From: Terriglobia bacterium
GTDB taxonomy: Bacteria; Acidobacteriota; Terriglobia; Acidiferrales; UBA7541
DNA length: 64,000 nt
Direction: 5' to 3'
NCBI GenBank assembly: GCA_020073375.1
Contig: JAIQFG010000001.1
Location: forward strand, 166,046-230,045
Shown: in pieces, positions 1 to 64,000 of the stretch
Position numbering within the stretch: position 1 is the first letter of the stretch
Layout: every line of letters begins with the position of its first letter
Made by a program: the position numbers and the translations under genes
The notes under the pieces: model-generated
Databases searched by the model: none
The model's input: only the letters and a program-made list of their open reading frames with translations
What the model was told of the DNA's origin: nothing

Positions 1-187
1 GCGCCCTGAATTGCCACTCCCTCTACCCACGCCGGGTAGATTCTATCCTCGATTCTGCTAAGCCACATTTCCGCTCTCCCGGCGGGATTTGCAAACCATA
101 AGAAAAATTGGACGTTATTCCGCCCGCATATGGAGCAGGGCGTGCTCCCTAATTCGCTCGAAGCGTTTCGCTTGCGAGGTGTCGCTT

Positions 188-523
188 ATGAAAACTCTCA
201 TTCGCACTTGCGGCTTTCCCGATTGCAAGACCGAGGTTCCCGAAGGGTTTGGCGACGGAAGTCTTTGTCTGCAGCACTATGTGGCGGAAGCCACGCTCAA
301 GTTGGAAACGGCCAAAAACAGGTTCAGCAGCGGCCTGGGCGTCGACGGCGCGTCGATGGACTGGCTGCTGGCTCAGGTGGATTTCATCGTGGAGACCATC
401 GGGAATGAGGACCTGGTGCTGGACGATTTTCAGCGGTCCGAACTACTGGAATTGCTTCTGGGCATTGCGAATCTGAACGAATGCATTCACCACTCCGACG
501 CCACCGTCCGCAAGCGCCTGTGA
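188..523 (+). CDS. Small Cys-rich protein of unknown function
   Basis: This gene encodes 111 aa. I start it at ATG 188 because a GAGGTG ribosome-binding site lies 6 nt upstream; the open frame reaches back to 89, but that extension has no ribosome-binding site and is basic and unconvincing. The N-terminus carries a CGFPDC motif (C-x4-C) followed about 17 residues later by CLQHY, which could form a C4 or C3H zinc site. The rest is acidic and probably helical. I recognise no family. It lies about 140 nt upstream of an RsbW-like gene on the same strand and could share a transcript with it. The metal-binding role is inferred only. Confidence 0.6.
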   Translation: MKTLIRTCGFPDCKTEVPEGFGDGSLCLQHYVAEATLKLETAKNRFSSGLGVDGASMDWLLAQVDFIVETIGNEDLVLDDFQRSELLELLLGIANLNECIHHSDATVRKRL

Positions 524-661
524 CGGGGTATCCAGCCGGAACTCTCCCGATCGCCCGGCCTTGTACGAGCCTCCTGGCAGGTCCAAACTATGGGTGTGGA
601 GGAAGGGCTGATGCCGCCCTGCGCCGGCCGTCCGGTGCGCTTCCCCTCCAGGAAGACGCAA

Positions 662-1108
662 ATGGCCAAGGACTTAAATCCCGGCGTCGGCCCGCAAGAG
701 GCCCAGGATCCAGCGCGGTTTGAAGTAGTATTGCCGGCGGACATCAGCGCGATTTCCCCGGTGGTGAGTTGGGTCATGCACCTGGTCGGCGAACTGGAGT
801 ACGCCGCGGGCAAGGAATTTGAAATCGAATTGGCCCTGCGCGAGGCCCTGGCCAATGCCATCGTGCACGGATGTAAAGGCGACCCAGCCCACAAGATCAA
901 CTGCACGGTGACGGCCGACAAGAATCGCGGAATTCTGATTGTGGTGCGAGACCCCGGCCCCGGATTTGACGCCGCTTCCCTCCCCTCTCCCACCGAGGAC
1001 CAGAATCTTCATGCCGACCACGGCCGCGGCATTTACCTGATCAATAAGCTCATGGACGAAGTGAAATACGAACGCAACGGCAGCGAAATTCATATGCGCA
1101 AGTTTTGA
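662..1108 (+). CDS. RsbW-like anti-sigma factor / serine kinase ATPase
   Basis: This protein of about 148 aa is essentially one GHKL ATPase domain (HATPase_c_2 type). The N box is visible as ELALREALANAIVHG, the G1 box as DPGPGFD and the G2 box as HGRGIYLINKLMD, in the expected order. Proteins of this kind bind a sigma factor or phosphorylate an anti-anti-sigma STAS protein in a partner-switching cascade. I start it at ATG 662, preceded by AGGAAG; an upstream in-frame ATG at 590 would add 24 Pro/Arg-rich residues with no homology pattern. No STAS partner or sigma gene is in the window, so the regulated process is unknown. The next gene follows after 18 nt, suggesting an operon. Confidence 0.85.
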   Translation: MAKDLNPGVGPQEAQDPARFEVVLPADISAISPVVSWVMHLVGELEYAAGKEFEIELALREALANAIVHGCKGDPAHKINCTVTADKNRGILIVVRDPGPGFDAASLPSPTEDQNLHADHGRGIYLINKLMDEVKYERNGSEIHMRKF

Positions 1109-1126
1109 TTTTCCCGGTTGACGACC

Positions 1127-1873
1127 ATGCCTACAGAGACGTCCGCCAAATCGCCGGCCACGCCCCCCGCCAAGCCCGGGGATTCGGCGCCCGCGGAAAA
1201 GCCCATCGACCGGTTTCATCCGGAGATGCCGACAATTCCCGGCGTAACCGGTGTGCGTCCCCATTCGCCGCCGAGTTTAGATCCTGCAAACACGCAGCGC
1301 CTCGCGCAAATCCTGGGAGCCTTGGCTGCCATCGCCGCGATCGTCTTCGCCATCGTCTGGTGGGTGAAAAGCTCGTCGCGCAAAGCCGCCGACGCTGCCG
1401 CCGCCGAACCGACGCCGGCTGAATCGCCGCTGCCGCAGCTTCCATCCCTCGCGGTCCCTCCGCCCCACACGGGGCCTACGGGTGTGGCCACCGTCGAAGA
1501 GCTTTCCAAACCGTGGTCGGCGAAAAAATTCAATTTTCAGAAGCCCGTGACTGGTGAAAGTATTCCGGCCCTGGTCGTGCGCCTGCCCGGAGGCGCCTTG
1601 TGGGCCTTCGCACTGAAAGAGCCGTACGGGAATTGCGAACTCGAGTACGTAGCCAGCACCGACCAGCTTGCATCCAAGTACAATTTTCAAGCCAGCCATC
1701 CCATGGTCGTGAACCCCTGCACCAGCACCGTGTACGACCCCCTGAAAGTCGGTCCGCTCGGTGACAACACCTGGGCCCGCGGCGAAGTCGTGCAAGGCAG
1801 CGGACTTCGTCCCCCGCTTTCTATCGACGTGGTCGTGCGGGGCCATTCGATTGTCGCCGACCGAATGGAATAG
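1127..1873 (+). CDS. Single-pass membrane protein of unknown function
   Basis: This gene encodes about 248 aa from ATG 1127; a TTG at 1118 is an alternative start. Residues 1-55 are Pro/Ala/Ser-rich and likely disordered. One transmembrane helix (LGALAAIAAIVFAIVWWV) follows at about residues 62-82, then an Ala/Pro linker, then a domain of about 150 aa that would lie outside the membrane. That domain contains phrases such as LVVRLPGGALWAFALKEP and a C-terminal SIDVVVRGHSIVADRME, which I do not recognise. It follows the RsbW-like gene by 18 nt and is probably co-transcribed with it. No function can be assigned. Confidence 0.65.
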   Translation: MPTETSAKSPATPPAKPGDSAPAEKPIDRFHPEMPTIPGVTGVRPHSPPSLDPANTQRLAQILGALAAIAAIVFAIVWWVKSSSRKAADAAAAEPTPAESPLPQLPSLAVPPPHTGPTGVATVEELSKPWSAKKFNFQKPVTGESIPALVVRLPGGALWAFALKEPYGNCELEYVASTDQLASKYNFQASHPMVVNPCTSTVYDPLKVGPLGDNTWARGEVVQGSGLRPPLSIDVVVRGHSIVADRME

Positions 1874-1900
1874 CGCTCGAAGTTTGGTTTGGCCTTTACG

Positions 1901-1937
1901 TAGGACAGGCATCCGCCTGAGGCGGATGCCTGTCCTA
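1901..1937. repeat. Perfect 17-bp inverted repeat
   Basis: The arm taggacaggcatccgcc (1901-1917) is followed by a TGA loop and its exact reverse complement (1921-1937). It lies 27 nt after the stop of the membrane-protein gene. No T-run follows, so it is more likely a REP-like palindrome than a classical terminator, although it could stabilise the 3' end of the transcript. Confidence 0.75.
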
Positions 1938-2010
1938 CCTAACCCCGTTCGGAACCAATTTGCATCGCGATCGAGTCGCCCGCCCCTTATGCGCAAGCCG
2001 CACCGCATGA

Positions 2011-2045
2011 TATAAATACAGATGCGGGCTCTGGCTTGAGCCCGC
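2011..2045 (+). promoter_or_regulatory. Probable tRNA-Arg promoter (-10) and leader hairpin
   Basis: A TATAAA hexamer at 2011-2016 is positioned as a -10 box about 44 nt before the tRNA. No good -35 is visible 16-18 nt upstream. Between it and the tRNA lies a perfect 8-bp stem (gcgggctc / gagcccgc, 2024-2045) with a 6-nt loop, which may be a processing structure in the 5' leader. Confidence 0.4.
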
Positions 2046-2059
2046 CACGATCCAAACCC

Positions 2060-2136
2060 GCGGCTGTAGCTCAGATGGATAGAGCGCGTGCCTCCGAAGC
2101 ACGAGGTCGGGAGTTCGAATCTCCCCAGCCGCACCA
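2060..2136 (+). tRNA. tRNA-Arg (anticodon CCG)
   Basis: A complete cloverleaf is visible. The acceptor stem pairs GCGGCTG (2060-2066) with CAGCCGC (2126-2132), followed by discriminator A and an encoded CCA (2134-2136). The anticodon stem is CGTGC/GCACG around the loop CTCCGAA, giving anticodon CCG, which reads Arg codon CGG. The T arm is gggag-ttcgaat-ctccc. The DNA just 3' of it changes character (AT-richer, minus-strand small genes), so this tRNA may have served as an integration site. Confidence 0.97.
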
Positions 2137-2204
2137 TTTAGCCAATGAAAATGCTGGTACTTGAAGGTAGGCTTGAAATTGGCTTGAAACTTAATCGTTT
2201 CGTT

Positions 2205-2495
2205 TTAAGTCTGCTTTAATCTCGGAAGGCGTTTTGAGTTCGGTGGCTTTTCCCTTGCGATTTCCACCATGGCCTTGCGAGGAGCTTCTTCTCTCTCCCT
2301 TGGAGTGAGGGCTTTCTTCGGCGGTGTCACTCCCGTGATGATAACCGCCGTCCCGGCGAGCTGGTCGGTAAGGTCCAAGATATGGCTCGTGGGTGGATTC
2401 GTATTCTCGGATGACTTCTCCGTAGACGACGTGGGATTGTTCTCGGGTGTCGGCCCCAAGAAACGCACCAGTTCCTTTAATGGAATTGGTTTCAT
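2205..2495 (-). CDS. Small hypothetical protein, second gene of a two-gene operon
   Basis: This 96-aa protein starts at ATG 2495 with a strong AGGAGA ribosome-binding site 7 nt upstream. It lies 16 nt downstream of another small gene on the same strand. It is rich in Pro, Glu, Lys, Ser and Thr, with a hydrophobic core segment (LDLTDQLAGTAVIITGV) in the middle and a basic C-terminus. I recognise no family. Base composition is visibly lower in GC than the flanking core genes. The clean ribosome-binding site and operon spacing support a real gene, possibly acquired next to tRNA-Arg. Confidence 0.55.
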   Translation of the reverse strand: MKPIPLKELVRFLGPTPENNPTSSTEKSSENTNPPTSHILDLTDQLAGTAVIITGVTPPKKALTPREREEAPRKAMVEIAREKPPNSKRLPRLKQT

Positions 2496-2511
2496 TTTGT
2501 TCTCCTATGCT

Positions 2512-2778
2512 CTACTGGACTAATGGATTCAGTATTGCAGTCTCCACCTTCGCAGGCGGATCAGCCCACAACAGATTGTTGCCAATAAGAATTCGTAATG
2601 CGTTCATTGTAGTTCCGTAGTCGCCGACCGACCCATGCGTGCCGATCAGCAAAAACAGCAGATTGAGCGCGCCCGCGAGCGACATCCCGGCATCGTCTGG
2701 AATCGGGATCATGGAGTTAATTCGGGTGCGGATAATCTTGAGAAGCTGTGCGTGGATTCTTTCTTTTTCGTTTGGCAT
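2512..2778 (-). CDS. Small hypothetical protein, first gene of a two-gene operon
   Basis: This 88-aa protein starts at ATG 2778 with AGGGG 6 nt upstream and a candidate sigma-70 promoter about 90 nt upstream (2867-2894). The N-terminal third is charged and helical (EKERIHAQLLKIIRTRI). The middle has a hydrophobic run (LAGALNLLFLLIGTHG) that may be a buried helix or a weak membrane segment. No family is recognised. Together with the following gene it forms a compact two-gene unit in AT-richer DNA beside tRNA-Arg. A small accessory module is possible, but there is no direct evidence for toxin-antitoxin function. Confidence 0.55.
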   Translation of the reverse strand: MPNEKERIHAQLLKIIRTRINSMIPIPDDAGMSLAGALNLLFLLIGTHGSVGDYGTTMNALRILIGNNLLWADPPAKVETAILNPLVQ

Positions 2779-2866
2779 TGATGCCCCTATCTGCCGTTAG
2801 GCAAAAGCACCGTTTCCCGGAGGTACGGTTGCTGCCAGCATTCGCTGGACTCTTGATAGCGAAGCT

Positions 2867-2894
2867 ATTATATCAGATTCTTGCTCACCCGAAA
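2867..2894 (-). promoter_or_regulatory. Candidate sigma-70 promoter for the 2778-2205 operon
   Basis: On the minus strand a perfect TATAAT (-10, 2867-2872) is preceded after 16 nt by TTTCGG (2889-2894), a weak -35. It faces the two-gene operon starting at 2778, leaving a leader of about 80 nt. Confidence 0.45.
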
Positions 2895-3122
2895 CTTAGA
2901 TGAGCCACCAAGGGTCCGCAGCCCGCTGCCTGTTTCGCCGCGCCCCTATGGCATCAACAGATTACGGCGATTCCATTTCTTTTAACAATCCCGTAAGCTA
3001 ACCATCCCCGTCCTGTCATATAGGCGCCTTATCATTTCGCCGAAAAACAAATTGCGCCGTAATCGGCGACGGGGTGAACTGCCTTGATCGTTGCGACTGA
3101 CGAGTTGCTTCGGAGAGCCGAT

Positions 3123-3314
3123 ATGCCGGTGACCCGCAAGCTGGCCTGGGATGAACAATTCCAGCAGTGGAGATGTTCCGGGTGCGCGTGGGTCTTCGAG
3201 CCGCACGCCCTGTTCGGCGACCAGTCCCTGAACAAATATTTTGACGTCGTGCGCCGGGACGAAGAGTTCGCGGCGCACGTATGCGACGATTACAGAAAAG
3301 ACGGAAAAGCCTGA
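3123..3314 (+). CDS. Small CxxC protein of unknown function
   Basis: This 63-aa protein starts at ATG 3123 with GGAGAG 6-7 nt upstream. The open frame extends upstream to 3084, but that start has no ribosome-binding site. The sequence has a CSGC pair within QWRCSGCAWVF and a third Cys near the C-terminus (AAHVCDDYRKD), a pattern seen in small zinc-ribbon-like proteins. It converges on the DUF4382 lipoprotein gene. Its biochemical role is unknown. Confidence 0.55.
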   Translation: MPVTRKLAWDEQFQQWRCSGCAWVFEPHALFGDQSLNKYFDVVRRDEEFAAHVCDDYRKDGKA

Positions 3315-3369
3315 CCACCCGCCTTCCCCGCCTGTTCCCTTCCCCAATCCCGCCTGATTTGCGAAAAGC

Positions 3370-4812
3370 CTAGTCGTTGTCCCGCTTGCGGACCTTCGCC
3401 GCCACAACCACGGGCCCAGTGGCAGTCTTAAACAGCAGCCCGCGTACCGAAATGACCGTGCCGTTCGTCAGGCTCGATGGACCAAGCAGATCCTCGAATT
3501 CCGTGGCGGAAGAAGTCTGCACCGTGAGCGTAGCCACGCCGAAAATGGCCGGCAATTTGGTGACGGTGATGGCCGACCCGTTCACGCCGGAGACCGTCGC
3601 GGTGAATTGCGAAGTGTGCAAGTGAACGTGAGCGGTGGAAGTGGAGATCGGAGGTCCGGCCGTGATGGTGCCGGGCTCGATCTGCAAATCCTGGCCGGGA
3701 ATCAGGTCGCCAGGTCCGGCAAACGCCCCGCCCGCCGGCACAGCCAGCCCGCCCAGCTGAATATCGAACGTCGTCGTGGGTGTGATGCTTACCAGCAGCG
3801 CGTCTCCCAAACGCGGCCCGCCATCATCTCCCTCTCGATCGAGGACGACCATTTGCAATTGGGTCGGCGGGGCCCCGGTGACCGAAACCAGCGTTCCCTC
3901 CAGGGACCTTGCTCCGCGCGATTCCTCGAGCTTCACTTCTTTGGCAATCAAAGAGCCGTCGGACTGTAAAGTGGTTTCAACCTCCACCAGTTGAGACACC
4001 GCCAGGCAGGAGAAATTGCTGGTCTTGCAGCCATGATCATCGAAATCCTCAAACTTGGTGCGCGTGCCGGCCAGAATGGTTTCGCTCATCGCACTGTTTG
4101 CGTTCTGGACCGTAAATTTATTGTTCGTCGCATCGATCGAGGTGATCAGGCCCGCGAATTCATTGTCGTCGAGCCTCCCGGGCCCCCCGCTCACCGGTAC
4201 GGGCGTCAATTCCGTAACCACGAAGTCGGAAGGGTCGTTCAGGGTCACGGACAAATCCGTCGCGATAATTTTATTCAGAAGAATATCGATCTTCAGGCCC
4301 ACGGGCGTCCCGGCGACCAGCGTCAGGGGAAATGGCGCGGAAGTGTACGTGATTGGCCCAGCGGCAGCAGGCTGGAACCGGCATGTGGTGTTCACCTTGC
4401 ATGCGCCGATATCGCTCGGACTCCCGTTAAACACGGTGAGCGCCGGGTGAGCCAGCGTTAACTGCAGTCCTTTATAGGTGCCGGCAGGCGCGCTCAAGGT
4501 GCTCAGAACCGCGGCTTCAGTTTCGAGCTTCTTCACTTCTATCTCCACCGGATCCCCGCCCGGGAGCAAGGAAAAATCCGCGCCGACCATCGGCTGCAGC
4601 AATGCGCCGGTGATATTCACCTCGAAGGAGAGCACGGAAACGCCGGCCGGAGGCGCGTCGCTCAGCGTGACGCTGAGTGTCGATGTGCCTGCGGTTGGCT
4701 GAGGTGGCGGCTGGGTGCCGCCACCCGTGGAAAGGCTTTGCGTTACCGAACAACCGCCTAGAAAAAGCGACGCCGACAAAACTGCAATTTCAAACCACTT
4801 TTCCTTTCTCAT
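3370..4812 (-). CDS. Exported lipoprotein with DUF4382 and DUF5666-type domains
   Basis: This is a 480-aa precursor. I choose ATG 4812 because GGGAGG lies just upstream; the GTG at 4827 would bury that ribosome-binding site inside the gene. The N-terminus has a basic start, a hydrophobic stretch and a lipobox (LFLGGC), so it should be lipid-anchored. A Pro/Gly/Thr linker leads into a domain resembling DUF4382 (STLSVTLSDAPPAGVSVLSF...), followed by two beta-rich units resembling DUF5666. Such proteins are common in Acidobacteria and their function is unknown. It is the last gene of the long minus-strand run, 88 nt after the VWFA gene, so it may work with that protein at the cell surface. Confidence 0.8.
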   Translation of the reverse strand: MRKEKWFEIAVLSASLFLGGCSVTQSLSTGGGTQPPPQPTAGTSTLSVTLSDAPPAGVSVLSFEVNITGALLQPMVGADFSLLPGGDPVEIEVKKLETEAAVLSTLSAPAGTYKGLQLTLAHPALTVFNGSPSDIGACKVNTTCRFQPAAAGPITYTSAPFPLTLVAGTPVGLKIDILLNKIIATDLSVTLNDPSDFVVTELTPVPVSGGPGRLDDNEFAGLITSIDATNNKFTVQNANSAMSETILAGTRTKFEDFDDHGCKTSNFSCLAVSQLVEVETTLQSDGSLIAKEVKLEESRGARSLEGTLVSVTGAPPTQLQMVVLDREGDDGGPRLGDALLVSITPTTTFDIQLGGLAVPAGGAFAGPGDLIPGQDLQIEPGTITAGPPISTSTAHVHLHTSQFTATVSGVNGSAITVTKLPAIFGVATLTVQTSSATEFEDLLGPSSLTNGTVISVRGLLFKTATGPVVVAAKVRKRDND

Positions 4813-4900
4813 TAAATCCTCCCGCACGGGCCTCGCGCACCGGGGCTGGGATGCTCCTGGGGCGGCGCATGTCCGCGAAAACCCGGCTATCGAATCGAAA

Positions 4901-7129
4901 TCAGGGTGTCGGCGGCATCAGCGCGAAATTGTTGCGCGCGAATGCAGCCATATCTCCTCCGTCTTCCACCACCACGGCCTGCACGGTATACCCGCCCGGA
5001 ACAAATTTTCCGAATGGCAGATTGATCCGAAAGGAGGCCGTGCGGCTCTTTGCATCCACTTCCGCGGGCTCGACCAGCGGCGTTTCATTCACTTTCTGGC
5101 CATTGGAGAAAAACACCAGGCCCGCGCGCAGCTTCGCGCCGTCCGTGTTTACGGGTACGTACGCCTGGAAAAAGACGTACAGCTGCTGCTGCGTGTTAAA
5201 CACGTGAGTGACGCTGGGCACGATCCTCTGGCCGGAAAATTCCAGCGGCGAGGATTTGAGTTTCACTTCCTGCCCGAGCGTCTTCTTCAGCACTTCCTTG
5301 GTCGCCTCGATCGTTTGCAGCTGTCCGGACAGCATCATGGGGCTGAGCTCTAAAGCTGCCGGCTGCGGCTTGGGCAAGTCCAAATCTTCCTCGAACGAGC
5401 CAATCCGTCCGCTCTCGTTTTCGCGAGCCAAAAATTTCAGCTTGTAGCTTCCCGGGCCCAGGACCACACCGCCCTGATACACGAGCGACTGTTTCTGCAA
5501 CTGCGCATAGCGATCGGAGGCCAGCGTGACGGTGATCTGATCGCGCAGCGCGGCCACGACTTTGTTCGACGCCGCGTCGTGCACCTCGGCGGCAAAATCG
5601 AAAACGGCCTGGTGGCGGTTGCGCTGCTGGGCCCAATTCAACACGCTTGAAGGAAGTTTTGCGGTGATGGGCACGAAAACATCCTTGTCGTCGAGCCGGA
5701 AATAGGAAGTCTCCAGCGCGATCGGCAGATCGACGTGCGGCGCGTCGTCCCGCAGCGCGTCCATGAACTGCTTTTCGCGGTCCTGCGCGGTGGCCAGGAT
5801 GGAATTGCGCGGCGCGTAGTATCCCTCCCGGAAGCGCACGCGCGCGCCCGGCACATCCACGCTGACTTTCAGGCGCCGCCAGGCCCCGTTCTTGCGCCCA
5901 TCGGTGCTGTAGTAGCCCACCAGGTAGTACCCGGTGGAATCCGCCTGCACCTGATGAAATACGTCGCTGAAATCTCCGAGGTCGAAGAACGACCGGCCGC
6001 CGGTATCTGAGGCCAGCGTCGAAAGCGTCTCGCGCGAGTCGTGCCGCGCTGCGCTTTCGGCCATGATTTCCGAGCCCGAAAACATGGCGCGGCTGGCCTT
6101 GTGCGCGACCGTGGCTTTCGCGCTGCTGATGAACATTGCCGAACCGGCCGAGGATCCGTCGCGGGCTTCGCCGCCCGCCGGCTCCGGAAGAAGTCCGCGA
6201 GCGTCCACGGCGTAGAAGGAAACGTTGGCGCGGTTGGCCGCGTCGGTGGTCGCTTCCAGCTGCGACCTGTTTTCCTCGCCGGTTTGCGTGATTCCGCTGG
6301 TGAATTGCACCACGGATTTTCTTCCTGGAATGTCGCGCAGCAGGCTGGAAAGCGATTCCAGCGCTGCCAGTTTGCGGTCCGTGTTGAAGATGTTGAATTC
6401 CGTGTCGTCCGCCGTGAACGCGGCCCCGGTATCCTGGCTGGTCGTATCCTCGCCGGGCAGGGCCGCGGCTTCGGCCATGTCCGCCAGCTGGGCGTCCTTG
6501 CCGGGGAGAAGAGAATTTATTGCGCGAAGCAGCACGGGGCGGTCGTTGGTGAAATGGACGGGCACCTTGACCTGGTTCCCGAACGTGGCAATGGCGACAA
6601 GGTCGGCGGGCGAAATCTGTTCGTTGATGTATTTTTGGGCCGCCTGCTGTGAGCGCAGCAAATCCTCGTTGTGCAGCGAAGTGAGATCGAAATAGAGAAC
6701 GATCAGGCGATGGTCGCGCACGGCGGCGTGCACATACTCGGGCTTGGGCGGCGGCAGCGTGCCCATGGGCACGACGATTGGGCCGGGATTGGTGACGTGC
6801 GCTCGCTCCACGCCTTCAATGTCGTTGTACTCGAACGAGGAAATTTTCTGCACCTGATTCTCCTCGGTGATCGTGAATTGCTCGGGCTTCAGGCCCTTGA
6901 TCGGATTGCCGCTCTTGTCGGTGACACGCACGTCGACCAGCACCAGGTCCACGGTGGTCCGGATCGTGCCCTTGTCGGGCAGGGCCACATCGGCGGCCTG
7001 TGTCGCTGGCTTGGCCGGATCACGTCTTGGGTTGACGGGCGCCTGCCGGGCCTGTTGCCCGGCCTGCTGCGCGGGAACCGCGGGAATAACCACTGAAATT
7101 GCGGCGAGTAGTGCAATTAGTTTGCGCAT
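4901..7129 (-). CDS. Exported VWFA-domain protein (Acidobacteria type)
   Basis: This is a 742-aa protein with an N-terminal signal peptide (MRKLIALLAAISVVIPAVPAQ) and a Gln/Ala/Pro-rich linker. A von Willebrand factor A domain follows at about residues 55-430, matching the architecture of the Acidobacteria VWFA family: a start like TIRTTVDLVLVDVRVTDKSG, then LIVLYFDLTS as the MIDAS-type strand. The rest is beta-rich. It should be periplasmic or surface-exposed and bind a protein or metal ligand. Its ATG overlaps the stop of the upstream Oar-type receptor (TAATG), so the two are translationally coupled and probably act together in adhesion or envelope assembly. The binding partner is not known. 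Confidence 0.85.
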   Translation of the reverse strand: MRKLIALLAAISVVIPAVPAQQAGQQARQAPVNPRRDPAKPATQAADVALPDKGTIRTTVDLVLVDVRVTDKSGNPIKGLKPEQFTITEENQVQKISSFEYNDIEGVERAHVTNPGPIVVPMGTLPPPKPEYVHAAVRDHRLIVLYFDLTSLHNEDLLRSQQAAQKYINEQISPADLVAIATFGNQVKVPVHFTNDRPVLLRAINSLLPGKDAQLADMAEAAALPGEDTTSQDTGAAFTADDTEFNIFNTDRKLAALESLSSLLRDIPGRKSVVQFTSGITQTGEENRSQLEATTDAANRANVSFYAVDARGLLPEPAGGEARDGSSAGSAMFISSAKATVAHKASRAMFSGSEIMAESAARHDSRETLSTLASDTGGRSFFDLGDFSDVFHQVQADSTGYYLVGYYSTDGRKNGAWRRLKVSVDVPGARVRFREGYYAPRNSILATAQDREKQFMDALRDDAPHVDLPIALETSYFRLDDKDVFVPITAKLPSSVLNWAQQRNRHQAVFDFAAEVHDAASNKVVAALRDQITVTLASDRYAQLQKQSLVYQGGVVLGPGSYKLKFLARENESGRIGSFEEDLDLPKPQPAALELSPMMLSGQLQTIEATKEVLKKTLGQEVKLKSSPLEFSGQRIVPSVTHVFNTQQQLYVFFQAYVPVNTDGAKLRAGLVFFSNGQKVNETPLVEPAEVDAKSRTASFRINLPFGKFVPGGYTVQAVVVEDGGDMAAFARNNFALMPPTP

Positions 7130-10100
7130 TAGAAATGTACCCTCATCAGAATATCCATCGAACGCATGGACTTGGGGCCGGTAAGCAGTCCCGCATCTAC
7201 GGCGTCAACCACGGTAATCACGTTGGAAAAGTTCGGCGAATTGGTCAGGTTCTGCGTTTCCCAGCGAAGCTGGAATGTGTATTTTCCGTCCGGCCCGAAA
7301 TGCATGCGGCGTTCCAGCGCCAGGTTCACGTTAAATGTCGATGGGCCGACGATGGTGCCGCGCGCGGCGTTGCCGAACGTCCCGGTGGCGGGCAATTGGA
7401 AGGCCTTGACGTTGAAAAATTGCGTCGTGGTCTGCTGGCCGGACGGAAGATTCGGGTCGCCGATGCGGTCGGGGCGCTGGGAGAGCAGCGGTCCAACACT
7501 GTTGGTAAACGAAGCTGAGATATACGGCGTGAGATGGCTGCCGGTGTTGTATTGCGTGGTGCCGATCACCTCCCAGTTGCCGAACAGCTTTGCGCCCGTG
7601 CCGCTGCGCAGCCAGTGCCGGCGGTCGCCGAACGGCAGGTCGTAGCCGAACGTCGAGCGAATGTCGTGGCGGATATCGAAGAAAGAATTTCCGCGTTCCG
7701 CCGCCAGATTGTTGTAATCCTGGATCAGGCCGCTGATATGCCCGGCCCCCACCACGCTGGCATCGTCGATGGAATGCCCGAGCGTGTACAGGAACAACAT
7801 GCGCAAGCCGTTGGACATTCTTCTTTGCACGCGAACCTGCAGGCCGTTGTAGATCGAATCGCCGCCCGAGGTTTCGTAGGTGAAGTCCTGGGCGTTCGCG
7901 ATCCTGCGCCGCTGGTCGGAACCGATCTGGCTGCCGGGCGTGGGCTGGTTCGGATCGGAGACCAGATCCAGATGCGTGCCTTTGGTTCCCGTGTAGAGAA
8001 TTTCCATGATGTATTGATTTCCGAACTGATGCTCGAGCGATAGATTCCAGATTTGCGCGTAGCCGATTTTGTACCGCGGGTCCACCGCGATCGTATTGGT
8101 TACCAACCCGTTCGAGGTCTGCACGGGCGCGGCCGGAAATCCGTTCTCCAGCGTGAGCAGTTGCGCAGCCGAAGTATTCAGCGTGGTCGCGACCGCCCCG
8201 GGTGTCGGCGGCTGGTTGATCATTTCCTCGAAGATCTGGTCGAGGATCGACCCGTTATAAAACACGCCGTACCCCGCGCGGATCACCGGGCCGCCGTGGC
8301 TGAAGGGTCTCCACGCAATTCCGATGCGCGGGGCAAATTCATCATTCTTCGCATACACCAGCGAATTGGGCAGCGTGTTTCCGGTATATGGATTCTTGTT
8401 CCCGGGTTGCACCACTGCGGCGCTCGTGATGGCGGGATTCACGATGACGGTCGCGAGGTGATTGTATTTCTCGGAAAACGGCGTGTACCTTTCATAGCGC
8501 ACCCCGTAGTTGATCGAGAATCGGGAACTCACCCGCCAATCGTCCTGCGCGTACGCGTCAAATTGCCATTGCCGACCGTAGTTGGCCGAGCCGTATTGCA
8601 CCGTGGTCTGCTGCGGCAGGCCCAGCAGGAAATCCGCAAGATCGGAGCCCGGAAGATTTGCGATGGGGTTACCGGACGCGTCCAGTTGCCCGGTCATGAG
8701 TCCGGTGAATTGGAACACGCCGCGCGACGAAGGATCCGTGTACGGATTGAGCTGCCTGCGCCGGATTTCCGCGCCGAAGCGGAGCGTGTCGTGCGGAAGC
8801 GTGACGGAAATGTCGTCCATGATCCGCAAGGTCTGATTGCGCACCAGCGAAGGCGATGGATCGGCCAGGGGCTCGAAGTTGGTCAGCGCAAGTTCGGGAG
8901 ACCCGAAATCGATGGGCGCGGACGAAACGCCCGTAATTCCGGCTGCCGCGGCGAGGTTGTTGATGTATGCGTTGTTGCTCAGGGACTGAAGGCGGCTGCG
9001 GTTGAAGTTGACACGGGTTTCATTCAGCAGGCGCGGGGTCCAGTTCTGCGTGAATGTGAATGTGGCGTTCTGATCGAATGTATCGGTATTGGCGTACAGC
9101 GAAGGAAATGGCGTCAATGCCTGGCCGCGAGCGGAGACAAAATTCACAACTCCTGAAACGCTGAGCTTCTGCGAAATCGTGTGCAACACGCGGAAATTTC
9201 CGACGTCAATCGATTGCGGGCTGGTGGTCAGCAAATGGTAATTGTCAATGTTGGTCGCGCCGTTCGCGGTCGCCAAACCGGTCAGGTTCGGCTGGGGGAA
9301 CAGTCCGATCAGTTTTTTCGCGGCGTTGTCGAGCCGGCTGCTCGGGATCTGGCATCCCGCGCCGTTGCCCAGGTCCGGGAACAGCTGCCGCGGCCCGGAA
9401 ATATTGGTCAGTGGATCAAATATTTGCAGCGGATTGCCGTTGGCATCCAGCAAGCCGCAGAAATTCCCGCTGCGTTCCGCATCGTTCGGCATGTTTCCGA
9501 ACAGGTCTTGCGCATTCGTGCGGCGCGTCATCTCATAGTTGGCGAACCAGAAGGTGCGGTCGGTGCCATTGTAGATTTTCGGGATGGTCAGCGGCCCGCC
9601 GATGTTGGCGCCGAACCTTTCGCTGTAATGCGCAACCTTTTCGGCGGCCGGGCCGTTGATGGCGTAGGGCCGCGCATCCCATACGGAATTGTCGTAGTAA
9701 TCGTAGAGCGTTGCGTGCATCTGATTGGACCCGAGATGCTTGATGGTGTTGCGAACCGTGACGTCGGCCACACCGCCGGCCAGATTGTCGCCGGGCGCGC
9801 CGCCAGCCTTCGAGTGCTTACTGCCTGAGGACTGATGCTTCGGCTTTTTCGTTGCCCCGGACCCAGAAGATCCCGAGGTGCCGTCGATGACGGACAAATC
9901 GTCCTGGCCGTCGTCGAGTCCGGCCGCGGTGGAACCACGCCCCACTGCGCCGCTAATCAAATAGGCATCCGACGATGAAGAGGGTGACGGCTGATAGGCT
10001 CCGCTCCCAGCCGTGGAATTTTGGGGAACCGAAGTGGATTGCTGGCCGGTATCCGCATTCGCCGTGAGTATCCCGTCAGGCTCCACTTGGTCAAAGCCGC

Positions 10101-10821
10101 CTTTTTTTGACTTCGTCGATTTCTGCGCCGATGCGGTTGCGGTCGCCGCCTTGGCATGTTTCGGATTTGGCGTTGCGGACGCAGCGGGAGCGGCTGCGCT
10201 TTCGGCGGATTTCGCGGGCGCTGCGGAAGTATCCCCGGCGGCGGCAGCCTTGTGATGTTTCTTCGTGGCTGCGGCGGAATCGCCGGCATCGGCCTGGTCG
10301 GCCTTCACCGATTCCTGCTTCGGTGTTGCATCCGCGGTTTCCGCGGGCTTTGCTTCGGCCGTGTCCGGCTGCTCGGCGCTGCCCTTGCGGCGCAGGACCA
10401 GATCGATAGACTCGGGCATGGTCATCTGGGGCGCGGAACCCGCCTTCACTTCGCTATCCCAGATCGCGGCGCCCAGGCCGAGTTGCGTGGCCTCGATGTG
10501 ATACTGGCCCGCGGGCACGTCCGGCACGGTGAACTGGCCGTCCTCGTCGGTGAGCGTTCCCCAGCCCTTGCCGGAGGCCACGTGGCGGATGCGCACGGTC
10601 GCGCCCGGAACTACAGCGCCGCGCACGGTCCGCACCATGCCGCGAAGCGTCACGTTGGCCGCGGCTTGCTCTGACGAGGCAGACGCCGCACCGGCCACGG
10701 CTGGCGCCGCATCCTGCGCCGCGGCGCGCGCTGCAAATGTGCCGCAACTCGCAACTGCGAGAACCAGCGGCAATACCACTGCCCCCAGAATTCCGCTGAC
10801 TTTCATCCGCTTGCTCAACAT
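7129..10821 (-). CDS. Oar-type TonB-dependent receptor with N-terminal CarboxypepD_reg-like domain
   Basis: This is a protein of about 1,230 aa. I start at ATG 10821, which has GGGAGGAAG upstream and gives a signal peptide; the frame extends to 10935 with an implausible Cys/Arg-rich leader. After the signal peptide comes a carboxypeptidase-regulatory-like fold (TLRGMVRTVRGAVVPGATVR...). A stretch of about 190 residues dominated by Ala, Lys, Ser and Thr follows (about residues 140-330), then a plug-like part and an outer-membrane barrel ending in an aromatic residue (ILMRVHF). Oar-like proteins are large outer-membrane proteins; substrates are mostly unknown. The low-complexity stretch is unusual in length. 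It lies 46 nt after the ABC exporter gene and overlaps the VWFA gene. Confidence 0.85.
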   Translation of the reverse strand: MLSKRMKVSGILGAVVLPLVLAVASCGTFAARAAAQDAAPAVAGAASASSEQAAANVTLRGMVRTVRGAVVPGATVRIRHVASGKGWGTLTDEDGQFTVPDVPAGQYHIEATQLGLGAAIWDSEVKAGSAPQMTMPESIDLVLRRKGSAEQPDTAEAKPAETADATPKQESVKADQADAGDSAAATKKHHKAAAAGDTSAAPAKSAESAAAPAASATPNPKHAKAATATASAQKSTKSKKGGFDQVEPDGILTANADTGQQSTSVPQNSTAGSGAYQPSPSSSSDAYLISGAVGRGSTAAGLDDGQDDLSVIDGTSGSSGSGATKKPKHQSSGSKHSKAGGAPGDNLAGGVADVTVRNTIKHLGSNQMHATLYDYYDNSVWDARPYAINGPAAEKVAHYSERFGANIGGPLTIPKIYNGTDRTFWFANYEMTRRTNAQDLFGNMPNDAERSGNFCGLLDANGNPLQIFDPLTNISGPRQLFPDLGNGAGCQIPSSRLDNAAKKLIGLFPQPNLTGLATANGATNIDNYHLLTTSPQSIDVGNFRVLHTISQKLSVSGVVNFVSARGQALTPFPSLYANTDTFDQNATFTFTQNWTPRLLNETRVNFNRSRLQSLSNNAYINNLAAAAGITGVSSAPIDFGSPELALTNFEPLADPSPSLVRNQTLRIMDDISVTLPHDTLRFGAEIRRRQLNPYTDPSSRGVFQFTGLMTGQLDASGNPIANLPGSDLADFLLGLPQQTTVQYGSANYGRQWQFDAYAQDDWRVSSRFSINYGVRYERYTPFSEKYNHLATVIVNPAITSAAVVQPGNKNPYTGNTLPNSLVYAKNDEFAPRIGIAWRPFSHGGPVIRAGYGVFYNGSILDQIFEEMINQPPTPGAVATTLNTSAAQLLTLENGFPAAPVQTSNGLVTNTIAVDPRYKIGYAQIWNLSLEHQFGNQYIMEILYTGTKGTHLDLVSDPNQPTPGSQIGSDQRRRIANAQDFTYETSGGDSIYNGLQVRVQRRMSNGLRMLFLYTLGHSIDDASVVGAGHISGLIQDYNNLAAERGNSFFDIRHDIRSTFGYDLPFGDRRHWLRSGTGAKLFGNWEVIGTTQYNTGSHLTPYISASFTNSVGPLLSQRPDRIGDPNLPSGQQTTTQFFNVKAFQLPATGTFGNAARGTIVGPSTFNVNLALERRMHFGPDGKYTFQLRWETQNLTNSPNFSNVITVVDAVDAGLLTGPKSMRSMDILMRVHF

Positions 10822-10867
10822 AGCTTCCTCCCATTTCCATTTATCTGCATGGCCGTCCTTGCATCCC

Positions 10868-12715
10868 CTACAGGCGCGTGTCCGGCGAATCCATTTGCAG
10901 CGAATACAGCCTGCGATACACGCCTTCGCGCGCAATCAATTCCTCATGCCGTCCGAACTGCACGATCATTCCGTTTTCGATGACCGCAATTTTGTCGGCC
11001 CGACGCACGGACGAAAGCCGGTGCGCGATCACGAACACGGTCCGTCCTTGCGATATTTTTTCCAGGGCTTCCTGGATCAGCTCTTCCGACTCCGAGTCCA
11101 GGTGCGATGTGGCTTCGTCAAAGATCAAAATACGGGGATTCCGGAGGATGGCGCGAGCGATGGCGATGCGCTGGCGCTGCCCGCCGGAAAGCTGCACGCC
11201 GCGTTCGCCCACCTGGGTGAAATATCCGTCCGGCGACTCGAACAGGAAACCGTGCGCGTGCGCGGCCATGGCGGCGTCCACGATTTGCGCGTCGGTCGAG
11301 TCCGTATTCGCGTATGCGATGTTGTCGCGGCCCGTTCCGGAGAAAAGGTAGGTTTCCTGCGACACCACCCCGATTTGCTTGCGCAAGTGCTCCATGGGAA
11401 TGCGGTTGAGCGGCTTTCCGTCGAGCAGAATCCGGCCCTCGGTCGGGTTGTAAAAGCGCAGCAGCAGGTTGGCGATGGTCGTCTTTCCCCCGCCGCTCGG
11501 GCCCACCAGCGCGATCACTTCCCCGGCTTTAACGTGCATGGAAATATTCTTAAGCACCGGAATTTCCGGGTCGTAGCCGAAGCTCACGTTTTCAAAGCGC
11601 ACATCTCCGACGATTGGCGCCGCGGCATCCTCGACAATCGCCAGCTTGGGGAACGACGGCTTTTGCAACTCGCGCGACCGGGCCGTGGGTTCGGGCGTGA
11701 TGTCCATCACCTCGAACACGCGGTCGCCAGCCGCCAGAATTTTCTGGATCGAAAGGTTCATCTTGCTCAGTGATTTCACCGGGCCGTACAGCTTGTCCAG
11801 GTAGGTGACGAATGCGACCAAGCCGCCGATCGTGATGCTGCCCGCGACCACAACCCACGGTGTTCCCACCTTGATCACGATCAGCGTGCCCGCAAATATG
11901 CACAGCTCCACGCTGGTGGAATACAGCGCTGAAAGTTTCTTCAGCCGCACGCGCCCTTGCAGCAGCTCTCCTGATTTTTTCGCGAACCGCGACACCTCGA
12001 ATTTTTCCGCGCAGAATGTTTTCACCACGCGCACGCCGCCGATGGCCTCCTCCGCAAGGCTGGACATGTCCCCCACCAGGTTTCGCACCCGCCGCGAGAA
12101 TTGTTTCACCGGCTTGCGGAAAAACAGCACCGAACATGACAGGGCCACGACCGTTGGCAGCAGGAACAGCGTCAGCTTCACGCTCACCGCGAACATGGCA
12201 GCCAGCGCGCCGACCAGCTTCACGGTTTCCGAGCCGATGTTTTGCATCAGCGTGTCCAGGAATCCTTCTACCGTGTCGATATCGCCCGAAATGCGCGATA
12301 GCATGTCCCCGGTGCGTCCTCGGTCGAAGCACTCCACGGGCAGCGCCATGGTGTGCTCGTACAAATCGCAGCGCACGCGGTTCACCAACCGTTGATTGGC
12401 CAGTTCCTGCAGCACGTCCGAACCGAAATCGAAAACTTGCTGGCCCACAAACGCTCCCGTCAGCAGCCACACCACGGCCGGCAGACGAGTCAGGTCCTGA
12501 TGGCGGATGACCCGGTCCAGCAACATGAATCCGAAAATCCATGGCCGCGCGAGGTCGAGCAGCGTGCTGCCGACGATGCATGTGCCCAGCGTCATCAGAA
12601 TCGGCCACACGCCGGCGGCATATCGCATCAGCCTGCGGAAAGTTCCCTTCCGCGACTGTTCGGTGGGGCGCAGGAACGCCTGGCTTCCCTTCGGAATTTC
12701 GACCTTGTCGTTCAT
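10868..12715 (-). CDS. MsbA-type ABC exporter (fused permease and ATPase)
   Basis: This protein of about 615 aa has an N-terminal six-helix type I exporter membrane domain (about residues 30-330) and a C-terminal ATPase. Walker A is GPSGGGKTT (about 401), the signature LSGGQRQRIAIARAI (about 508), Walker B ILIFDEATSHLD and the H-loop VIAHRLSS. All catalytic motifs are intact, so a homodimer could be active. The family exports lipids, lipid-linked sugars, peptides or drugs, and sequence alone does not give the cargo. I chose ATG 12715 (preceded by AAGGA); TTG 12736 overlaps the previous gene. It starts 11 nt after the last of three APH-fold genes, implying a shared transcript and pathway. Confidence 0.9.
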   Translation of the reverse strand: MNDKVEIPKGSQAFLRPTEQSRKGTFRRLMRYAAGVWPILMTLGTCIVGSTLLDLARPWIFGFMLLDRVIRHQDLTRLPAVVWLLTGAFVGQQVFDFGSDVLQELANQRLVNRVRCDLYEHTMALPVECFDRGRTGDMLSRISGDIDTVEGFLDTLMQNIGSETVKLVGALAAMFAVSVKLTLFLLPTVVALSCSVLFFRKPVKQFSRRVRNLVGDMSSLAEEAIGGVRVVKTFCAEKFEVSRFAKKSGELLQGRVRLKKLSALYSTSVELCIFAGTLIVIKVGTPWVVVAGSITIGGLVAFVTYLDKLYGPVKSLSKMNLSIQKILAAGDRVFEVMDITPEPTARSRELQKPSFPKLAIVEDAAAPIVGDVRFENVSFGYDPEIPVLKNISMHVKAGEVIALVGPSGGGKTTIANLLLRFYNPTEGRILLDGKPLNRIPMEHLRKQIGVVSQETYLFSGTGRDNIAYANTDSTDAQIVDAAMAAHAHGFLFESPDGYFTQVGERGVQLSGGQRQRIAIARAILRNPRILIFDEATSHLDSESEELIQEALEKISQGRTVFVIAHRLSSVRRADKIAVIENGMIVQFGRHEELIAREGVYRRLYSLQMDSPDTRL

Positions 12716-12726
12716 CTCTTCCTTGC

Positions 12727-13794
12727 TCACCGGCAAAACTCCAGGGCCCGTTTGATTTCCTGCAAATAAAATTCCTCGAGCTGTTCCCAGCTCTTTTCGC
12801 CTTTGTTGCGCGACTTTTTCAAGCCGCCCAGCAAACTGTGAAACACGAATACGGCCCAGTAGCAGCCCAGGCTCTCCGCGGCCCGGGGCACTTTGGCCAG
12901 ATAGGTTGTAAGGAAAGCCGTCGTGGCGCGCTCGGCTCGTTCCATGTCATACCCTTCCTTGAACGCCGTCAGCCGCAGGACGCGGACAAATTCCGCGGCG
13001 TCCTTGGCGGGATCGGACGGACGGCAGCGGTCGAGGTCGATGACGCTGGTCGCCACGGGGCTCAAAAATACGTGGTCGTGGTGGTAGCGGCCGTGCGTGC
13101 ACACGAAGTAACGGTTCGCGGCCAGTTGCGCCACGCGCTGCTCCAGCTGATCCATCACCTCGCGAACCATGTCCAGTTTTTCCGGGCGCGCTGCAGCCGC
13201 CTTGATTACGCGGCTCGCCATGCGAAACAGTTTCAACGAATCCCAATCCGAGTCCGGCGCGCCCAAGCTCAAGGAAGATAGGTGCATGGCGGCCAGCCAT
13301 TCCGCGGCCTCGCCGCTTCCCGAGACCAGGTCGATGGACGTGTCCCCGTCGAACACGGCGCCTAGCGGGGTTCCCGGAACGCCTCGCATGAAAAGCAACG
13401 AGTGCTCGGCAATAAATCCGAGCGGCTCGGGCACCTGGTATCGTCCTGACTTATTGAATCCGTTGTTCCACAATTCCAGGTTGGCTTGATAGCAGTGCGC
13501 GCCCAGCTCGTCACCGTAGAGCTTCGCGTAGACTACGTTGTCCGGACCGAACGTGTAGCGCAGCGTCAGCCGTCCGGTGCCGGTGTTCTGGATAATCTTC
13601 GCATCGCAATCCGAGGCCGACGCCGTGTTCCCGGGCCCGAGCTTCGGACAAATTCGCGAGGCGATAAATTCCGCGGAAATAAATTCCGATGCTTTCTGCG
13701 CCAGCGCCTGCTTGGAACTTCCGGAGTCGGACAGCAAGCCTTCCGCCATCGGCGGCCCCATGCTGGACCATTGTTTCTGCTCTGCGATGCCCAT
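12727..13794 (-). CDS. APH-fold phosphotransferase-like protein, catalytic Asp replaced (paralog 1)
   Basis: This gene encodes about 355 aa from ATG 13794 (AAGGG upstream); the frame also opens earlier at GTG 13878, overlapping the previous gene. The fold is that of aminoglycoside/choline phosphotransferases: a Lys-bearing strand (VVYAKLYGDE), a Pro-rich hinge (YQVPEPLGFI), and the catalytic region THGRYHHDHVF followed by VIDLDRCRPSDPAKD. In active family members the first motif is HGD with a downstream Asn. Here Asp is Arg236 and the Asn position is His, so ordinary phosphotransfer is doubtful. The metal-binding Asp of VIDLD is kept. It lies between paralog 2 and the ABC exporter. It may bind nucleotide or a small molecule without catalysis. 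Confidence 0.75.
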   Translation of the reverse strand: MGIAEQKQWSSMGPPMAEGLLSDSGSSKQALAQKASEFISAEFIASRICPKLGPGNTASASDCDAKIIQNTGTGRLTLRYTFGPDNVVYAKLYGDELGAHCYQANLELWNNGFNKSGRYQVPEPLGFIAEHSLLFMRGVPGTPLGAVFDGDTSIDLVSGSGEAAEWLAAMHLSSLSLGAPDSDWDSLKLFRMASRVIKAAAARPEKLDMVREVMDQLEQRVAQLAANRYFVCTHGRYHHDHVFLSPVATSVIDLDRCRPSDPAKDAAEFVRVLRLTAFKEGYDMERAERATTAFLTTYLAKVPRAAESLGCYWAVFVFHSLLGGLKKSRNKGEKSWEQLEEFYLQEIKRALEFCR

Positions 13795-13838
13795 CGGCTG
13801 CCCTTTCAGATATAAATCCAAAACCTTCGCGGACCGCG

Positions 13839-14876
13839 TTACGCGGCCATTTCCGAAACCGCGCCGCACCGCACCCACCGCTCAAATTCCGCCTGGTACG
13901 CCCGGCCCATCGATTCGCGCTGCGCTGCGTCAACTTTCCTGTTCTTCAACAATTTTGCGAACGCCTTGAAGGCCAGCAGCGCGCGAAAATACGCCAGGTT
14001 TTCCAGGTTCCCCGCGCTGTGCGCGCCGTATTCCGAGACGAATTCCTGCGCTACGCGCTCGGCGCGATCCGGATCGCCCCGTTCCTCCAGGCACGTCTTC
14101 TTCAGCACGTGGCAGAAGCGCGCCACGTCCTTCGCCGGGTCCGACAGGCACAGCTTTTCCACATCGATTACCGTGGCGCGGCTCCCATCGATGAACACAT
14201 GCGCGGGGCGGAATTGCCCGTGCATCGGCGCCACTGCCGGCGAGGCATTGCTCTTCGGCGTAACCGCTCGCAGATCGTGGATCATGTCGATCAGAAGGCT
14301 GGAATGCTCCGGGCACTCGGCGGCAACTTTTGCGACTGCATCCGCGATCTTCAGGATTTCGAGTTTTTCGCAGGGGGATTCCGCGCGCAGCCCGGGTATC
14401 GCCGTGTTCTGGAATTTCACCAGCCACTGCGCCGCCAGCCGAGCATCTGTCAGGGATGCTTCCAGGGGAACGCTCCCCGCGCGCTGGTCCATCGGCGCGC
14501 CTTCGGCGGAGCGCATCAGCACCAAGTTCGCTTCGGGAACGATTCCCAACGGTTCGGGAACTTCCAGGATCGAGCCGGAAACGAACCCGTTCGTCCAAAG
14601 ATGCGTGAGCGAGCGGTGCGCCTCATCTGCGGCCGCGAAATCAAAATAGGCTTTGCCGTAAATGCGCGCGGAGGCGCCGGCGGAATACAGCAGCGTAGAT
14701 CTGCCCGCGGCCTTGTTCCGGACGATCTCGAAACGCCACTCGGGCTGCGCGCCTTTGTTCGCGGATTCCGGCAGCAAAGCGAGCACGCGCTCGCGGACAA
14801 AATCCGGATTGCCGAACACGGCTTCCTGATTCTGTTTCCATGCCCGCCGGTCTTGCCTTGTGCCTTCTCGACCCAT
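13839..14876 (-). CDS. APH-fold phosphotransferase-like protein, catalytic Asp replaced (paralog 2)
   Basis: This gene encodes about 345 aa from ATG 14876, which has AGAGGAAA upstream and begins 29 nt after the stop of paralog 3. It shares layout and phrases with paralog 1: YGKAYFDF for the ATP-binding Lys strand, LEVPEPLGIV at the hinge, then MHGQFRPAHVF and VIDVEKLCLSDPAKD. The catalytic HGD is HGQ here (Gln221), and the usual Asn is His. The second acidic motif is intact. This combination suggests a pseudokinase or an altered chemistry. Tandem arrangement of three related genes in the same order and orientation points to duplication within the operon. Confidence 0.75.
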   Translation of the reverse strand: MGREGTRQDRRAWKQNQEAVFGNPDFVRERVLALLPESANKGAQPEWRFEIVRNKAAGRSTLLYSAGASARIYGKAYFDFAAADEAHRSLTHLWTNGFVSGSILEVPEPLGIVPEANLVLMRSAEGAPMDQRAGSVPLEASLTDARLAAQWLVKFQNTAIPGLRAESPCEKLEILKIADAVAKVAAECPEHSSLLIDMIHDLRAVTPKSNASPAVAPMHGQFRPAHVFIDGSRATVIDVEKLCLSDPAKDVARFCHVLKKTCLEERGDPDRAERVAQEFVSEYGAHSAGNLENLAYFRALLAFKAFAKLLKNRKVDAAQRESMGRAYQAEFERWVRCGAVSEMAA

Positions 14877-14905
14877 TCGTTTCCTCTCGCCAATCGATTC
14901 CACGA

Positions 14906-16267
14906 CTAAGCGGATGCCTTTCGTGTGCCCGCATCCGGAGGTTCCGCTTCCGCCGGAGCCACGCCGGATTCCCGCACGCACTGCATGTACATCGCGACGC
15001 GCGCCGGATTCGTAACCTTCAGCACGCTGGCCACGTAATACAGCGCTTCAAGGCTGGAGAGCGCCGCGTACGGAGCCACGCGCGCGCTGATCGCATTCCC
15101 CAGGGCTTCCGGCATGGCGCCGAAATAGCTTTCCAGGAACGCATCGATTTCCCGGTCCGCGAATTCAATCGACTTCTCCAGTGAGTAGGCGGTGGTCCTC
15201 ATGTGGCCCACAAACGATCCGAGGTCGCGTGCCGGATCTCCGATGCAGAAGCGTTCAAAATCAATCACCGTCACGAAATTGTTTGCCACGTAGACGTGAT
15301 CGGGATGGAAATCGCCATGGACGTGCGTGGCGGCCACGCCCTGAAAAAGATCGAAGCGCTGCTCGATGGCCGCGGCATATTGCCGCAACTCGGATTCAAG
15401 CTGCGGCTGGTCGTTCTTCAGCGCGTCGACAAACGTCCGCAGCGAAGCCTTTTCGGCTTCGTAAGCGCACTCGCGGAGAGATTCCAACGGCATGTTGTGC
15501 AGTTTCGCCAGCCATTGCCCGGTCATGCGCGCGTGATTGAAGGAAATGTCGTTGCCATCGCCCAGGAACGATCGCAGCTTTGTTCCGCGCGCTTTTTCCT
15601 GGATGATCATGCGCAAATCCTCGAAGTGGTGCAGCGGCTGGGGAATCCGGAATTGATGGTCCTGGCCGAAGCCCGCCCCCCAAAGCAGCCGCATGGCCTC
15701 AAACTCCTTGGCCGCTTTTCCCACCGCCCGCGTGGTGTCCTGCTTGCCCACCAGTTCGACCACGTTCTGTTTTCCCGTTCTCTTGTCGGCCACCAGCAGC
15801 TTGTAGGCAAACACATGGCGGCTGCCCGGACGGCGGCGCATGGGTTGAATGGTCAGGTCAGCGATCGAGTGGTGCTCGGAAAAGATGCTTCCCAGCCGCG
15901 CGCGAAAATCGGAGTTGAACAGCGCTTCCGGCAGCGGCACCCGCACCGCGCACATCGCCAGCAGGGGCATCAAGAACAAAAATACGGCGCCTACCGGCGA
16001 GGCGCCTATCGAATGCGCTTGCGCAGCCAACTGAACCGTGTGGTGCGTGGATGGAAACTGATTCAGCAGGGAAACAACGCCAGGATGCGCGGAATGACCG
16101 GCGCTCCAGCCGATCGGGCCGCTGAGAGATGCAGTGCATTTGTCCATCCATCGGAGCGCGCCAGGGCGCGAATTTTTCTTCAGCACCGCCGCCCCAGCGG
16201 TTATATGCAGCCTTGAAGGCCGGCCCGCGCGACTCCATTCGCGCCCTGCATTTCGATTTGTTTTCAC
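14906..16267 (-). CDS. APH-fold phosphotransferase with intact HGD motif (paralog 3)
   Basis: The open frame is 453 codons. The only start coupled to the upstream gene is GTG 16267, whose TGA-overlapping GTGA arrangement and GGAG 8 nt upstream suggest coupled translation. The kinase-like fold, however, seems to begin only near residue 130, after a poorly conserved leader with one hydrophobic segment (AVFLFLMPLLAMCAV), so a later start is possible. The catalytic region is HVHGDFHPDHVYV (Asp319) and VIDFERFCIGDPARD, so unlike its two neighbours it keeps the catalytic Asp, while the Asn position is again His. It is the likely active member of the trio. The substrate is unknown. Confidence 0.75.
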   Translation of the reverse strand: MKTNRNAGREWSRAGRPSRLHITAGAAVLKKNSRPGALRWMDKCTASLSGPIGWSAGHSAHPGVVSLLNQFPSTHHTVQLAAQAHSIGASPVGAVFLFLMPLLAMCAVRVPLPEALFNSDFRARLGSIFSEHHSIADLTIQPMRRRPGSRHVFAYKLLVADKRTGKQNVVELVGKQDTTRAVGKAAKEFEAMRLLWGAGFGQDHQFRIPQPLHHFEDLRMIIQEKARGTKLRSFLGDGNDISFNHARMTGQWLAKLHNMPLESLRECAYEAEKASLRTFVDALKNDQPQLESELRQYAAAIEQRFDLFQGVAATHVHGDFHPDHVYVANNFVTVIDFERFCIGDPARDLGSFVGHMRTTAYSLEKSIEFADREIDAFLESYFGAMPEALGNAISARVAPYAALSSLEALYYVASVLKVTNPARVAMYMQCVRESGVAPAEAEPPDAGTRKASA

Positions 16268-18219
16268 CTGGTCACTCCAATCGACAGAGAAAACTTTCTA
16301 TTGGAAGATGTGACTCGGAAAGTAGCTTTGTGCCCGCCTTCGTCGGGAAATGGTTCGCTCCACGCGAGCGAAGCGCCTTGTTCCGGGCGGATCCAGACGG
16401 CAGTGGAATTCGCGCTCCAGCCGCGCGCCGCGCCTTCGCGATACGGCTTCAATGCCGCGCGGCCCTGGCGCAAAAGATTTAAGTAGTCGGGCGAAAGAGA
16501 GATATCGGTCGAGATTTCCTCCAGTTGTTCTGGCAGGGAGTAGGAAACCTGGAGGCGCGCCTCGCCCATCGCCAGGCAAATCCGTTTGATCAGTCCGTAC
16601 CCCTTGCTGCTCGCCTCCGCATTTTGCAGTTCCACTTCAACCGCGGGACCGTCCGACAGCCCTTTTACAACCTCATATGCATCGTGCTCCATCCCCTGAT
16701 CGGTCAGCGCGCCGGGATGATTGGCGGGCACTTCCATGAACCGGTTGAGTTCTTCCATCCAGTTCCAGTCGTCGGAAGGATTTCCGATCACCATTTTTCC
16801 CTGCGGTCCTTCGATGCTGAACAGCGCGACCAGCCTTCCGCCCCATCGCGGCGTGATCACCGCGAATAGTTTGTCGTTCTTCAGGACCAGTTCCTTCTCT
16901 CCGTCCGCGTCGATGTCAACCAGCGCGGCGTGCGCGTGGCCGTCATGATGCGTCGCCCATTGCGCGGCCTCGCCGATTACCGCCGCGACTCGGCTATGGC
17001 TTCCCAGCGCGCGAATCCATGGGCTGGGATGTCCATTCGCCTCGGCACTGCCGAACGGGCCCTCGGACGGCGTGTGCCATGCGCTCTCCCATGTGGAAGT
17101 CATAAGGTGCTTCTGCGCCAGATCGATGAGCGCGGGATCTCCTCCGGAAAGAGACGCCTGCTCCACTTTCTGGTCGGCCCACAAAAAATAACGGCGGTAG
17201 CGGTCCCACTGCGGATCGAAAAACCATTTTTCGTATCCCTCGCCCGCCGCGGAATGGTTGGCCAGTTCCAGAAAAGTTCCCACGTCGATGGGCCGCGGCG
17301 GCGCGGGCCGGCCGGCCTCGCTCCAGTCGCAAATTCGCGTCGGCCGGATGCCGGGATTTTCGTTCATCCAGCGAAGCACGCCTTCAAACTGCGCCGGCGC
17401 ATTCTTGTCCCAGGGTCCCAGCCCGGCGGCCTTTTCCATATCGTCGCCGTAGAGCGCGAGCAAGCCTGGGCCGAGATCTTCTCCATCCAGCGAAGCAAGC
17501 CAAGTGCATTGCTCGCGCAGTTTCGCGAACTGGCCGTCGCTTCCCGGAGGAATATTCAGCCGAAGCTGCGTTGCGATCGGCAGCGCGGTCAGACCGTGTC
17601 CGCCTTCCACAGGGCACGGCTGGTACAATTCGGCATCCTTGCGCGGTACCCGGTCGTAAATTTTGCGCGGAGAATTATTCCCATTCATGGGAAGCAAAAG
17701 GCGGTCGTCGAGAAGGACAAAACGATAGCCGCCGTTCAATAGCCGCGGATCGTTCAGCACCGGTGCCATGCGCGGCGTGTCCCAGACGCGCTCCGGCGGC
17801 CAGAACACTTTGACGTCTTCAGGATCTATTCCCAGGTGAGTTTGGTAGAGGAACAATTCTTCATTCAGCTGCCTTAAATTATGCTCATAGCTGAAGAACC
17901 TCATGATATTTTGCGCGTAGCAGCTTCCAACGATTTCGATTAAACCCTCGCCGATCAAATCTCGAACCTGCGAAAGGAAGCCCGGCTGGTGCCAGGCGAT
18001 GGCCTCCATCAGTGTGCCGCTCAGGTGAATGTTGGCGGGAATGTGGTAATGCCGGTGCAGCTCAAGGATCCAGGCGAAACCGGACTTGTCCCGGACCGAA
18101 CCGATGGCTTCGCGCAAGCCGTGCCGGTTCTCATAGCCTTCCGTAATCAGGTACTGATTTGCGTGATGCACAAAAGCAAAGGAAATCGCCACGCCCGCCA
18201 CCTCGGGACCACTCTTCAA
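16264..18219 (-). CDS. GH57-like glycoside hydrolase / glucanotransferase family protein
   Basis: This gene encodes about 651 aa with start TTG 18219 (AAGG upstream). The N-terminal two-thirds resembles a GH57 (beta/alpha)7 barrel: an HHANQY segment near residue 19 corresponds to the first family motif, and ALYGDDMEKAAG to the motif with the catalytic Asp. The PPERVWDTPRM region may hold the nucleophile Glu. The C-terminal third is beta-rich, like the DUF1925/1926 modules that follow such barrels. GH57 enzymes act on alpha-glucans or transfer glucan chains. No signal peptide is evident, so it should be cytoplasmic. It is the first gene of the long minus-strand run and overlaps paralog 3. Confidence 0.8.
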   Translation of the reverse strand: MKSGPEVAGVAISFAFVHHANQYLITEGYENRHGLREAIGSVRDKSGFAWILELHRHYHIPANIHLSGTLMEAIAWHQPGFLSQVRDLIGEGLIEIVGSCYAQNIMRFFSYEHNLRQLNEELFLYQTHLGIDPEDVKVFWPPERVWDTPRMAPVLNDPRLLNGGYRFVLLDDRLLLPMNGNNSPRKIYDRVPRKDAELYQPCPVEGGHGLTALPIATQLRLNIPPGSDGQFAKLREQCTWLASLDGEDLGPGLLALYGDDMEKAAGLGPWDKNAPAQFEGVLRWMNENPGIRPTRICDWSEAGRPAPPRPIDVGTFLELANHSAAGEGYEKWFFDPQWDRYRRYFLWADQKVEQASLSGGDPALIDLAQKHLMTSTWESAWHTPSEGPFGSAEANGHPSPWIRALGSHSRVAAVIGEAAQWATHHDGHAHAALVDIDADGEKELVLKNDKLFAVITPRWGGRLVALFSIEGPQGKMVIGNPSDDWNWMEELNRFMEVPANHPGALTDQGMEHDAYEVVKGLSDGPAVEVELQNAEASSKGYGLIKRICLAMGEARLQVSYSLPEQLEEISTDISLSPDYLNLLRQGRAALKPYREGAARGWSANSTAVWIRPEQGASLAWSEPFPDEGGHKATFRVTSSNRKFSLSIGVTR

Positions 18220-18363
18220 AGGACCTTATGCAGACACACCCGCACCCGAAAAGGAATTTCCCTTTTATTGGGTTTTTTGCGGACCCCAAAAATCCGCAAA
18301 TGCCTCGCACGCCGCTGGGACGATCGTGCCGGGAGCATCTAGGCTCATGGCGAGGTTTGGCGC

Positions 18364-18392
18364 ATTCTGAAGATTACTAATTATTAAGTCAA
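18364..18392 (-). promoter_or_regulatory. Candidate sigma-70 promoter of the GH57-APH-ABC-Oar-VWFA run
   Basis: On the minus strand TTGACT (18387-18392, 5/6) is followed by a 17-nt spacer and CAGAAT (18364-18369, 4/6), about 145 nt before the GH57 start. The surrounding 18360-18430 stretch is markedly AT-rich. The rest of the gene-free interval 18220-18638 shows no gene or terminator I can support. Confidence 0.5.
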
Positions 18393-18638
18393 CAAAAATT
18401 TTTGATTAATCAGCATTCATTTTGCGGCGTAGTCCTGGTACTACTAGACTGAAAAGAATTGTGAGAACGGCGATTTTGCTGCGCAATTTCAAAATATCCG
18501 CGGGGATTTAGGGAAGAAATTCCAGATTGAGCCCGGCAAGATAGATAATCAGCAAGTTAACGCTGGAAGTAATCCGTGCAGTCGATTCGCCGGCTTTTTT
18601 CAAGCGAATTATTTCACGCGGAATTCACTTGCGCCGGC

Positions 18639-19751
18639 CTAGCGCTTGGCGGGTGCGGCAGCGGCGGGCGGCACTGCGCCCGATTGCCTGGTGATGTCGA
18701 ATTCATCCACGACTTGCCCGCCGATGGTCTTAAAGTAGCCGTGCGCTTTGTTCGCGTCGCCGTTCACGTTGAACGTAATAAACAGCGCCCCGTACTGCGC
18801 TTTCTGGTTCGACGTATAAATCTTTGCCCACTCCCCTTTGCAGCCGTACGGCGGGTCAATCGGCCAGCACCGCTTCTGCACACGGATGCTTTCGCCGCCG
18901 AGCCCGGAAACAAACGCAAACGTTCTCCCGGGCGTCACCGCAAGTCGGTTCGGATCGGGATAATCGGGATCCACTGCTTGCGTGCTGAAATTGGCGAGCG
19001 TCTTTGTGCGCTCGTAGCTGTGCTCGTGACCCGTGGCGATAATCGCACCGGCTTCCCGGCACGCCTCGTACACTCCCCATCCCATGTCGTCGGTTTTGTC
19101 CCCCACCTGCATGGCATTCATGTTCTTGTGCCAGCTGCACACCCTCCAGGCATGGTTGTCGGACTTTAACTGGGCCCGGATGAAAGGCGCATAGATCGCG
19201 TCGCCGACGCCGTTTTGCTCGCCCACAAACACGACTTTCAATCCCTTGAAGGTCACCGAATACATTTGATTGTTCAATTCCAAACTGTCCGGCGTGATGC
19301 CCATGCGAGGAAACCGCTCCAGCTGCATTCCCGCATAAGAGGGAGAGGCAGTCGTGGGCCACTTGCCCACGTCATGATTTCCCACCGAAACAAAGTAGGG
19401 GAAGTTGGGGCCCAGAACATTATTGACCGAAGACCAGAACCCGACCGGATCACTATGGTAATCGAAATCCCCCTGATGCAGGACTGCCTGCGCTCCCTCG
19501 GACTTGAGCAGATTCAGGACGGCGCGCTGGTAGGTTCCAATCCCGACGTCGCCGATAAAGGCGATCTTCAGGTTTGGTTCGGTCGCGATCGAGCCGTCGG
19601 GCGGTGTTACCTCCGGCCTCTTTGGTGTGGCCGTGGATCCCGGCTTTTTCGCAGCCGGTTTAGTCTTTGATATGGAAGACTTGGGAGCTTGCGCAAAACC
19701 GGCGATCCCGGCAAAGGCAAGAAATGCCAAACATAAACCGATTTTCCGCAT
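18639..19751 (-). CDS. Exported calcineurin-like metallophosphoesterase (purple acid phosphatase-like)
   Basis: This gene encodes 370 aa from ATG 19751 (GGAGAGGG upstream). A signal peptide (MRKIGLCLAFLAFAGIAGFAQA) and a Lys/Pro/Thr-rich linker precede the catalytic domain at about residue 60. The two-metal site motifs are in order: FIGDVG, GDFDYH, GNHD and GHEHSYERT. The tyrosine after GDFD and the GHEHSYER end are typical of purple acid phosphatase-like enzymes, so a periplasmic phosphomonoesterase is likely. The substrate is unknown. Its own promoter is not visible, and the downstream GH57 operon is separated by about 420 nt. Confidence 0.85.
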   Translation of the reverse strand: MRKIGLCLAFLAFAGIAGFAQAPKSSISKTKPAAKKPGSTATPKRPEVTPPDGSIATEPNLKIAFIGDVGIGTYQRAVLNLLKSEGAQAVLHQGDFDYHSDPVGFWSSVNNVLGPNFPYFVSVGNHDVGKWPTTASPSYAGMQLERFPRMGITPDSLELNNQMYSVTFKGLKVVFVGEQNGVGDAIYAPFIRAQLKSDNHAWRVCSWHKNMNAMQVGDKTDDMGWGVYEACREAGAIIATGHEHSYERTKTLANFSTQAVDPDYPDPNRLAVTPGRTFAFVSGLGGESIRVQKRCWPIDPPYGCKGEWAKIYTSNQKAQYGALFITFNVNGDANKAHGYFKTIGGQVVDEFDITRQSGAVPPAAAAPAKR

Positions 19752-19893
19752 GACCCTCTCCGACAAATCTCAGCCCGGCGTTCCGGATGATTCGTATCCG
19801 ATCCAGTCGCGCACTACCCTATCCCTGGTTCCCCGATCCGGATAACCGCTCTCGGTCCCGGGAATTGGATGCGCTTGGCCCCGCCACTGCCTC

Positions 19894-20463
19894 TTACACT
19901 TCCGGCGCCCCCGTGCATGACGCGGGCGAACCGGGCCAATTATCCCCTCGATACTTGCCTAGCACGCGACCCGCCAGCAATACCACCGGAAATACAATCC
20001 GTTGAATCGCCCGCGGAGGCAGCATCAACGCTTGCGTGTCCCGGTGGCGCCACACGACGTGCGCCAGGTAAAAGAGGGACGGCCGCCCCGCTTTCCCTGC
20101 ATTCAGCACCGCGAATACTCCCTGCAGATATCGATCCAGGTCCCCCGCCGGGGTCACCTGCCCGCTCAACTCCAACAAATCCTCTCCAGCGTTCCACCAT
20201 TTGTGAACCACTCCGGCGGGAAACGCGGCGCTCTCCCCAGCCTTCGCTACAATCCGATTCCTTCCGATTTGCGCACCTAGGGTTCCGGATTTTACCGTGC
20301 CTTCTTCCAGGATCTGGAAATGCACGTGAAGCGGAGGGCCGGCCGCATGCGGCGGTAGCGTGCCGTCGATCAGCAATATCGTCTGGCCCTCGGCGGTCCG
20401 TTCCCGGTGCAGCCGCAGGACTTCTCCCGTGTGTCGATTTTCCAATCTCAAGCAGTTTTCCAT
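19894..20463 (-). CDS. Cupin-domain protein
   Basis: This gene encodes 189 aa, started at ATG 20463 with GGGAGAGG 4-5 nt upstream; the longer frame to 20538 lacks a ribosome-binding site. A cupin barrel is visible from the metal-binding phrase PPLHVHFQILEEGTVKSG through FPAGVVHKWWNAGEDL. The C-terminal 60 residues include a hydrophobic segment (IVFPVVLLAGRVLG), so it may be membrane-associated. Proteins like this include small-molecule dioxygenases, isomerases and sensors; I cannot choose among them. It is about 140 nt upstream of the phosphoesterase gene on the same strand and may share its transcript. Confidence 0.75.
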   Translation of the reverse strand: MENCLRLENRHTGEVLRLHRERTAEGQTILLIDGTLPPHAAGPPLHVHFQILEEGTVKSGTLGAQIGRNRIVAKAGESAAFPAGVVHKWWNAGEDLLELSGQVTPAGDLDRYLQGVFAVLNAGKAGRPSLFYLAHVVWRHRDTQALMLPPRAIQRIVFPVVLLAGRVLGKYRGDNWPGSPASCTGAPEV

Positions 20464-20643
20464 CGGCCTCTCCCGGAAATCACATTCACCGAATACTACG
20501 CACACCGCCTTCGGAATATTTCCCGCAGATTCTATCATTGCGACGCAACCGGCAGACGTAAGCCGGAGTGACCTGATGGATTTTTTGTACCAGCCCAGTG
20601 AGAGAGTTTACATCACAGCCTCAGGCCGTGAAATCGTGTTGGT

Positions 20644-20976
20644 TTGAACCAAGGGACTATTGGCCGTCGGCGCCGGCGGCCTATAGTCCAATGTCAAGTA
20701 TGGCCGCCGGGTGTGCTATTCGATACGCCAGTTTTCGATCAACACCTGCGCTCCTTCAACGAATGGAAAATTTCCCCGGTCAGGTCCTCAGCTGATGGCT
20801 CTGTATTTGTGCCAGATCGCGGAATACGCGGAATAGTGGACGGAATCTATCGGGAATTGCAGATGCATCTGCCCAATCTCTTACGCCAGGCCGGAAGTCA
20901 TGCACCGTTTACAGCGCGAGTTTTCAAGGACCTGTGCGTGATTGCCAGCGCAATTGCCGACAGGCTGGTGAATTAG
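20644..20976 (+). CDS. Possible small ORF in gene-poor interval 20464-21035 (doubtful)
   Basis: This is the only open frame of note in an interval of about 570 nt between two minus-strand genes. It would need a TTG start without a ribosome-binding site. The first half is unlike a protein, but the last 55 residues (from VFVPDRGIRGIVDGIYREL onward) look amphipathic and plausible, as if they were the end of a decayed gene. No family is recognised. Nothing else is seen in the interval. Confidence 0.2.
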   Translation: MNQGTIGRRRRRPIVQCQVWPPGVLFDTPVFDQHLRSFNEWKISPVRSSADGSVFVPDRGIRGIVDGIYRELQMHLPNLLRQAGSHAPFTARVFKDLCVIASAIADRLVN

Positions 20977-21035
20977 ACCGTGAGCGGGAACCCGCCCTCG
21001 ATCGCGCCAATTTCCGAATCGGAAGCATTAATTCG

Positions 21036-23294
21036 TTAAACCAGTTTCATCTTGTTCAGCGGCAATTCCCGCACCCTCTTGCCCGTGGCGGCGAAAATCG
21101 CGTTGCACAGCGCGGGAATAAAGGGCGGAACGCCCGGCTCGCCGATGCCGGCGGGCGGCGCGTCGCTCTCGACCAGGTGAACGTTCGTGCGCACGGGCGC
21201 TTCCTTCATGCGCGCCACCGGATAATTGTTGAAGTTGGATTGATCGATGGCACCGTCGGTCGCGGTAATGGAGCCCATGAGCGCTATGCTGGTGCCGAAC
21301 ACGGCCGCGCCTTCAAATTGCGAGCGAGCGGTTTCGGGATTTGTGACGAGGCCCGCGTCCACCACGGTTTCGACGCGCGGGATGTGAATTGTGCCGTCGT
21401 CGGAGACCTGGACCTCGACCACGTTTGCGACATAGGTGAGGAAGCTGCGATGGACGGCGATGCCCATTCCCGCGCCTTTGGCAAATTTTCGTTTTCCCCA
21501 GCCTGATTTTTCCGCCGCCATTTCCAGGACCTTGCGCAGGCGTCCGGTGTCGTTCGGGTATTGCTCGTAATCGCCGCCGTAATTGGGATTGGCGACTCCG
21601 GCCATGTCCACGATGCGCGGCGGCCCGATGAGGTCGAGCATGTAATCGACCGGATCGCGTTTCGCGGCGTGAGCGAGTTCGTCGGCGAACGTCTGCACGG
21701 CGAACGCGTGATAAATATTCGACACCGAGCGCAGCCAGCCGATGCGCACGTGCGCACTCGCCGCGCCGTTTTCCACGCGCAGGTTGGGAATATCGAACGG
21801 CACGTCGGTCATGCCCATGCCCATCTCGAAATCGGCGGCGTGATCTTCGTTCGGATTGTTCATGGAAAGGATCGGCGGAAACACGGTGCGCTGCAGCCAG
21901 GCCGTGGGCTTGCCCGAGGAATCGACCGCCGCCTTCATGTATACGGCCGCGACGCTGTGATAAAAGTCGAAGCGTATATCGTCCTCGCGCGTCCACACCA
22001 CTTTTACGGGGCGGCCCACTTTTTTCGACAGCAGGGCAGCTTCGGCCACGTAATCGGGCTTCGATTTCCGACCGAATCCCCCGCCCAACAGCGTTACGTG
22101 GCAGATCACGTCGTCCTTCGCAATCCCGCAAGCTTTGGCGACGGTTTCCTGCACGGCCTGGGGATTTTGTGTGGGCGCCCAGGCGGCTACTTTGCCATTG
22201 CGGAATTCGGCGACCGCCACCAGCGGCTCCATGGCGGCGTGCGCCAGGTGCGGCACGTAGTAGTCGGCCTCGATGATTTTTCCGCCGCCGGCGAATCCGG
22301 CGTCCACGTCTCCGTGATTGCGCGCCACCTTTGCCGCCGTGCGGGACTTCTCCTGCAACTCTTTGCGGTACGCACCCGAGTTGTAGCCCGCGTTCGGGCC
22401 GTTTTCCCATTCCACCCGCAGCTTCTTGCGTCCCTGGAAAGCGGCCCAGGTGTTATTCGCGATCACCGCCACACCGCCAAGCGGCTGAAATCCCCACGCG
22501 CCCTGGAACGGCTCGACCGAAACCGTCCGGCTCACCCCCGCGACCTTCAACGCTTCCTTGTCGTCGAAGGATTTCACTTTCCCTCCGAGGACCGGCGGCC
22601 GCTCAATCGAGGCGTAGACCATGCCGTCCATGCGCGCGTCCATTCCATACACGGCTTTGCCGGTGACGACTTGCGGAAGGTCGTAACTCGGCGAACCCTT
22701 GCCGATGTATCGCCACGCGCTCTTGGGTTTGAATTTCAGATCCTCTGGTTTCGGCACCGGAAGTTTCGAGGCGGCCGCGGCAAGTTCTCCGTAGCCCAGC
22801 TTCCGCCCGGTGGCCGTGTGCACGATGGTGTGCAGGTCGGCCTTGCACTCGTCGGGCGAAACTTTCCATTGATTCGCGGCCGCCTGTGTGAGCATCAGCC
22901 GCGCGGTGGCTCCGGCCTTGCGCATCGTCTCAAAAAATTCGCGGATCGAATGGGAGCCGTCGGTGTTTTGCGAGCCGTACCGTTCATCGCCGAGCGCCTG
23001 CTCGAGCCTCACGCGCTTCCAGTCGGCATCAAGCTCATCGGCCAGGATCAGGGGCAGCGACGTGCGGCTGGTGGTGCCCATCTCGGAGCGATGCGCAACG
23101 ATGTAGACCGTCCCGTCGGGCTCAATGCCCAGGAAGATGCCGGGATGAAACGCGGCATGGTCGATCCGCGTGTTACCCGGCAATCCCTCCGCGTGCAACG
23201 ATTCGGGGAGATACCGCACGCTCAGCACGAAGGCACCGGCCGAGACAACGCCCTTTAGAAATCCGCGCCTGCTTACATTCTCGATCGCGCTCAT
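21036..23294 (-). CDS. Molybdopterin-binding subunit of a two-subunit Mo hydroxylase (IorB-like), Tat-exported
   Basis: This is a 752-aa protein of the xanthine dehydrogenase / isoquinoline 1-oxidoreductase beta family. The N-terminus has a twin-arginine signal ([18 protein letters not shown]), so the folded holoenzyme should be exported to the periplasm. Molybdopterin-binding features include [17 protein letters not shown] in the middle and [14 protein letters not shown] near the C-terminus, where the Glu is the expected catalytic base. No FAD subunit is adjacent, so electrons probably pass from the 2Fe-2S subunit to a cytochrome, as in IorAB-type enzymes. Its ATG overlaps the stop of the 2Fe-2S subunit (ATGA). 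The likely substrates are aldehydes or N-heterocycles; which one is not visible. Confidence 0.9.
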
Positions 23295-23746
23295 GCCATT
23301 TCCCTCGCTGCCGCTTTCACCGCGGCTCGAATTCGCTGGTAGGTGCCGCAGCGGCAGATATTCCCGGACATGGCGGCGTCAATATCTTCATCCGTCGGAT
23401 TTTTTTTCGTCTTGAGCAGCGACGCAGCCTGCATCATTTGTCCCGGCTGGCAGTAGCCGCATTGCGGCACGTTGATTTGCATCCAGGCCTTCTGCACCGG
23501 GTGCAATCCGCTCGCGCCCAGGCCCTCCACGGTGGTGATCTCCGCGCCATCCACCGCGGACATGGGCGTGATGCAGGAGCGCACGGCCACGCCGTCCTTG
23601 TGAACGGTACACGCGCCGCACAACGACATGCCGCATCCGAACTTGGTGCCCGTGAGCCTCAACTCGTCGCGGACATACCACAGCAAGGGCATCGCGGGAT
23701 CGCCGTCATACGAAAATTCTTTTCCGTTTACTTTTACCTTGACCAT
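23291..23746 (-). CDS. 2Fe-2S subunit of the IorAB-like Mo hydroxylase
   Basis: This 151-aa protein has two 2Fe-2S motifs in the standard order: a plant-ferredoxin-type site [17 protein letters not shown] and the C-terminal four-helix site CGYCQPGQM...[11 protein letters not shown]. It carries electrons from the molybdenum centre of the following gene product. It has no signal of its own, so it is probably carried through the Tat system with the large subunit. The stop overlaps the start of the large-subunit gene, a coupled operon with the small subunit first. Confidence 0.93.
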
Positions 23747-23984
23747 CGCTGGACCTCGAATCTGGAATGCGTGCGAAAGACCCCAACCCTGTTGGATCTC
23801 GGAATTCCCGGCGTTCTACTTCCAAATGAATGTGTTCCGCAACCCGTCCGACATTTTACACACCCGAGCTCCGATCCTGCTCGCGATTTTCCAAGGAAGT
23901 AACGTCGGGCGGGACACACCGGCCGGGTTCCGGATGTTGCTTCACGGGTAATGATGGATATGGCGACGAAGGGGATGGTCCTGC

Positions 23985-24013
23985 TTGACGCATCCAGCCC
24001 GCCATTCTACGTT
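23985..24013 (+). promoter_or_regulatory. Weak candidate promoter for the HTTM pair
   Basis: TTGACG (23985-23990, 5/6) is followed by a 17-nt spacer and TACGTT (24008-24013, 3/6), about 90 nt before ATG 24103. The gene-free stretch 23747-24102 otherwise shows nothing I can support. Confidence 0.3.
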
Positions 24014-24102
24014 AAAGTGCAGGGCTTTCGCTCCTCCTGCAACCATGAATTGGCCCGATCCGATGGTTGCCCAGCGCGCGCGATTCGCACAGAGCTTTCC
24101 GC

Positions 24103-24666
24103 ATGGCCACAGCCGAACACCAACCCGGAACTTTCAAGCCATCTTTTCATCCGTTGAAGCGGGTTCTGCTGAATGTGTTTATCGGGGGAAACCTGCTCTT
24201 CATCCTGGTCTGGGCGTTTCCCTTCAACGCGCGCTGGTCCATCGGGACGCGGAGGCTGATCGCCCCGTACATGAACCTGTGCGGACTGGACCAGTCGTGG
24301 AATTTATTCGCCCCGGAGCCGCAATCGATTAACGCGTACCTGGTCGCGGAAATCACTTATCGCGACGGCCAGACCAGAACCTGGAACTTTCCAATGCCTC
24401 AGGACTACGGATATTTCCGGCGATACTTCATGGCGCGCAGGCTGAAATGGAGCGCGGACAATCTGAGGTTGGATGAAAACGCTGCGCTTTGGCCGGATGC
24501 CGCGCGGTATGTCGCGCGAGTGAACGACATGCCGGACAATCCGCCGGTCACGGTGAATCTGGTCCGCCACTGGTCCTTCATCGAGCCGCCGCTGTCCGGA
24601 AAAGCGGACGCCTGGAACCAGTTCACTTTCTTCAAGTACGCGGTATTGCCTGGAGATTTGAAGTGA
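24103..24666 (+). CDS. Membrane-anchored partner of HTTM protein (DUF5819-like)
   Basis: This gene encodes 187 aa from ATG 24103. It has one N-terminal membrane helix (VLLNVFIGGNLLFILVWAFPF) followed by a domain with the phrase LDQSWNLFAPEPQ, a pattern I associate with proteins encoded next to HTTM (vitamin K-dependent gamma-carboxylase-like) genes. The remainder is predicted outside the cytoplasm. Its stop overlaps the GTG start of the next gene (GTGA), so the two products are made together. Function is not known. Confidence 0.7.
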   Translation: MATAEHQPGTFKPSFHPLKRVLLNVFIGGNLLFILVWAFPFNARWSIGTRRLIAPYMNLCGLDQSWNLFAPEPQSINAYLVAEITYRDGQTRTWNFPMPQDYGYFRRYFMARRLKWSADNLRLDENAALWPDAARYVARVNDMPDNPPVTVNLVRHWSFIEPPLSGKADAWNQFTFFKYAVLPGDLK

Positions 24667-25874
24667 AACCGCGTTCATTCAGCGAGCGGTGGAACCGGTT
24701 TTTCTTCGAGCCGCAGCGGCCCACGTCGGTGGCCCTGTTCCGAATCCTGTACGGCTTGCTGAATATCGCGAACCTGGCTCTGCTCCGCCCGGACTGGCTC
24801 ACCTGGTACGGCCGTCATGCCTACATGAGCATGGAAACGATGAACCGGCTCTCCTGGGGGCCGCGCATCAATCTGTTCGTGCTCTTCCCGCAAACCGATT
24901 TTGCGGTGAACGTCTTTTTCTGGATCTTCCTGGCCTTCGCCGTCAGCCTCACCGTGGGCTTCATGACGCGCCTGAGCTGTGTGGCCGTTTTCATCTGCCT
25001 GATTTCAATGCACGAACGCAATCTGTACATTTTGAACGGCGCAGACAGCGTCATGCGCGTGACCGGTTTCTTCCTGATGTTCGCTCCCGCCGGAGGAGCC
25101 TTGTCCATCGACCGGCTGCGACGCATCCGGGCCGGACGCGAAGGCGCGGAGGTCCCGCTGTACAGCCCGTGGGCCCAGCGCATGATTCAGTTGCAGGTTT
25201 CGGTCATCTATCTTTCCACTGTGGGCTTGAAACTTTACGGCAAGTCCTGGAGAAACGGCACCGCCATTTATTACGTGCTGCGCCTGAACGCGTTCCGCCG
25301 TTTCCCGGTTCCTTTTTCAAACAATCTGTTCCTGATCCGATTTTTCACCTGGGCCACGCTGGTGGTGGAATTTGCGATCGGAGCGCTGGTGTGGATCGTC
25401 AGTCTGCGTTACGCCGTGCTGATCGCAGCGACGCTGCTACACCTATTCATCGAATATTCGATGAACCTGCCGGTGTTTGAACTCATGATGATGTCCACGT
25501 ACGTGACGTTCATTTATCCCGAGGATCTTTCCCGCGCCTGGAAATGGATCGCCCGCCGCGCCGGCCCACGCCTGGGCGCTACAGCCACGGTCGTCTATGA
25601 CGCAACGTCCGATGACGCCCTGCGGACCGCAAACTTGCTGCGCGCTCTCGACGTGTTCGACCGCCTGCGCATTCTCGACGCGCATTCCACCGAAGGCGCG
25701 GCCGCTTTTCCCCTGGCCGCCGGCGGCAACGGGAGCGTGCAATACATTACGGACAAGAGAGCGCAAGCGGGGTTCGCCGGACTGTGCTCGATCGCGCCTC
25801 TCGTGCCCCTGTTATGGCCTCTGGCGCTCTTCGGGTTATTTCGGAATCGCGCTCCCGAACCTGAGGCAGCATAG
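24663..25874 (+). CDS. HTTM-domain membrane protein with degenerate DCC-like C-terminus
   Basis: This gene encodes 403 aa from GTG 24663, coupled to the previous stop. The N-terminal 280 residues are a multi-pass HTTM domain, recognisable from ALFRILYGLLNIANLALLRPDWL, the HERNLYILNGADSVMR loop and later helices. The family includes gamma-carboxylase relatives, but most members have no known activity. From about residue 305 a domain resembles DCC/DUF393 thiol-oxidoreductases (VVYDATSDDALRTANLL). Its CxxC positions are Ser316 and Ala319, so redox activity is lost. A final hydrophobic hairpin closes the protein. I infer a membrane-bound complex with the neighbour. Confidence 0.8.
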   Translation: MKPRSFSERWNRFFFEPQRPTSVALFRILYGLLNIANLALLRPDWLTWYGRHAYMSMETMNRLSWGPRINLFVLFPQTDFAVNVFFWIFLAFAVSLTVGFMTRLSCVAVFICLISMHERNLYILNGADSVMRVTGFFLMFAPAGGALSIDRLRRIRAGREGAEVPLYSPWAQRMIQLQVSVIYLSTVGLKLYGKSWRNGTAIYYVLRLNAFRRFPVPFSNNLFLIRFFTWATLVVEFAIGALVWIVSLRYAVLIAATLLHLFIEYSMNLPVFELMMMSTYVTFIYPEDLSRAWKWIARRAGPRLGATATVVYDATSDDALRTANLLRALDVFDRLRILDAHSTEGAAAFPLAAGGNGSVQYITDKRAQAGFAGLCSIAPLVPLLWPLALFGLFRNRAPEPEAA

Positions 25875-26350
25875 CCTACGTGAACCAAGCGCGCGGGAGC
25901 GCGCCTGCCGCCTGATGTTCCATTCCGGCACTTCCAATTCACGACTCTTGCATTCTCAATCCTCCCTGAATCGGGAATCTTGCGGCTCCCTGCAGCACTT
26001 CGGCCTATGAATCCTGGCGCAAACTTTAACCCTCAATGACGTTCAGGGATCAAGCCGCCTCCCGGCGGTAAAGATAATGGAAAACTATCCGATGAGCTGT
26101 TTAGGGGGACCGCTGACGCAGCTAGTCGTTGGATCTGCGCCGGAGGATGCGTGCGCCTTGACTCGCAGTCCGAACACCCCAATCGGATTGGGACGTAGCG
26201 CTCGCCCAATAAGACGGGCCGATTTGGTGGTTCGTCGAACCATCGTAGTGGTGTTCGATTCCTTATCAGAGGAACCCGGAATTGGCAGGGCCGCTCGCGG
26301 AATGGCACGAGGATAGTGGACATTTCTTAAAATAATCATAGGGGAATAAT
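25875..26350. other. Gene-free interval upstream of the chemoreceptor
   Basis: About 475 nt with no supportable gene, RNA or repeat. The last 20 nt hold AGGGGA, the ribosome-binding site of the chemoreceptor gene. No convincing promoter was found; a TGGCACG string at 26301 does not complete a sigma-54 site. Confidence 0.5.
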
Positions 26351-27985
26351 ATGAAATGGTTCATGAACAGGAATATTTCCACAAAGCTGATTTTAGCATT
26401 CTCATTCGTGCTGGTTCTGGCCGCGATCATCGGGGTTTCCGCCGTCCGGGAGCTAAGCGAAGTTCAGTCCATTGCCGCCGATCTGGGCGGCAATGAACTG
26501 CAGGGCACACAAGCGATCGATCGATTGGCACTGGCGACTTCCTCGTACCGGAGATGGGAGATGCGGATGCTGATATCCGCGGCCGACCCGCAAGGCCGCG
26601 CACTGGCGGAACGAGGCATGCAAACTGAAATCGAAAATTTCAAAAAACTTGAGGCCTCCTACGAACCCCTCATTGACGATCCCCAGGAGACACGCTTGTA
26701 CGACGCTTACCGGACAAGCCTGGACCAGTACCTAGCCAGCAGTCGGAAATATCAGGATCTGATTCACGCAAACAAAATCGCCGAGGCATCCCAGCTTCTT
26801 GCAGGGGAATCCTACTCCCAGTTCAATGAAGCCTCCACAGCCATTGAGGCTGACGCCAACTTCCAGACCAAAATGTGCAGCGAAGCGGTGGCGCTCAGCC
26901 GGCGGGTCTACTCGGATAGCCGGTCGTTCATCGTCGGCCTACTGGCCGTGAATGTGTCGCTTGGCCTGCTCTTCGCCTGGTGGATCGCAAGGTTGATTTC
27001 CCGGCCGATTCATGCGGTGGGCGAGGTGGCTGGGCGCATCGCCGGCGGCGATCTGATGGGCGGTGAACTGGCGATTGAAAGCTCGGACGAGGTGGGCCGC
27101 CTGGCCGAAGCCATGAATACCATGCAGCAAAACCTGAAACGAATTATCGTGGCCGTTTCCGACAACGCTCAACAGATCGCCAATGCCAGCGAGGAGTTTT
27201 CGGCCGTCAGCCAGCAAATCAGCTCCAATTCGGAGGAAACCACGGCCCAGGCCAACGTGGTTTCCAGCGCCACCGATTCCGTCAACCGTAACCTGCAAAC
27301 CGTGGCCACCGGTGCCGAGCAAATGAGCGCCACAATTCAGGACATCGCCAAGCACGCCACCGAATCCGCGCGCGTGGCCGGCGAGGCGGTCAAGACGGCG
27401 GAAACCACGAACGCGACCATCTCCAAGCTCGGCATTTCCAGCGCCGAAATCGGCCAGGTCATCAAGGTCATCACCTCCATCGCCCAGCAGACCAACCTGC
27501 TGGCGCTGAACGCAACCATCGAAGCGGCCCGCGCCGGCGAAGCCGGCAAGGGTTTTGCCGTTGTCGCCAATGAAGTAAAAGAACTGGCCAAACAAACGGC
27601 CAAGGCCACTCAGGATATCGGCCAGAGAATCGCCGCGATCCAAACCGACACCAGGGGAGCGGTCGACGCCATCGCCGCCATCAGCGCGGTCATCAACCAC
27701 ATCAACGATATTTCCGCCACCATCGCCACCGCCGTCGAGGAACAAAGCGCGACCACCAACGAGATGACCAGAAACGTCACCGAGGCCGCCAGGGGGTCCA
27801 GCGAAATTTCCAATAACATTTCGGGAATGGCGCAGGCGGCGCAAGGCACTTCTTCCAGCGCGAACGAATCCATGAAGGCCGCGCAGGCTCTGGCGCAGAT
27901 GTCCACGAAACTCAGCCGACTGGTGGAGCAATTCAAGGTTGCAGCGGGCGGCAACGAGCACGTGGCGCGCCACGTGGTTCACTGA
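26351..27985 (+). CDS. Methyl-accepting chemotaxis protein
   Basis: This gene encodes 544 aa. TM1 (about residues 12-32) is followed by a periplasmic region of about 165 residues resembling a four-helix bundle sensor. TM2 (about 195-215), a HAMP segment beginning [20 protein letters not shown] and a long coiled-coil signalling domain follow. The conserved hairpin tip reads [20 protein letters not shown] with [15 protein letters not shown] after it, so it should couple to CheA/CheW. No C-terminal CheR-binding pentapeptide is present (it ends [11 protein letters not shown]). No other che gene is in the window, so this is an orphan receptor. The ligand is unknown. Confidence 0.93.
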
Positions 27986-28039
27986 GGCCGCGCTTTCGAT
28001 TAAAACAACAACGCGCAAATATTTTCCGCCCGGCGCCGC

Positions 28040-28507
28040 CTACTCACCATCCATGTTCACCGCGTAGTACGCAACCGTTTTCGTGGGAACTTCCTTGAAC
28101 CAGTGCGGCGTTTTCGCGGGAATGGTGATGACGTCGCCCTTGGTCAGATGATAGGTCACTCCGCCTTCCAGGGAGGGGGCGCGCATCTGGTCGGGGGCGG
28201 TTCGCCTCGCGTTCACCATTGTTCCTCCAACCACCATGGTCGCCTCGCCCTCAACCAGAATGAAAACGTGGTTGGTCCGGTCGTGATATTCCACCTCGCC
28301 CGCTTCGCGGCGCATTGCCAGCACGATCAATCCCGGATCGGATACGATCGGCCCGCCTTTCGCCGCCGCGTCGGCCATCACGGTGGAGACTTTTTCGTGG
28401 CCGATGTAATGCACCGCCGCCGGAACGCCGCCGCCCAGGGAATTCGAGGCCCCCATCAACAGCGCAGCCGCGGGCAATATCCACGCCAGCTTCAGCAAAA
28501 GCTTCAT
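28040..28507 (-). CDS. Exported cupin-domain protein
   Basis: This gene encodes 155 aa from ATG 28507, with AGGAGA 7 nt upstream; the open frame extends to 28861, but the upstream part carries a dispersed repeat and no signal peptide. A signal peptide (MKLLLKLAWILPAAALLMGA) precedes a single cupin barrel with YHDRTNHVFILVEGEATMVV and the second motif KGDVITIPAKTPHWFKEV. It should be periplasmic and may bind a metal through the His residues of these motifs. Its substrate and role are unknown. Confidence 0.8.
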   Translation of the reverse strand: MKLLLKLAWILPAAALLMGASNSLGGGVPAAVHYIGHEKVSTVMADAAAKGGPIVSDPGLIVLAMRREAGEVEYHDRTNHVFILVEGEATMVVGGTMVNARRTAPDQMRAPSLEGGVTYHLTKGDVITIPAKTPHWFKEVPTKTVAYYAVNMDGE

Positions 28508-28635
28508 TGTTTTTTCTCCTGTGTCCGGCCGGATTTCAGCGCCGCGGAATATGCGCGCATCGTGATTCCGCACCGCACGGCAACATACAACCGTCCGCAA
28601 AGGATTGCAACGCCGCGATGGCGTTTTCGCCCTTC

Positions 28636-28662
28636 GTGGCGCCGGCGTCCCGCCGGCGTTTT
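28636..28662. repeat. GC-rich palindromic REP-like element, copy A
   Basis: A 27-nt GC-rich palindrome built on GCCGGCG arms in the interval 28508-28864. The reverse complement is identical over all 27 nt to the element at 62079-62105. The rest of this interval of about 350 nt shows no gene. Confidence 0.8.
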
Positions 28663-28864
28663 GGGCAGCGAGAATGCGGAGTATCGAACCAACCATGGAG
28701 GAAATTAGGCCGTGCGTGGAATTTGCCGCAAAAATGAGCAAGATCGGAACGGACCAGGTATGAGCGGTCCAAGGACAAAAGCAATTGCATGAAATCAGCA
28801 ATAATTTCGAGAGCGAGGACCCGCGCAATACCCCGCGAAAGCAAACACTACAAACGGCCAATCG

Positions 28865-29725
28865 TTAATTCGCACGAAAGCTGACTTCCACGCGCAAATC
28901 TATCGGCGTCGGCTCGCCGTCTAAAATGGTCGGCTCGTACTTTCTCCTGGCGACCGCTTCCAGCGCCGCGGGGATCAGCAGCGGCTGCCCGCTCAGCGCC
29001 CGCTCTTCTTTCACGTTGCCGTTTTCATCGATGATCGCGTCGATCACCACCACTCCGGAAATTCGCGATTGGACCGCAAGCACGGGATAAACCGGGTCGG
29101 GTCCGTAGAGCAATTTTGGCTGTTTTACTTCTCCTCCCACGCGAATGGGCTTCTTGGGCCCCTCCGCAATCGGCATCGCCGGCTGCGCAACTCCCTTTAA
29201 TGTGCCGCCGAGAACTCCTCCCAAAACGCCTCCTACTGTTCCACCCGGAATCCCGCCCGGAACTCCTCCGGGCACTCCGGCATCGTCAAAGCCGTTTCCC
29301 TCGTTCGTCGTCTTTGCGATGGTCCGTGGGATAAAACTGGGGGCCGTCAGTTTGCCCGGCACAAATGTGTGGACCAGAGCAGTATGGGCCGGATGCGACA
29401 TCGCCGGCGAACTCATGGGCGGTGGAGGAGGCGCAGCGGGAGTCATAGGTGTGGCCAGAAAAGTCAGATTAAGCCGCTGAATGTCGAGGCCGCTGGTGAA
29501 ATACAGGGGAAGAACGAGCAACACTCCCACAACAGCAATGTGGACCACGAAGGACGCGATCCAGTCCATTGGGCTACGCCGCTGGTGTACCGAGGTATGC
29601 TCCAGGATTGCTTCGGTCAGAACCTCCTGGATGGGTCCGCCTTTGGGCGGAGGCAGTATGATATGCGCCCTCTCCTGTTCCACAGGTCGAAACCCTCCCA
29701 GCAACATAACCTGCTGATTCAACAT
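28865..29725 (-). CDS. TonB-like energy transducer
   Basis: This gene encodes 286 aa from ATG 29725 (GAGGTGG upstream). A cytoplasmic segment of about 52 residues precedes one transmembrane helix (WIASFVVHIAVVGVLLVLPL). A Pro-rich periplasmic linker follows, and a Gly-rich tract of PGG/LGG repeats at about residues 150-180. The C-terminal 90 residues form a TonB fold: PDPVYPVLAVQSRISGVVVI, then GNVKEERALSGQPLL and RKYEPTILDGEPTPID. It would energise outer-membrane receptors such as the two in this window. No exbB/exbD genes are adjacent. A perfect CRP-type palindrome lies about 160 nt upstream. Confidence 0.85.
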   Translation of the reverse strand: MLNQQVMLLGGFRPVEQERAHIILPPPKGGPIQEVLTEAILEHTSVHQRRSPMDWIASFVVHIAVVGVLLVLPLYFTSGLDIQRLNLTFLATPMTPAAPPPPPMSSPAMSHPAHTALVHTFVPGKLTAPSFIPRTIAKTTNEGNGFDDAGVPGGVPGGIPGGTVGGVLGGVLGGTLKGVAQPAMPIAEGPKKPIRVGGEVKQPKLLYGPDPVYPVLAVQSRISGVVVIDAIIDENGNVKEERALSGQPLLIPAALEAVARRKYEPTILDGEPTPIDLRVEVSFRAN

Positions 29726-29882
29726 GATACCACCTCTGCTTGCGACTTGAACTTTCCAAGTACGTACGGGAGTGTCCGGCAGGAAATCCGAACCTTCCGG
29801 TGAGTTTGCTCGCCTGCTTCCCCACGAGTTTCATGATACTTGGCGATTGCTGGATTCAGCGATGACGGGAATCACTGCCGGA

Positions 29883-29898
29883 TGTGAGACATATCACA
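29883..29898. promoter_or_regulatory. CRP-type palindrome (TGTGA-N6-TCACA), site 1
   Basis: TGTGAGACATATCACA is a perfect match to the CRP half-sites with 6-nt spacing. It lies between the TonB-like gene (minus, start 29725) and mscS (plus, start 30053), about 135-155 nt from either start. The remaining gene-free stretch 29726-30052 holds only this site and the mscS promoter. Confidence 0.6.
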
Positions 29899-30011
29899 AT
29901 CGGTTCCAGCGGCGGTTCCAGGATGGAACAGTTGCAAGAAGGAGCTGAAAAATCTCCGACCTTTTTTCATGCAAGTGTCCTGTCCTACCTCGCCCCGATC
30001 AACTCTGTAAT

Positions 30012-30038
30012 TTGAGGGCCGCCCCTGAATGCTATAAT
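30012..30038 (+). promoter_or_regulatory. Promoter of mscS-like gene, very short leader
   Basis: A perfect TATAAT (30033-30038) ends only 14 nt before ATG 30053. TTGAGG (30012-30017, 4/6) lies 15 nt upstream as a weak -35. Transcription would start about 30045, leaving under 10 nt of leader and no room for a ribosome-binding site. Confidence 0.55.
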
Positions 30039-30052
30039 TGCGCGCGCATACC

Positions 30053-30931
30053 ATGAATCCAAACGTCTTCAAATGGACGGACATTGCAGTGGTGCACGCG
30101 ATTCGACTGGGCGCCATCCTGCTGATCGCCCTGCTCCTGAACCGGCTGCTGCGCGTATTGACGCGGCGTTTGCTGCCAGTAGCCGGCGGCGAGGGCCTGG
30201 GAAGAATCGCGCGCATGCGCGAGCAGCACGTGAGAACGCTGGCGGGGCTGCTGTATAGCGCAGGGACGGCCGTCATCCTGATCGGGGCCGTGCTCACGGC
30301 GCTGCCGGAATTCGGATTCACGGTCACTCCGATTGCCGCAGCCGCCGGACTGGCCAGCCTCGCGGTGGGATTTGGCGCCCAGCACATGGTCCGCGATTTC
30401 ATCAACGGTTTTTTTATCATCGTCGAGGATCAATACATCGTGGGAGAATCCGTGCGCGTGGGAACCGTGGTCGGACGCGTCGAGCATCTCACGCTCCGCC
30501 GCACGGTGATTCGCGACATTCAGGGCGCGGTCGTCACCATTCCCAACGGCGAAATCGCGCAGGTCGCAAATCTCAGCCGCGACTGGGGCCAGGTGTTCGT
30601 GGACGTGGCCGTGGCTTCCCAGGGCTCACCCGACCAGGCTCTGGCCGCGCTGGAGCGCGTTTCCGCCGAGTTGCGCAATGATGCCGCCTGGTCGCCGGTG
30701 CTGGTCGACGGGCCGCGCGTTCTCGGGATTGAAACTTTTTCACCGGCCGGCGCAACTCTCCGCTTGCAGCTTCGCACCGTTCCCGGGCGCCAGGACGACG
30801 CCGCGCGCGAACTCCGCCGCAGGATTCAAAATCGTTTCGAGCAGGATCGGATCGCCTGGGGCGGCGTGCAGCGGGTGGAAATTGTGGGAAGCGAAAAACT
30901 TCAGGGTCTTTCCGCGGGTTCGGGTTCCTGA
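30053..30931 (+). CDS. MscS-family mechanosensitive channel
   Basis: This gene encodes 292 aa from ATG 30053. Three N-terminal helices lead into the pore-lining TM3 region, with the Gly/Ala pattern AAAGLASLAVGFGAQHMVRD followed by FINGFFIIVEDQYIVGE, the signature of the MscS beta domain. The C-terminal alpha/beta cytosolic vestibule is complete (DVAVASQGSPDQALAALE... to GGVQRVEIVG). It releases small solutes on hypo-osmotic shock. The start is preceded by a -10 box and no ribosome-binding site, so the transcript is probably leaderless or nearly so. It converges on the GGDEF regulator gene. Confidence 0.92.
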   Translation: MNPNVFKWTDIAVVHAIRLGAILLIALLLNRLLRVLTRRLLPVAGGEGLGRIARMREQHVRTLAGLLYSAGTAVILIGAVLTALPEFGFTVTPIAAAAGLASLAVGFGAQHMVRDFINGFFIIVEDQYIVGESVRVGTVVGRVEHLTLRRTVIRDIQGAVVTIPNGEIAQVANLSRDWGQVFVDVAVASQGSPDQALAALERVSAELRNDAAWSPVLVDGPRVLGIETFSPAGATLRLQLRTVPGRQDDAARELRRRIQNRFEQDRIAWGGVQRVEIVGSEKLQGLSAGSGS

Positions 30932-31007
30932 ATCAGTTCCTTAGTTTGCCGATGGCCATCCCTGGCCGGAGAGTATCCAGTGCGGAAACGGGAGGGCGTT
31001 AGCATTT

Positions 31008-31978
31008 CTAACGGTCCTTCGGACCGTGCGAGGAAAGTTCCAGGGACGCGCGCATCGCCTCCTCCAATTCGGCCGTCCCGGCGATGACCACGCGATTTCT
31101 TCCCTCCTCCTTGGCGCGATAGAGCGCCGAATCCGCCAGGTGCAGAATCTGCCCGGCGTTGTAGTCGGGCCAATCTCCGGTGGCCACCCCGCCAATGCTT
31201 AATGTAATTTTGAGAGGCCCGGCGTCGGTCTCGACCGGACGCCGCAGGAGCGCATCGCGGAGCCGTTCGGCGTTTTCCGCAGCTTTCGAACGGCTGCACC
31301 CAGAAAGCAGAATCAGAAATTCTTCGCCGCCGTAACGTCCGATGGCGTCATAGGTCCGGATGTCCGCCTGCATTCTCCCGGTCGCTTCGCACAGCACGCG
31401 GTCTCCGGCCAGGTGCCCGTAGGTGTCGTTGACGGACTTGAAGTGATCGAGGTCCGCGATCAGGACGCCGAGCGAAGCGCCTTCGCGCGCGGAGCGGTTG
31501 ACTTCGCGCTCCAGCATTTCCATGATTGCACCTCGGTTCCAGACTCCGGTCAGTGCGTCATGCGTGGCCTTGAAGCGCATGGCCTCGCGGGCCTGCACCA
31601 GGCTGTCCTCCAGATCGAGCAGCCTCAAGCCCACGCGAATCCTGGCGCGCAATTCGGCCGGATGAAACGGCTTGGTCAGATAGTCGTCGGCCCCCGATTC
31701 CAGCCCCTCCACGACGCTTTCCTTGGCGTCCTTGGCAGTGAGCAAGAGGATGTAGGTGTAGGGCGCGGGGCGCACTTTGCGCATTTCGCGGCACACATCG
31801 ACGCCGTTTTGCCCGGGCATCATCCAATCCAGCAGCGCCATGCGCGGCGCGTCCGGCGATTTCAGGTGCTCCCATGCGGCGTTGCCGTCCTCGGCGGTGA
31901 TCACCTCATAGCCCCACTTGACCAGGAATCCCCGAAGCATATGCCGGGAAACGGGTTCGTCATCGGCGATCAATATCT

Positions 31979-31982
<4 letters not shown>
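31008..31982 (-). CDS. Response regulator with GGDEF output (diguanylate cyclase)
   Basis: This gene encodes 324 aa from ATG 31982, which overlaps the stop of the kinase gene (ATGA). The receiver domain covers residues 1-120, with acidic pair DD7-8, phospho-acceptor Asp52 (LLDWMMPG) and Lys104 (LTKPF). The GGDEF domain covers about residues 140-310, with the active loop GGEEF at 218-222 and an inhibitory I-site RTYD at 209-212, five residues before it. Both are intact, so it should make c-di-GMP when phosphorylated and be product-inhibited. It is translationally coupled to the hybrid kinase, its probable phosphate donor through the kinase's HPt domain. Confidence 0.95.
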
Positions 31983-35164
<3,182 letters not shown>

Positions 35165-35165
35165 G

Positions 35166-35921
35166 TCAGTTTTTCGCGCCTCCGGTGCTGTCCATCACCG
35201 CGACAGCCAGGGACAATAATTTCGAGCTGACTTTCAAATGCGCGCGGCTGGTCGCTCCAACGTCAATGGCCATTCGCACGCGCGAATCCTGGATCACAAA
35301 CTGAATCATTCCCCCGGATTCGACAAAGTGTTCCATGTCAGCGACCGTCAAGACACTGGCTCCGTGGAGTTCCCCCAGCATCGCCGGAAGCCGCCTCTTT
35401 TCCGACGCGGCAATGAACAGGATTTGGCAGGCTCGCAGATCTGCGGGAGCTGAAACTTTCTTCACTTCCAGTTCGCGCCCGTGGACGGACTTGCCGGATG
35501 CCAGCTGTTTCAAATCCTCGCCCACCGCCGTATCTCCCACCACGCCGAGCACCCACGGCGCTTGCGAATCCCTGGCCGGATCGTCAGGCCAGTCCACAAA
35601 CTTCAAGAAATTGAACAGGTATGCCGCCTTGACCTCGGAATCCGTGGGTTCCTGCTGTGCGCCCAGCGCCCGCGGCGCCAGAGTGCAATTCGCGACCAGG
35701 ACAAGCGCCGTGCAGGCCAGCGCCCCGCCGAGCCGGATGGAGCGATGCAAGCCGACGGCGCGATCCACTTTGCGGATGCACGCCAGTCGCAAACCCCATC
35801 GCCTAAATTTCCATAAATTCCGCACATCACCACCAATTGTCCCTCCGGCTCCAAATTCCGCGGGAGATCGCGCCGGTCCGCCGGCGGACATGGTCTTCTT
35901 CGCGAAGCATTTCTCCGGCAT
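35166..35921 (-). CDS. YfiR-family (DUF4154) periplasmic protein
   Basis: The open frame is 251 codons from ATG 35921, but the signal-peptide-like segment ([25 protein letters not shown]) only begins near residue 62. The true start may be GTG 35825, where GGTGGTG lies just upstream. The mature domain begins with the family hallmark [15 protein letters not shown] and runs to the stop, matching DUF4154/YfiR. In Pseudomonas YfiR is a periplasmic inhibitor of the diguanylate cyclase YfiN. Here it sits between a TonB receptor (4-nt gap) and a CHASE8-sensor kinase (1-nt gap), so it probably relays envelope or transport status to the kinase. Confidence 0.85.
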
Positions 35922-35925
35922 GGCT

Positions 35926-37956
35926 CTAGAATCTCCAGCTCACCTGCGCGTAAACGCTCCGCTTCACCTGATTGGCAAGGATCGTGTTGGTGAAATCCTG
36001 AAATTCAAAGTGGTGGTCGCGAAGCAGATTTTGCCCCACCACGCTGATCGTTCCGCGTTCCGACCATCTCCAGGACAGCTGTGTGTCCACACGGGTGTAA
36101 CCGGGAACGTTCTCTTTCTTGAGCGGGCCGTTGAAATATGCACTGGTATCCCAGTCCCACCCGTATGGGAGATTGACGCGGGAACGGATTTGCGCGGAAT
36201 GGCGAGGGCTGCTCCCTTCATTGGTCAAAATCGAAGTGCCGTCCTGGCTCGCCGGGTCCAGCCGCATGTGAATCAGTTCCAGCGCATAGCCCGGGCTGAG
36301 GCTCCACCACGGCAGCACTTTCCAGTTGGTGGAAATTTCCAGCCCATGCGCTTCGCCCTTCATTTCGTTCTGAAAGGTTTGGGGAATGACCAGATGCAGG
36401 GGAGCGGGTGTGGATTCGAGAAATGGCGCGCCCGGTTCGATCGTTTGCTGATTTCTGTAGACGTTGTAATACACGGCTAGATCCATCGAAACCTTATTCG
36501 CGACGGTCGTGCGATAGCCCGCCTCATACGCGTACAAGTTTTCGTTCCGGTAATTCGGGTTCCCGACAATTCTTACTACGGTAGGAATTCCTCCCGTCCC
36601 CAAAAAGGCCGTGGTATTGATCCGGCTGCCAATATCCGTTTCATTTGGAGTGCGTATGGCGCTGGAAAATGCGGCCCAAAACGTATCCCGGTTGCCGGCC
36701 TGCCAGGCCAAACGCGCGCTGGGCATGGCCGCCCATCCGGTGTAATAGTTCCGTTCCACTTTCGTGCCTACAGTCAAGTACAGCCGTTCCGGAACCAGGG
36801 CTAGCTCGTCCTGCACAAATGTGCTGAAAAGCGGATCGACGGCGGACCCAGGATTAAGAGCGTAGGCGAGATTTCCGTTCGAGTGAGAGATGGAATACCG
36901 ATAGCCCAGTCCCCAAATGACGTTGTGGCGGTCTCCCAACCGGAAATGGTGCTGGAGATCAACCGCCAGCGTCTTTCGACTTTCCGCAAGAACATCGTCC
37001 CGGCGATACGCGTCGTAGAATACGTTCAGAGTGATGTCCGACTGCGAAGAGAAAAAGTGATTCCAGGACGATCGCAAGTAGCCGCCCGATACATTTACCA
37101 GGGGATTGTTGTATTGGGAATTGGGAGGGGAAATGGAAACCAGAAGCACCGCCGGGTTGTGCTCCCGGCCCGTGTACATATTCCCCTGCACCGACAGCGT
37201 GTCCCGGCTGGAGAGTGCGGTGTCGGCTCGGAAACCGCCCTGGAGCAATTGCCAGCCGTCTCCCCCTTCCTGGCCCGCTCCATTGGGCAGGTGATTCTGG
37301 TTCATGTATTTGGAATAAATCCGGTAGCTGACTTTGCTCTTGTCCAGCATTCCGCCGTACTGGATCGTTCCAAATCCCTGATCCAAATTGCCGCCGCCTG
37401 AGGTCACTAGCCCGCCCTGCGTATCCGCCGAATTCCTGGTGATGATGTTGATGACCCCGTCCACGGCGTTGGCGCCCCATACCGATCCGCCCGGCCCTCG
37501 AATCACCTCGATTCTCTCGATGTCCTCCAGCGGTGTATCCATCGTGTCCCAAAACACGCCGCCGAACGACGGCGTGTACACCGCTCTTCCATCCAGCATC
37601 ACCAGCAATTTGTTGCTGAACCGGTTATTGAACCCGCGCACGCCGATCGCCCAGGTGTTCGACGTGATTTGCGCCACGTCCACGCCCGGCACCATGCGCA
37701 GTAAATCCGGAATGTTCAGCGCCCCGGAATTGCGTATGTCTTCGCGCTCGATCACGAAAACGGCGGAAGCCGTTCGCGAAAGTTTCTGTTCGATCTTGGA
37801 AACCGAAATCACCTCGATGTTCATCAGGTCTTCGATATTCATCGCGGTCAGATCCATCTTTTTGCCGGCTCCCGGCGCCGACTGCTGCGCCGCGACGGAT
37901 ATGCACCCGGCCGCTAGCGCCAATACATAACCGGCAATTCGCGCATGGCTCATCAT
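35926..37956 (-). CDS. TonB-dependent outer-membrane receptor
   Basis: This gene encodes about 676 aa. I start at ATG 37956 (the next codon is also ATG), which begins a normal signal peptide (MMSHARIAGYVLALAAGCIS); the frame reaches 38100 from a TTG with an unlikely leader. After cleavage comes a short region with MNIEDLMNIEVISVSKIEQ, then the plug domain (SAVFVIEREDIRNSGALNI to NAVDGVINIITRNS), then a 22-strand-type barrel ending in an aromatic (YAQVSWRF). The substrate is unknown. The gene order receptor, YfiR, CHASE8 kinase, GGDEF regulator, with gaps of 4 nt, 1 nt and an overlap, indicates one operon. Confidence 0.9.
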   Translation of the reverse strand: MMSHARIAGYVLALAAGCISVAAQQSAPGAGKKMDLTAMNIEDLMNIEVISVSKIEQKLSRTASAVFVIEREDIRNSGALNIPDLLRMVPGVDVAQITSNTWAIGVRGFNNRFSNKLLVMLDGRAVYTPSFGGVFWDTMDTPLEDIERIEVIRGPGGSVWGANAVDGVINIITRNSADTQGGLVTSGGGNLDQGFGTIQYGGMLDKSKVSYRIYSKYMNQNHLPNGAGQEGGDGWQLLQGGFRADTALSSRDTLSVQGNMYTGREHNPAVLLVSISPPNSQYNNPLVNVSGGYLRSSWNHFFSSQSDITLNVFYDAYRRDDVLAESRKTLAVDLQHHFRLGDRHNVIWGLGYRYSISHSNGNLAYALNPGSAVDPLFSTFVQDELALVPERLYLTVGTKVERNYYTGWAAMPSARLAWQAGNRDTFWAAFSSAIRTPNETDIGSRINTTAFLGTGGIPTVVRIVGNPNYRNENLYAYEAGYRTTVANKVSMDLAVYYNVYRNQQTIEPGAPFLESTPAPLHLVIPQTFQNEMKGEAHGLEISTNWKVLPWWSLSPGYALELIHMRLDPASQDGTSILTNEGSSPRHSAQIRSRVNLPYGWDWDTSAYFNGPLKKENVPGYTRVDTQLSWRWSERGTISVVGQNLLRDHHFEFQDFTNTILANQVKRSVYAQVSWRF

Positions 37957-38482
37957 GGCTTGAACAAAGACTTTCCCGCGAGATTCCCGCGCACGGGCGT
38001 CGCGAAATAGCGCAATCGCATTCCTTTTCTGCGATTTCGCCAACAACAAGGCAAGGATATGCCGCGTTCCCCACCCATTCACTTGCACCGCAATCGCCAA
38101 ACAAAAACTAGTGCGTGGGCGCTAACAATTTTGTTTTGAATTAATTGCGAGATTAGAAAGGGTTAATGACAACGATCAACCAATCATAAGTTCCATTTCG
38201 GATCTCTCCGCACCGCTTTGACTCATTTCCCACGATGCCGTTTCGCTTCCGTTCACCGGGGGCCAACTGCACCTTTTCGGTGCTCTTCCACTCGACGATT
38301 CAGTTTACGGTTTGCATCAGACTTCGTCCGGCGTGCACTTGGTTCGGAAGCAGAACCGCGCAACGGCGCTCGAATATTGTGTTCAAAAAGTGAACCTGCG
38401 CAATGACATTCACTGACCCGTCATTTCCTTGTAATAGGGACTCGTTACGGTGAAAAAAAGCGCGCACCAAAAGGAGCAATGG
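37957..38482. other. Divergent intergenic region between the TonB receptor operon and the PHP locus
   Basis: About 525 nt, AT-rich between 38100 and 38200. It must hold the promoters for the minus-strand receptor operon and the plus-strand PHP gene, but I find no hexamer pair good enough to call. An AAGGAG ribosome-binding site for the PHP gene is at 38471-38476. No gene or repeat is seen. Confidence 0.4.
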
Positions 38483-39619
38483 ATGAAACAAAGCCGGACG
38501 CAGGTCTATTTCCTATCCTCGGAACGGTCCGTGACGCGAGCCTTCCAAACCGGCGTTTCCCTCCACAGCCACACCGAGCATTCCCAGGAAAAACTGGACG
38601 ATTTGCCGCGATACCTGGACCGCATGCCGGTGGTGTCGCAATTCCTGCACGGGGAGAGAAAGCGATACTTCGCCGCGACCGGCGCGAATCTGGATTTTTC
38701 GCGCGCCTATTGGAGGGGCCCGCTGAGCGCCCAATCCGCTCACGACCTCGAGCGTCTGCAAATCGAGAGCCTGGGTTTGCGCGCGCTGGTATCCCTGACC
38801 GACCACGACACGATCGACGCGGGCTTGTCGCTGCAGGCGGGGCGCCCGGCCGGCGAGATCCCCATATCCGTGGAATAGACCGTGCCGTACGAGCAAACGT
38901 ATTTTCATATGGGCGTCCACAATCTGGATCCGTCGCTGGCCATTTCTTTTATGCAGGAGTTCGCGCGCTTTACGCGCAAGCCTGAGACTTACGTCCTGGG
39001 ACAACTCCTGGAAGCCCTGGAAGCAGATTTCTCCGTTCTCGTCGTGCTGAATCACCCGCTGTGGGACATGGCAGGCGTCGGCCGGGCGCAATTGACCGCG
39101 CAGTTACGGCAATTCCTGCGCGCCTACGGCCGGCCTATTCATGCTTTGGAAATCAACGGGCTTCGCTCGTGGCAGGAAAATATGTCCGCCGTCAGCCTGG
39201 CCGGGGAATTTGGGCACCCGGTGGTGGCCGGAGGCGACCGCCACGGACAGGAACCCAACGCGGTCATCAATCTGACGCGCGCGAAGACCTTCGCGGAATT
39301 CGCCGCAGGAATCCGCGTTGAGCGCTCCAGCGACATTGCCGTCCTTCCGCAATATCAGGAACCCCTGGCGTTCCGCCATTTGCTTTGCGCCTGGGATGCG
39401 GTTCGCGAACATCCTGAATTTGCGGGCAGGCAATCCTGGGTCGCTCGGGTTTTTGTTGTTTGTGACGACGGTGTGGAGCGCCCACTTTCCGCGCTTTGGA
39501 CCAAGAGAACTCCCGGTTGGATTGACCCGTGTTTGAACGTTATCGGTGTCCTGGCAAGCCCTCCGGTCCGCACCGCCGCGCGGCTGGCGTACCAGGCGGC
39601 TGGGAGCGTGGCGCCGTGA
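38483..39619 (+). pseudogene. PHP-domain phosphoesterase interrupted by one in-frame TAG
   Basis: The gene starts at ATG 38483, six nt after a perfect AAGGAG. Codons run without a frame change to the TGA at 39617-39619, except for a single amber codon TAG at 38876-38878. Before it are VSLHSHTEHS and LVSLTDHDTID, the first metal-binding His/Asp motifs of the PHP fold. After it are FHMGVHNL, LNHPLWDMAG and VAGGDRHG, which supply the remaining ligands. The sequence around the stop reads PISVE-TAG-TVPY, where a Trp codon TGG would fit. As read, only 131 aa are made. Sequencing error or readthrough are alternatives to genuine loss. Confidence 0.85.
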
Positions 39620-39768
39620 GGGGTTGGCCGCGAGTGGCTTTTTTTTCCGACTCCTATCACGGCGTGGATGGAGTAGCCACGACGTGCCGCAATGTCGTCG
39701 AGGCTGCGCGAATTCGCCGGCTGGCGTTTCTGGCCGTCCACGCGGGAACGAAAACGCGCGAGGGGTGA
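39616..39768 (+). pseudogene. N-terminal remnant of a GT4-like glycosyltransferase
   Basis: A GTG at 39616 overlaps the PHP stop (GTGA). The 50 codons that follow read RVAFFSDSYHGVDGVATTCR and then FLAVHAGTKT, which matches the start of group 1/4 glycosyltransferases, a common partner of PHP genes of this type. The frame ends at a TGA one nt before tRNA-Cys; the remaining 300 or more residues of such an enzyme are absent. It is therefore a truncated remnant, and the breakpoint at the tRNA 3' end suggests a past recombination or integration/excision event. Confidence 0.7.
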
Positions 39769-39845
39769 TGGAGGCGCGGGTCGGATTTGAACCGACGAAT
39801 GGAGGTTTTGCAGACCTCTCCCTTAGGCCTCTTGGGTACCGCGCC
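39769..39845 (-). tRNA. tRNA-Cys (anticodon GCA)
   Basis: On the minus strand the acceptor GGCGCGG (39845-39839) pairs with CCGCGCC (39079 excluded; 39773-39779), followed by U73, the discriminator typical of tRNA-Cys, and encoded CCA (39771-39769). The anticodon arm is GAGGT-CTGCAAA-ACCTC, giving GCA. The T arm has GGTTCAAATCC. The gene abuts the truncated glycosyltransferase and is 55 nt from the end of galT. Correct acceptor coordinates are 39839-39845 and 39773-39779. Confidence 0.96.
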
Positions 39846-39900
39846 GAAGTTTACGAGTATAGCGAAATTCCGGCCCACTTGTCAGCGATTGCCCCTGGCC

Positions 39901-40920
39901 TCAGCGCGACGGCGTGGACGTGACCAGCGCTTCGCGCATGAAGCGCGCCGACTCTTCCGGCGGCGTGGGACATATATAAAATCCCGTGCCCCACTCGAAT
40001 CCGGCGACCTTGGTCAGCTTGGGAATGATTTCGATGTGCCAATGGTAGTGGTCCTGGACTTCCTCGCTCACCGGCGAAGTATGAATCATCAGGTTGTAGG
40101 CCGGGCGGTCCAGCACCGCGTCCAGGCGCGCCAGATTGTCCTGCAGCACCTTGGCGAGGCCCGCATAGATATTCGTCTGATTGTTTTCAAACGAAGAGGC
40201 GTGCTGCTTGGGCAGAATCCACATCTCGAACGGAAAACGGGGCGCGTACGGAGCCAGGGTCACGAATAGTTCCGTCTGGCCGATCACGCGCACTTCGGAT
40301 TCCATCTCCTGCCGGATCATGTCGCAGAAAATGCAGCGTTCCTTGTCAAAAAAGTAATGGCGCGAGCTATCCACTTCCTCGCGCACGCGCTTGGGCACGA
40401 TGGGCAGGGCAATCAACTGCGAATGCGGGTGCTCGAGCGACGCGCCGGCCGCCTCGCCGTGATTCTTGAAAATCAGGATGTAGCGGAATCGCTTGTCGTT
40501 TTTCAGGTCGAGCATGCGGTCGCGAAAGGCCCACAGGACGTCCTCGATTTGCTTGTCCGTCATCGTCGCCAGAGTGCTCCGGTGATCGGGGGTTTCGATG
40601 ATCACTTCGTGCGCGCCCACCCCGTTCATGCGGTCGAACAGGCCTTCGCCTTCGCGGTCCAGATCGCCCTCGATCCCCAGCGCCGGAAATTTATTGGGCA
40701 CCACGCGCACCTGCCAGCCCGGCGTGTTCGGGCCGCTGCCGTTGCGTCCGTACTGCAGCACCTCGGGAGGCGTCTTCGATTCGTTGCCGTAGCAAAACGG
40801 GCAGATGCCGATCCCCTTGATCTCCACGCTTTCGCGGTAGAAATCCGAGGGCCGCTTGGAACGGTCGGTCGAAATAATGACCCATCGTCCGGTGATGGGG
40901 TCTTTCCTTAATTCCGGCAA
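39901..40920 (-). CDS. galT: Galactose-1-phosphate uridylyltransferase
   Basis: This 339-aa protein begins MPELRKDPITGRWVIIST, the usual N-terminus of the bacterial class I enzyme. It has a Cys pair of the zinc site (CPFCYG) and the active-site HPH within LEHPHSQLIALPIVPKRV, whose second His is uridylylated during catalysis. The second HIT-like half ends with HYHWHIEIIPK. Length is normal for the family. It exchanges UMP between UDP-glucose and galactose-1-phosphate in the Leloir pathway. No galK or galE is adjacent, so it may serve general nucleotide-sugar metabolism or another hexose-1-phosphate. Confidence 0.93.
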   Translation of the reverse strand: MPELRKDPITGRWVIISTDRSKRPSDFYRESVEIKGIGICPFCYGNESKTPPEVLQYGRNGSGPNTPGWQVRVVPNKFPALGIEGDLDREGEGLFDRMNGVGAHEVIIETPDHRSTLATMTDKQIEDVLWAFRDRMLDLKNDKRFRYILIFKNHGEAAGASLEHPHSQLIALPIVPKRVREEVDSSRHYFFDKERCIFCDMIRQEMESEVRVIGQTELFVTLAPYAPRFPFEMWILPKQHASSFENNQTNIYAGLAKVLQDNLARLDAVLDRPAYNLMIHTSPVSEEVQDHYHWHIEIIPKLTKVAGFEWGTGFYICPTPPEESARFMREALVTSTPSR

Positions 40921-41027
40921 CGATTCCTCCTGGGCTGGGAGCCCACACGGATCCGAAACAAACGCCGCTGAAAAATGCTTATTCTAATCCCGAAGGCCCG
41001 CGATGTCTTGTGGAACGCACAAAAATC

Positions 41028-41501
41028 CTACAGGGCGGGAAAAGCGCCCTTGTGCAGGCGCACGACCGGGGACTGGCCAGGCGGGGCTTCGACGGCAAGG
41101 ATATCAAACCGGAAAGGGGTTTGTCCCGCGCGGTATTCGCGCAGGAACTGCCGGGCCATTTTGGAAAGATGCCGCTGCTTGTCCTGGGTGACGGCGTCCT
41201 CTGGCGATCCCACGTCGCCGCGTGTGCTCGTGCGCGTCTTCACCTCGACAAACGCCAGCGTCGCGCCATCGTATCCCACCAGGTCGATTTCACCTTTCAT
41301 GCCGCGGGACGAAAAGTTTCTCGCTATCATGACGTAGCCGCTCTTGCGGAGATACCAGTACGCGTAGGTTTCGCCCCGGACGCCGGTGCGCCGCGCCTTT
41401 CGGCCTGCATCGGTGGGCGTTTCCGGCGCGGACGCATCCGCCAGGCCCTTGCGCGCCACCCACTTCACCATGCGAAACATCGCGTGAGCAAGTATCGGCA
41501 C
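41028..41501 (-). CDS. YraN/UPF0102 family endonuclease-fold protein
   Basis: This gene encodes 157 aa with GTG 41501 chosen as start because AAGGGA lies 6 nt upstream; the TTG at 41507 would directly abut that ribosome-binding site. The core has the family motifs GVRGETYAYWYLRKSGY, then GEIDLVGYDGATLAFVEVKTR, which is the PD-(D/E)xK-like nuclease signature with Glu, Asp and Lys in place. The family is widespread and thought to act on nucleic acids, but the role is not established. It has an N-terminal extension of about 35 residues compared with typical members. Confidence 0.88.
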   Translation of the reverse strand: MPILAHAMFRMVKWVARKGLADASAPETPTDAGRKARRTGVRGETYAYWYLRKSGYVMIARNFSSRGMKGEIDLVGYDGATLAFVEVKTRTSTRGDVGSPEDAVTQDKQRHLSKMARQFLREYRAGQTPFRFDILAVEAPPGQSPVVRLHKGAFPAL

Positions 41502-41562
41502 GTTCAATCCCTTCGGATTACCGTTTCAGCGCGCGAATCGGAGCGGGACTTTCTCTTCCGGC

Positions 41563-41662
41563 TTTCTCTGTGCCCTCTGTGTCCTCTGTGTTAAAGCCTT
41601 GCTCGATCCAGCGGAAAAACTTAACACAGAGGGCGCTGAGAACACAGAGAGCGCAGAGAAGA
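41563..41662. repeat. Inverted pair of the TTAACACAGAG dispersed repeat
   Basis: The left arm (41563-41595) contains ctctgtgtcctctgtgttaa and the right arm (41621-41662) the inverted counterpart starting ttaacacagagggcgctgag. Both arms are built from CACAGAG units of 8-10 nt. A third, single copy lies inside smc at 63618-63658. It occupies the intergenic space between yraN and the aminotransferase gene. Confidence 0.8.
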
Positions 41663-41686
41663 CCTTACAACATAGAAATCGATTTC

Positions 41687-43051
41687 TTACGCGGACTTCT
41701 CCACGTCGGCGATGCACTGCTCCAGCGTCCGCGCCGCGAACTCCGCCTGCTCCTGGTCGATCACCAGCGGCGGCGCGATGCGTATCGTATTTTCTCCCGC
41801 GCCCAGCAGGAGCAGCCCTTTCTCAAACGCCCGGTTCACAATTTCCTCGCGCAAATCCCCGGCGCGCTCCTTGGTTTTCTTGTCGCGAACGATTTCGACG
41901 CCGAGCATGAGCCCCTTGCCGCGCACGTCGCCCACGATCTTGTGGCACACGGGCCAATCCGCCATCTGGTCCATCAGAAATTCGCCCGCGCGACGCGCAT
42001 TCTCGATATATTGCGTTTCGAGCAGATCCATCGTTGCCAGCGCCGCGGCAATGCATACCGGATTGCCGCCGAACGTCGAAGCATGCGCCCCCGGCTGCCA
42101 ATCCATCAAACTCGCGCGCGCGATCGTCGCCGAAAGCGGCATGCCCGAGGCGATGCCCTTGGCCACGCACAAAATATCCGGCTCCAGGCCCGCGTGGTCC
42201 CCCGCCCACCACTTCCCCGTGCGCCCCATTCCACTTTGCACTTCGTCCGCCACCAGCAGGATTCCGTGCTTGCGGCAGATGCGCTGCAATTCGATCAGAA
42301 ATTCCTTGGGCGCGGGCACGTACCCGCCTTCGCCCTGGATCGGCTCGATAAACACCGCCGCCACTTCGGAGGGATCGACCAGGCGCTTGAAGATTTCCGT
42401 CTCCAGAAACGTGGCCGACTCAACGCACGTGCAGGGCGACGGATTGCCGTAGGGGCAGCGGTAAGAATTCGGATAGGGAATGTGAAACACTCCGGCCAGC
42501 AGCGCGCCAAATCCCTTGCGCTGCACGGCTTTCGACGCGGTGAGCGAAAGCGCGCCCAGCGTGCGCCCGTGAAAGCATCCGTGGAAGGCGATGATCTTGT
42601 CGCGCCGTGTGGAATACCGCGCCAGCTTGATGGCCGCCTCGACTGCCTCGGTGCCGGAATTTCCAAAATAAACTTTCTTCGCTTCCTTGCCGGGAGCGAT
42701 TCCCGCGAGGCGCTCGGCAAGTTCCACAAGATTAGGATAATAAAAATCCGTCCCGGAAATGTGAATCAACTCTGCGGCTTGCTTTTGGATGGCCTCGACC
42801 ACGCGCGGATGGCAATGCCCGGTGGAAACGACGGCGATCCCCGCCGCAAAATCCAAAAATTGATTGCCGTCCACGTCCTCGACGATAGCGCCGCGGCCCG
42901 ATTTGGCAACCAGCGGATACCCGCGCGTATACGAGGGCGAAACAAATTGCGCGTCCTTCGCGACGATGGTCTTCGCGTTGGGACCGGGCAGCGGCGTCAC
43001 CAGCATCGGCAGTTTGGTTTCGACGGCGATATCGGCAAGGGGCTTGGCCAC
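41687..43051 (-). CDS. Class III PLP-dependent aminotransferase (ornithine/GABA aminotransferase type)
   Basis: This gene encodes 454 aa with GTG 43051 as start, 7 nt after GGGAGG; the open frame's first codon, GTG 43066, lies before this site. The fold-type I motifs are in order: VYFGNSGTEAVEAAIKLAR, FHGCFHGRTLGALSLT, FIEPIQGEGGYVPAPKEF, LLVADEVQSGMGRTGKWW, and the PLP lysine in CVAKGIASGMPLSATI. It closely resembles the acetyl-ornithine/4-aminobutyrate aminotransferase group, which use omega-amino acids and 2-oxoglutarate. No arginine- or GABA-pathway neighbour helps choose the substrate. Confidence 0.9.
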   Translation of the reverse strand: MAKPLADIAVETKLPMLVTPLPGPNAKTIVAKDAQFVSPSYTRGYPLVAKSGRGAIVEDVDGNQFLDFAAGIAVVSTGHCHPRVVEAIQKQAAELIHISGTDFYYPNLVELAERLAGIAPGKEAKKVYFGNSGTEAVEAAIKLARYSTRRDKIIAFHGCFHGRTLGALSLTASKAVQRKGFGALLAGVFHIPYPNSYRCPYGNPSPCTCVESATFLETEIFKRLVDPSEVAAVFIEPIQGEGGYVPAPKEFLIELQRICRKHGILLVADEVQSGMGRTGKWWAGDHAGLEPDILCVAKGIASGMPLSATIARASLMDWQPGAHASTFGGNPVCIAAALATMDLLETQYIENARRAGEFLMDQMADWPVCHKIVGDVRGKGLMLGVEIVRDKKTKERAGDLREEIVNRAFEKGLLLLGAGENTIRIAPPLVIDQEQAEFAARTLEQCIADVEKSA

Positions 43052-43282
43052 GGAGAGTCCTCCCACGAGTGCGTTCCCTCTTGCAACTAGGGGAGCAGCA
43101 AAATCGTGTATCCCGCGTCGCGAACGGATCTACCCCGTCCGCAAGAGAGGGACCTGCTCCTAATTTACGCCGATTCCGCCCCTCCAGCCGAAAAAAGCAG
43201 AATGGTGATGTCGTCTTGATATGCAGTGGAACGGGTCTTGCGACGGTCGGGGAGTTGGAGCCTGCGGTAATACGTTAGACCA

Positions 43283-43349
43283 TGTAGCGCCCGCCTTCAG
43301 GCGGGCACTCCCATCGCACGCATATGCCCGCCTGAAGGCGGGCGCTACA
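43283..43349. repeat. Large palindromic REP-like element in 43052-43422
   Basis: An inverted repeat whose arms begin tgtagcgcccgccttcaggc and end with the complement, separated by about 18 nt; each arm is itself a GCCCGCC-TTCA-GGCGGGC hairpin. It lies in the gene-free stretch of about 370 nt between the aminotransferase and DsrE-like genes, where nothing else is seen. Confidence 0.85.
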
Positions 43350-43422
43350 AATTCCGGCCAAGGCCGTTTGCACACATGGATTCTTCAACTCCGTGGGAGC
43401 CTTTGTGTCGCGCGAAAAGGCC

Positions 43423-43980
43423 TTAATTCCCCGCAATGTAAATGTAACCCTGCGTCTGCAAATTGGTGATCGTCGTCAACGCCCACAGATCGACCTGCAC
43501 CTCGGGCAGCACCGTGGCGGGATCGTACTTCCTCCCCACCAGTTCCTGCCCGCAAACGCGGAAATCGACGCCAGCCTTCTTCATGCTCTGGATCAGGGCG
43601 ATGTTCGGGTTGTCATGCCCGTCGTTGATGGCCTTGTAGGCCGCGTTGTTGAGAAATATCGGGGCGCCGTGAAACACCACAACGATCTTGCGATGATCGG
43701 CCGGCACGCCATTTACGGCCAGCGTGTTGAAGTACCGCGCCACGGCGATCAGTCCGGGATTGATTTCGTCCACTTTCTCCGCAGGATTCTTGATGCCAAA
43801 GGCAATCTTGTAGGTCGTATTCGGGTTCGGCAATTCGTGCGCGCCCGGAATGTTCGTGGCCACCGGAGCTTCGGGAATCGGCAGGGCTTGCGCCGATTGC
43901 GCCAGCGCCGGACCGGAAAATGCCATCAGCGCGGCCATCACGGCGAGCACACAGACCATTCCAATTGTCAGCTTTTTCAT
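43423..43980 (-). CDS. Exported DsrE-like protein
   Basis: This gene encodes 185 aa from ATG 43980 with GGAGG upstream; the frame reaches 44022 without a better start. A signal peptide (MKKLTIGMVCVLAVMAALMAFSG then ALAQ) is followed by a domain of about 140 residues. That domain has the DsrE/F-like beta-alpha pattern: TYKIAFGIKNPAEKVDEI, then HRKIVVVFHGAPIFLNN and a Cys in VDFRVCGQELVGR. That Cys corresponds to the sulfur-relay Cys of several family members. It should be periplasmic, where a sulfur-transfer or redox role is possible but untested. Confidence 0.75.
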   Translation of the reverse strand: MKKLTIGMVCVLAVMAALMAFSGPALAQSAQALPIPEAPVATNIPGAHELPNPNTTYKIAFGIKNPAEKVDEINPGLIAVARYFNTLAVNGVPADHRKIVVVFHGAPIFLNNAAYKAINDGHDNPNIALIQSMKKAGVDFRVCGQELVGRKYDPATVLPEVQVDLWALTTITNLQTQGYIYIAGN

Positions 43981-44147
43981 TCCAGCCTCCGTCCAGACGG
44001 GATTGCTCTTCCGCACATCCATCCGGAATTTGAAATTTGGACTTCTCGTTCGCCCATCTTATCGCTTAACTCTGCGCCGAACTCAATAAATTTGTAGCCA
44101 GTTCGGGCGGGGCCGTGAATTGCGCGCGGAAACGGCCTAAATGGAGA

Positions 44148-45587
44148 TTATTTTCGTTTCCAGCGCACGCCGCCGTCGCGCGAGTCCTCCAGCAGGATGC
44201 CCTGCGCGGCAAGCTGGTCGCGGATGCGGTCGGAGGCCGCAAAGTCGCGGCGCTTGCGCGCAGCCTGGCGTTCCGCAACCAGCGCGTCGATCTCGGCGTC
44301 GCTGGGCCCGGCGGAATCCTTACCGAATCCGAGCGCGCGAAGTTTCTCCGCGTCGTCGTCAAGCAGCACCGCGAAAATCGCGTCGAACGATTCAAGCACG
44401 CCCATCACGGGCGCGGCGTCGCCCTCGAGGAATTCGCCGCGGTCGATGGCAATATTCACATCGCGCACCAGATCGAAAATCGCCGCGAGCGCCTGCGCCG
44501 TGTTGAGGTCGTCCGAGAGGCTTTCGTCGAATTCCTCCCGCGCCTTCGCCGCGCGCGCCGCCATCGCGGGGGAAGCGCCCGCGGGAAATTTCCCCGTTGC
44601 GAGGCGCGCAACGAACGTCCGCAGGCGATCGACCGAGCCGGCCGCACCCTGCAAGCTTTCCGGCGTGAAATTCAGCTGCCGCCGGTAGGGCACCGAGGCC
44701 AGCAGGAACCGCACCGAAGAAGGCTTCTGCCCGTGCGAAAACAGTTCGCGCAGAGTCGCGAAATTTCCCACCGATTTCGACATTTTCTCGTGATCGACCA
44801 GCAGGTGCTCGGCATGCAGCCAGTAGCGCACGAACGGCTTTCCGGTGGCGCCTTCGGATTCGGCGATTTCGTTTTCGTGGTGCGGAAATGTCAGATCGAC
44901 GCCGCCGCTGTGAATGTCCAGCGTTTCGCCCAGATACTTCATGGCCATGGCGGAGCACTCGATGTGCCAGCCGGGGCGTCCCGGCCCGATCGCCGTTTCC
45001 CAGAAGTGCTCGCCGGGCTTGGGCGCTTTCCACAAGGCAAAATCGCGCACGTTGTCCTTGTCGTAGCGGTCCATGTCCACGCGCGCGCCGGCCTGCATTC
45101 CGGCCACGTCGATCTTCGACAGTTTCCCGTACGCCGGAAATTTCGAGATGCGGAAATACGTCGAGCCTTCGCTGGTGTAGGTAAAGCCTTTGGCCGTGAG
45201 CCGCTGGATCAACGCCACCATGTCCTCGATGTGTTCGGTGGCGCGCGCGAGATGTTCGGGCGGCTCCAGGTTCAGCGCGCGGCGGTCGTCGAGAAACGCC
45301 TGAATGTATTTGTCGGTGTAATCCCGGATGCTCACGCCCGCCGCGGCCGATTTTTGAATGATGCGATCGTCCACGTCGGTCAGATTCATCACCTGAACGA
45401 CGCGAAAACCCCGTGATTTCAAATACCGCCTCAGCACGTCTTGAAACACAAACGTGCGGAAATTCCCGATGTGCGCGAAATCGTAAACGGTGGGCCCGCA
45501 CGTGTAGATGCTCACCGCACTCGGAACCAGCGGCACAAACGGCTCGGTCCGCCCGCTCAGCGTATTGTGAAATTGAATTTCCGACAT
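44148..45587 (-). CDS. cysS: Cysteinyl-tRNA synthetase
   Basis: This gene encodes 479 aa from ATG 45587, chosen because MSEIQFHNTLSGRTEPF aligns with the normal start of the enzyme; an in-frame ATG at 45629 would add 14 residues. The zinc-site Cys appears in IYTCGPTVYD, the ATP motif as HIGNFRT, the second zinc ligands in GWHIECSAM and FPHHENEIAESE, and KMSKS as HEKMSKSVGN. All are intact and in order. The C-terminal helical anticodon domain is present. It charges tRNA-Cys, whose gene is about 4.3 kb away. It is divergent from nadA. Confidence 0.95.
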   Translation of the reverse strand: MSEIQFHNTLSGRTEPFVPLVPSAVSIYTCGPTVYDFAHIGNFRTFVFQDVLRRYLKSRGFRVVQVMNLTDVDDRIIQKSAAAGVSIRDYTDKYIQAFLDDRRALNLEPPEHLARATEHIEDMVALIQRLTAKGFTYTSEGSTYFRISKFPAYGKLSKIDVAGMQAGARVDMDRYDKDNVRDFALWKAPKPGEHFWETAIGPGRPGWHIECSAMAMKYLGETLDIHSGGVDLTFPHHENEIAESEGATGKPFVRYWLHAEHLLVDHEKMSKSVGNFATLRELFSHGQKPSSVRFLLASVPYRRQLNFTPESLQGAAGSVDRLRTFVARLATGKFPAGASPAMAARAAKAREEFDESLSDDLNTAQALAAIFDLVRDVNIAIDRGEFLEGDAAPVMGVLESFDAIFAVLLDDDAEKLRALGFGKDSAGPSDAEIDALVAERQAARKRRDFAASDRIRDQLAAQGILLEDSRDGGVRWKRK

Positions 45588-45694
45588 TTGGGCTCGACCA
45601 CCGCTCTCCAGTGTGGGTTGCACGCTCATAGCAAACGGGCCATTTTAACCGAGGTATCAGCAGGTAGCAAAAGGTCTGTTGGACCGAGGACGGT

Positions 45695-45723
45695 TTGTTT
45701 CCTGTGGTAACGCCGACTATAAT
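45695..45723 (+). promoter_or_regulatory. Promoter of the nadA-nadC-nadB operon
   Basis: TTGTTT (45695-45700) is followed after exactly 17 nt by a perfect TATAAT (45718-45723). The -10 box overlaps an in-frame ATG at 45722, which therefore cannot be the translation start; the next ATG, 45761, is about 30 nt after the expected transcription start. Confidence 0.65.
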
Positions 45724-45760
45724 GAAAATTGGAATTGCGAACGCTGAATCGGCCAAAATC

Positions 45761-46723
45761 ATGATCCTCCCGGCACAATCCGAGAATCCTATCTCCCTGC
45801 CGCACCTCGATCTGGAACACGAAATCCCCAGGCTGAAGCGCGAACTGAACGCCGTCATCCTGGCGCACTATTACCAGGAGTCGGAGATACAGGACCTGGC
45901 GGATTTCGTGGGCGACAGCCTGCAGCTTTCCCAGCAAGCCGCCTCGGCCCAAGCGGACGTGATCGTCTTTGCTGGCGTGCTGTTCATGGCCGAAACCGCG
46001 AAAATCCTGAACCCGGGAAAGCTGGTCCTGCTTCCGGACCTCAAAGCCGGATGCTCGCTCGCCGACGGCTGCCCGGCCGACCGCTTCGCCGAATTTCGGC
46101 GGAGCCATCCCGATTCCGTGTCCATCACCTACATCAATTGCAGCGCCGAGGTGAAAGCGCTCAGCGACATCATCTGCACATCGAGCAATGCCGAAAAAAT
46201 CATCCGCCAGATTCCGCCCGAAAAGCACATCCTGTTCGCGCCAGACCAGCATCTGGGCCGCTACCTGATGAAAAAGACCGGGCGCGAAATGACGCTGTGG
46301 CCGGGAAGCTGCATGGTCCACGAAATGTTTTCCGAGAAAAGCCTGGTGCAGCTCAAGGAGCGCCATCCACGCGCGCTGATCCTGGCGCATCCGGAGTGCC
46401 CCGAAGCCGTGCTGCGCCACGCGGATTACGTCGGATCGACCACTGGAATTCTGAGATATGCAGTGTCAAGCCCGGCCGCCGATTTCATCGTCGCGACCGA
46501 AAGCGGCATCCTGCACCAGATGGAAAAGGCCTGCCCCGAGAAAAACTTCATTCCCGCCCCCGGCGAAGGCGGGTGCTCCTGCAGCGAGTGTCCCCACATG
46601 AAGCTCAACACCATGGAAAAACTGTACCTCTGCATGAGGGACCGCAAACCGGAAATCACGCTGGACGAAACTCTGCGCCAGCGCGCCCTGAAGCCGATCC
46701 TGCGAATGCTGGAGATGAGCTAG
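45761..46723 (+). CDS. nadA: Quinolinate synthase
   Basis: This gene encodes 320 aa. I start it at ATG 45761 because the operon's -10 box overlaps the earlier in-frame ATG. Characteristic segments are [20 protein letters not shown], a Cys in [24 protein letters not shown], and [20 protein letters not shown] near the C-terminus. These supply the three conserved Cys ligands of the 4Fe-4S cluster. It condenses iminoaspartate with dihydroxyacetone phosphate to quinolinate. The next gene, nadC, starts 20 nt after its stop. Confidence 0.95.
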
Positions 46724-46743
46724 CCCCCGGCTTTTCTTCATTT

Positions 46744-47607
46744 ATGCCTTCCACTCTCGACGCTTCCGCGTACCGCGACTTGCTGAAATCCTTTCTGGCC
46801 GAAGACCTGGGTTCGGGCGACATCACCACCGAAACGACAGTTTCCGCCACGCAACGCGCGCGCGGCGAAATCATCGCCAAAGCCCCGCTGGTCCTCGCCG
46901 GAATCGAATTGTTCGCCGAAGTTTTCCGTCTTCTGGACAAAACCACTTCCACCGAGATTATTTGCCACGATGGCGAGGAACTCACGCCGGGAAATATTCC
47001 AGCGCGCGTGTACGCGTCCGCCCGCGCGCTCTTGTCCGGCGAGCGCGTGGCCCTGAATCTGTTGCAGCGCCTCAGCGGAGTCGCCACGCAGACGCGCCGC
47101 TACGTGCGCGCCATCGAAGGCACCGGCGCGCGCATCCTGGACACGCGCAAAACCACGCCCGGGCTGCGCGCGCTCGAAAAATACGCGGTTCTCGTCGGCG
47201 GAGGCAAAAGCCACCGCAAGGACCTCGGAGAAGCCGTCCTGATCAAGGAAAATCATATTCGCCTCGCGGGCGGCGTGCGCGCCGCGCTTGCGGCCGCCGA
47301 AGCCGCCCGGGGCCGCGCGGCATGGATCGAAATCGAAGTCACAAATCTCGACGAATTGAGCGAGGCTCTCTCCAACGCCCCCGACGTGATCCTGCTGGAC
47401 AATATGAGTCCTCAACTGGTGGGGCAATGCGTCGCGCAAGTCCGCGCACGCGATGAAAAGAAACAAATTCTTACTGAAGCCTCTGGAGGAATCACACTGG
47501 CGAACGTGCGGGCATTCGCCGAGGCCGGCGTCGATTGGATTTCCGTGGGCGCGCTGACGCATTCCTCTCCCGCGGTGGATTTAAGCTTTGAGATTGCGCC
47601 CGATTAG
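46744..47607 (+). CDS. nadC: Nicotinate-nucleotide pyrophosphorylase (carboxylating)
   Basis: This gene encodes 287 aa from ATG 46744; the frame is open far upstream inside nadA, but that part is antisense-type shadow. The sequence has LAEDLGSGDITTET, LLSGERVALNLLQRLSGVAT, ILDTRKTTPGLRALEKYAV and GGGKSHRKDLGEAVLIKENH. The last normally reads GGGxNHR; here Asn is Ser. The C-terminus LTEASGGITLANVRAFAEAG binds the phosphoribosyl group. It converts quinolinate and PRPP to nicotinate mononucleotide. It lies between nadA and nadB with 20- and 12-nt gaps, a clear operon. Confidence 0.95.
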   Translation: MPSTLDASAYRDLLKSFLAEDLGSGDITTETTVSATQRARGEIIAKAPLVLAGIELFAEVFRLLDKTTSTEIICHDGEELTPGNIPARVYASARALLSGERVALNLLQRLSGVATQTRRYVRAIEGTGARILDTRKTTPGLRALEKYAVLVGGGKSHRKDLGEAVLIKENHIRLAGGVRAALAAAEAARGRAAWIEIEVTNLDELSEALSNAPDVILLDNMSPQLVGQCVAQVRARDEKKQILTEASGGITLANVRAFAEAGVDWISVGALTHSSPAVDLSFEIAPD

Positions 47608-47619
47608 TGTTTCCATCGT

Positions 47620-49194
47620 ATGCCTCACATGAATAATTCAACGCAAACCGACATTCTCGTCATCGGCAGCGGCCTTGGAGGCCTCGCCGCCGCCTGGCGC
47701 GCCGCAAAACAGGGCTGCGAAGTCACACTGCTCACGCGCGCCTCCAATCCCGAGGACAGCAACACCTACCGCGCGCAGGGCGGCATCATCTATCGCGGGC
47801 GCGGTGAACGCCCCGAGGAACTCGTTGCCGACATCTTGTCCGCGGGCGCCGGACTCAGCTCGCCCGAAGCCGCCGCGCTTCTTAGCCATGAAGGCCCGCG
47901 CCTGGTAAAGGAAATTCTGATCGACGAGCTGCAGGTGCCTTTCGATCCTTCCCCGAAATTTCCCGGCGAACTCGACCTGACAAAGGAGGCGGGCCATTCC
48001 ATCCCGCGCATCATTCACTTCAAGGACCGCACGGGCTATTCGATCGAGCGGGCGTTTTTCGAGCGAGTGAAAGCTCATCCAAAAATAAAAGTAATCGCGA
48101 ACGCCACCGCCGTGGACTTGCTGACGCCGTCGCACCACTCAACCGAGCCCACCGACGTCTACCGTCCGCTCTCCTGCGTTGGCGCGTATGTGCTCGACCA
48201 GACCGACGGAAAAATATTTTCAATCCTGGCAAAGGAAACGATCCTCGCCTCGGGCGGCCTGGGCAGCGTGTTTCTGCACACCACGAATCCGCCGGGCGCG
48301 CGCGGCGACGGCATCGCCATGGCCTACAGGGCCGGCGCGCGCTGCATCAACCTGCAATACATCCAGTTCCATCCGACCGCGCTGCTGGCGCCGGACGGCT
48401 GCTTCCTGATTTCGGAAACGGTTCGCGGGGAAGGCGGCCGCGTGGTGGACCGCCATGGAAATGAATTCATGCAGAAGTTTCATCCCGCCGGTTCGCTCGC
48501 CCCGCGCGACGTCGCCGCGCGCGCCATTTATCAAACCATGTTGGAATCTGGCGAGCCGTGCGTCTATCTCGACATCACGCACAAGCCCGCCGACCAGCTC
48601 CGCGAACGCTTCCCGGGCATCTACGCCGTGTGCATCGAGCGCGGCATTGACATGACGCGCGAGCCGATTCCCGTGGTTCCCGCCGCGCACTACAGTTGCG
48701 GCGGCATCGCCACGGACGATGCAGGGCGAACCACCGTCGACCGCCTCCGCGCCGTCGGTGAAGTCGCCTGCACCGGCCTGCACGGCGCCAATCGCCTGGC
48801 CAGCACTTCCCTGCTCGAATGCCTGGTGTGGGGCACGCGCGCCGGAGCCGGAGCCGCCGAACGCGTCGCGCGCGGAGACCGTTTCTATTTCCCGCAAGTT
48901 GCTGACTGGCGCTACGAAAACGAGCCCGCCGATCCGGCCCTGATTTCCCAGGACTGGCTCACCATCCAGCAAACGATGTGGAATTACGTGGGCTTGATCC
49001 GCAGCGAGAAACGCCTGAACCGCGCCATGCGCGTGCTGCGCGAACTCGACCTGGAAATCGCGCGCTTCTACGAAAAATGCGAAATCAGCGACTCCATCAT
49101 CGGCTTGCGCAACGGCATCCTCACCGCATTGCTCATCCTGGAAGAAGCCGACCAGGCACGCGAAAGCCGCGGCTGCCATTACCGGATTGATTAA
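47620..49194 (+). CDS. nadB: L-aspartate oxidase
   Basis: This gene encodes 524 aa from ATG 47620 (ATG 47629 is an alternative). The FAD-binding GxGxxG is at the N-terminus (DILVIGSGLGGLAAAW). The succinate dehydrogenase/NadB features follow: NTYRAQGGI, HTTNPPGARGDGIAMAYRAG, QFHPTALLAPDG, EGGRVVDRHGNEF, and the AAHYSCGGIATDDAGRT segment with substrate-binding His. A C-terminal helical domain is present. It oxidises aspartate to iminoaspartate for NadA. It is the last gene of nadA-nadC-nadB. No adjacent NAD-responsive repressor is seen. Confidence 0.95.
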   Translation: MPHMNNSTQTDILVIGSGLGGLAAAWRAAKQGCEVTLLTRASNPEDSNTYRAQGGIIYRGRGERPEELVADILSAGAGLSSPEAAALLSHEGPRLVKEILIDELQVPFDPSPKFPGELDLTKEAGHSIPRIIHFKDRTGYSIERAFFERVKAHPKIKVIANATAVDLLTPSHHSTEPTDVYRPLSCVGAYVLDQTDGKIFSILAKETILASGGLGSVFLHTTNPPGARGDGIAMAYRAGARCINLQYIQFHPTALLAPDGCFLISETVRGEGGRVVDRHGNEFMQKFHPAGSLAPRDVAARAIYQTMLESGEPCVYLDITHKPADQLRERFPGIYAVCIERGIDMTREPIPVVPAAHYSCGGIATDDAGRTTVDRLRAVGEVACTGLHGANRLASTSLLECLVWGTRAGAGAAERVARGDRFYFPQVADWRYENEPADPALISQDWLTIQQTMWNYVGLIRSEKRLNRAMRVLRELDLEIARFYEKCEISDSIIGLRNGILTALLILEEADQARESRGCHYRID

Positions 49195-49235
49195 GGTTTC
49201 CGGCAACTCCATTCTTGGCACACAAACGGAGCACT

Positions 49236-49643
49236 TTATATAAACAGCTCCACATTGACGTGAAAGAACTCCGCCAGCTTCCTTGCCTGCGCTTTGCTGA
49301 TGGAACGCTTGCCATGAAACACCTCGGAGGTGATGCCCTTGGACCCGAACACCTTCCAGAGATCCTTCTGCGTCAGCTTACGCGCTTCCATTAAATGCTT
49401 CAGAGAGTGCTGCGGACTCGCCCTCTCAATCGGATAGCGGCGTTCTTCATAATCTTCAATCAGCACGGTCAAAAGTTCGGCAAGTTCCTTCTCCTCCCGT
49501 GAAAGCCGTTTCTGTTCGTCAAGGCGCATCAGTTCTTTCGTCAGACGCTCGCATTCTTCAGCAGTGCGAATGACGTGCGGGAGCGTCCGACCCAGAAGCT
49601 GCGCGTAAGTTCTTTCGTTCAGCTCGATGGTGGTGGTACTCAT
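49236..49643 (-). CDS. HigA-like antitoxin (HTH domain)
   Basis: This 135-aa protein of the COG5499-type antitoxin family has an N-terminal helical region of about 85 residues (ECERLTKELMRLDEQ...). A C-terminal XRE-type helix-turn-helix follows (KLTQKDLWKVFGSKGITSEV, then KAQARKLAEFFHVNVELFI). It would bind a toxin with its N-terminus and operator DNA with its C-terminus. A 7-bp palindrome operator lies upstream at 49755-49771. The cognate toxin gene preceding it is reduced to 25 codons, so this antitoxin is orphaned but still looks intact. Confidence 0.85.
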   Translation of the reverse strand: MSTTTIELNERTYAQLLGRTLPHVIRTAEECERLTKELMRLDEQKRLSREEKELAELLTVLIEDYEERRYPIERASPQHSLKHLMEARKLTQKDLWKVFGSKGITSEVFHGKRSISKAQARKLAEFFHVNVELFI

Positions 49644-49667
49644 TGTTTCCAGGCCCCTCTCTCATAT

Positions 49668-49745
49668 TCAGGATTCGAGGCCAGGCTTCGCGTCCGGATG
49701 CTTTTGCCAGAACCGCACCAGGGCGCCTCGTTTGATGACGCGCAT
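49668..49745 (-). pseudogene. Truncated HigB-like toxin remnant (25 codons)
   Basis: Reading the minus strand from ATG 49745, the frame is MRVIKRGALVRFWQKHPDAK followed by five more residues and TGA at 49668-49670. This matches the first 20 or so residues of HigB-type mRNA interferases, which normally run about 90-110 aa with catalytic residues in the lost part. It lies 24 nt upstream of the HigA-like gene, in the normal toxin-first order. It cannot encode an active ribonuclease. Confidence 0.7.
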
Positions 49746-49754
49746 CGAGAATAG

Positions 49755-49771
49755 GTTCTCACAATGAGAAC
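49755..49771. promoter_or_regulatory. Probable HigA operator palindrome
   Basis: gttctca-caa-tgagaac is a perfect 7-bp inverted repeat with a 3-nt spacer, ending 10 nt before the toxin-remnant start codon. Its position fits autoregulation by the downstream HigA-like protein. Confidence 0.65.
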
Positions 49772-49851
49772 TGCGGGTCAAGCGCTTTGGGTAGGCTTTT
49801 GCCGTTCGTGCCCGGCACATGCAGGGAATTGTGATCCCGGCCCCCCTCCAT

Positions 49852-49867
49852 CGTGAGCCCCGTCACA
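49852..49867. promoter_or_regulatory. CRP-type palindrome, site 2 (9/10)
   Basis: CGTGAGCCCCGTCACA matches TGTGA-N6-TCACA at nine of ten positions and ends 44 nt before ATG 49912 of the HemG-like gene, a position compatible with direct control. Confidence 0.45.
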
Positions 49868-49911
49868 GACCTTTCCCTCTCCTGCCCCGATCCTTACTAC
49901 GGAGGTGAACC

Positions 49912-50637
49912 ATGAGTTCATCGCCAATCAATCCCGCGGGGCCTGCGCAAGACAAGGCGCTCGATCACGGGACCGAAATCGCCAGGCATCCGGGGCGGCG
50001 GATAGCAGTTTTTTATGCGACCCAGGAAGGCCACACCCTGGAAATCGCGGAACGGATCACCCTGGATTTGCGAAAGGGCGGCTTCGACGTCGACCTGCAC
50101 GATGTGCGGTTTCCGCCTCTCTACGAACTGGATCAGTATTGCGCAGCCGTGCTGGCAGCTTCGGTGCATCAAGGAAATCATGAGAAGGAAATGATCCGGT
50201 TCGTAAAGGATCACCGCCAGGAACTCGGGCGCGTGCCCACGGCGTTTATTTCCGCCAGCTTGAGCGAAGTGGGCGCCGAAAAACGGGAAGCCACGCCCGC
50301 CGAGCACATCCAATTCGTGGCCGACGTGAACAAAATGTTGGATACGTTCTTCGAGCAGACCCAGTGGCACCCCACCTACGTGAAGCCGGTGGCCGGAGCG
50401 CTCACCTATTCCAAGTATAATTTCTTCCTCCGCTTCATCATGCGGCGCATCGCCCGCAGGCAGGGCGCCCCGACCGACTCTTCCCGCGATTACGATTTCA
50501 CGAATTGGACCGAACTCGACAAGTTCGTCGCGGATTTGGCGGCAGGAATTCGCCTGGCGGTAAACGAAGCGAGCCCGGCCGGCAACGTAGGGCGAAGGGA
50601 TGGAGCGGAGCATTCCAAGGGCGCAAGCTATGCCTGA
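49912..50637 (+). CDS. HemG-like flavodoxin-fold protoporphyrinogen dehydrogenase
   Basis: This gene encodes 241 aa from ATG 49912 with a near-perfect GGAGGTGA ribosome-binding site. A flavodoxin domain starts with the FMN phosphate loop RRIAVFYATQEGHTLEIAER. The segment AAVLAASVHQGNHEKEMIRFV is typical of HemG-type (menaquinone-dependent) protoporphyrinogen IX dehydrogenases, and the insertion GALTYSKYNFFLRFIMRRIA fits the membrane-facing loop of that family. It has about 30 extra residues at each end. It would supply the penultimate step of heme synthesis, linked to quinones. A CRP-type palindrome lies just upstream. Confidence 0.8.
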   Translation: MSSSPINPAGPAQDKALDHGTEIARHPGRRIAVFYATQEGHTLEIAERITLDLRKGGFDVDLHDVRFPPLYELDQYCAAVLAASVHQGNHEKEMIRFVKDHRQELGRVPTAFISASLSEVGAEKREATPAEHIQFVADVNKMLDTFFEQTQWHPTYVKPVAGALTYSKYNFFLRFIMRRIARRQGAPTDSSRDYDFTNWTELDKFVADLAAGIRLAVNEASPAGNVGRRDGAEHSKGASYA

Positions 50638-50685
50638 CCTGCGCCCGCTCAGGCTCGACCAGATCGAAAGCCTCGAAGCGGTTTG

Positions 50686-50758
50686 GTAGCGCCGGCGTCT
50701 CGCCGGCAGGTCTTGATTTCAGCCCAACGCAAACCTGCCGGCGAGACGCCAGCGCTAC
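50686..50758. repeat. Palindromic REP-like element between hemG-like gene and Pao operon
   Basis: Arms gtagcgccggcgtctcgccg... (50686-50711) and the near-perfect complement (50733-50758) flank a 21-nt loop. The core GCGCCGGCGTC-CGCCGGC matches the elements at 28636 and 62079. Confidence 0.85.
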
Positions 50759-50798
50759 GGAGGAACGCCAAATTTCTAATTTTCCGGGAGGCGGCCGG

Positions 50799-51224
50799 CT
50801 AATCCAGAACCACGGGCTTGGGCGCCACTGCATGTGGCTTCAAAATCTCATCGATCAGAAACAAGTCGGTGAGCAGCGCGCGGAGATGGATGGAAGCGTT
50901 CAGATTGTCGATCAACTGGGAGCTGATGGTGGTCTGGGCGAGGACCAGTTGCACGGCGGCCAGGGAATCGCGGGCGTCGCGGTCGAGCACCGCGAGAAAC
51001 GCATGGTACCGTTCGGCGGGCTGGAAATTTCCCTGTTTCACCGCGGCGGAAAAAACTTCGGCCAGGCCGGTAAGCGCTCCCTCGGCGGATTTCAGAAATT
51101 CGCGCACCTGCCCGTTGGCCGCGCTCGATTCCTTGCCGGAAAGTCCCTGCCCGGCGTAGGCCAGAAAAAATTCGTAGGATTCTTCGATGGTATTGCAGCG
51201 GGCGCTTACTTCTTCACGGGTCAT
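50799..51224 (-). CDS. Helical protein of unknown function in the Pao operon
   Basis: This 141-aa, largely helical soluble protein has no signal peptide or Cys (except one in SARCNTIEES). Its ATG directly follows the cytochrome b stop with no gap (TAAATG), so it is coupled to it. Phrases such as EESYEFFLAYAGQGLSGKES and ALLTDLFLIDEILKPH do not match a family I know. Its position at the end of a molybdenum-hydroxylase operon suggests an assembly chaperone for the cofactor or Tat substrate, in analogy to small helical chaperones of other molybdoenzymes. This is inference from context only. Confidence 0.6.
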   Translation of the reverse strand: MTREEVSARCNTIEESYEFFLAYAGQGLSGKESSAANGQVREFLKSAEGALTGLAEVFSAAVKQGNFQPAERYHAFLAVLDRDARDSLAAVQLVLAQTTISSQLIDNLNASIHLRALLTDLFLIDEILKPHAVAPKPVVLD

Positions 51225-52085
51225 TTAGGCCGGAGCCTTCTTGGATTCCGGGCGTCCCGAAGCGGGCCCTTCGGCGCCGACGACCCAGCGCTGCGGATCG
51301 TGGTGCTCCAGATAGTTCTCGCGGCTGATCGAACCGAAGATCATCGATTTGGTGATGAAAAGTTTTTCCGGCCGGATCGCGAAATAAATGTGCACCGTGA
51401 CCAGCGCGACAAACCCCACGCCCGCCAGTCCGTGCAGCACGTACATCCAGCCCCAGGTCATGTCGCTGAACAGATACGGATTGCGCGTAAAGAACGGCGT
51501 GCGCACGCGCTTCATCATGAACAGCCCGGTGCCGATGGCGGAAAGGCCCGCGAGCATGACGATCAGGTGATAGAGCTTGTTTTCCAGCGGATACTTGGCG
51601 AATTTTTTCGGTTCCGGAGCGGATTGCCCCAGAGCCAGCTTGATCCGGTTGCGCGCGTCGATCCGGTCCTGCTGGTCCGGCCAGATGGACCAGAAATCCA
51701 GGACGAACGATGCGTGGATAATGTGATAGAGCACGGAAATCGTCAAAACGATTCCGGCGATCCAGTGCCACTCGACCCAGGCAAACTGCACGCCCACTTT
51801 CGGCAGAAACGCGGTGAACAGCAGCGCGAGCATCGACAGCGCCATAATGGCGTGAAAGAATCGCGCGCCAAACGAGTGCCGCTGGACTTTTTCCGGGATG
51901 CGGGAGATATCGACGGAGGAAGCGCCCGCGGAGTGCGCCACGGGCTTGGCCATGAATTTTACGTAAATCGCATGAACGATCAGGAAGCCAACGCCCGCGA
52001 TGGCGGACACCCACAATAGGCTCCATGCGATGTGAATCGGGACCTGCTGGCCCCACGGACTTGTCGCCCACTCGATGAGGTTCAA
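51225..52085 (-). CDS. Membrane cytochrome b (formate dehydrogenase gamma / b561-like)
   Basis: This gene encodes 286 aa from TTG 52085, with AGGAGG 5 nt upstream. About five transmembrane helices are seen, the first at residues 18-42. His residues that could ligate two hemes occur in RFFHAIMALSMLALL, HWIAGIVLTISVLYHIIHAS, LYHLIVMLAGLSAI and YVLHGLAGVGFVALVTVHIY. It should take electrons from the periplasmic Pao-like enzyme and pass them to the quinone pool. It is placed 8 nt after the FAD-subunit gene and followed directly by the helical protein. This differs from E. coli PaoABC, which has no cytochrome gene. Confidence 0.8.
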   Translation of the reverse strand: MNLIEWATSPWGQQVPIHIAWSLLWVSAIAGVGFLIVHAIYVKFMAKPVAHSAGASSVDISRIPEKVQRHSFGARFFHAIMALSMLALLFTAFLPKVGVQFAWVEWHWIAGIVLTISVLYHIIHASFVLDFWSIWPDQQDRIDARNRIKLALGQSAPEPKKFAKYPLENKLYHLIVMLAGLSAIGTGLFMMKRVRTPFFTRNPYLFSDMTWGWMYVLHGLAGVGFVALVTVHIYFAIRPEKLFITKSMIFGSISRENYLEHHDPQRWVVGAEGPASGRPESKKAPA

Positions 52086-52093
52086 GCTGCCTC

Positions 52094-53095
52094 CTACGCG
52101 GCCGCGCCGCGGATCGCGCGCATCACCAGATTTCTCATCAACGGAACTTTGAAGCCGTTGTATTGCAAAGGTTCGGCGCCCTGAATGGCGAGTTCCCCGG
52201 CCATCTTGGCCGTTTCCTCGTTGCGCGGCTTGCCCTGCACGGCGGCTTCGACCGCGGTCAGGCGAACCGGGTGCGCGGCCACGCCGTTAACGACCAGCCG
52301 GATGCGCTCGATCGCGCTTCCTGAAGTCACCACGGCCGCGGCCACGTTGACCAGCGCGAAATCCCACACCTTCCGGTCGCGCGCCTTTTCAAAATAAAAT
52401 TGCGACCCGGCCCAGGTGGACGGAATGCGAATCGAGGTGAGCAGATCGCCCGGCTTCAGGATGGTCATGCGCGTAATGTCGATGGAAGGTCCGATGAAGT
52501 AGTCCTCAGCATTGACCACGCGCTCGCCCTTGGGCCCGCGAACCACGAATTTCGCGTCCAGCGCGATCAGCGCCGGAGCGGTGTCGGAGGGATTGACGGC
52601 CACGCAGCGATTGGCGTCGAGGATGGCGTGTTCGCGGTTCAGCCCCGTGGGCGTATCGGCGTAGCAGATGTTGCCGCCGGCGCGATAGCACGGCCAGCCT
52701 CCGCGGTAGTACCAGCAGCGCGCATCCTGCGAAACGTTCCCCCCGATGGTGCCCTGGTTGCGGATCTGCGGAGATGCCGCGGCCTCGGCTGCATCGGGCA
52801 ATATGCCGTATTTCTCGCGAACCACGGGATGCCGCAGCACTTCGGTGAGCGTGGTCATCGCTCCGATCTCGAGGCCGTTGGCGTCCGCGCGAATCCCGCG
52901 CAGTTCTCGGACCTGGCTCAGGTCGATCACCACTTCTGGCCGCTTGATGCGGTCCTTGAACCAGTCAAAGCTGTCGAGGCCGCCGGCCAGCACCCAGGCC
53001 TTCGCGCCGTGCCGGGCCTGCAAAGAAAGCGCGTCATCTACCGAGGTAGGTTGAAAGAGTTCGAACGCGGGAATTACATCGCGAATGACTGCCAT
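52094..53095 (-). CDS. FAD-binding subunit of Pao-like Mo hydroxylase
   Basis: This gene encodes 333 aa from ATG 53095 (GAGGAG upstream). The FAD pyrophosphate motif is AWVLAGGLDSFDWF near residue 33, and the second motif is QIRNQGTIGGNVSQDARCWYY at about 110-130. Four Cys residues follow it (ARCWYYRGGWPCYRAGG then NICYADTP), in the place where PaoB-type subunits bind an extra 4Fe-4S cluster. A cluster here is therefore likely, though the spacing differs. It would receive electrons from the 2Fe-2S subunit and pass them to the cytochrome. It sits 75 nt after the large-subunit gene. Confidence 0.88.
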   Translation of the reverse strand: MAVIRDVIPAFELFQPTSVDDALSLQARHGAKAWVLAGGLDSFDWFKDRIKRPEVVIDLSQVRELRGIRADANGLEIGAMTTLTEVLRHPVVREKYGILPDAAEAAASPQIRNQGTIGGNVSQDARCWYYRGGWPCYRAGGNICYADTPTGLNREHAILDANRCVAVNPSDTAPALIALDAKFVVRGPKGERVVNAEDYFIGPSIDITRMTILKPGDLLTSIRIPSTWAGSQFYFEKARDRKVWDFALVNVAAAVVTSGSAIERIRLVVNGVAAHPVRLTAVEAAVQGKPRNEETAKMAGELAIQGAEPLQYNGFKVPLMRNLVMRAIRGAAA

Positions 53096-53170
53096 GTTCC
53101 GTTCTCCTCTTTAGCTTGCGATCGCGCCAGCGCTGCGATGGCGCGACGTTCGTTGCCTATTGCTATGGGC

Positions 53171-55684
53171 CTATATGTTGGATCTGAGCGGATCCTGCAT
53201 CGGCTTGCCCGCCTCGAGCGAAGCCAGAATGACGTCCGCCGTAACCGGCGCCCGCCGGAAAATTTCGTCGCCCAGAGCGTCCGAAAGGGCGTTCATGATG
53301 GCGGCGCACCCGCCGCCAACCGGCGGTTCGCCGATGCCGCGCGCGCCGATCGGAGTTTCCGGGTCGGGAATTTCCACCGCGGCCCAGGCCATCTTGTCCG
53401 GAATATCCAGGATTGTGGGCGGCTTGGTGTGGTGGAAGCGCTTCGAGACCGGCAAGCCGTAGTGCTGGTCGTACACCCACTTCTGTCCCAGCGTGTGGCC
53501 GATCCCCAAGATCGAGCGCCCGAGAATTTGTCCGCCGAGGGCGTTGGGATGCAGGACCGTACCAACGTCGGCGTACGCCAGAAAATCGAGTATTTTATAC
53601 TGGCCGGTTTCGACGTCCGCTTCGACTTCGGCAAATGTAGCCACGAAGGAAAACGTGTTGCCGTCGTGCGGATAGTTGTCCTTGGCCGTAGCCAGCAGGC
53701 CCTGGCCTGCCAACGCCGTCGCTGAAACCGTTGTGAACTTGTTGATGTCCGTGGGCAGTTCGTGGCCGTCGTACTTGCCGCCCAACTGAATGGCGCGCTG
53801 CGCGGCTTGCGCCAGTGTCAATCCGGCTCCTCCGCCTTTTCGCGCCACGCGCTGGTTCGCCACAACGTAATCCTCGGGCTTGCCGCCCAGGTCCTTGGCC
53901 GCAATCTCTTGCAACTTCTTGATCGCGTCGGTAGCTACCGCGGACGCCGCGCGCGTCATGGCGTGGGTCGTCTGGCTGCCGCCGGAGGGGCACGTCCACG
54001 GCAGATTCTTCGACGTGTTGCCCCAGGTGATGTCACACTTCTCCCAAGGCACGTCCATCAATTCAGCGACTACCCGATGCACGTCGGTCCAGGATTCGGT
54101 TCCCAGGTTGCCGACGCCGGACTGAATGTAAATCCGGCCATCGGGCTTGATCACAAACAGCCCGTCAAAACCGGTGGTGCCGCCGGAATAGCTGCTGACG
54201 GACACGCCGACGCCGCGCACCTTGGAGCCGACGCGCTTGCCGGTGTTCACTTTTCGCTCATTCCATTTAAATTGTTCGGAACCGCGATCCAGCGCTTCCT
54301 TGACGAACGCGCTGGTGGCGTATTGCTGCTTGCCCGCGACGAGCGGCCCGAACGGGGCCTTGCCTTCGGGAGCGTTCATGCGCCGAATCGCTACTTGATC
54401 CACGCCCAATTTTCGCGCGGCTTTGGCCAGCACCGGCTCCATGATCGCGATGCCCTGCATTCCGCCGGGCGAGCTTTGCGAAGTGCGCGGAGGCGTGTTG
54501 GTCAGAATGGTCAAGCCGCGCCAGCGCATGGCCATCGGCTGATACAAAACCGAAACGATCCGCCCCGAGGAAAACGCGTCGCCCACCATGTCATAGGGGC
54601 CGTTGTCGCAGATCACGAACATATCCAGCGCCGTGATGCGCCCTTCCTTCGAAAAGCCCACCTTCATGCGCCCGTGCAGGCTGGGGCGCGCGCGGCCGAT
54701 GTAGTTCTCTTCCTCGCGCGTGATGCGCATCATCACCGGTGCGCCGGTCTTCTTCGCCAGCAGCGCGGGAATCACCAGCGTGATGTCGCCTGTGATCTTG
54801 CTGCCGAATCCGCCGCCGGTATATTCGCTGATGAATACGACGTTGCTTTGATCGATGCCCAGCCAGCGCGCGATGGCCGGCACGGTTTGCGCAGTGCTCT
54901 GCGTGCCGGTGTGCACGAACACTTTCCCGTTCTGCCAATACGCCATGGTGCTGCGGGTTTCCAGGCACTGGTGGCTGGTGTTCGGCGTGACGAAGGTTTC
55001 GTCCAGCACCAGCGCGGCATTTTTGAAGCCCGCGTCCATGTCGCCGACGTGCCACTCCTCGGTCTCCTTGCCCATCGGCAGGCGGCCGGACTTGGCGTCT
55101 TCAAAATCCGCGTCCGTCCATTTTACAGTGTGCAATTCGGGCGGCGTTACTTGCGGCCTCTCGCCGGGTTTCGCCGGAGGAGGGGGCACGCGCACCCAGG
55201 CGTTCCCGTCGGTCCTGGCATTCGGGCCGCCGGGCCGCAGGCTGACCAGCGGATCGACCACAAACGGCAACGGCTCGAAATTAATTTTGATTTTTTCGAT
55301 GGCTTCGGCTGCGGTCAGTTCGTCGATCGCGGCCACGGCCAAAATCGGCTGGCCCTGGAACAGCGGCTCATTAGTCAGCGCCTGGTAGCCCCGCGGATTC
55401 GCCATGATCACGGTGCCGTTGTCAGTGATGCTGTTGGCCGGAGGCGGAAGTTCGTCCGCGGTCAGAATAGCTTTCACTCCGGGCATGGCCAGCGCCGCGC
55501 TCGCATCAATGCTGCGGACGCGCGCATGCGGCATCGGGCTCAGCGCCAGCTTGCAGAACAGCATGCCGTCGGCGCGATAATCCTCCGCGTATTTGGCCTT
55601 GCCCGTGACTTTCGCGTAGAGGTCGCCGGTGGTGTAGTTCTTGCCGATCAAGTTGTATTTCTTTGGGGGCGTTGTGTTTGGCAT
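53171..55684 (-). CDS. Molybdopterin-binding subunit of Pao-like Mo hydroxylase
   Basis: This 837-aa protein of the xanthine dehydrogenase large-subunit family starts at ATG 55684, 2 nt after the 2Fe-2S gene. The N-terminal domain has GKAKYAEDYRADGMLFCKLA. Cofactor-binding segments include EYTGGGFGSKITGD, SSPGGMQGIAIMEP, and near the C-terminus IGARGIGEPPVGGGCAAIMN with the catalytic Glu. It has no signal of its own, so it is probably exported with the Tat-bearing small subunit. The four-component set (2Fe-2S, Mo, FAD, cytochrome b) suggests oxidation of aldehydes or aromatic compounds in the periplasm. The substrate cannot be read from sequence. Confidence 0.92.
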   Translation of the reverse strand: MPNTTPPKKYNLIGKNYTTGDLYAKVTGKAKYAEDYRADGMLFCKLALSPMPHARVRSIDASAALAMPGVKAILTADELPPPANSITDNGTVIMANPRGYQALTNEPLFQGQPILAVAAIDELTAAEAIEKIKINFEPLPFVVDPLVSLRPGGPNARTDGNAWVRVPPPPAKPGERPQVTPPELHTVKWTDADFEDAKSGRLPMGKETEEWHVGDMDAGFKNAALVLDETFVTPNTSHQCLETRSTMAYWQNGKVFVHTGTQSTAQTVPAIARWLGIDQSNVVFISEYTGGGFGSKITGDITLVIPALLAKKTGAPVMMRITREEENYIGRARPSLHGRMKVGFSKEGRITALDMFVICDNGPYDMVGDAFSSGRIVSVLYQPMAMRWRGLTILTNTPPRTSQSSPGGMQGIAIMEPVLAKAARKLGVDQVAIRRMNAPEGKAPFGPLVAGKQQYATSAFVKEALDRGSEQFKWNERKVNTGKRVGSKVRGVGVSVSSYSGGTTGFDGLFVIKPDGRIYIQSGVGNLGTESWTDVHRVVAELMDVPWEKCDITWGNTSKNLPWTCPSGGSQTTHAMTRAASAVATDAIKKLQEIAAKDLGGKPEDYVVANQRVARKGGGAGLTLAQAAQRAIQLGGKYDGHELPTDINKFTTVSATALAGQGLLATAKDNYPHDGNTFSFVATFAEVEADVETGQYKILDFLAYADVGTVLHPNALGGQILGRSILGIGHTLGQKWVYDQHYGLPVSKRFHHTKPPTILDIPDKMAWAAVEIPDPETPIGARGIGEPPVGGGCAAIMNALSDALGDEIFRRAPVTADVILASLEAGKPMQDPLRSNI

Positions 55685-55686
55685 GT

Positions 55687-56322
55687 TTACGCCTTCCTCA
55701 GATGCTCTGCGCCGCGCATCATGGCGGTGAGAATTTTGTCATAATCCTGGCACCGGCAGAGGTTGCCGGAAATCCCGTGGGCCAGCTCCGTGCGCGTCGG
55801 GTTGGGATTTGTTTTCAGATATCCCACCGTGGCCATCACGAAGCCCGACATGCAGAACGCACATTGAAAGCCCTGCTGATCGATCACGCCCTGCTGTACC
55901 GGATGCAACGTCCCATCGGGCTTGGCGAGTCCTTCGATCGTCTGAATCTTCTTATCGCGCACGGTGTGCGTGAACACCGAGCAGGAGTAGTACGGAACGT
56001 CGTCAATCAGCACGGTGCAGGCGCCGCACTCAGCCTGGTCGCAGCCGATCTTCGTGCCCGTCAGCCCAAGCTTGTAGCGCAGCGTCATGACCAGCGTCTC
56101 CTGCTTCATGACGTCGACGCGCCGGTCCTGCCCGTTGACGTTGAGCGTGATCAGCCGGTCGACCGCGCCGGGAGCCGATGCCTGGCCCCACACCTTGGAA
56201 ACGCGGAATAAATAGCTGGTCGAAGACACCGCGCCCGCCGCGATGACGCTCTTAATTACGTCCCGCCTCGAAATCGTATTGGAATCCGAGGTTCTGGGGT
56301 CCGCGAGTTCGTTTTCTGCCAT
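55687..56322 (-). CDS. 2Fe-2S subunit of Pao-like Mo hydroxylase with Tat signal
   Basis: This gene encodes 211 aa. A twin-arginine signal (ISRRDVIKSVIAAGAV) is followed by about 25 linker residues and the two 2Fe-2S domains: GCDQAECGACTVLIDD and, at the end, CAFCMSGF...GNLCRCQDYDKI. Carrying the Tat signal on the small subunit matches E. coli PaoA and contrasts with the other Mo hydroxylase in this window, where the signal is on the large subunit. It is the first gene of the operon, with a perfect TTGACA -35 upstream. Confidence 0.92.
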   Translation of the reverse strand: MAENELADPRTSDSNTISRRDVIKSVIAAGAVSSTSYLFRVSKVWGQASAPGAVDRLITLNVNGQDRRVDVMKQETLVMTLRYKLGLTGTKIGCDQAECGACTVLIDDVPYYSCSVFTHTVRDKKIQTIEGLAKPDGTLHPVQQGVIDQQGFQCAFCMSGFVMATVGYLKTNPNPTRTELAHGISGNLCRCQDYDKILTAMMRGAEHLRKA

Positions 56323-56354
56323 CGGAAGTCCCCTTTATAGATGTGGATGCAACT

Positions 56355-56384
56355 TGTATACGCCTTGCGCTGGGCGTGTGTCAA
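56355..56384 (-). promoter_or_regulatory. Promoter of the Pao-like operon
   Basis: On the minus strand a perfect TTGACA (56379-56384) is followed after 18 nt by TATACA (56355-56360, 4/6). Transcription would start near 56348, giving a leader of about 25 nt before ATG 56322. Confidence 0.6.
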
Positions 56385-56459
56385 CTGCGTAGATGCCATT
56401 GGACGCAGACGAGGAGAAGACGCAGGGTATTGTTCCCTGGTGCAATCATCACGCCCAAA

Positions 56460-56475
56460 TGTGACCTGCGTCACA
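56460..56475. promoter_or_regulatory. CRP-type palindrome, site 3 (perfect)
   Basis: TGTGACCTGCGTCACA matches TGTGA-N6-TCACA exactly. For a plus-strand promoter with AAGAAT at 56499-56504 as -10, its centre would be about 43 nt before the start, close to a class II position. For the minus-strand Pao promoter it is about 120 nt upstream. Confidence 0.65.
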
Positions 56476-56657
56476 TCCGCTTTTCCCTCTCTCGTAGTAA
56501 GAATGATTGTGTTACGGCCGATATAGCCTGACGACGCCATACGTGGCCATCGGCGGCCCGCCTTCTGGGTTTGGGTTCCTGGGAGCTTGCTGGGCTGCTA
56601 TCAGGCGACCCGCGGGGTTGGTGCGTTGTTTCTTACTTCCTCGTCGAGACGGGCCCG

Positions 56658-56686
56658 TTGCAATGGTTGGATTTGCAGTCGATAAA
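56658..56686 (+). promoter_or_regulatory. Alternative candidate promoter for the POR-like gene
   Basis: TTGCAA (56658-56663) with a 17-nt spacer and GATAAA (56681-56686), each 4/6, would give a leader of about 85 nt. It competes with the CRP-linked promoter suggested near 56500. The gene-free stretch 56323-56778 holds only these regulatory sites. Confidence 0.35.
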
Positions 56687-56778
56687 GTATGCTCTTGGCA
56701 AATGATGGGCCAATCTGATACAAGTCAGCCATCAGTTGGGCCCGCCGTTCCCAGGACTCTCTCGGGAGGAACTATCAA

Positions 56779-61800
<5,022 letters not shown>

Positions 61801-61881
61801 ACGACGCGGCGGGATTAGATGGCGCGGGGGCATTAGGCGGCATCTCCGTGGCAAGAAACATTCTCGTCTTTACGAAATAAC

Positions 61882-61931
61882 AAGCCCCGTCAGGGGCGAA
61901 AGGACGTAGCCCAGCGCGTAAGCGCTGGTTA
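61882..61931. repeat. Dispersed-repeat-like element with two hairpins
   Basis: gccccgtcaggggc is one short hairpin; cagcgcgtaagcgctg about 30 nt on is another. I recall similar paired hairpins as dispersed elements in Acidobacteria. It lies in the gene-free stretch 61801-62194 after the POR-like gene. Confidence 0.6.
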
Positions 61932-61946
61932 AGCGTCACAAGAAAG

Positions 61947-62005
61947 AAAAGCCCCGTGGAGGCGGCACAATGTCGACTGTGCGCCGTCCTCTACGGGGCT
62001 CTTTC
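61947..62005. terminator. Long stem-loop between POR-like and flavin reductase genes
   Basis: aaaagccccgt pairs with acggggctctttc across about 35 nt, with an inner stem ggcggcacaa... / ...tgtgcgccgtcc. The stem is followed by TCTTTC in the plus direction and mirrored AAAA in the other, so it could act as a bidirectional terminator for the two convergent genes, or be a second dispersed element. Confidence 0.5.
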
Positions 62006-62078
62006 ATTGGTTCCACCGGACTTCCGCTATTTCCGCGGCAGGCTTGCTAGGATGTGCAACCCATCCGAATTTTGAAAT

Positions 62079-62105
62079 AAAACGCCGGCGGGACGCCGGC
62101 GCCAC
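62079..62105. repeat. GC-rich palindromic REP-like element, copy B
   Basis: Exact reverse complement (27 of 27 nt) of the element at 28636-28662, about 33 kb away, in the intergenic space before the flavin reductase gene. Confidence 0.85.
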
Positions 62106-62194
62106 AAAGGCGCGCATTCTTGCGCGAATCGCGAGGTAAGCGGAAACTTGGGATTATCGCTCCGCGATTCCTTGCGCCCGCATTTTTTGCCCCG

Positions 62195-62854
62195 CTAAGC
62201 TTTTTCCGGTGATTTCGCGGCCGCTCCTGCTCTCTGCTCCCACTCCCTCAAGGGAATGCGCGGCAAATCAAACAGGTCAGACGTGCGGGCGTACCACCCG
62301 GTGCCGTGCATGCGTCCAATCAGATTCAGATTGGGCGTGTCGATGTAATGCTTCTCCGCGTCGATCACCAGGTTGTCGCGCACATGCATGGCCACCACGC
62401 GGCCCAGCACCAGTCCGCTCTCGCCCAGATCCACAATCTGCATCAACTCGCACTCCATCGCCACCGGGCTTTCCGCGATGCGCGGCGGCTTCACGCGCAC
62501 CGAAGCCGCAGGAGTCAATCCCGCCATGGCCAGCTCGTCCACGCCTGGATCAAAATCGATCGCAGTAATGTTCATCTGTTCGGCGTTTTCCTCCGCCACC
62601 AGGTTCACCACGAACTGTCCGGTCTCGCGAATGTTGGCGCGGCTGTCCTTGGCCTGCCCCGGCCTGCGGCTTCCGATGCCGATTCCCACCACCGGAGGAT
62701 CTCCCGCGAAAGCATTGAAAAACGAAAACGGCGCGGCGTTGATCACGCCCTTGGCGTCCTGGCTCACGACCCACGCGATCGGGCGCGGCGTAATCGTCGA
62801 GACCAGAAGCTTGTAGCATTCCTTGGGCGGGATATTAGCAAAATCGAACAACAT
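62195..62854 (-). CDS. Flavin reductase family (FMN-binding split-barrel) protein
   Basis: This gene encodes 219 aa from ATG 62854, with GGGAGG 8 nt upstream; the frame extends to 62896 without a better start. The split-barrel FMN-binding fold is visible from TITPRPIAWVVSQDAKGVIN, FSFFNAFAGDPPVVGIGIG and TGQFVVNLVAEENAEQMN, as in flavoreductases and related FMN proteins. It could supply reduced flavin to an oxygenase or reduce a small molecule directly; no partner gene is adjacent. A final Ala/Lys tail is probably disordered. Confidence 0.85.
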   Translation of the reverse strand: MLFDFANIPPKECYKLLVSTITPRPIAWVVSQDAKGVINAAPFSFFNAFAGDPPVVGIGIGSRRPGQAKDSRANIRETGQFVVNLVAEENAEQMNITAIDFDPGVDELAMAGLTPAASVRVKPPRIAESPVAMECELMQIVDLGESGLVLGRVVAMHVRDNLVIDAEKHYIDTPNLNLIGRMHGTGWYARTSDLFDLPRIPLREWEQRAGAAAKSPEKA

Positions 62855-63239
62855 CGGGCGTCCTCCCAAAATTACGATCCTATAGTAAACCTTCACGAAC
62901 AGATGAGAATTGGAATTCGGATACGGCGCCGATTCGGCGGCACCGTTTCTTTTTCATCTGTTCTCGGGTTTCGTCTTTACTTCGTGCGTGGTGCGTGATA
63001 AGTTGTTTTCCCGTAACCGCCATCGTAGCGCCAGGCGGCTGGGCCACTGCTAAACGACCCTTCAGCGATTTTGTCGCAGTTCTCGTCCTTCCCAGGAAAC
63101 GGAACCCGTCTCTGCAGGCACATGAGTTTTCCCGGCGTCTCAACGTCTGCTCGATGGGAACATTTTTTCACCGGGCTCCTCGTCCCGATCGTGGGGACGT
63201 TCAGCGTAAATGTCGAGCCCGGACCCTAAAGGTGAAATC
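62855..63239. other. Divergent intergenic region before smc
   Basis: About 385 nt between the divergent flavin reductase and smc genes. No RNA gene or repeat was recognised. An AAAGGTG ribosome-binding site for smc is at 63228-63234. An upstream in-frame ATG at 63210 could also start smc. No convincing promoter pair was found. Confidence 0.4.
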
Positions 63240-64000
63240 TTGCTAAAACTGCGCAAAGTCGAACTGGTGGGTTTCAAATCGTTCTGCGAAAAGACGCATA
63301 TCACGTTCAGCGGCAGCGGGCTGACCTGCATCATCGGCCCCAATGGCTGCGGCAAATCGAATATCGTGGACGCCATCTCCTGGGTCCTGGGCGAGCAGAG
63401 CCACAAATCGCTGCGCGCCGAACGCATGTCCGATTGCATCTTCAACGGCACGGCCAAGCGCCCGCCGATGGGGCTGTCCGAAGTCACTTTGACGCTGATC
63501 GATCCGGAATTGGCCGCGGCAGCCGAGTTCGTGCTGGGAAGCTGCGCGGGCGATATAAGCGCGGCTGGGCCGGTGGGAGTGCCGGACAGCGCTTTCGGCG
63601 GGGCGTCAAATCAAAGGCTTAACACAGAGGATACCGAGGTCACAGAGAGCACAGAGAAAAGCGAGGGCGGTGAAGACGCTTCAGCAACGGAAATTGCAGC
63701 CGAAGTAGCGCCTGCCGATGAAGAAAGCTCAACCAAACCGGAATTTCTGAAGAAGAAACGCGCCGAAAAACCGGCCATGCATCTGAAGCCCGGCGAAGTG
63801 GTTGTTGGACGGAGGCTCTACCGCTCCGGCCAAAGCGAATACCTGATCAACGGCCGCGTGGCGCGCCTTCGCGACATCCAGGACCTGTTCATGGGCATCG
63901 GTCTGGGGCCGGACTCCTACGCCATAATCGAGCAGGGCCGCATCGGCCAGATTCTCAGCTCCAAGCCCACCGACCGCCGCGCCATCATCGAAGAGGCCGC
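63240..64000 (+). CDS. smc: Chromosome segregation SMC protein, N-terminal part (runs off the window)
   Basis: This is partial: 253 codons are inside the window. I favour TTG 63240 as start because AAAGGTG lies 5 nt upstream and LLKLRKVELVGFKSFCEKTH then matches the normal SMC N-terminus; ATG 63210 is the alternative. The P-loop is IIGPNGCGKSNIVDAISWVLG, and the head continues to YLINGRVARLRDIQDLFMG and the EQGRIGQILSSKPTDRRAII segment. Between LTLIDPE and VVVGRRLYRSGQ, where SMC proteins usually have a short loop, there is an insertion of about 80 polar residues. It includes the translated dispersed repeat (LNTEDTEVTESTEK). SMC compacts and segregates chromosomes. Confidence 0.93.
   Translation, partial: MLKLRKVELVGFKSFCEKTHITFSGSGLTCIIGPNGCGKSNIVDAISWVLGEQSHKSLRAERMSDCIFNGTAKRPPMGLSEVTLTLIDPELAAAAEFVLGSCAGDISAAGPVGVPDSAFGGASNQRLNTEDTEVTESTEKSEGGEDASATEIAAEVAPADEESSTKPEFLKKKRAEKPAMHLKPGEVVVGRRLYRSGQSEYLINGRVARLRDIQDLFMGIGLGPDSYAIIEQGRIGQILSSKPTDRRAIIEEA
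63618..63658 (+). repeat. TTAACACAGAGG dispersed repeat inside the smc coding sequence
   Basis: This 41-nt element (begins cttaacacagagg) is the same type as the inverted pair at 41563-41662. Here it is in frame and translated as part of the insertion in the SMC head domain. Confidence 0.8.

Follow-up and report, generated by a model that had tools for sequence, protein, structure and literature searches.

An acidobacterial gene unit with a GH57 protein, one intact and two altered APH-fold proteins and an ABC exporter as a candidate member of a cross-phylum cluster

The NdvA/ChvA system for cyclic β-glucan export links an ABC_membrane-type exporter to glucan enzymes. In mycobacteria, the α-glucan of the capsule is made inside the cell by the GlgE route, in which a maltokinase is present, and is then exported by transporters that PMC4981310 describes as "yet to be identified." Here, we analyzed a stretch of 64,000 nucleotides from a Terriglobia bacterium (the window), in which a minus-strand unit of eight genes combines a GH57 protein, three APH-fold proteins, an ABC exporter, and three predicted surface proteins (Table 1). 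Compared with NdvA/ChvA, the unit has an α-glucan-type rather than a β-glucan-type enzyme, and kinases are present.

All eight open reading frames of the original prediction open where it had placed them, and its spacings are exact: −4 (GTGA overlap), 29, 44, 11, 46, −1 (TAATG overlap), and 88 nt. The same eight genes recur in the same order in a sister species (G005), with protein identities of 85 to 95%; since this whole order is kept there and the core recurs across phyla, the unit goes beyond chance. The phosphoesterase gene upstream is also kept in the sister species, with 78% identity in locus L012. Beyond the last gene, a new leader is marked by a SAM-I/IV riboswitch in the same orientation (2864 to 2758). 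A Pfam search found no glycosyltransferase among the eight genes.

Table 1. Features of the unit and its upstream flank (positions in the window)
Feature	Coordinates	Strand	Start used for gaps	Basis
GH57 α-glucanotransferase-like protein, 651 aa, own subgroup	16264..18219	-	18219	
APH1, APH-fold kinase, Lys, HGD and DFE intact	14906..16267	-	16267	Pfam, alignment
APH2, APH-fold, HGQ replacing HGD, predicted pseudokinase	13839..14876	-	14876	Pfam, alignment
APH3, APH-fold, HGR replacing HGD, predicted pseudokinase	12727..13794	-	13794	Homologs, alignment, model
ABC exporter half-transporter, MsbA/ChvA-like	10868..12715	-	12715	Pfam, NCBIfam
Oar-type outer-membrane β-barrel with CarboxypepD_reg domain	7129..10821	-	10821	Pfam, neighbor loci
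VWFA protein (VWA), secreted type, 742 aa	4901..7129	-	7129	TIGR03436, L044 identity
DUF4382/DUF5666 lipoprotein-like protein	3370..4812	-	4812	Pfam, L043 identity
Upstream control region or leader, conserved	18277..18410	-		Identity in G005
Calcineurin-like phosphoesterase, signal-like N terminus, upstream neighbor, membership uncertain	18639..19766	-		PF00149, E = 2.8e-6

The first gene product matches GH57 in Pfam above the cut-off (E = 2.6e-16; 60.3 bits against 21.2). The catalytic Glu (ERVW) and Asp (DDxEK) are present, and E143, D259, and D260 are invariant in 42 aligned rows; among the aligned pieces from the loci, E143 is found in 35/37 and D259/D260 in 36/37, the remainder being gaps. 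Both the GH57 profile and the structure model match the 4-α-glucanotransferase of Thermococcus litoralis, a likeness in sequence and fold that would fit a transfer activity on maltooligosaccharides. Compared with that enzyme (PDB 1k1w/1k1x), however, the window type forms a subgroup of its own with invariant HHxNQ and YxQN motifs, the latter aligned opposite the F-Y-E-P of the T. litoralis protein, and is linked to kinases and an exporter. GH57-APH fusion proteins were also found (P0210 as a whole protein, P0120 as a GH57 piece).

A scan of species genomes yielded 36 further loci with this GH57, located in Acidobacteriota, Geobacteraceae, a deltaproteobacterium, Chloroflexi, Bacillota, and Actinomycetota. 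When loci cut at the relevant spot are left out, an Asp-bearing APH-fold kinase lies beside the GH57 gene in all 35 loci and the ABC exporter comes next in all 24 non-Bacillota loci; within 8 kb, none of the nine Bacillota loci has an ABC gene. The original prediction, when suggesting a comparison of gene order, had named scattered homologs as evidence against it; the homologs of GH57, of APH1, and, Bacillota aside, of the ABC protein showed no such scatter. In Actinomycetota, a GT5 (glycogen-synthase) domain shares a reading frame with GH57 in 12 of 14 loci, the other two having broken frames (the GT5 of L036 scores 447.7 bits against the TIGR02095 cut-off of 328.45), and in Bacillota a GT4 gene adjoins APH-GH57 in 9/9 loci. 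Sulfation genes occur in two loci, L010 (a sulfotransferase and ATP-sulfurylase/APS kinase) and L018 (three sulfotransferases and an APS kinase upstream of the cluster). These sulfation genes, the GT5 and GT4 of the relatives, and the altered state of two APH proteins had been missed in the earlier account of the composition. Such clusters are rare: apart from the genome of the window, only 2 of 100 relatives gave a match, which in one case was partial, and a sample of 395 genomes from the phylum gave none.

All three APH-fold proteins predicted earlier do have that fold by Pfam (E = 6.8e-21 for APH1, 3.2e-9 for APH2 with its open reading frame taken from 14981, and 3.2e-10 for APH3), but the catalytic Asp is kept in APH1 only. 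In APH1, the ATP-binding Lys, the HGD Asp, and the DFx metal Asp are invariant in an alignment of 40 rows, as expected of a kinase, and among the matches listed for it the HGD Asp is present in 119 of 120 homologs, the remaining one having a gap. APH2 (HGQ) and APH3 (HGR) lack the Asp that an active APH kinase requires; Arg stands at this position in 120/120 of the APH3 homologs among the matches listed, whereas Lys91, Asp253, and Asp255 of APH3 are invariant in 44 aligned rows. The APH3 structure model adopts a kinase fold (pLDDT 90.1), and the structures closest to it are methylthioribose and homoserine kinases. Extra APH copies are present in 21 of 35 loci, and 49 of these 50 copies are without the catalytic Asp, like both in the window. 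Because most of the altered copies that could be aligned keep the ATP-binding Lys and the metal Asp, they look like conserved pseudokinases. They were not found in 14/35 loci (the nine of Bacillota, L009, L014, L025, L039, and the cut L038), so such proteins are not needed everywhere. In the Asp-bearing copy of L039, Arg replaces the ATP-binding Lys. The kinase tree, which carries long-branch warnings, separates the intact rows from those of APH2/APH3/APHc (support 93/93 and 92/84), and loss of the catalytic Asp thus looks old. SelO and SidJ are kinase folds that have gained other catalysis, according to PMC12599244, and the altered APH copies likewise keep ATP-site residues; unlike SelO and SidJ, they belong to the APH family and adjoin GH57 and an exporter. 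A comparable transfer reaction (AMPylation, glutamylation) by these copies is conceivable from the like residue pattern.

The APH fold serves many different substrates, and the family models leave APH1 outside two named functions. One is maltokinase (TreS_Cterm), where APH1 scores 26.2 bits against the TIGR02457 cut-off of 375. Intracellular glycogen housekeeping, with GH57 and APH handling maltodextrin as in the GlgE/maltokinase route and the exporter being incidental, is therefore quite improbable in our judgment: besides this score, the ABC gene is linked in every uncut non-Bacillota locus, the altered APH copies are conserved in more than half of the loci, and the sole GT5 match of the window genome lies on another contig. 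The other is LxmK of class V lanthipeptides, which is the best NCBIfam match of APH1 (51.2 bits against an equivalog cut-off of 315) and has an APH-type fold in common with it. LxmK and TvaE act on a peptide, and in a RiPP pathway the APH proteins would do likewise, with GH57 or a glycosyltransferase adding sugar before the ABC protein exports the peptide. We give this hardly any credence, as the score falls short of the LxmK cut-off, no lyase partner or precursor was seen in the unit, the gap lengths leave little room for a precursor within it, and no short upstream open reading frame was seen in common among the four loci compared.

The ABC protein matches ABC_membrane (E = 8.2e-42) and ABC_tran (E = 6.7e-35) in Pfam. 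Its best NCBIfam match is the MsbA lipid A exporter, with 460.5 bits against a cut-off of 602 (TIGR02203), and for NdvA/ChvA it reaches 280.7 bits against 585.4 (TIGR01192); no cut-off was passed among the 25 of 190 NCBIfam families listed. Exporters of this class move lipids and peptides as well. Since APH-fold enzymes often protect producers, an acarbose-kind natural product comes into consideration, that is, a pseudo-oligosaccharide built by a glycosyltransferase and a glucanotransferase, phosphorylated inside for self-protection, and exported by the ABC protein. The patchy distribution of the cluster would suit this, and, according to PMC7682106, the acb cluster likewise combines a kinase and an ABC exporter with a putative amylomaltase (AcbQ). 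We nevertheless regard it as unlikely: the cyclitol genes of the acb cluster are absent from the window's unit, in which no sugar-phosphate cyclase, aminotransferase, or nucleotidyltransferase match was found among the eight genes (flanks of the other loci being covered in part), a similar gene order is kept across phyla, which is unusual for an accessory metabolite, and the altered APH copies are left unexplained.

The three genes that follow are narrower in distribution. The Oar protein matches OMP_b-brl_4 (E = 3e-184) and CarboxypepD_reg. The VWA gene falls below the cut-off for VWA_2 in Pfam but scores 259.5 bits against 81.25 for TIGR03436 (acidobacterial VWFA), the best match in the genome; its product has a signal-like N terminus, read from the translation, and 71% identity to the neighbor in Acidobacteriaceae strain KBS 96 (L044), from which locus L008 also comes. 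For the last gene, DUF5666 is a strong Pfam match and DUF4382 is just below the cut-off; with 89% identity in L043, this gene has been seen so far, besides the window, in the sister species only. No match to it was found in six other cluster-bearing genomes, searched without a positive control, or in the 17.6 kb beyond the VWA gene of KBS 96. It is thus worth asking whether two units adjoin here, namely, a core of GH57, three APH genes, and ABC, and a separate Oar-VWA-DUF4382 envelope set carried by some Acidobacteriota. Oar paralogs are many in the genome (57 rows for PF25183, pieces included), as are VWA matches (16 above the cut-off), and among the 36 loci only L007, L008, L012, and L014 have Oar matches, the available DNA of Actinomycetota and Bacillota loci having none. 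However, Oar and VWA follow ABC in the window, L007, L008, and L012 (53 to 95% identity; short gaps or overlaps), the Oar neighbor itself being at 53 to 90% identity in the latter three, and both belong to the three-kinase form of Acidobacteriota in 4/4 loci long enough. Of the 16 VWA genes, this one alone lies <1 kb from an Oar match, and the distant L014 also has an outer-membrane barrel directly after its ABC gene. We consider the division into two units doubtful, though a serious contender. In L007 and L008, a DSP-type phosphatase with a signal-like N terminus lies between ABC and Oar.

The single recognizable promoter proposed at 18364 to 18392 needs correction: its hexamers match at 9 of 12 positions, and these alone show nothing, because a scan found three such sites against 4.7 (sd 2.2) in shuffles. 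Instead, support for a control region comes from the stretch 18277 to 18410, which keeps 93% identity across 134 nt in G005 and occurs once per genome in 2 of 41 genomes searched. An Rfam search of this stretch gave no family reaching the gathering score, and 18270 to 18370 folds no better than shuffles (z = −0.35).

The reading we favor, held tentatively and at somewhat less than even confidence, is that the unit represents the Acidobacteriota form of a cross-phylum cluster whose products assemble and phosphorylate an α-glucan-type oligosaccharide and, except in Bacillota, export it. A glycogen-synthase-type enzyme would make the α-1,4-glucan chain, as the GT5 fusion in Actinomycetota and the GT4 next door in Bacillota suggest, and GH57, judged by its fold and catalytic residues, would cut, transfer, or cyclize it. 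APH1 may then add phosphate to the end of the chain or to one of its sugars, while APH2 and APH3 may bind nucleotide, glycan, or both and, in a kinase-pseudokinase assembly with APH1, hold or activate it. The product is predicted from the exporter family to cross the inner membrane via the ABC protein, and by synteny its recipients at the acidobacterial envelope would be the Oar-type barrel and the VWA protein. Of the original scheme, the cytoplasmic glycan branch followed by export is strengthened by the cross-phylum synteny, but its surface part is lineage-specific, with Oar and VWA in three-kinase Acidobacteriota and DUF4382 in the sister species. Decoration with charged groups is favored because of the sulfation genes in L010 and L018. 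A bolder form of our proposal, which we think unlikely, is a machine for phosphorylated and in some lineages also sulfated α-glucans, in which a starch-synthase and glucanotransferase pair hands the chain to a complex where one active APH kinase, accompanied in many lineages by one to four pseudokinase paralogs, would mark the glucan, and a dedicated ABC transporter would export it, the endospore formers having no transporter because their mother cell would deposit the glucan on the spore. If true, this would be the first dedicated bacterial system for α-glucan phosphorylation and export and the first APH-family pseudokinase complex.

Compared with the mycobacterial GlgE route, no GlgE or TreS is encoded among the eight window genes, and no mycobacterial locus is among the 36. 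One of the loci, L028, comes from a cultured Arthrobacter, strain Leaf337. In named strains of Actinomycetota, the loci have domains of the α-glucan-synthase and glucanotransferase types adjacent to a kinase and an exporter, and the export of cytoplasm-made α-glucans therefore becomes a testable question. Kinase-pseudokinase pairs are known mainly from protein kinases; an Asp-bearing kinase with Asp-less paralogs, as found in several phyla, would be their counterpart among bacterial small-molecule kinases.

In agreement with the original prediction of eight open genes on the minus strand, the reading frames are open for all eight genes from 18219 to 3370 of the window, in a draft genome of 5.29 Mb, and are separated by gaps of -4, 29, 44, 11, 46, -1, and 88 nt, in order. 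The predicted family assignments agree throughout, except that the last gene matches DUF5666 more strongly than DUF4382.

When a GH57 alignment of 42 rows was run against the species-genome collection, 36 loci emerged, of which 14 belong to Actinomycetota, 9 to Bacillota, and 13 to Acidobacteriota, Geobacteraceae, Chloroflexi, and one deltaproteobacterium (labeled Myxococcota in the kinase tree). Outside the window's own genome, two of 100 relatives carry this GH57, one as a partial match, and a sample of 395 further genomes from the phylum yielded none; the core is widespread yet patchy. Protein searches (E ≤ 1e-3) gave 149 relatives of APH1, 386 of GH57, and 203 of APH3, the best 120 of each being listed; among the first 62, 44, and 53 rows, respectively, 15 contigs (matched by length as a proxy for identity) were common to APH1 and GH57 and 9 to all three. 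GH57-APH fusions occur in two metagenome proteins, P0210 (whole) and P0120 (a GH57 piece with APH).

An Asp-bearing APH adjoins GH57 in all 35 loci counted (L037, cut inside GH57, being set aside), and an ABC gene is present in all 24 non-Bacillota loci once the cut loci L011, L037, and L038 are omitted. The three-kinase form of Acidobacteriota, GH57-APH1-APH2-APH3-ABC-Oar-VWA, is found in the window, L007, L008, and L012; L011 retains its first three genes before the contig ends. The 14 actinomycetote loci encode a glycogen-synthase (GT5)-GH57 protein, APHa, and ABC, followed by APHb (9/14, with a fragment also in L023), APHc (13/14), and APHd (14/14). Other arrangements are GH57-APH1-APH3-sulfotransferase-ATP sulfurylase/APS kinase-ABC (Geobacteraceae L010), GH57-(APH1 and APH3 types in a single chain)-APHb-like-ABC-HlyD-type protein (L013), APH-GH57-four more APH-ABC (Chloroflexi L016), GH57-APH-ABC (L009, L039, and L014, where an outer membrane protein barrel comes next), and APH-GH57-ABC (L025). 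The altered APH copies are not obligate for the cluster. A 622-amino-acid metagenome protein, P0303, carries two such copies (both HGR) in a single chain.

All nine Bacillota loci read GT4-APH-GH57, with a HipA-like kinase immediately 3' in seven and a RIO-like protein ahead of these genes or in their vicinity; none has an ABC match above 200 bits within 8 kb. These nine loci all belong to genera known for endospore formation, and our guess is that spore deposition might explain the missing exporter. Only one of 10 flanking proteins examined, beside L026, has a spore-type look, below the cut-off.

Sulfotransferase and PAPS-making genes lie within L010 and upstream of the L018 cluster, where GT4-APH-GH57 is preceded by three sulfotransferases and an APS kinase and followed by glycosyltransferases, a nucleotidyltransferase, an epimerase, and a UDP-glucose dehydrogenase. 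A DSP-type phosphatase with a signal-like N terminus is located between ABC and Oar in L007 and L008, and a calcineurin-like phosphoesterase lies upstream of the unit in the window and L012; both would fit phosphate removal outside the cell.

Oar and VWA follow ABC in all four sufficiently long three-kinase loci of Acidobacteriota. The window's genome has 57 rows of Oar matches, pieces included, and 16 VWA genes above the cut-off, of which only the unit's own has an Oar match 1 kb or less away; Oar-VWA pairing is therefore not the rule in this genome. The DUF4382 gene recurs in the sister species (G005, a genome of the same genus, which carries L012) at 89% identity and had no match in six other cluster genomes, in a search run without a positive control.

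Features of the window and of two related loci
Feature	Source	Position	Strand	Remark
Conserved upstream stretch	Window	18277-18410	-	93% identity to same place in G005
SAM-I/IV riboswitch	Window	2758-2864	-	57.9 bits (gathering, 41.1)
Acido-Lenti-1 RNA	Window	61883-61929	-	Score above gathering
Molybdopterin-type dehydrogenase large subunit and 151-aa upstream ORF	Window	21036-23746	-	
Sulfation genes upstream, sugar genes downstream	L018, Paenibacillus sp. yr247	3027-7592, 13260-19261		
861-aa chain	L013	11140-13725		Asp-bearing APH1-type kinase and APH3-type copy with Ser replacing catalytic Asp

The conserved upstream stretch has a single match each in the window's genome and G005 and none in the other 39 genomes searched, with no Rfam family and no folding excess; by eye, similarity to the sister species is lower elsewhere in the spacer. 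The riboswitch, the next leader on the strand, lies 505 nt downstream of the unit's last gene, and its end runs into a short ORF (2512-2778). The 151-amino-acid ORF reads, by eye, like an iron-sulfur partner of the dehydrogenase.

No description of such a cluster turned up in search listings of open-licence PMC full texts. From the observed gene order and residue patterns, together with predicted folds, we infer that it is best read as a pathway whose product would be an alpha-glucan-type oligosaccharide, phosphorylated and exported, and in which the altered copies would join the kinase in a kinase-pseudokinase assembly in the window's and related forms; the original prediction likewise had a carbohydrate-containing molecule made or modified, exported, and handled at the surface, a last step that would fall to the surface genes. 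Compared with known exporters, the window's ABC protein matches MsbA, HepA, ChvA, and peptide exporters, all below the cut-off (25 of 190 families shown), so that family does not settle the cargo.
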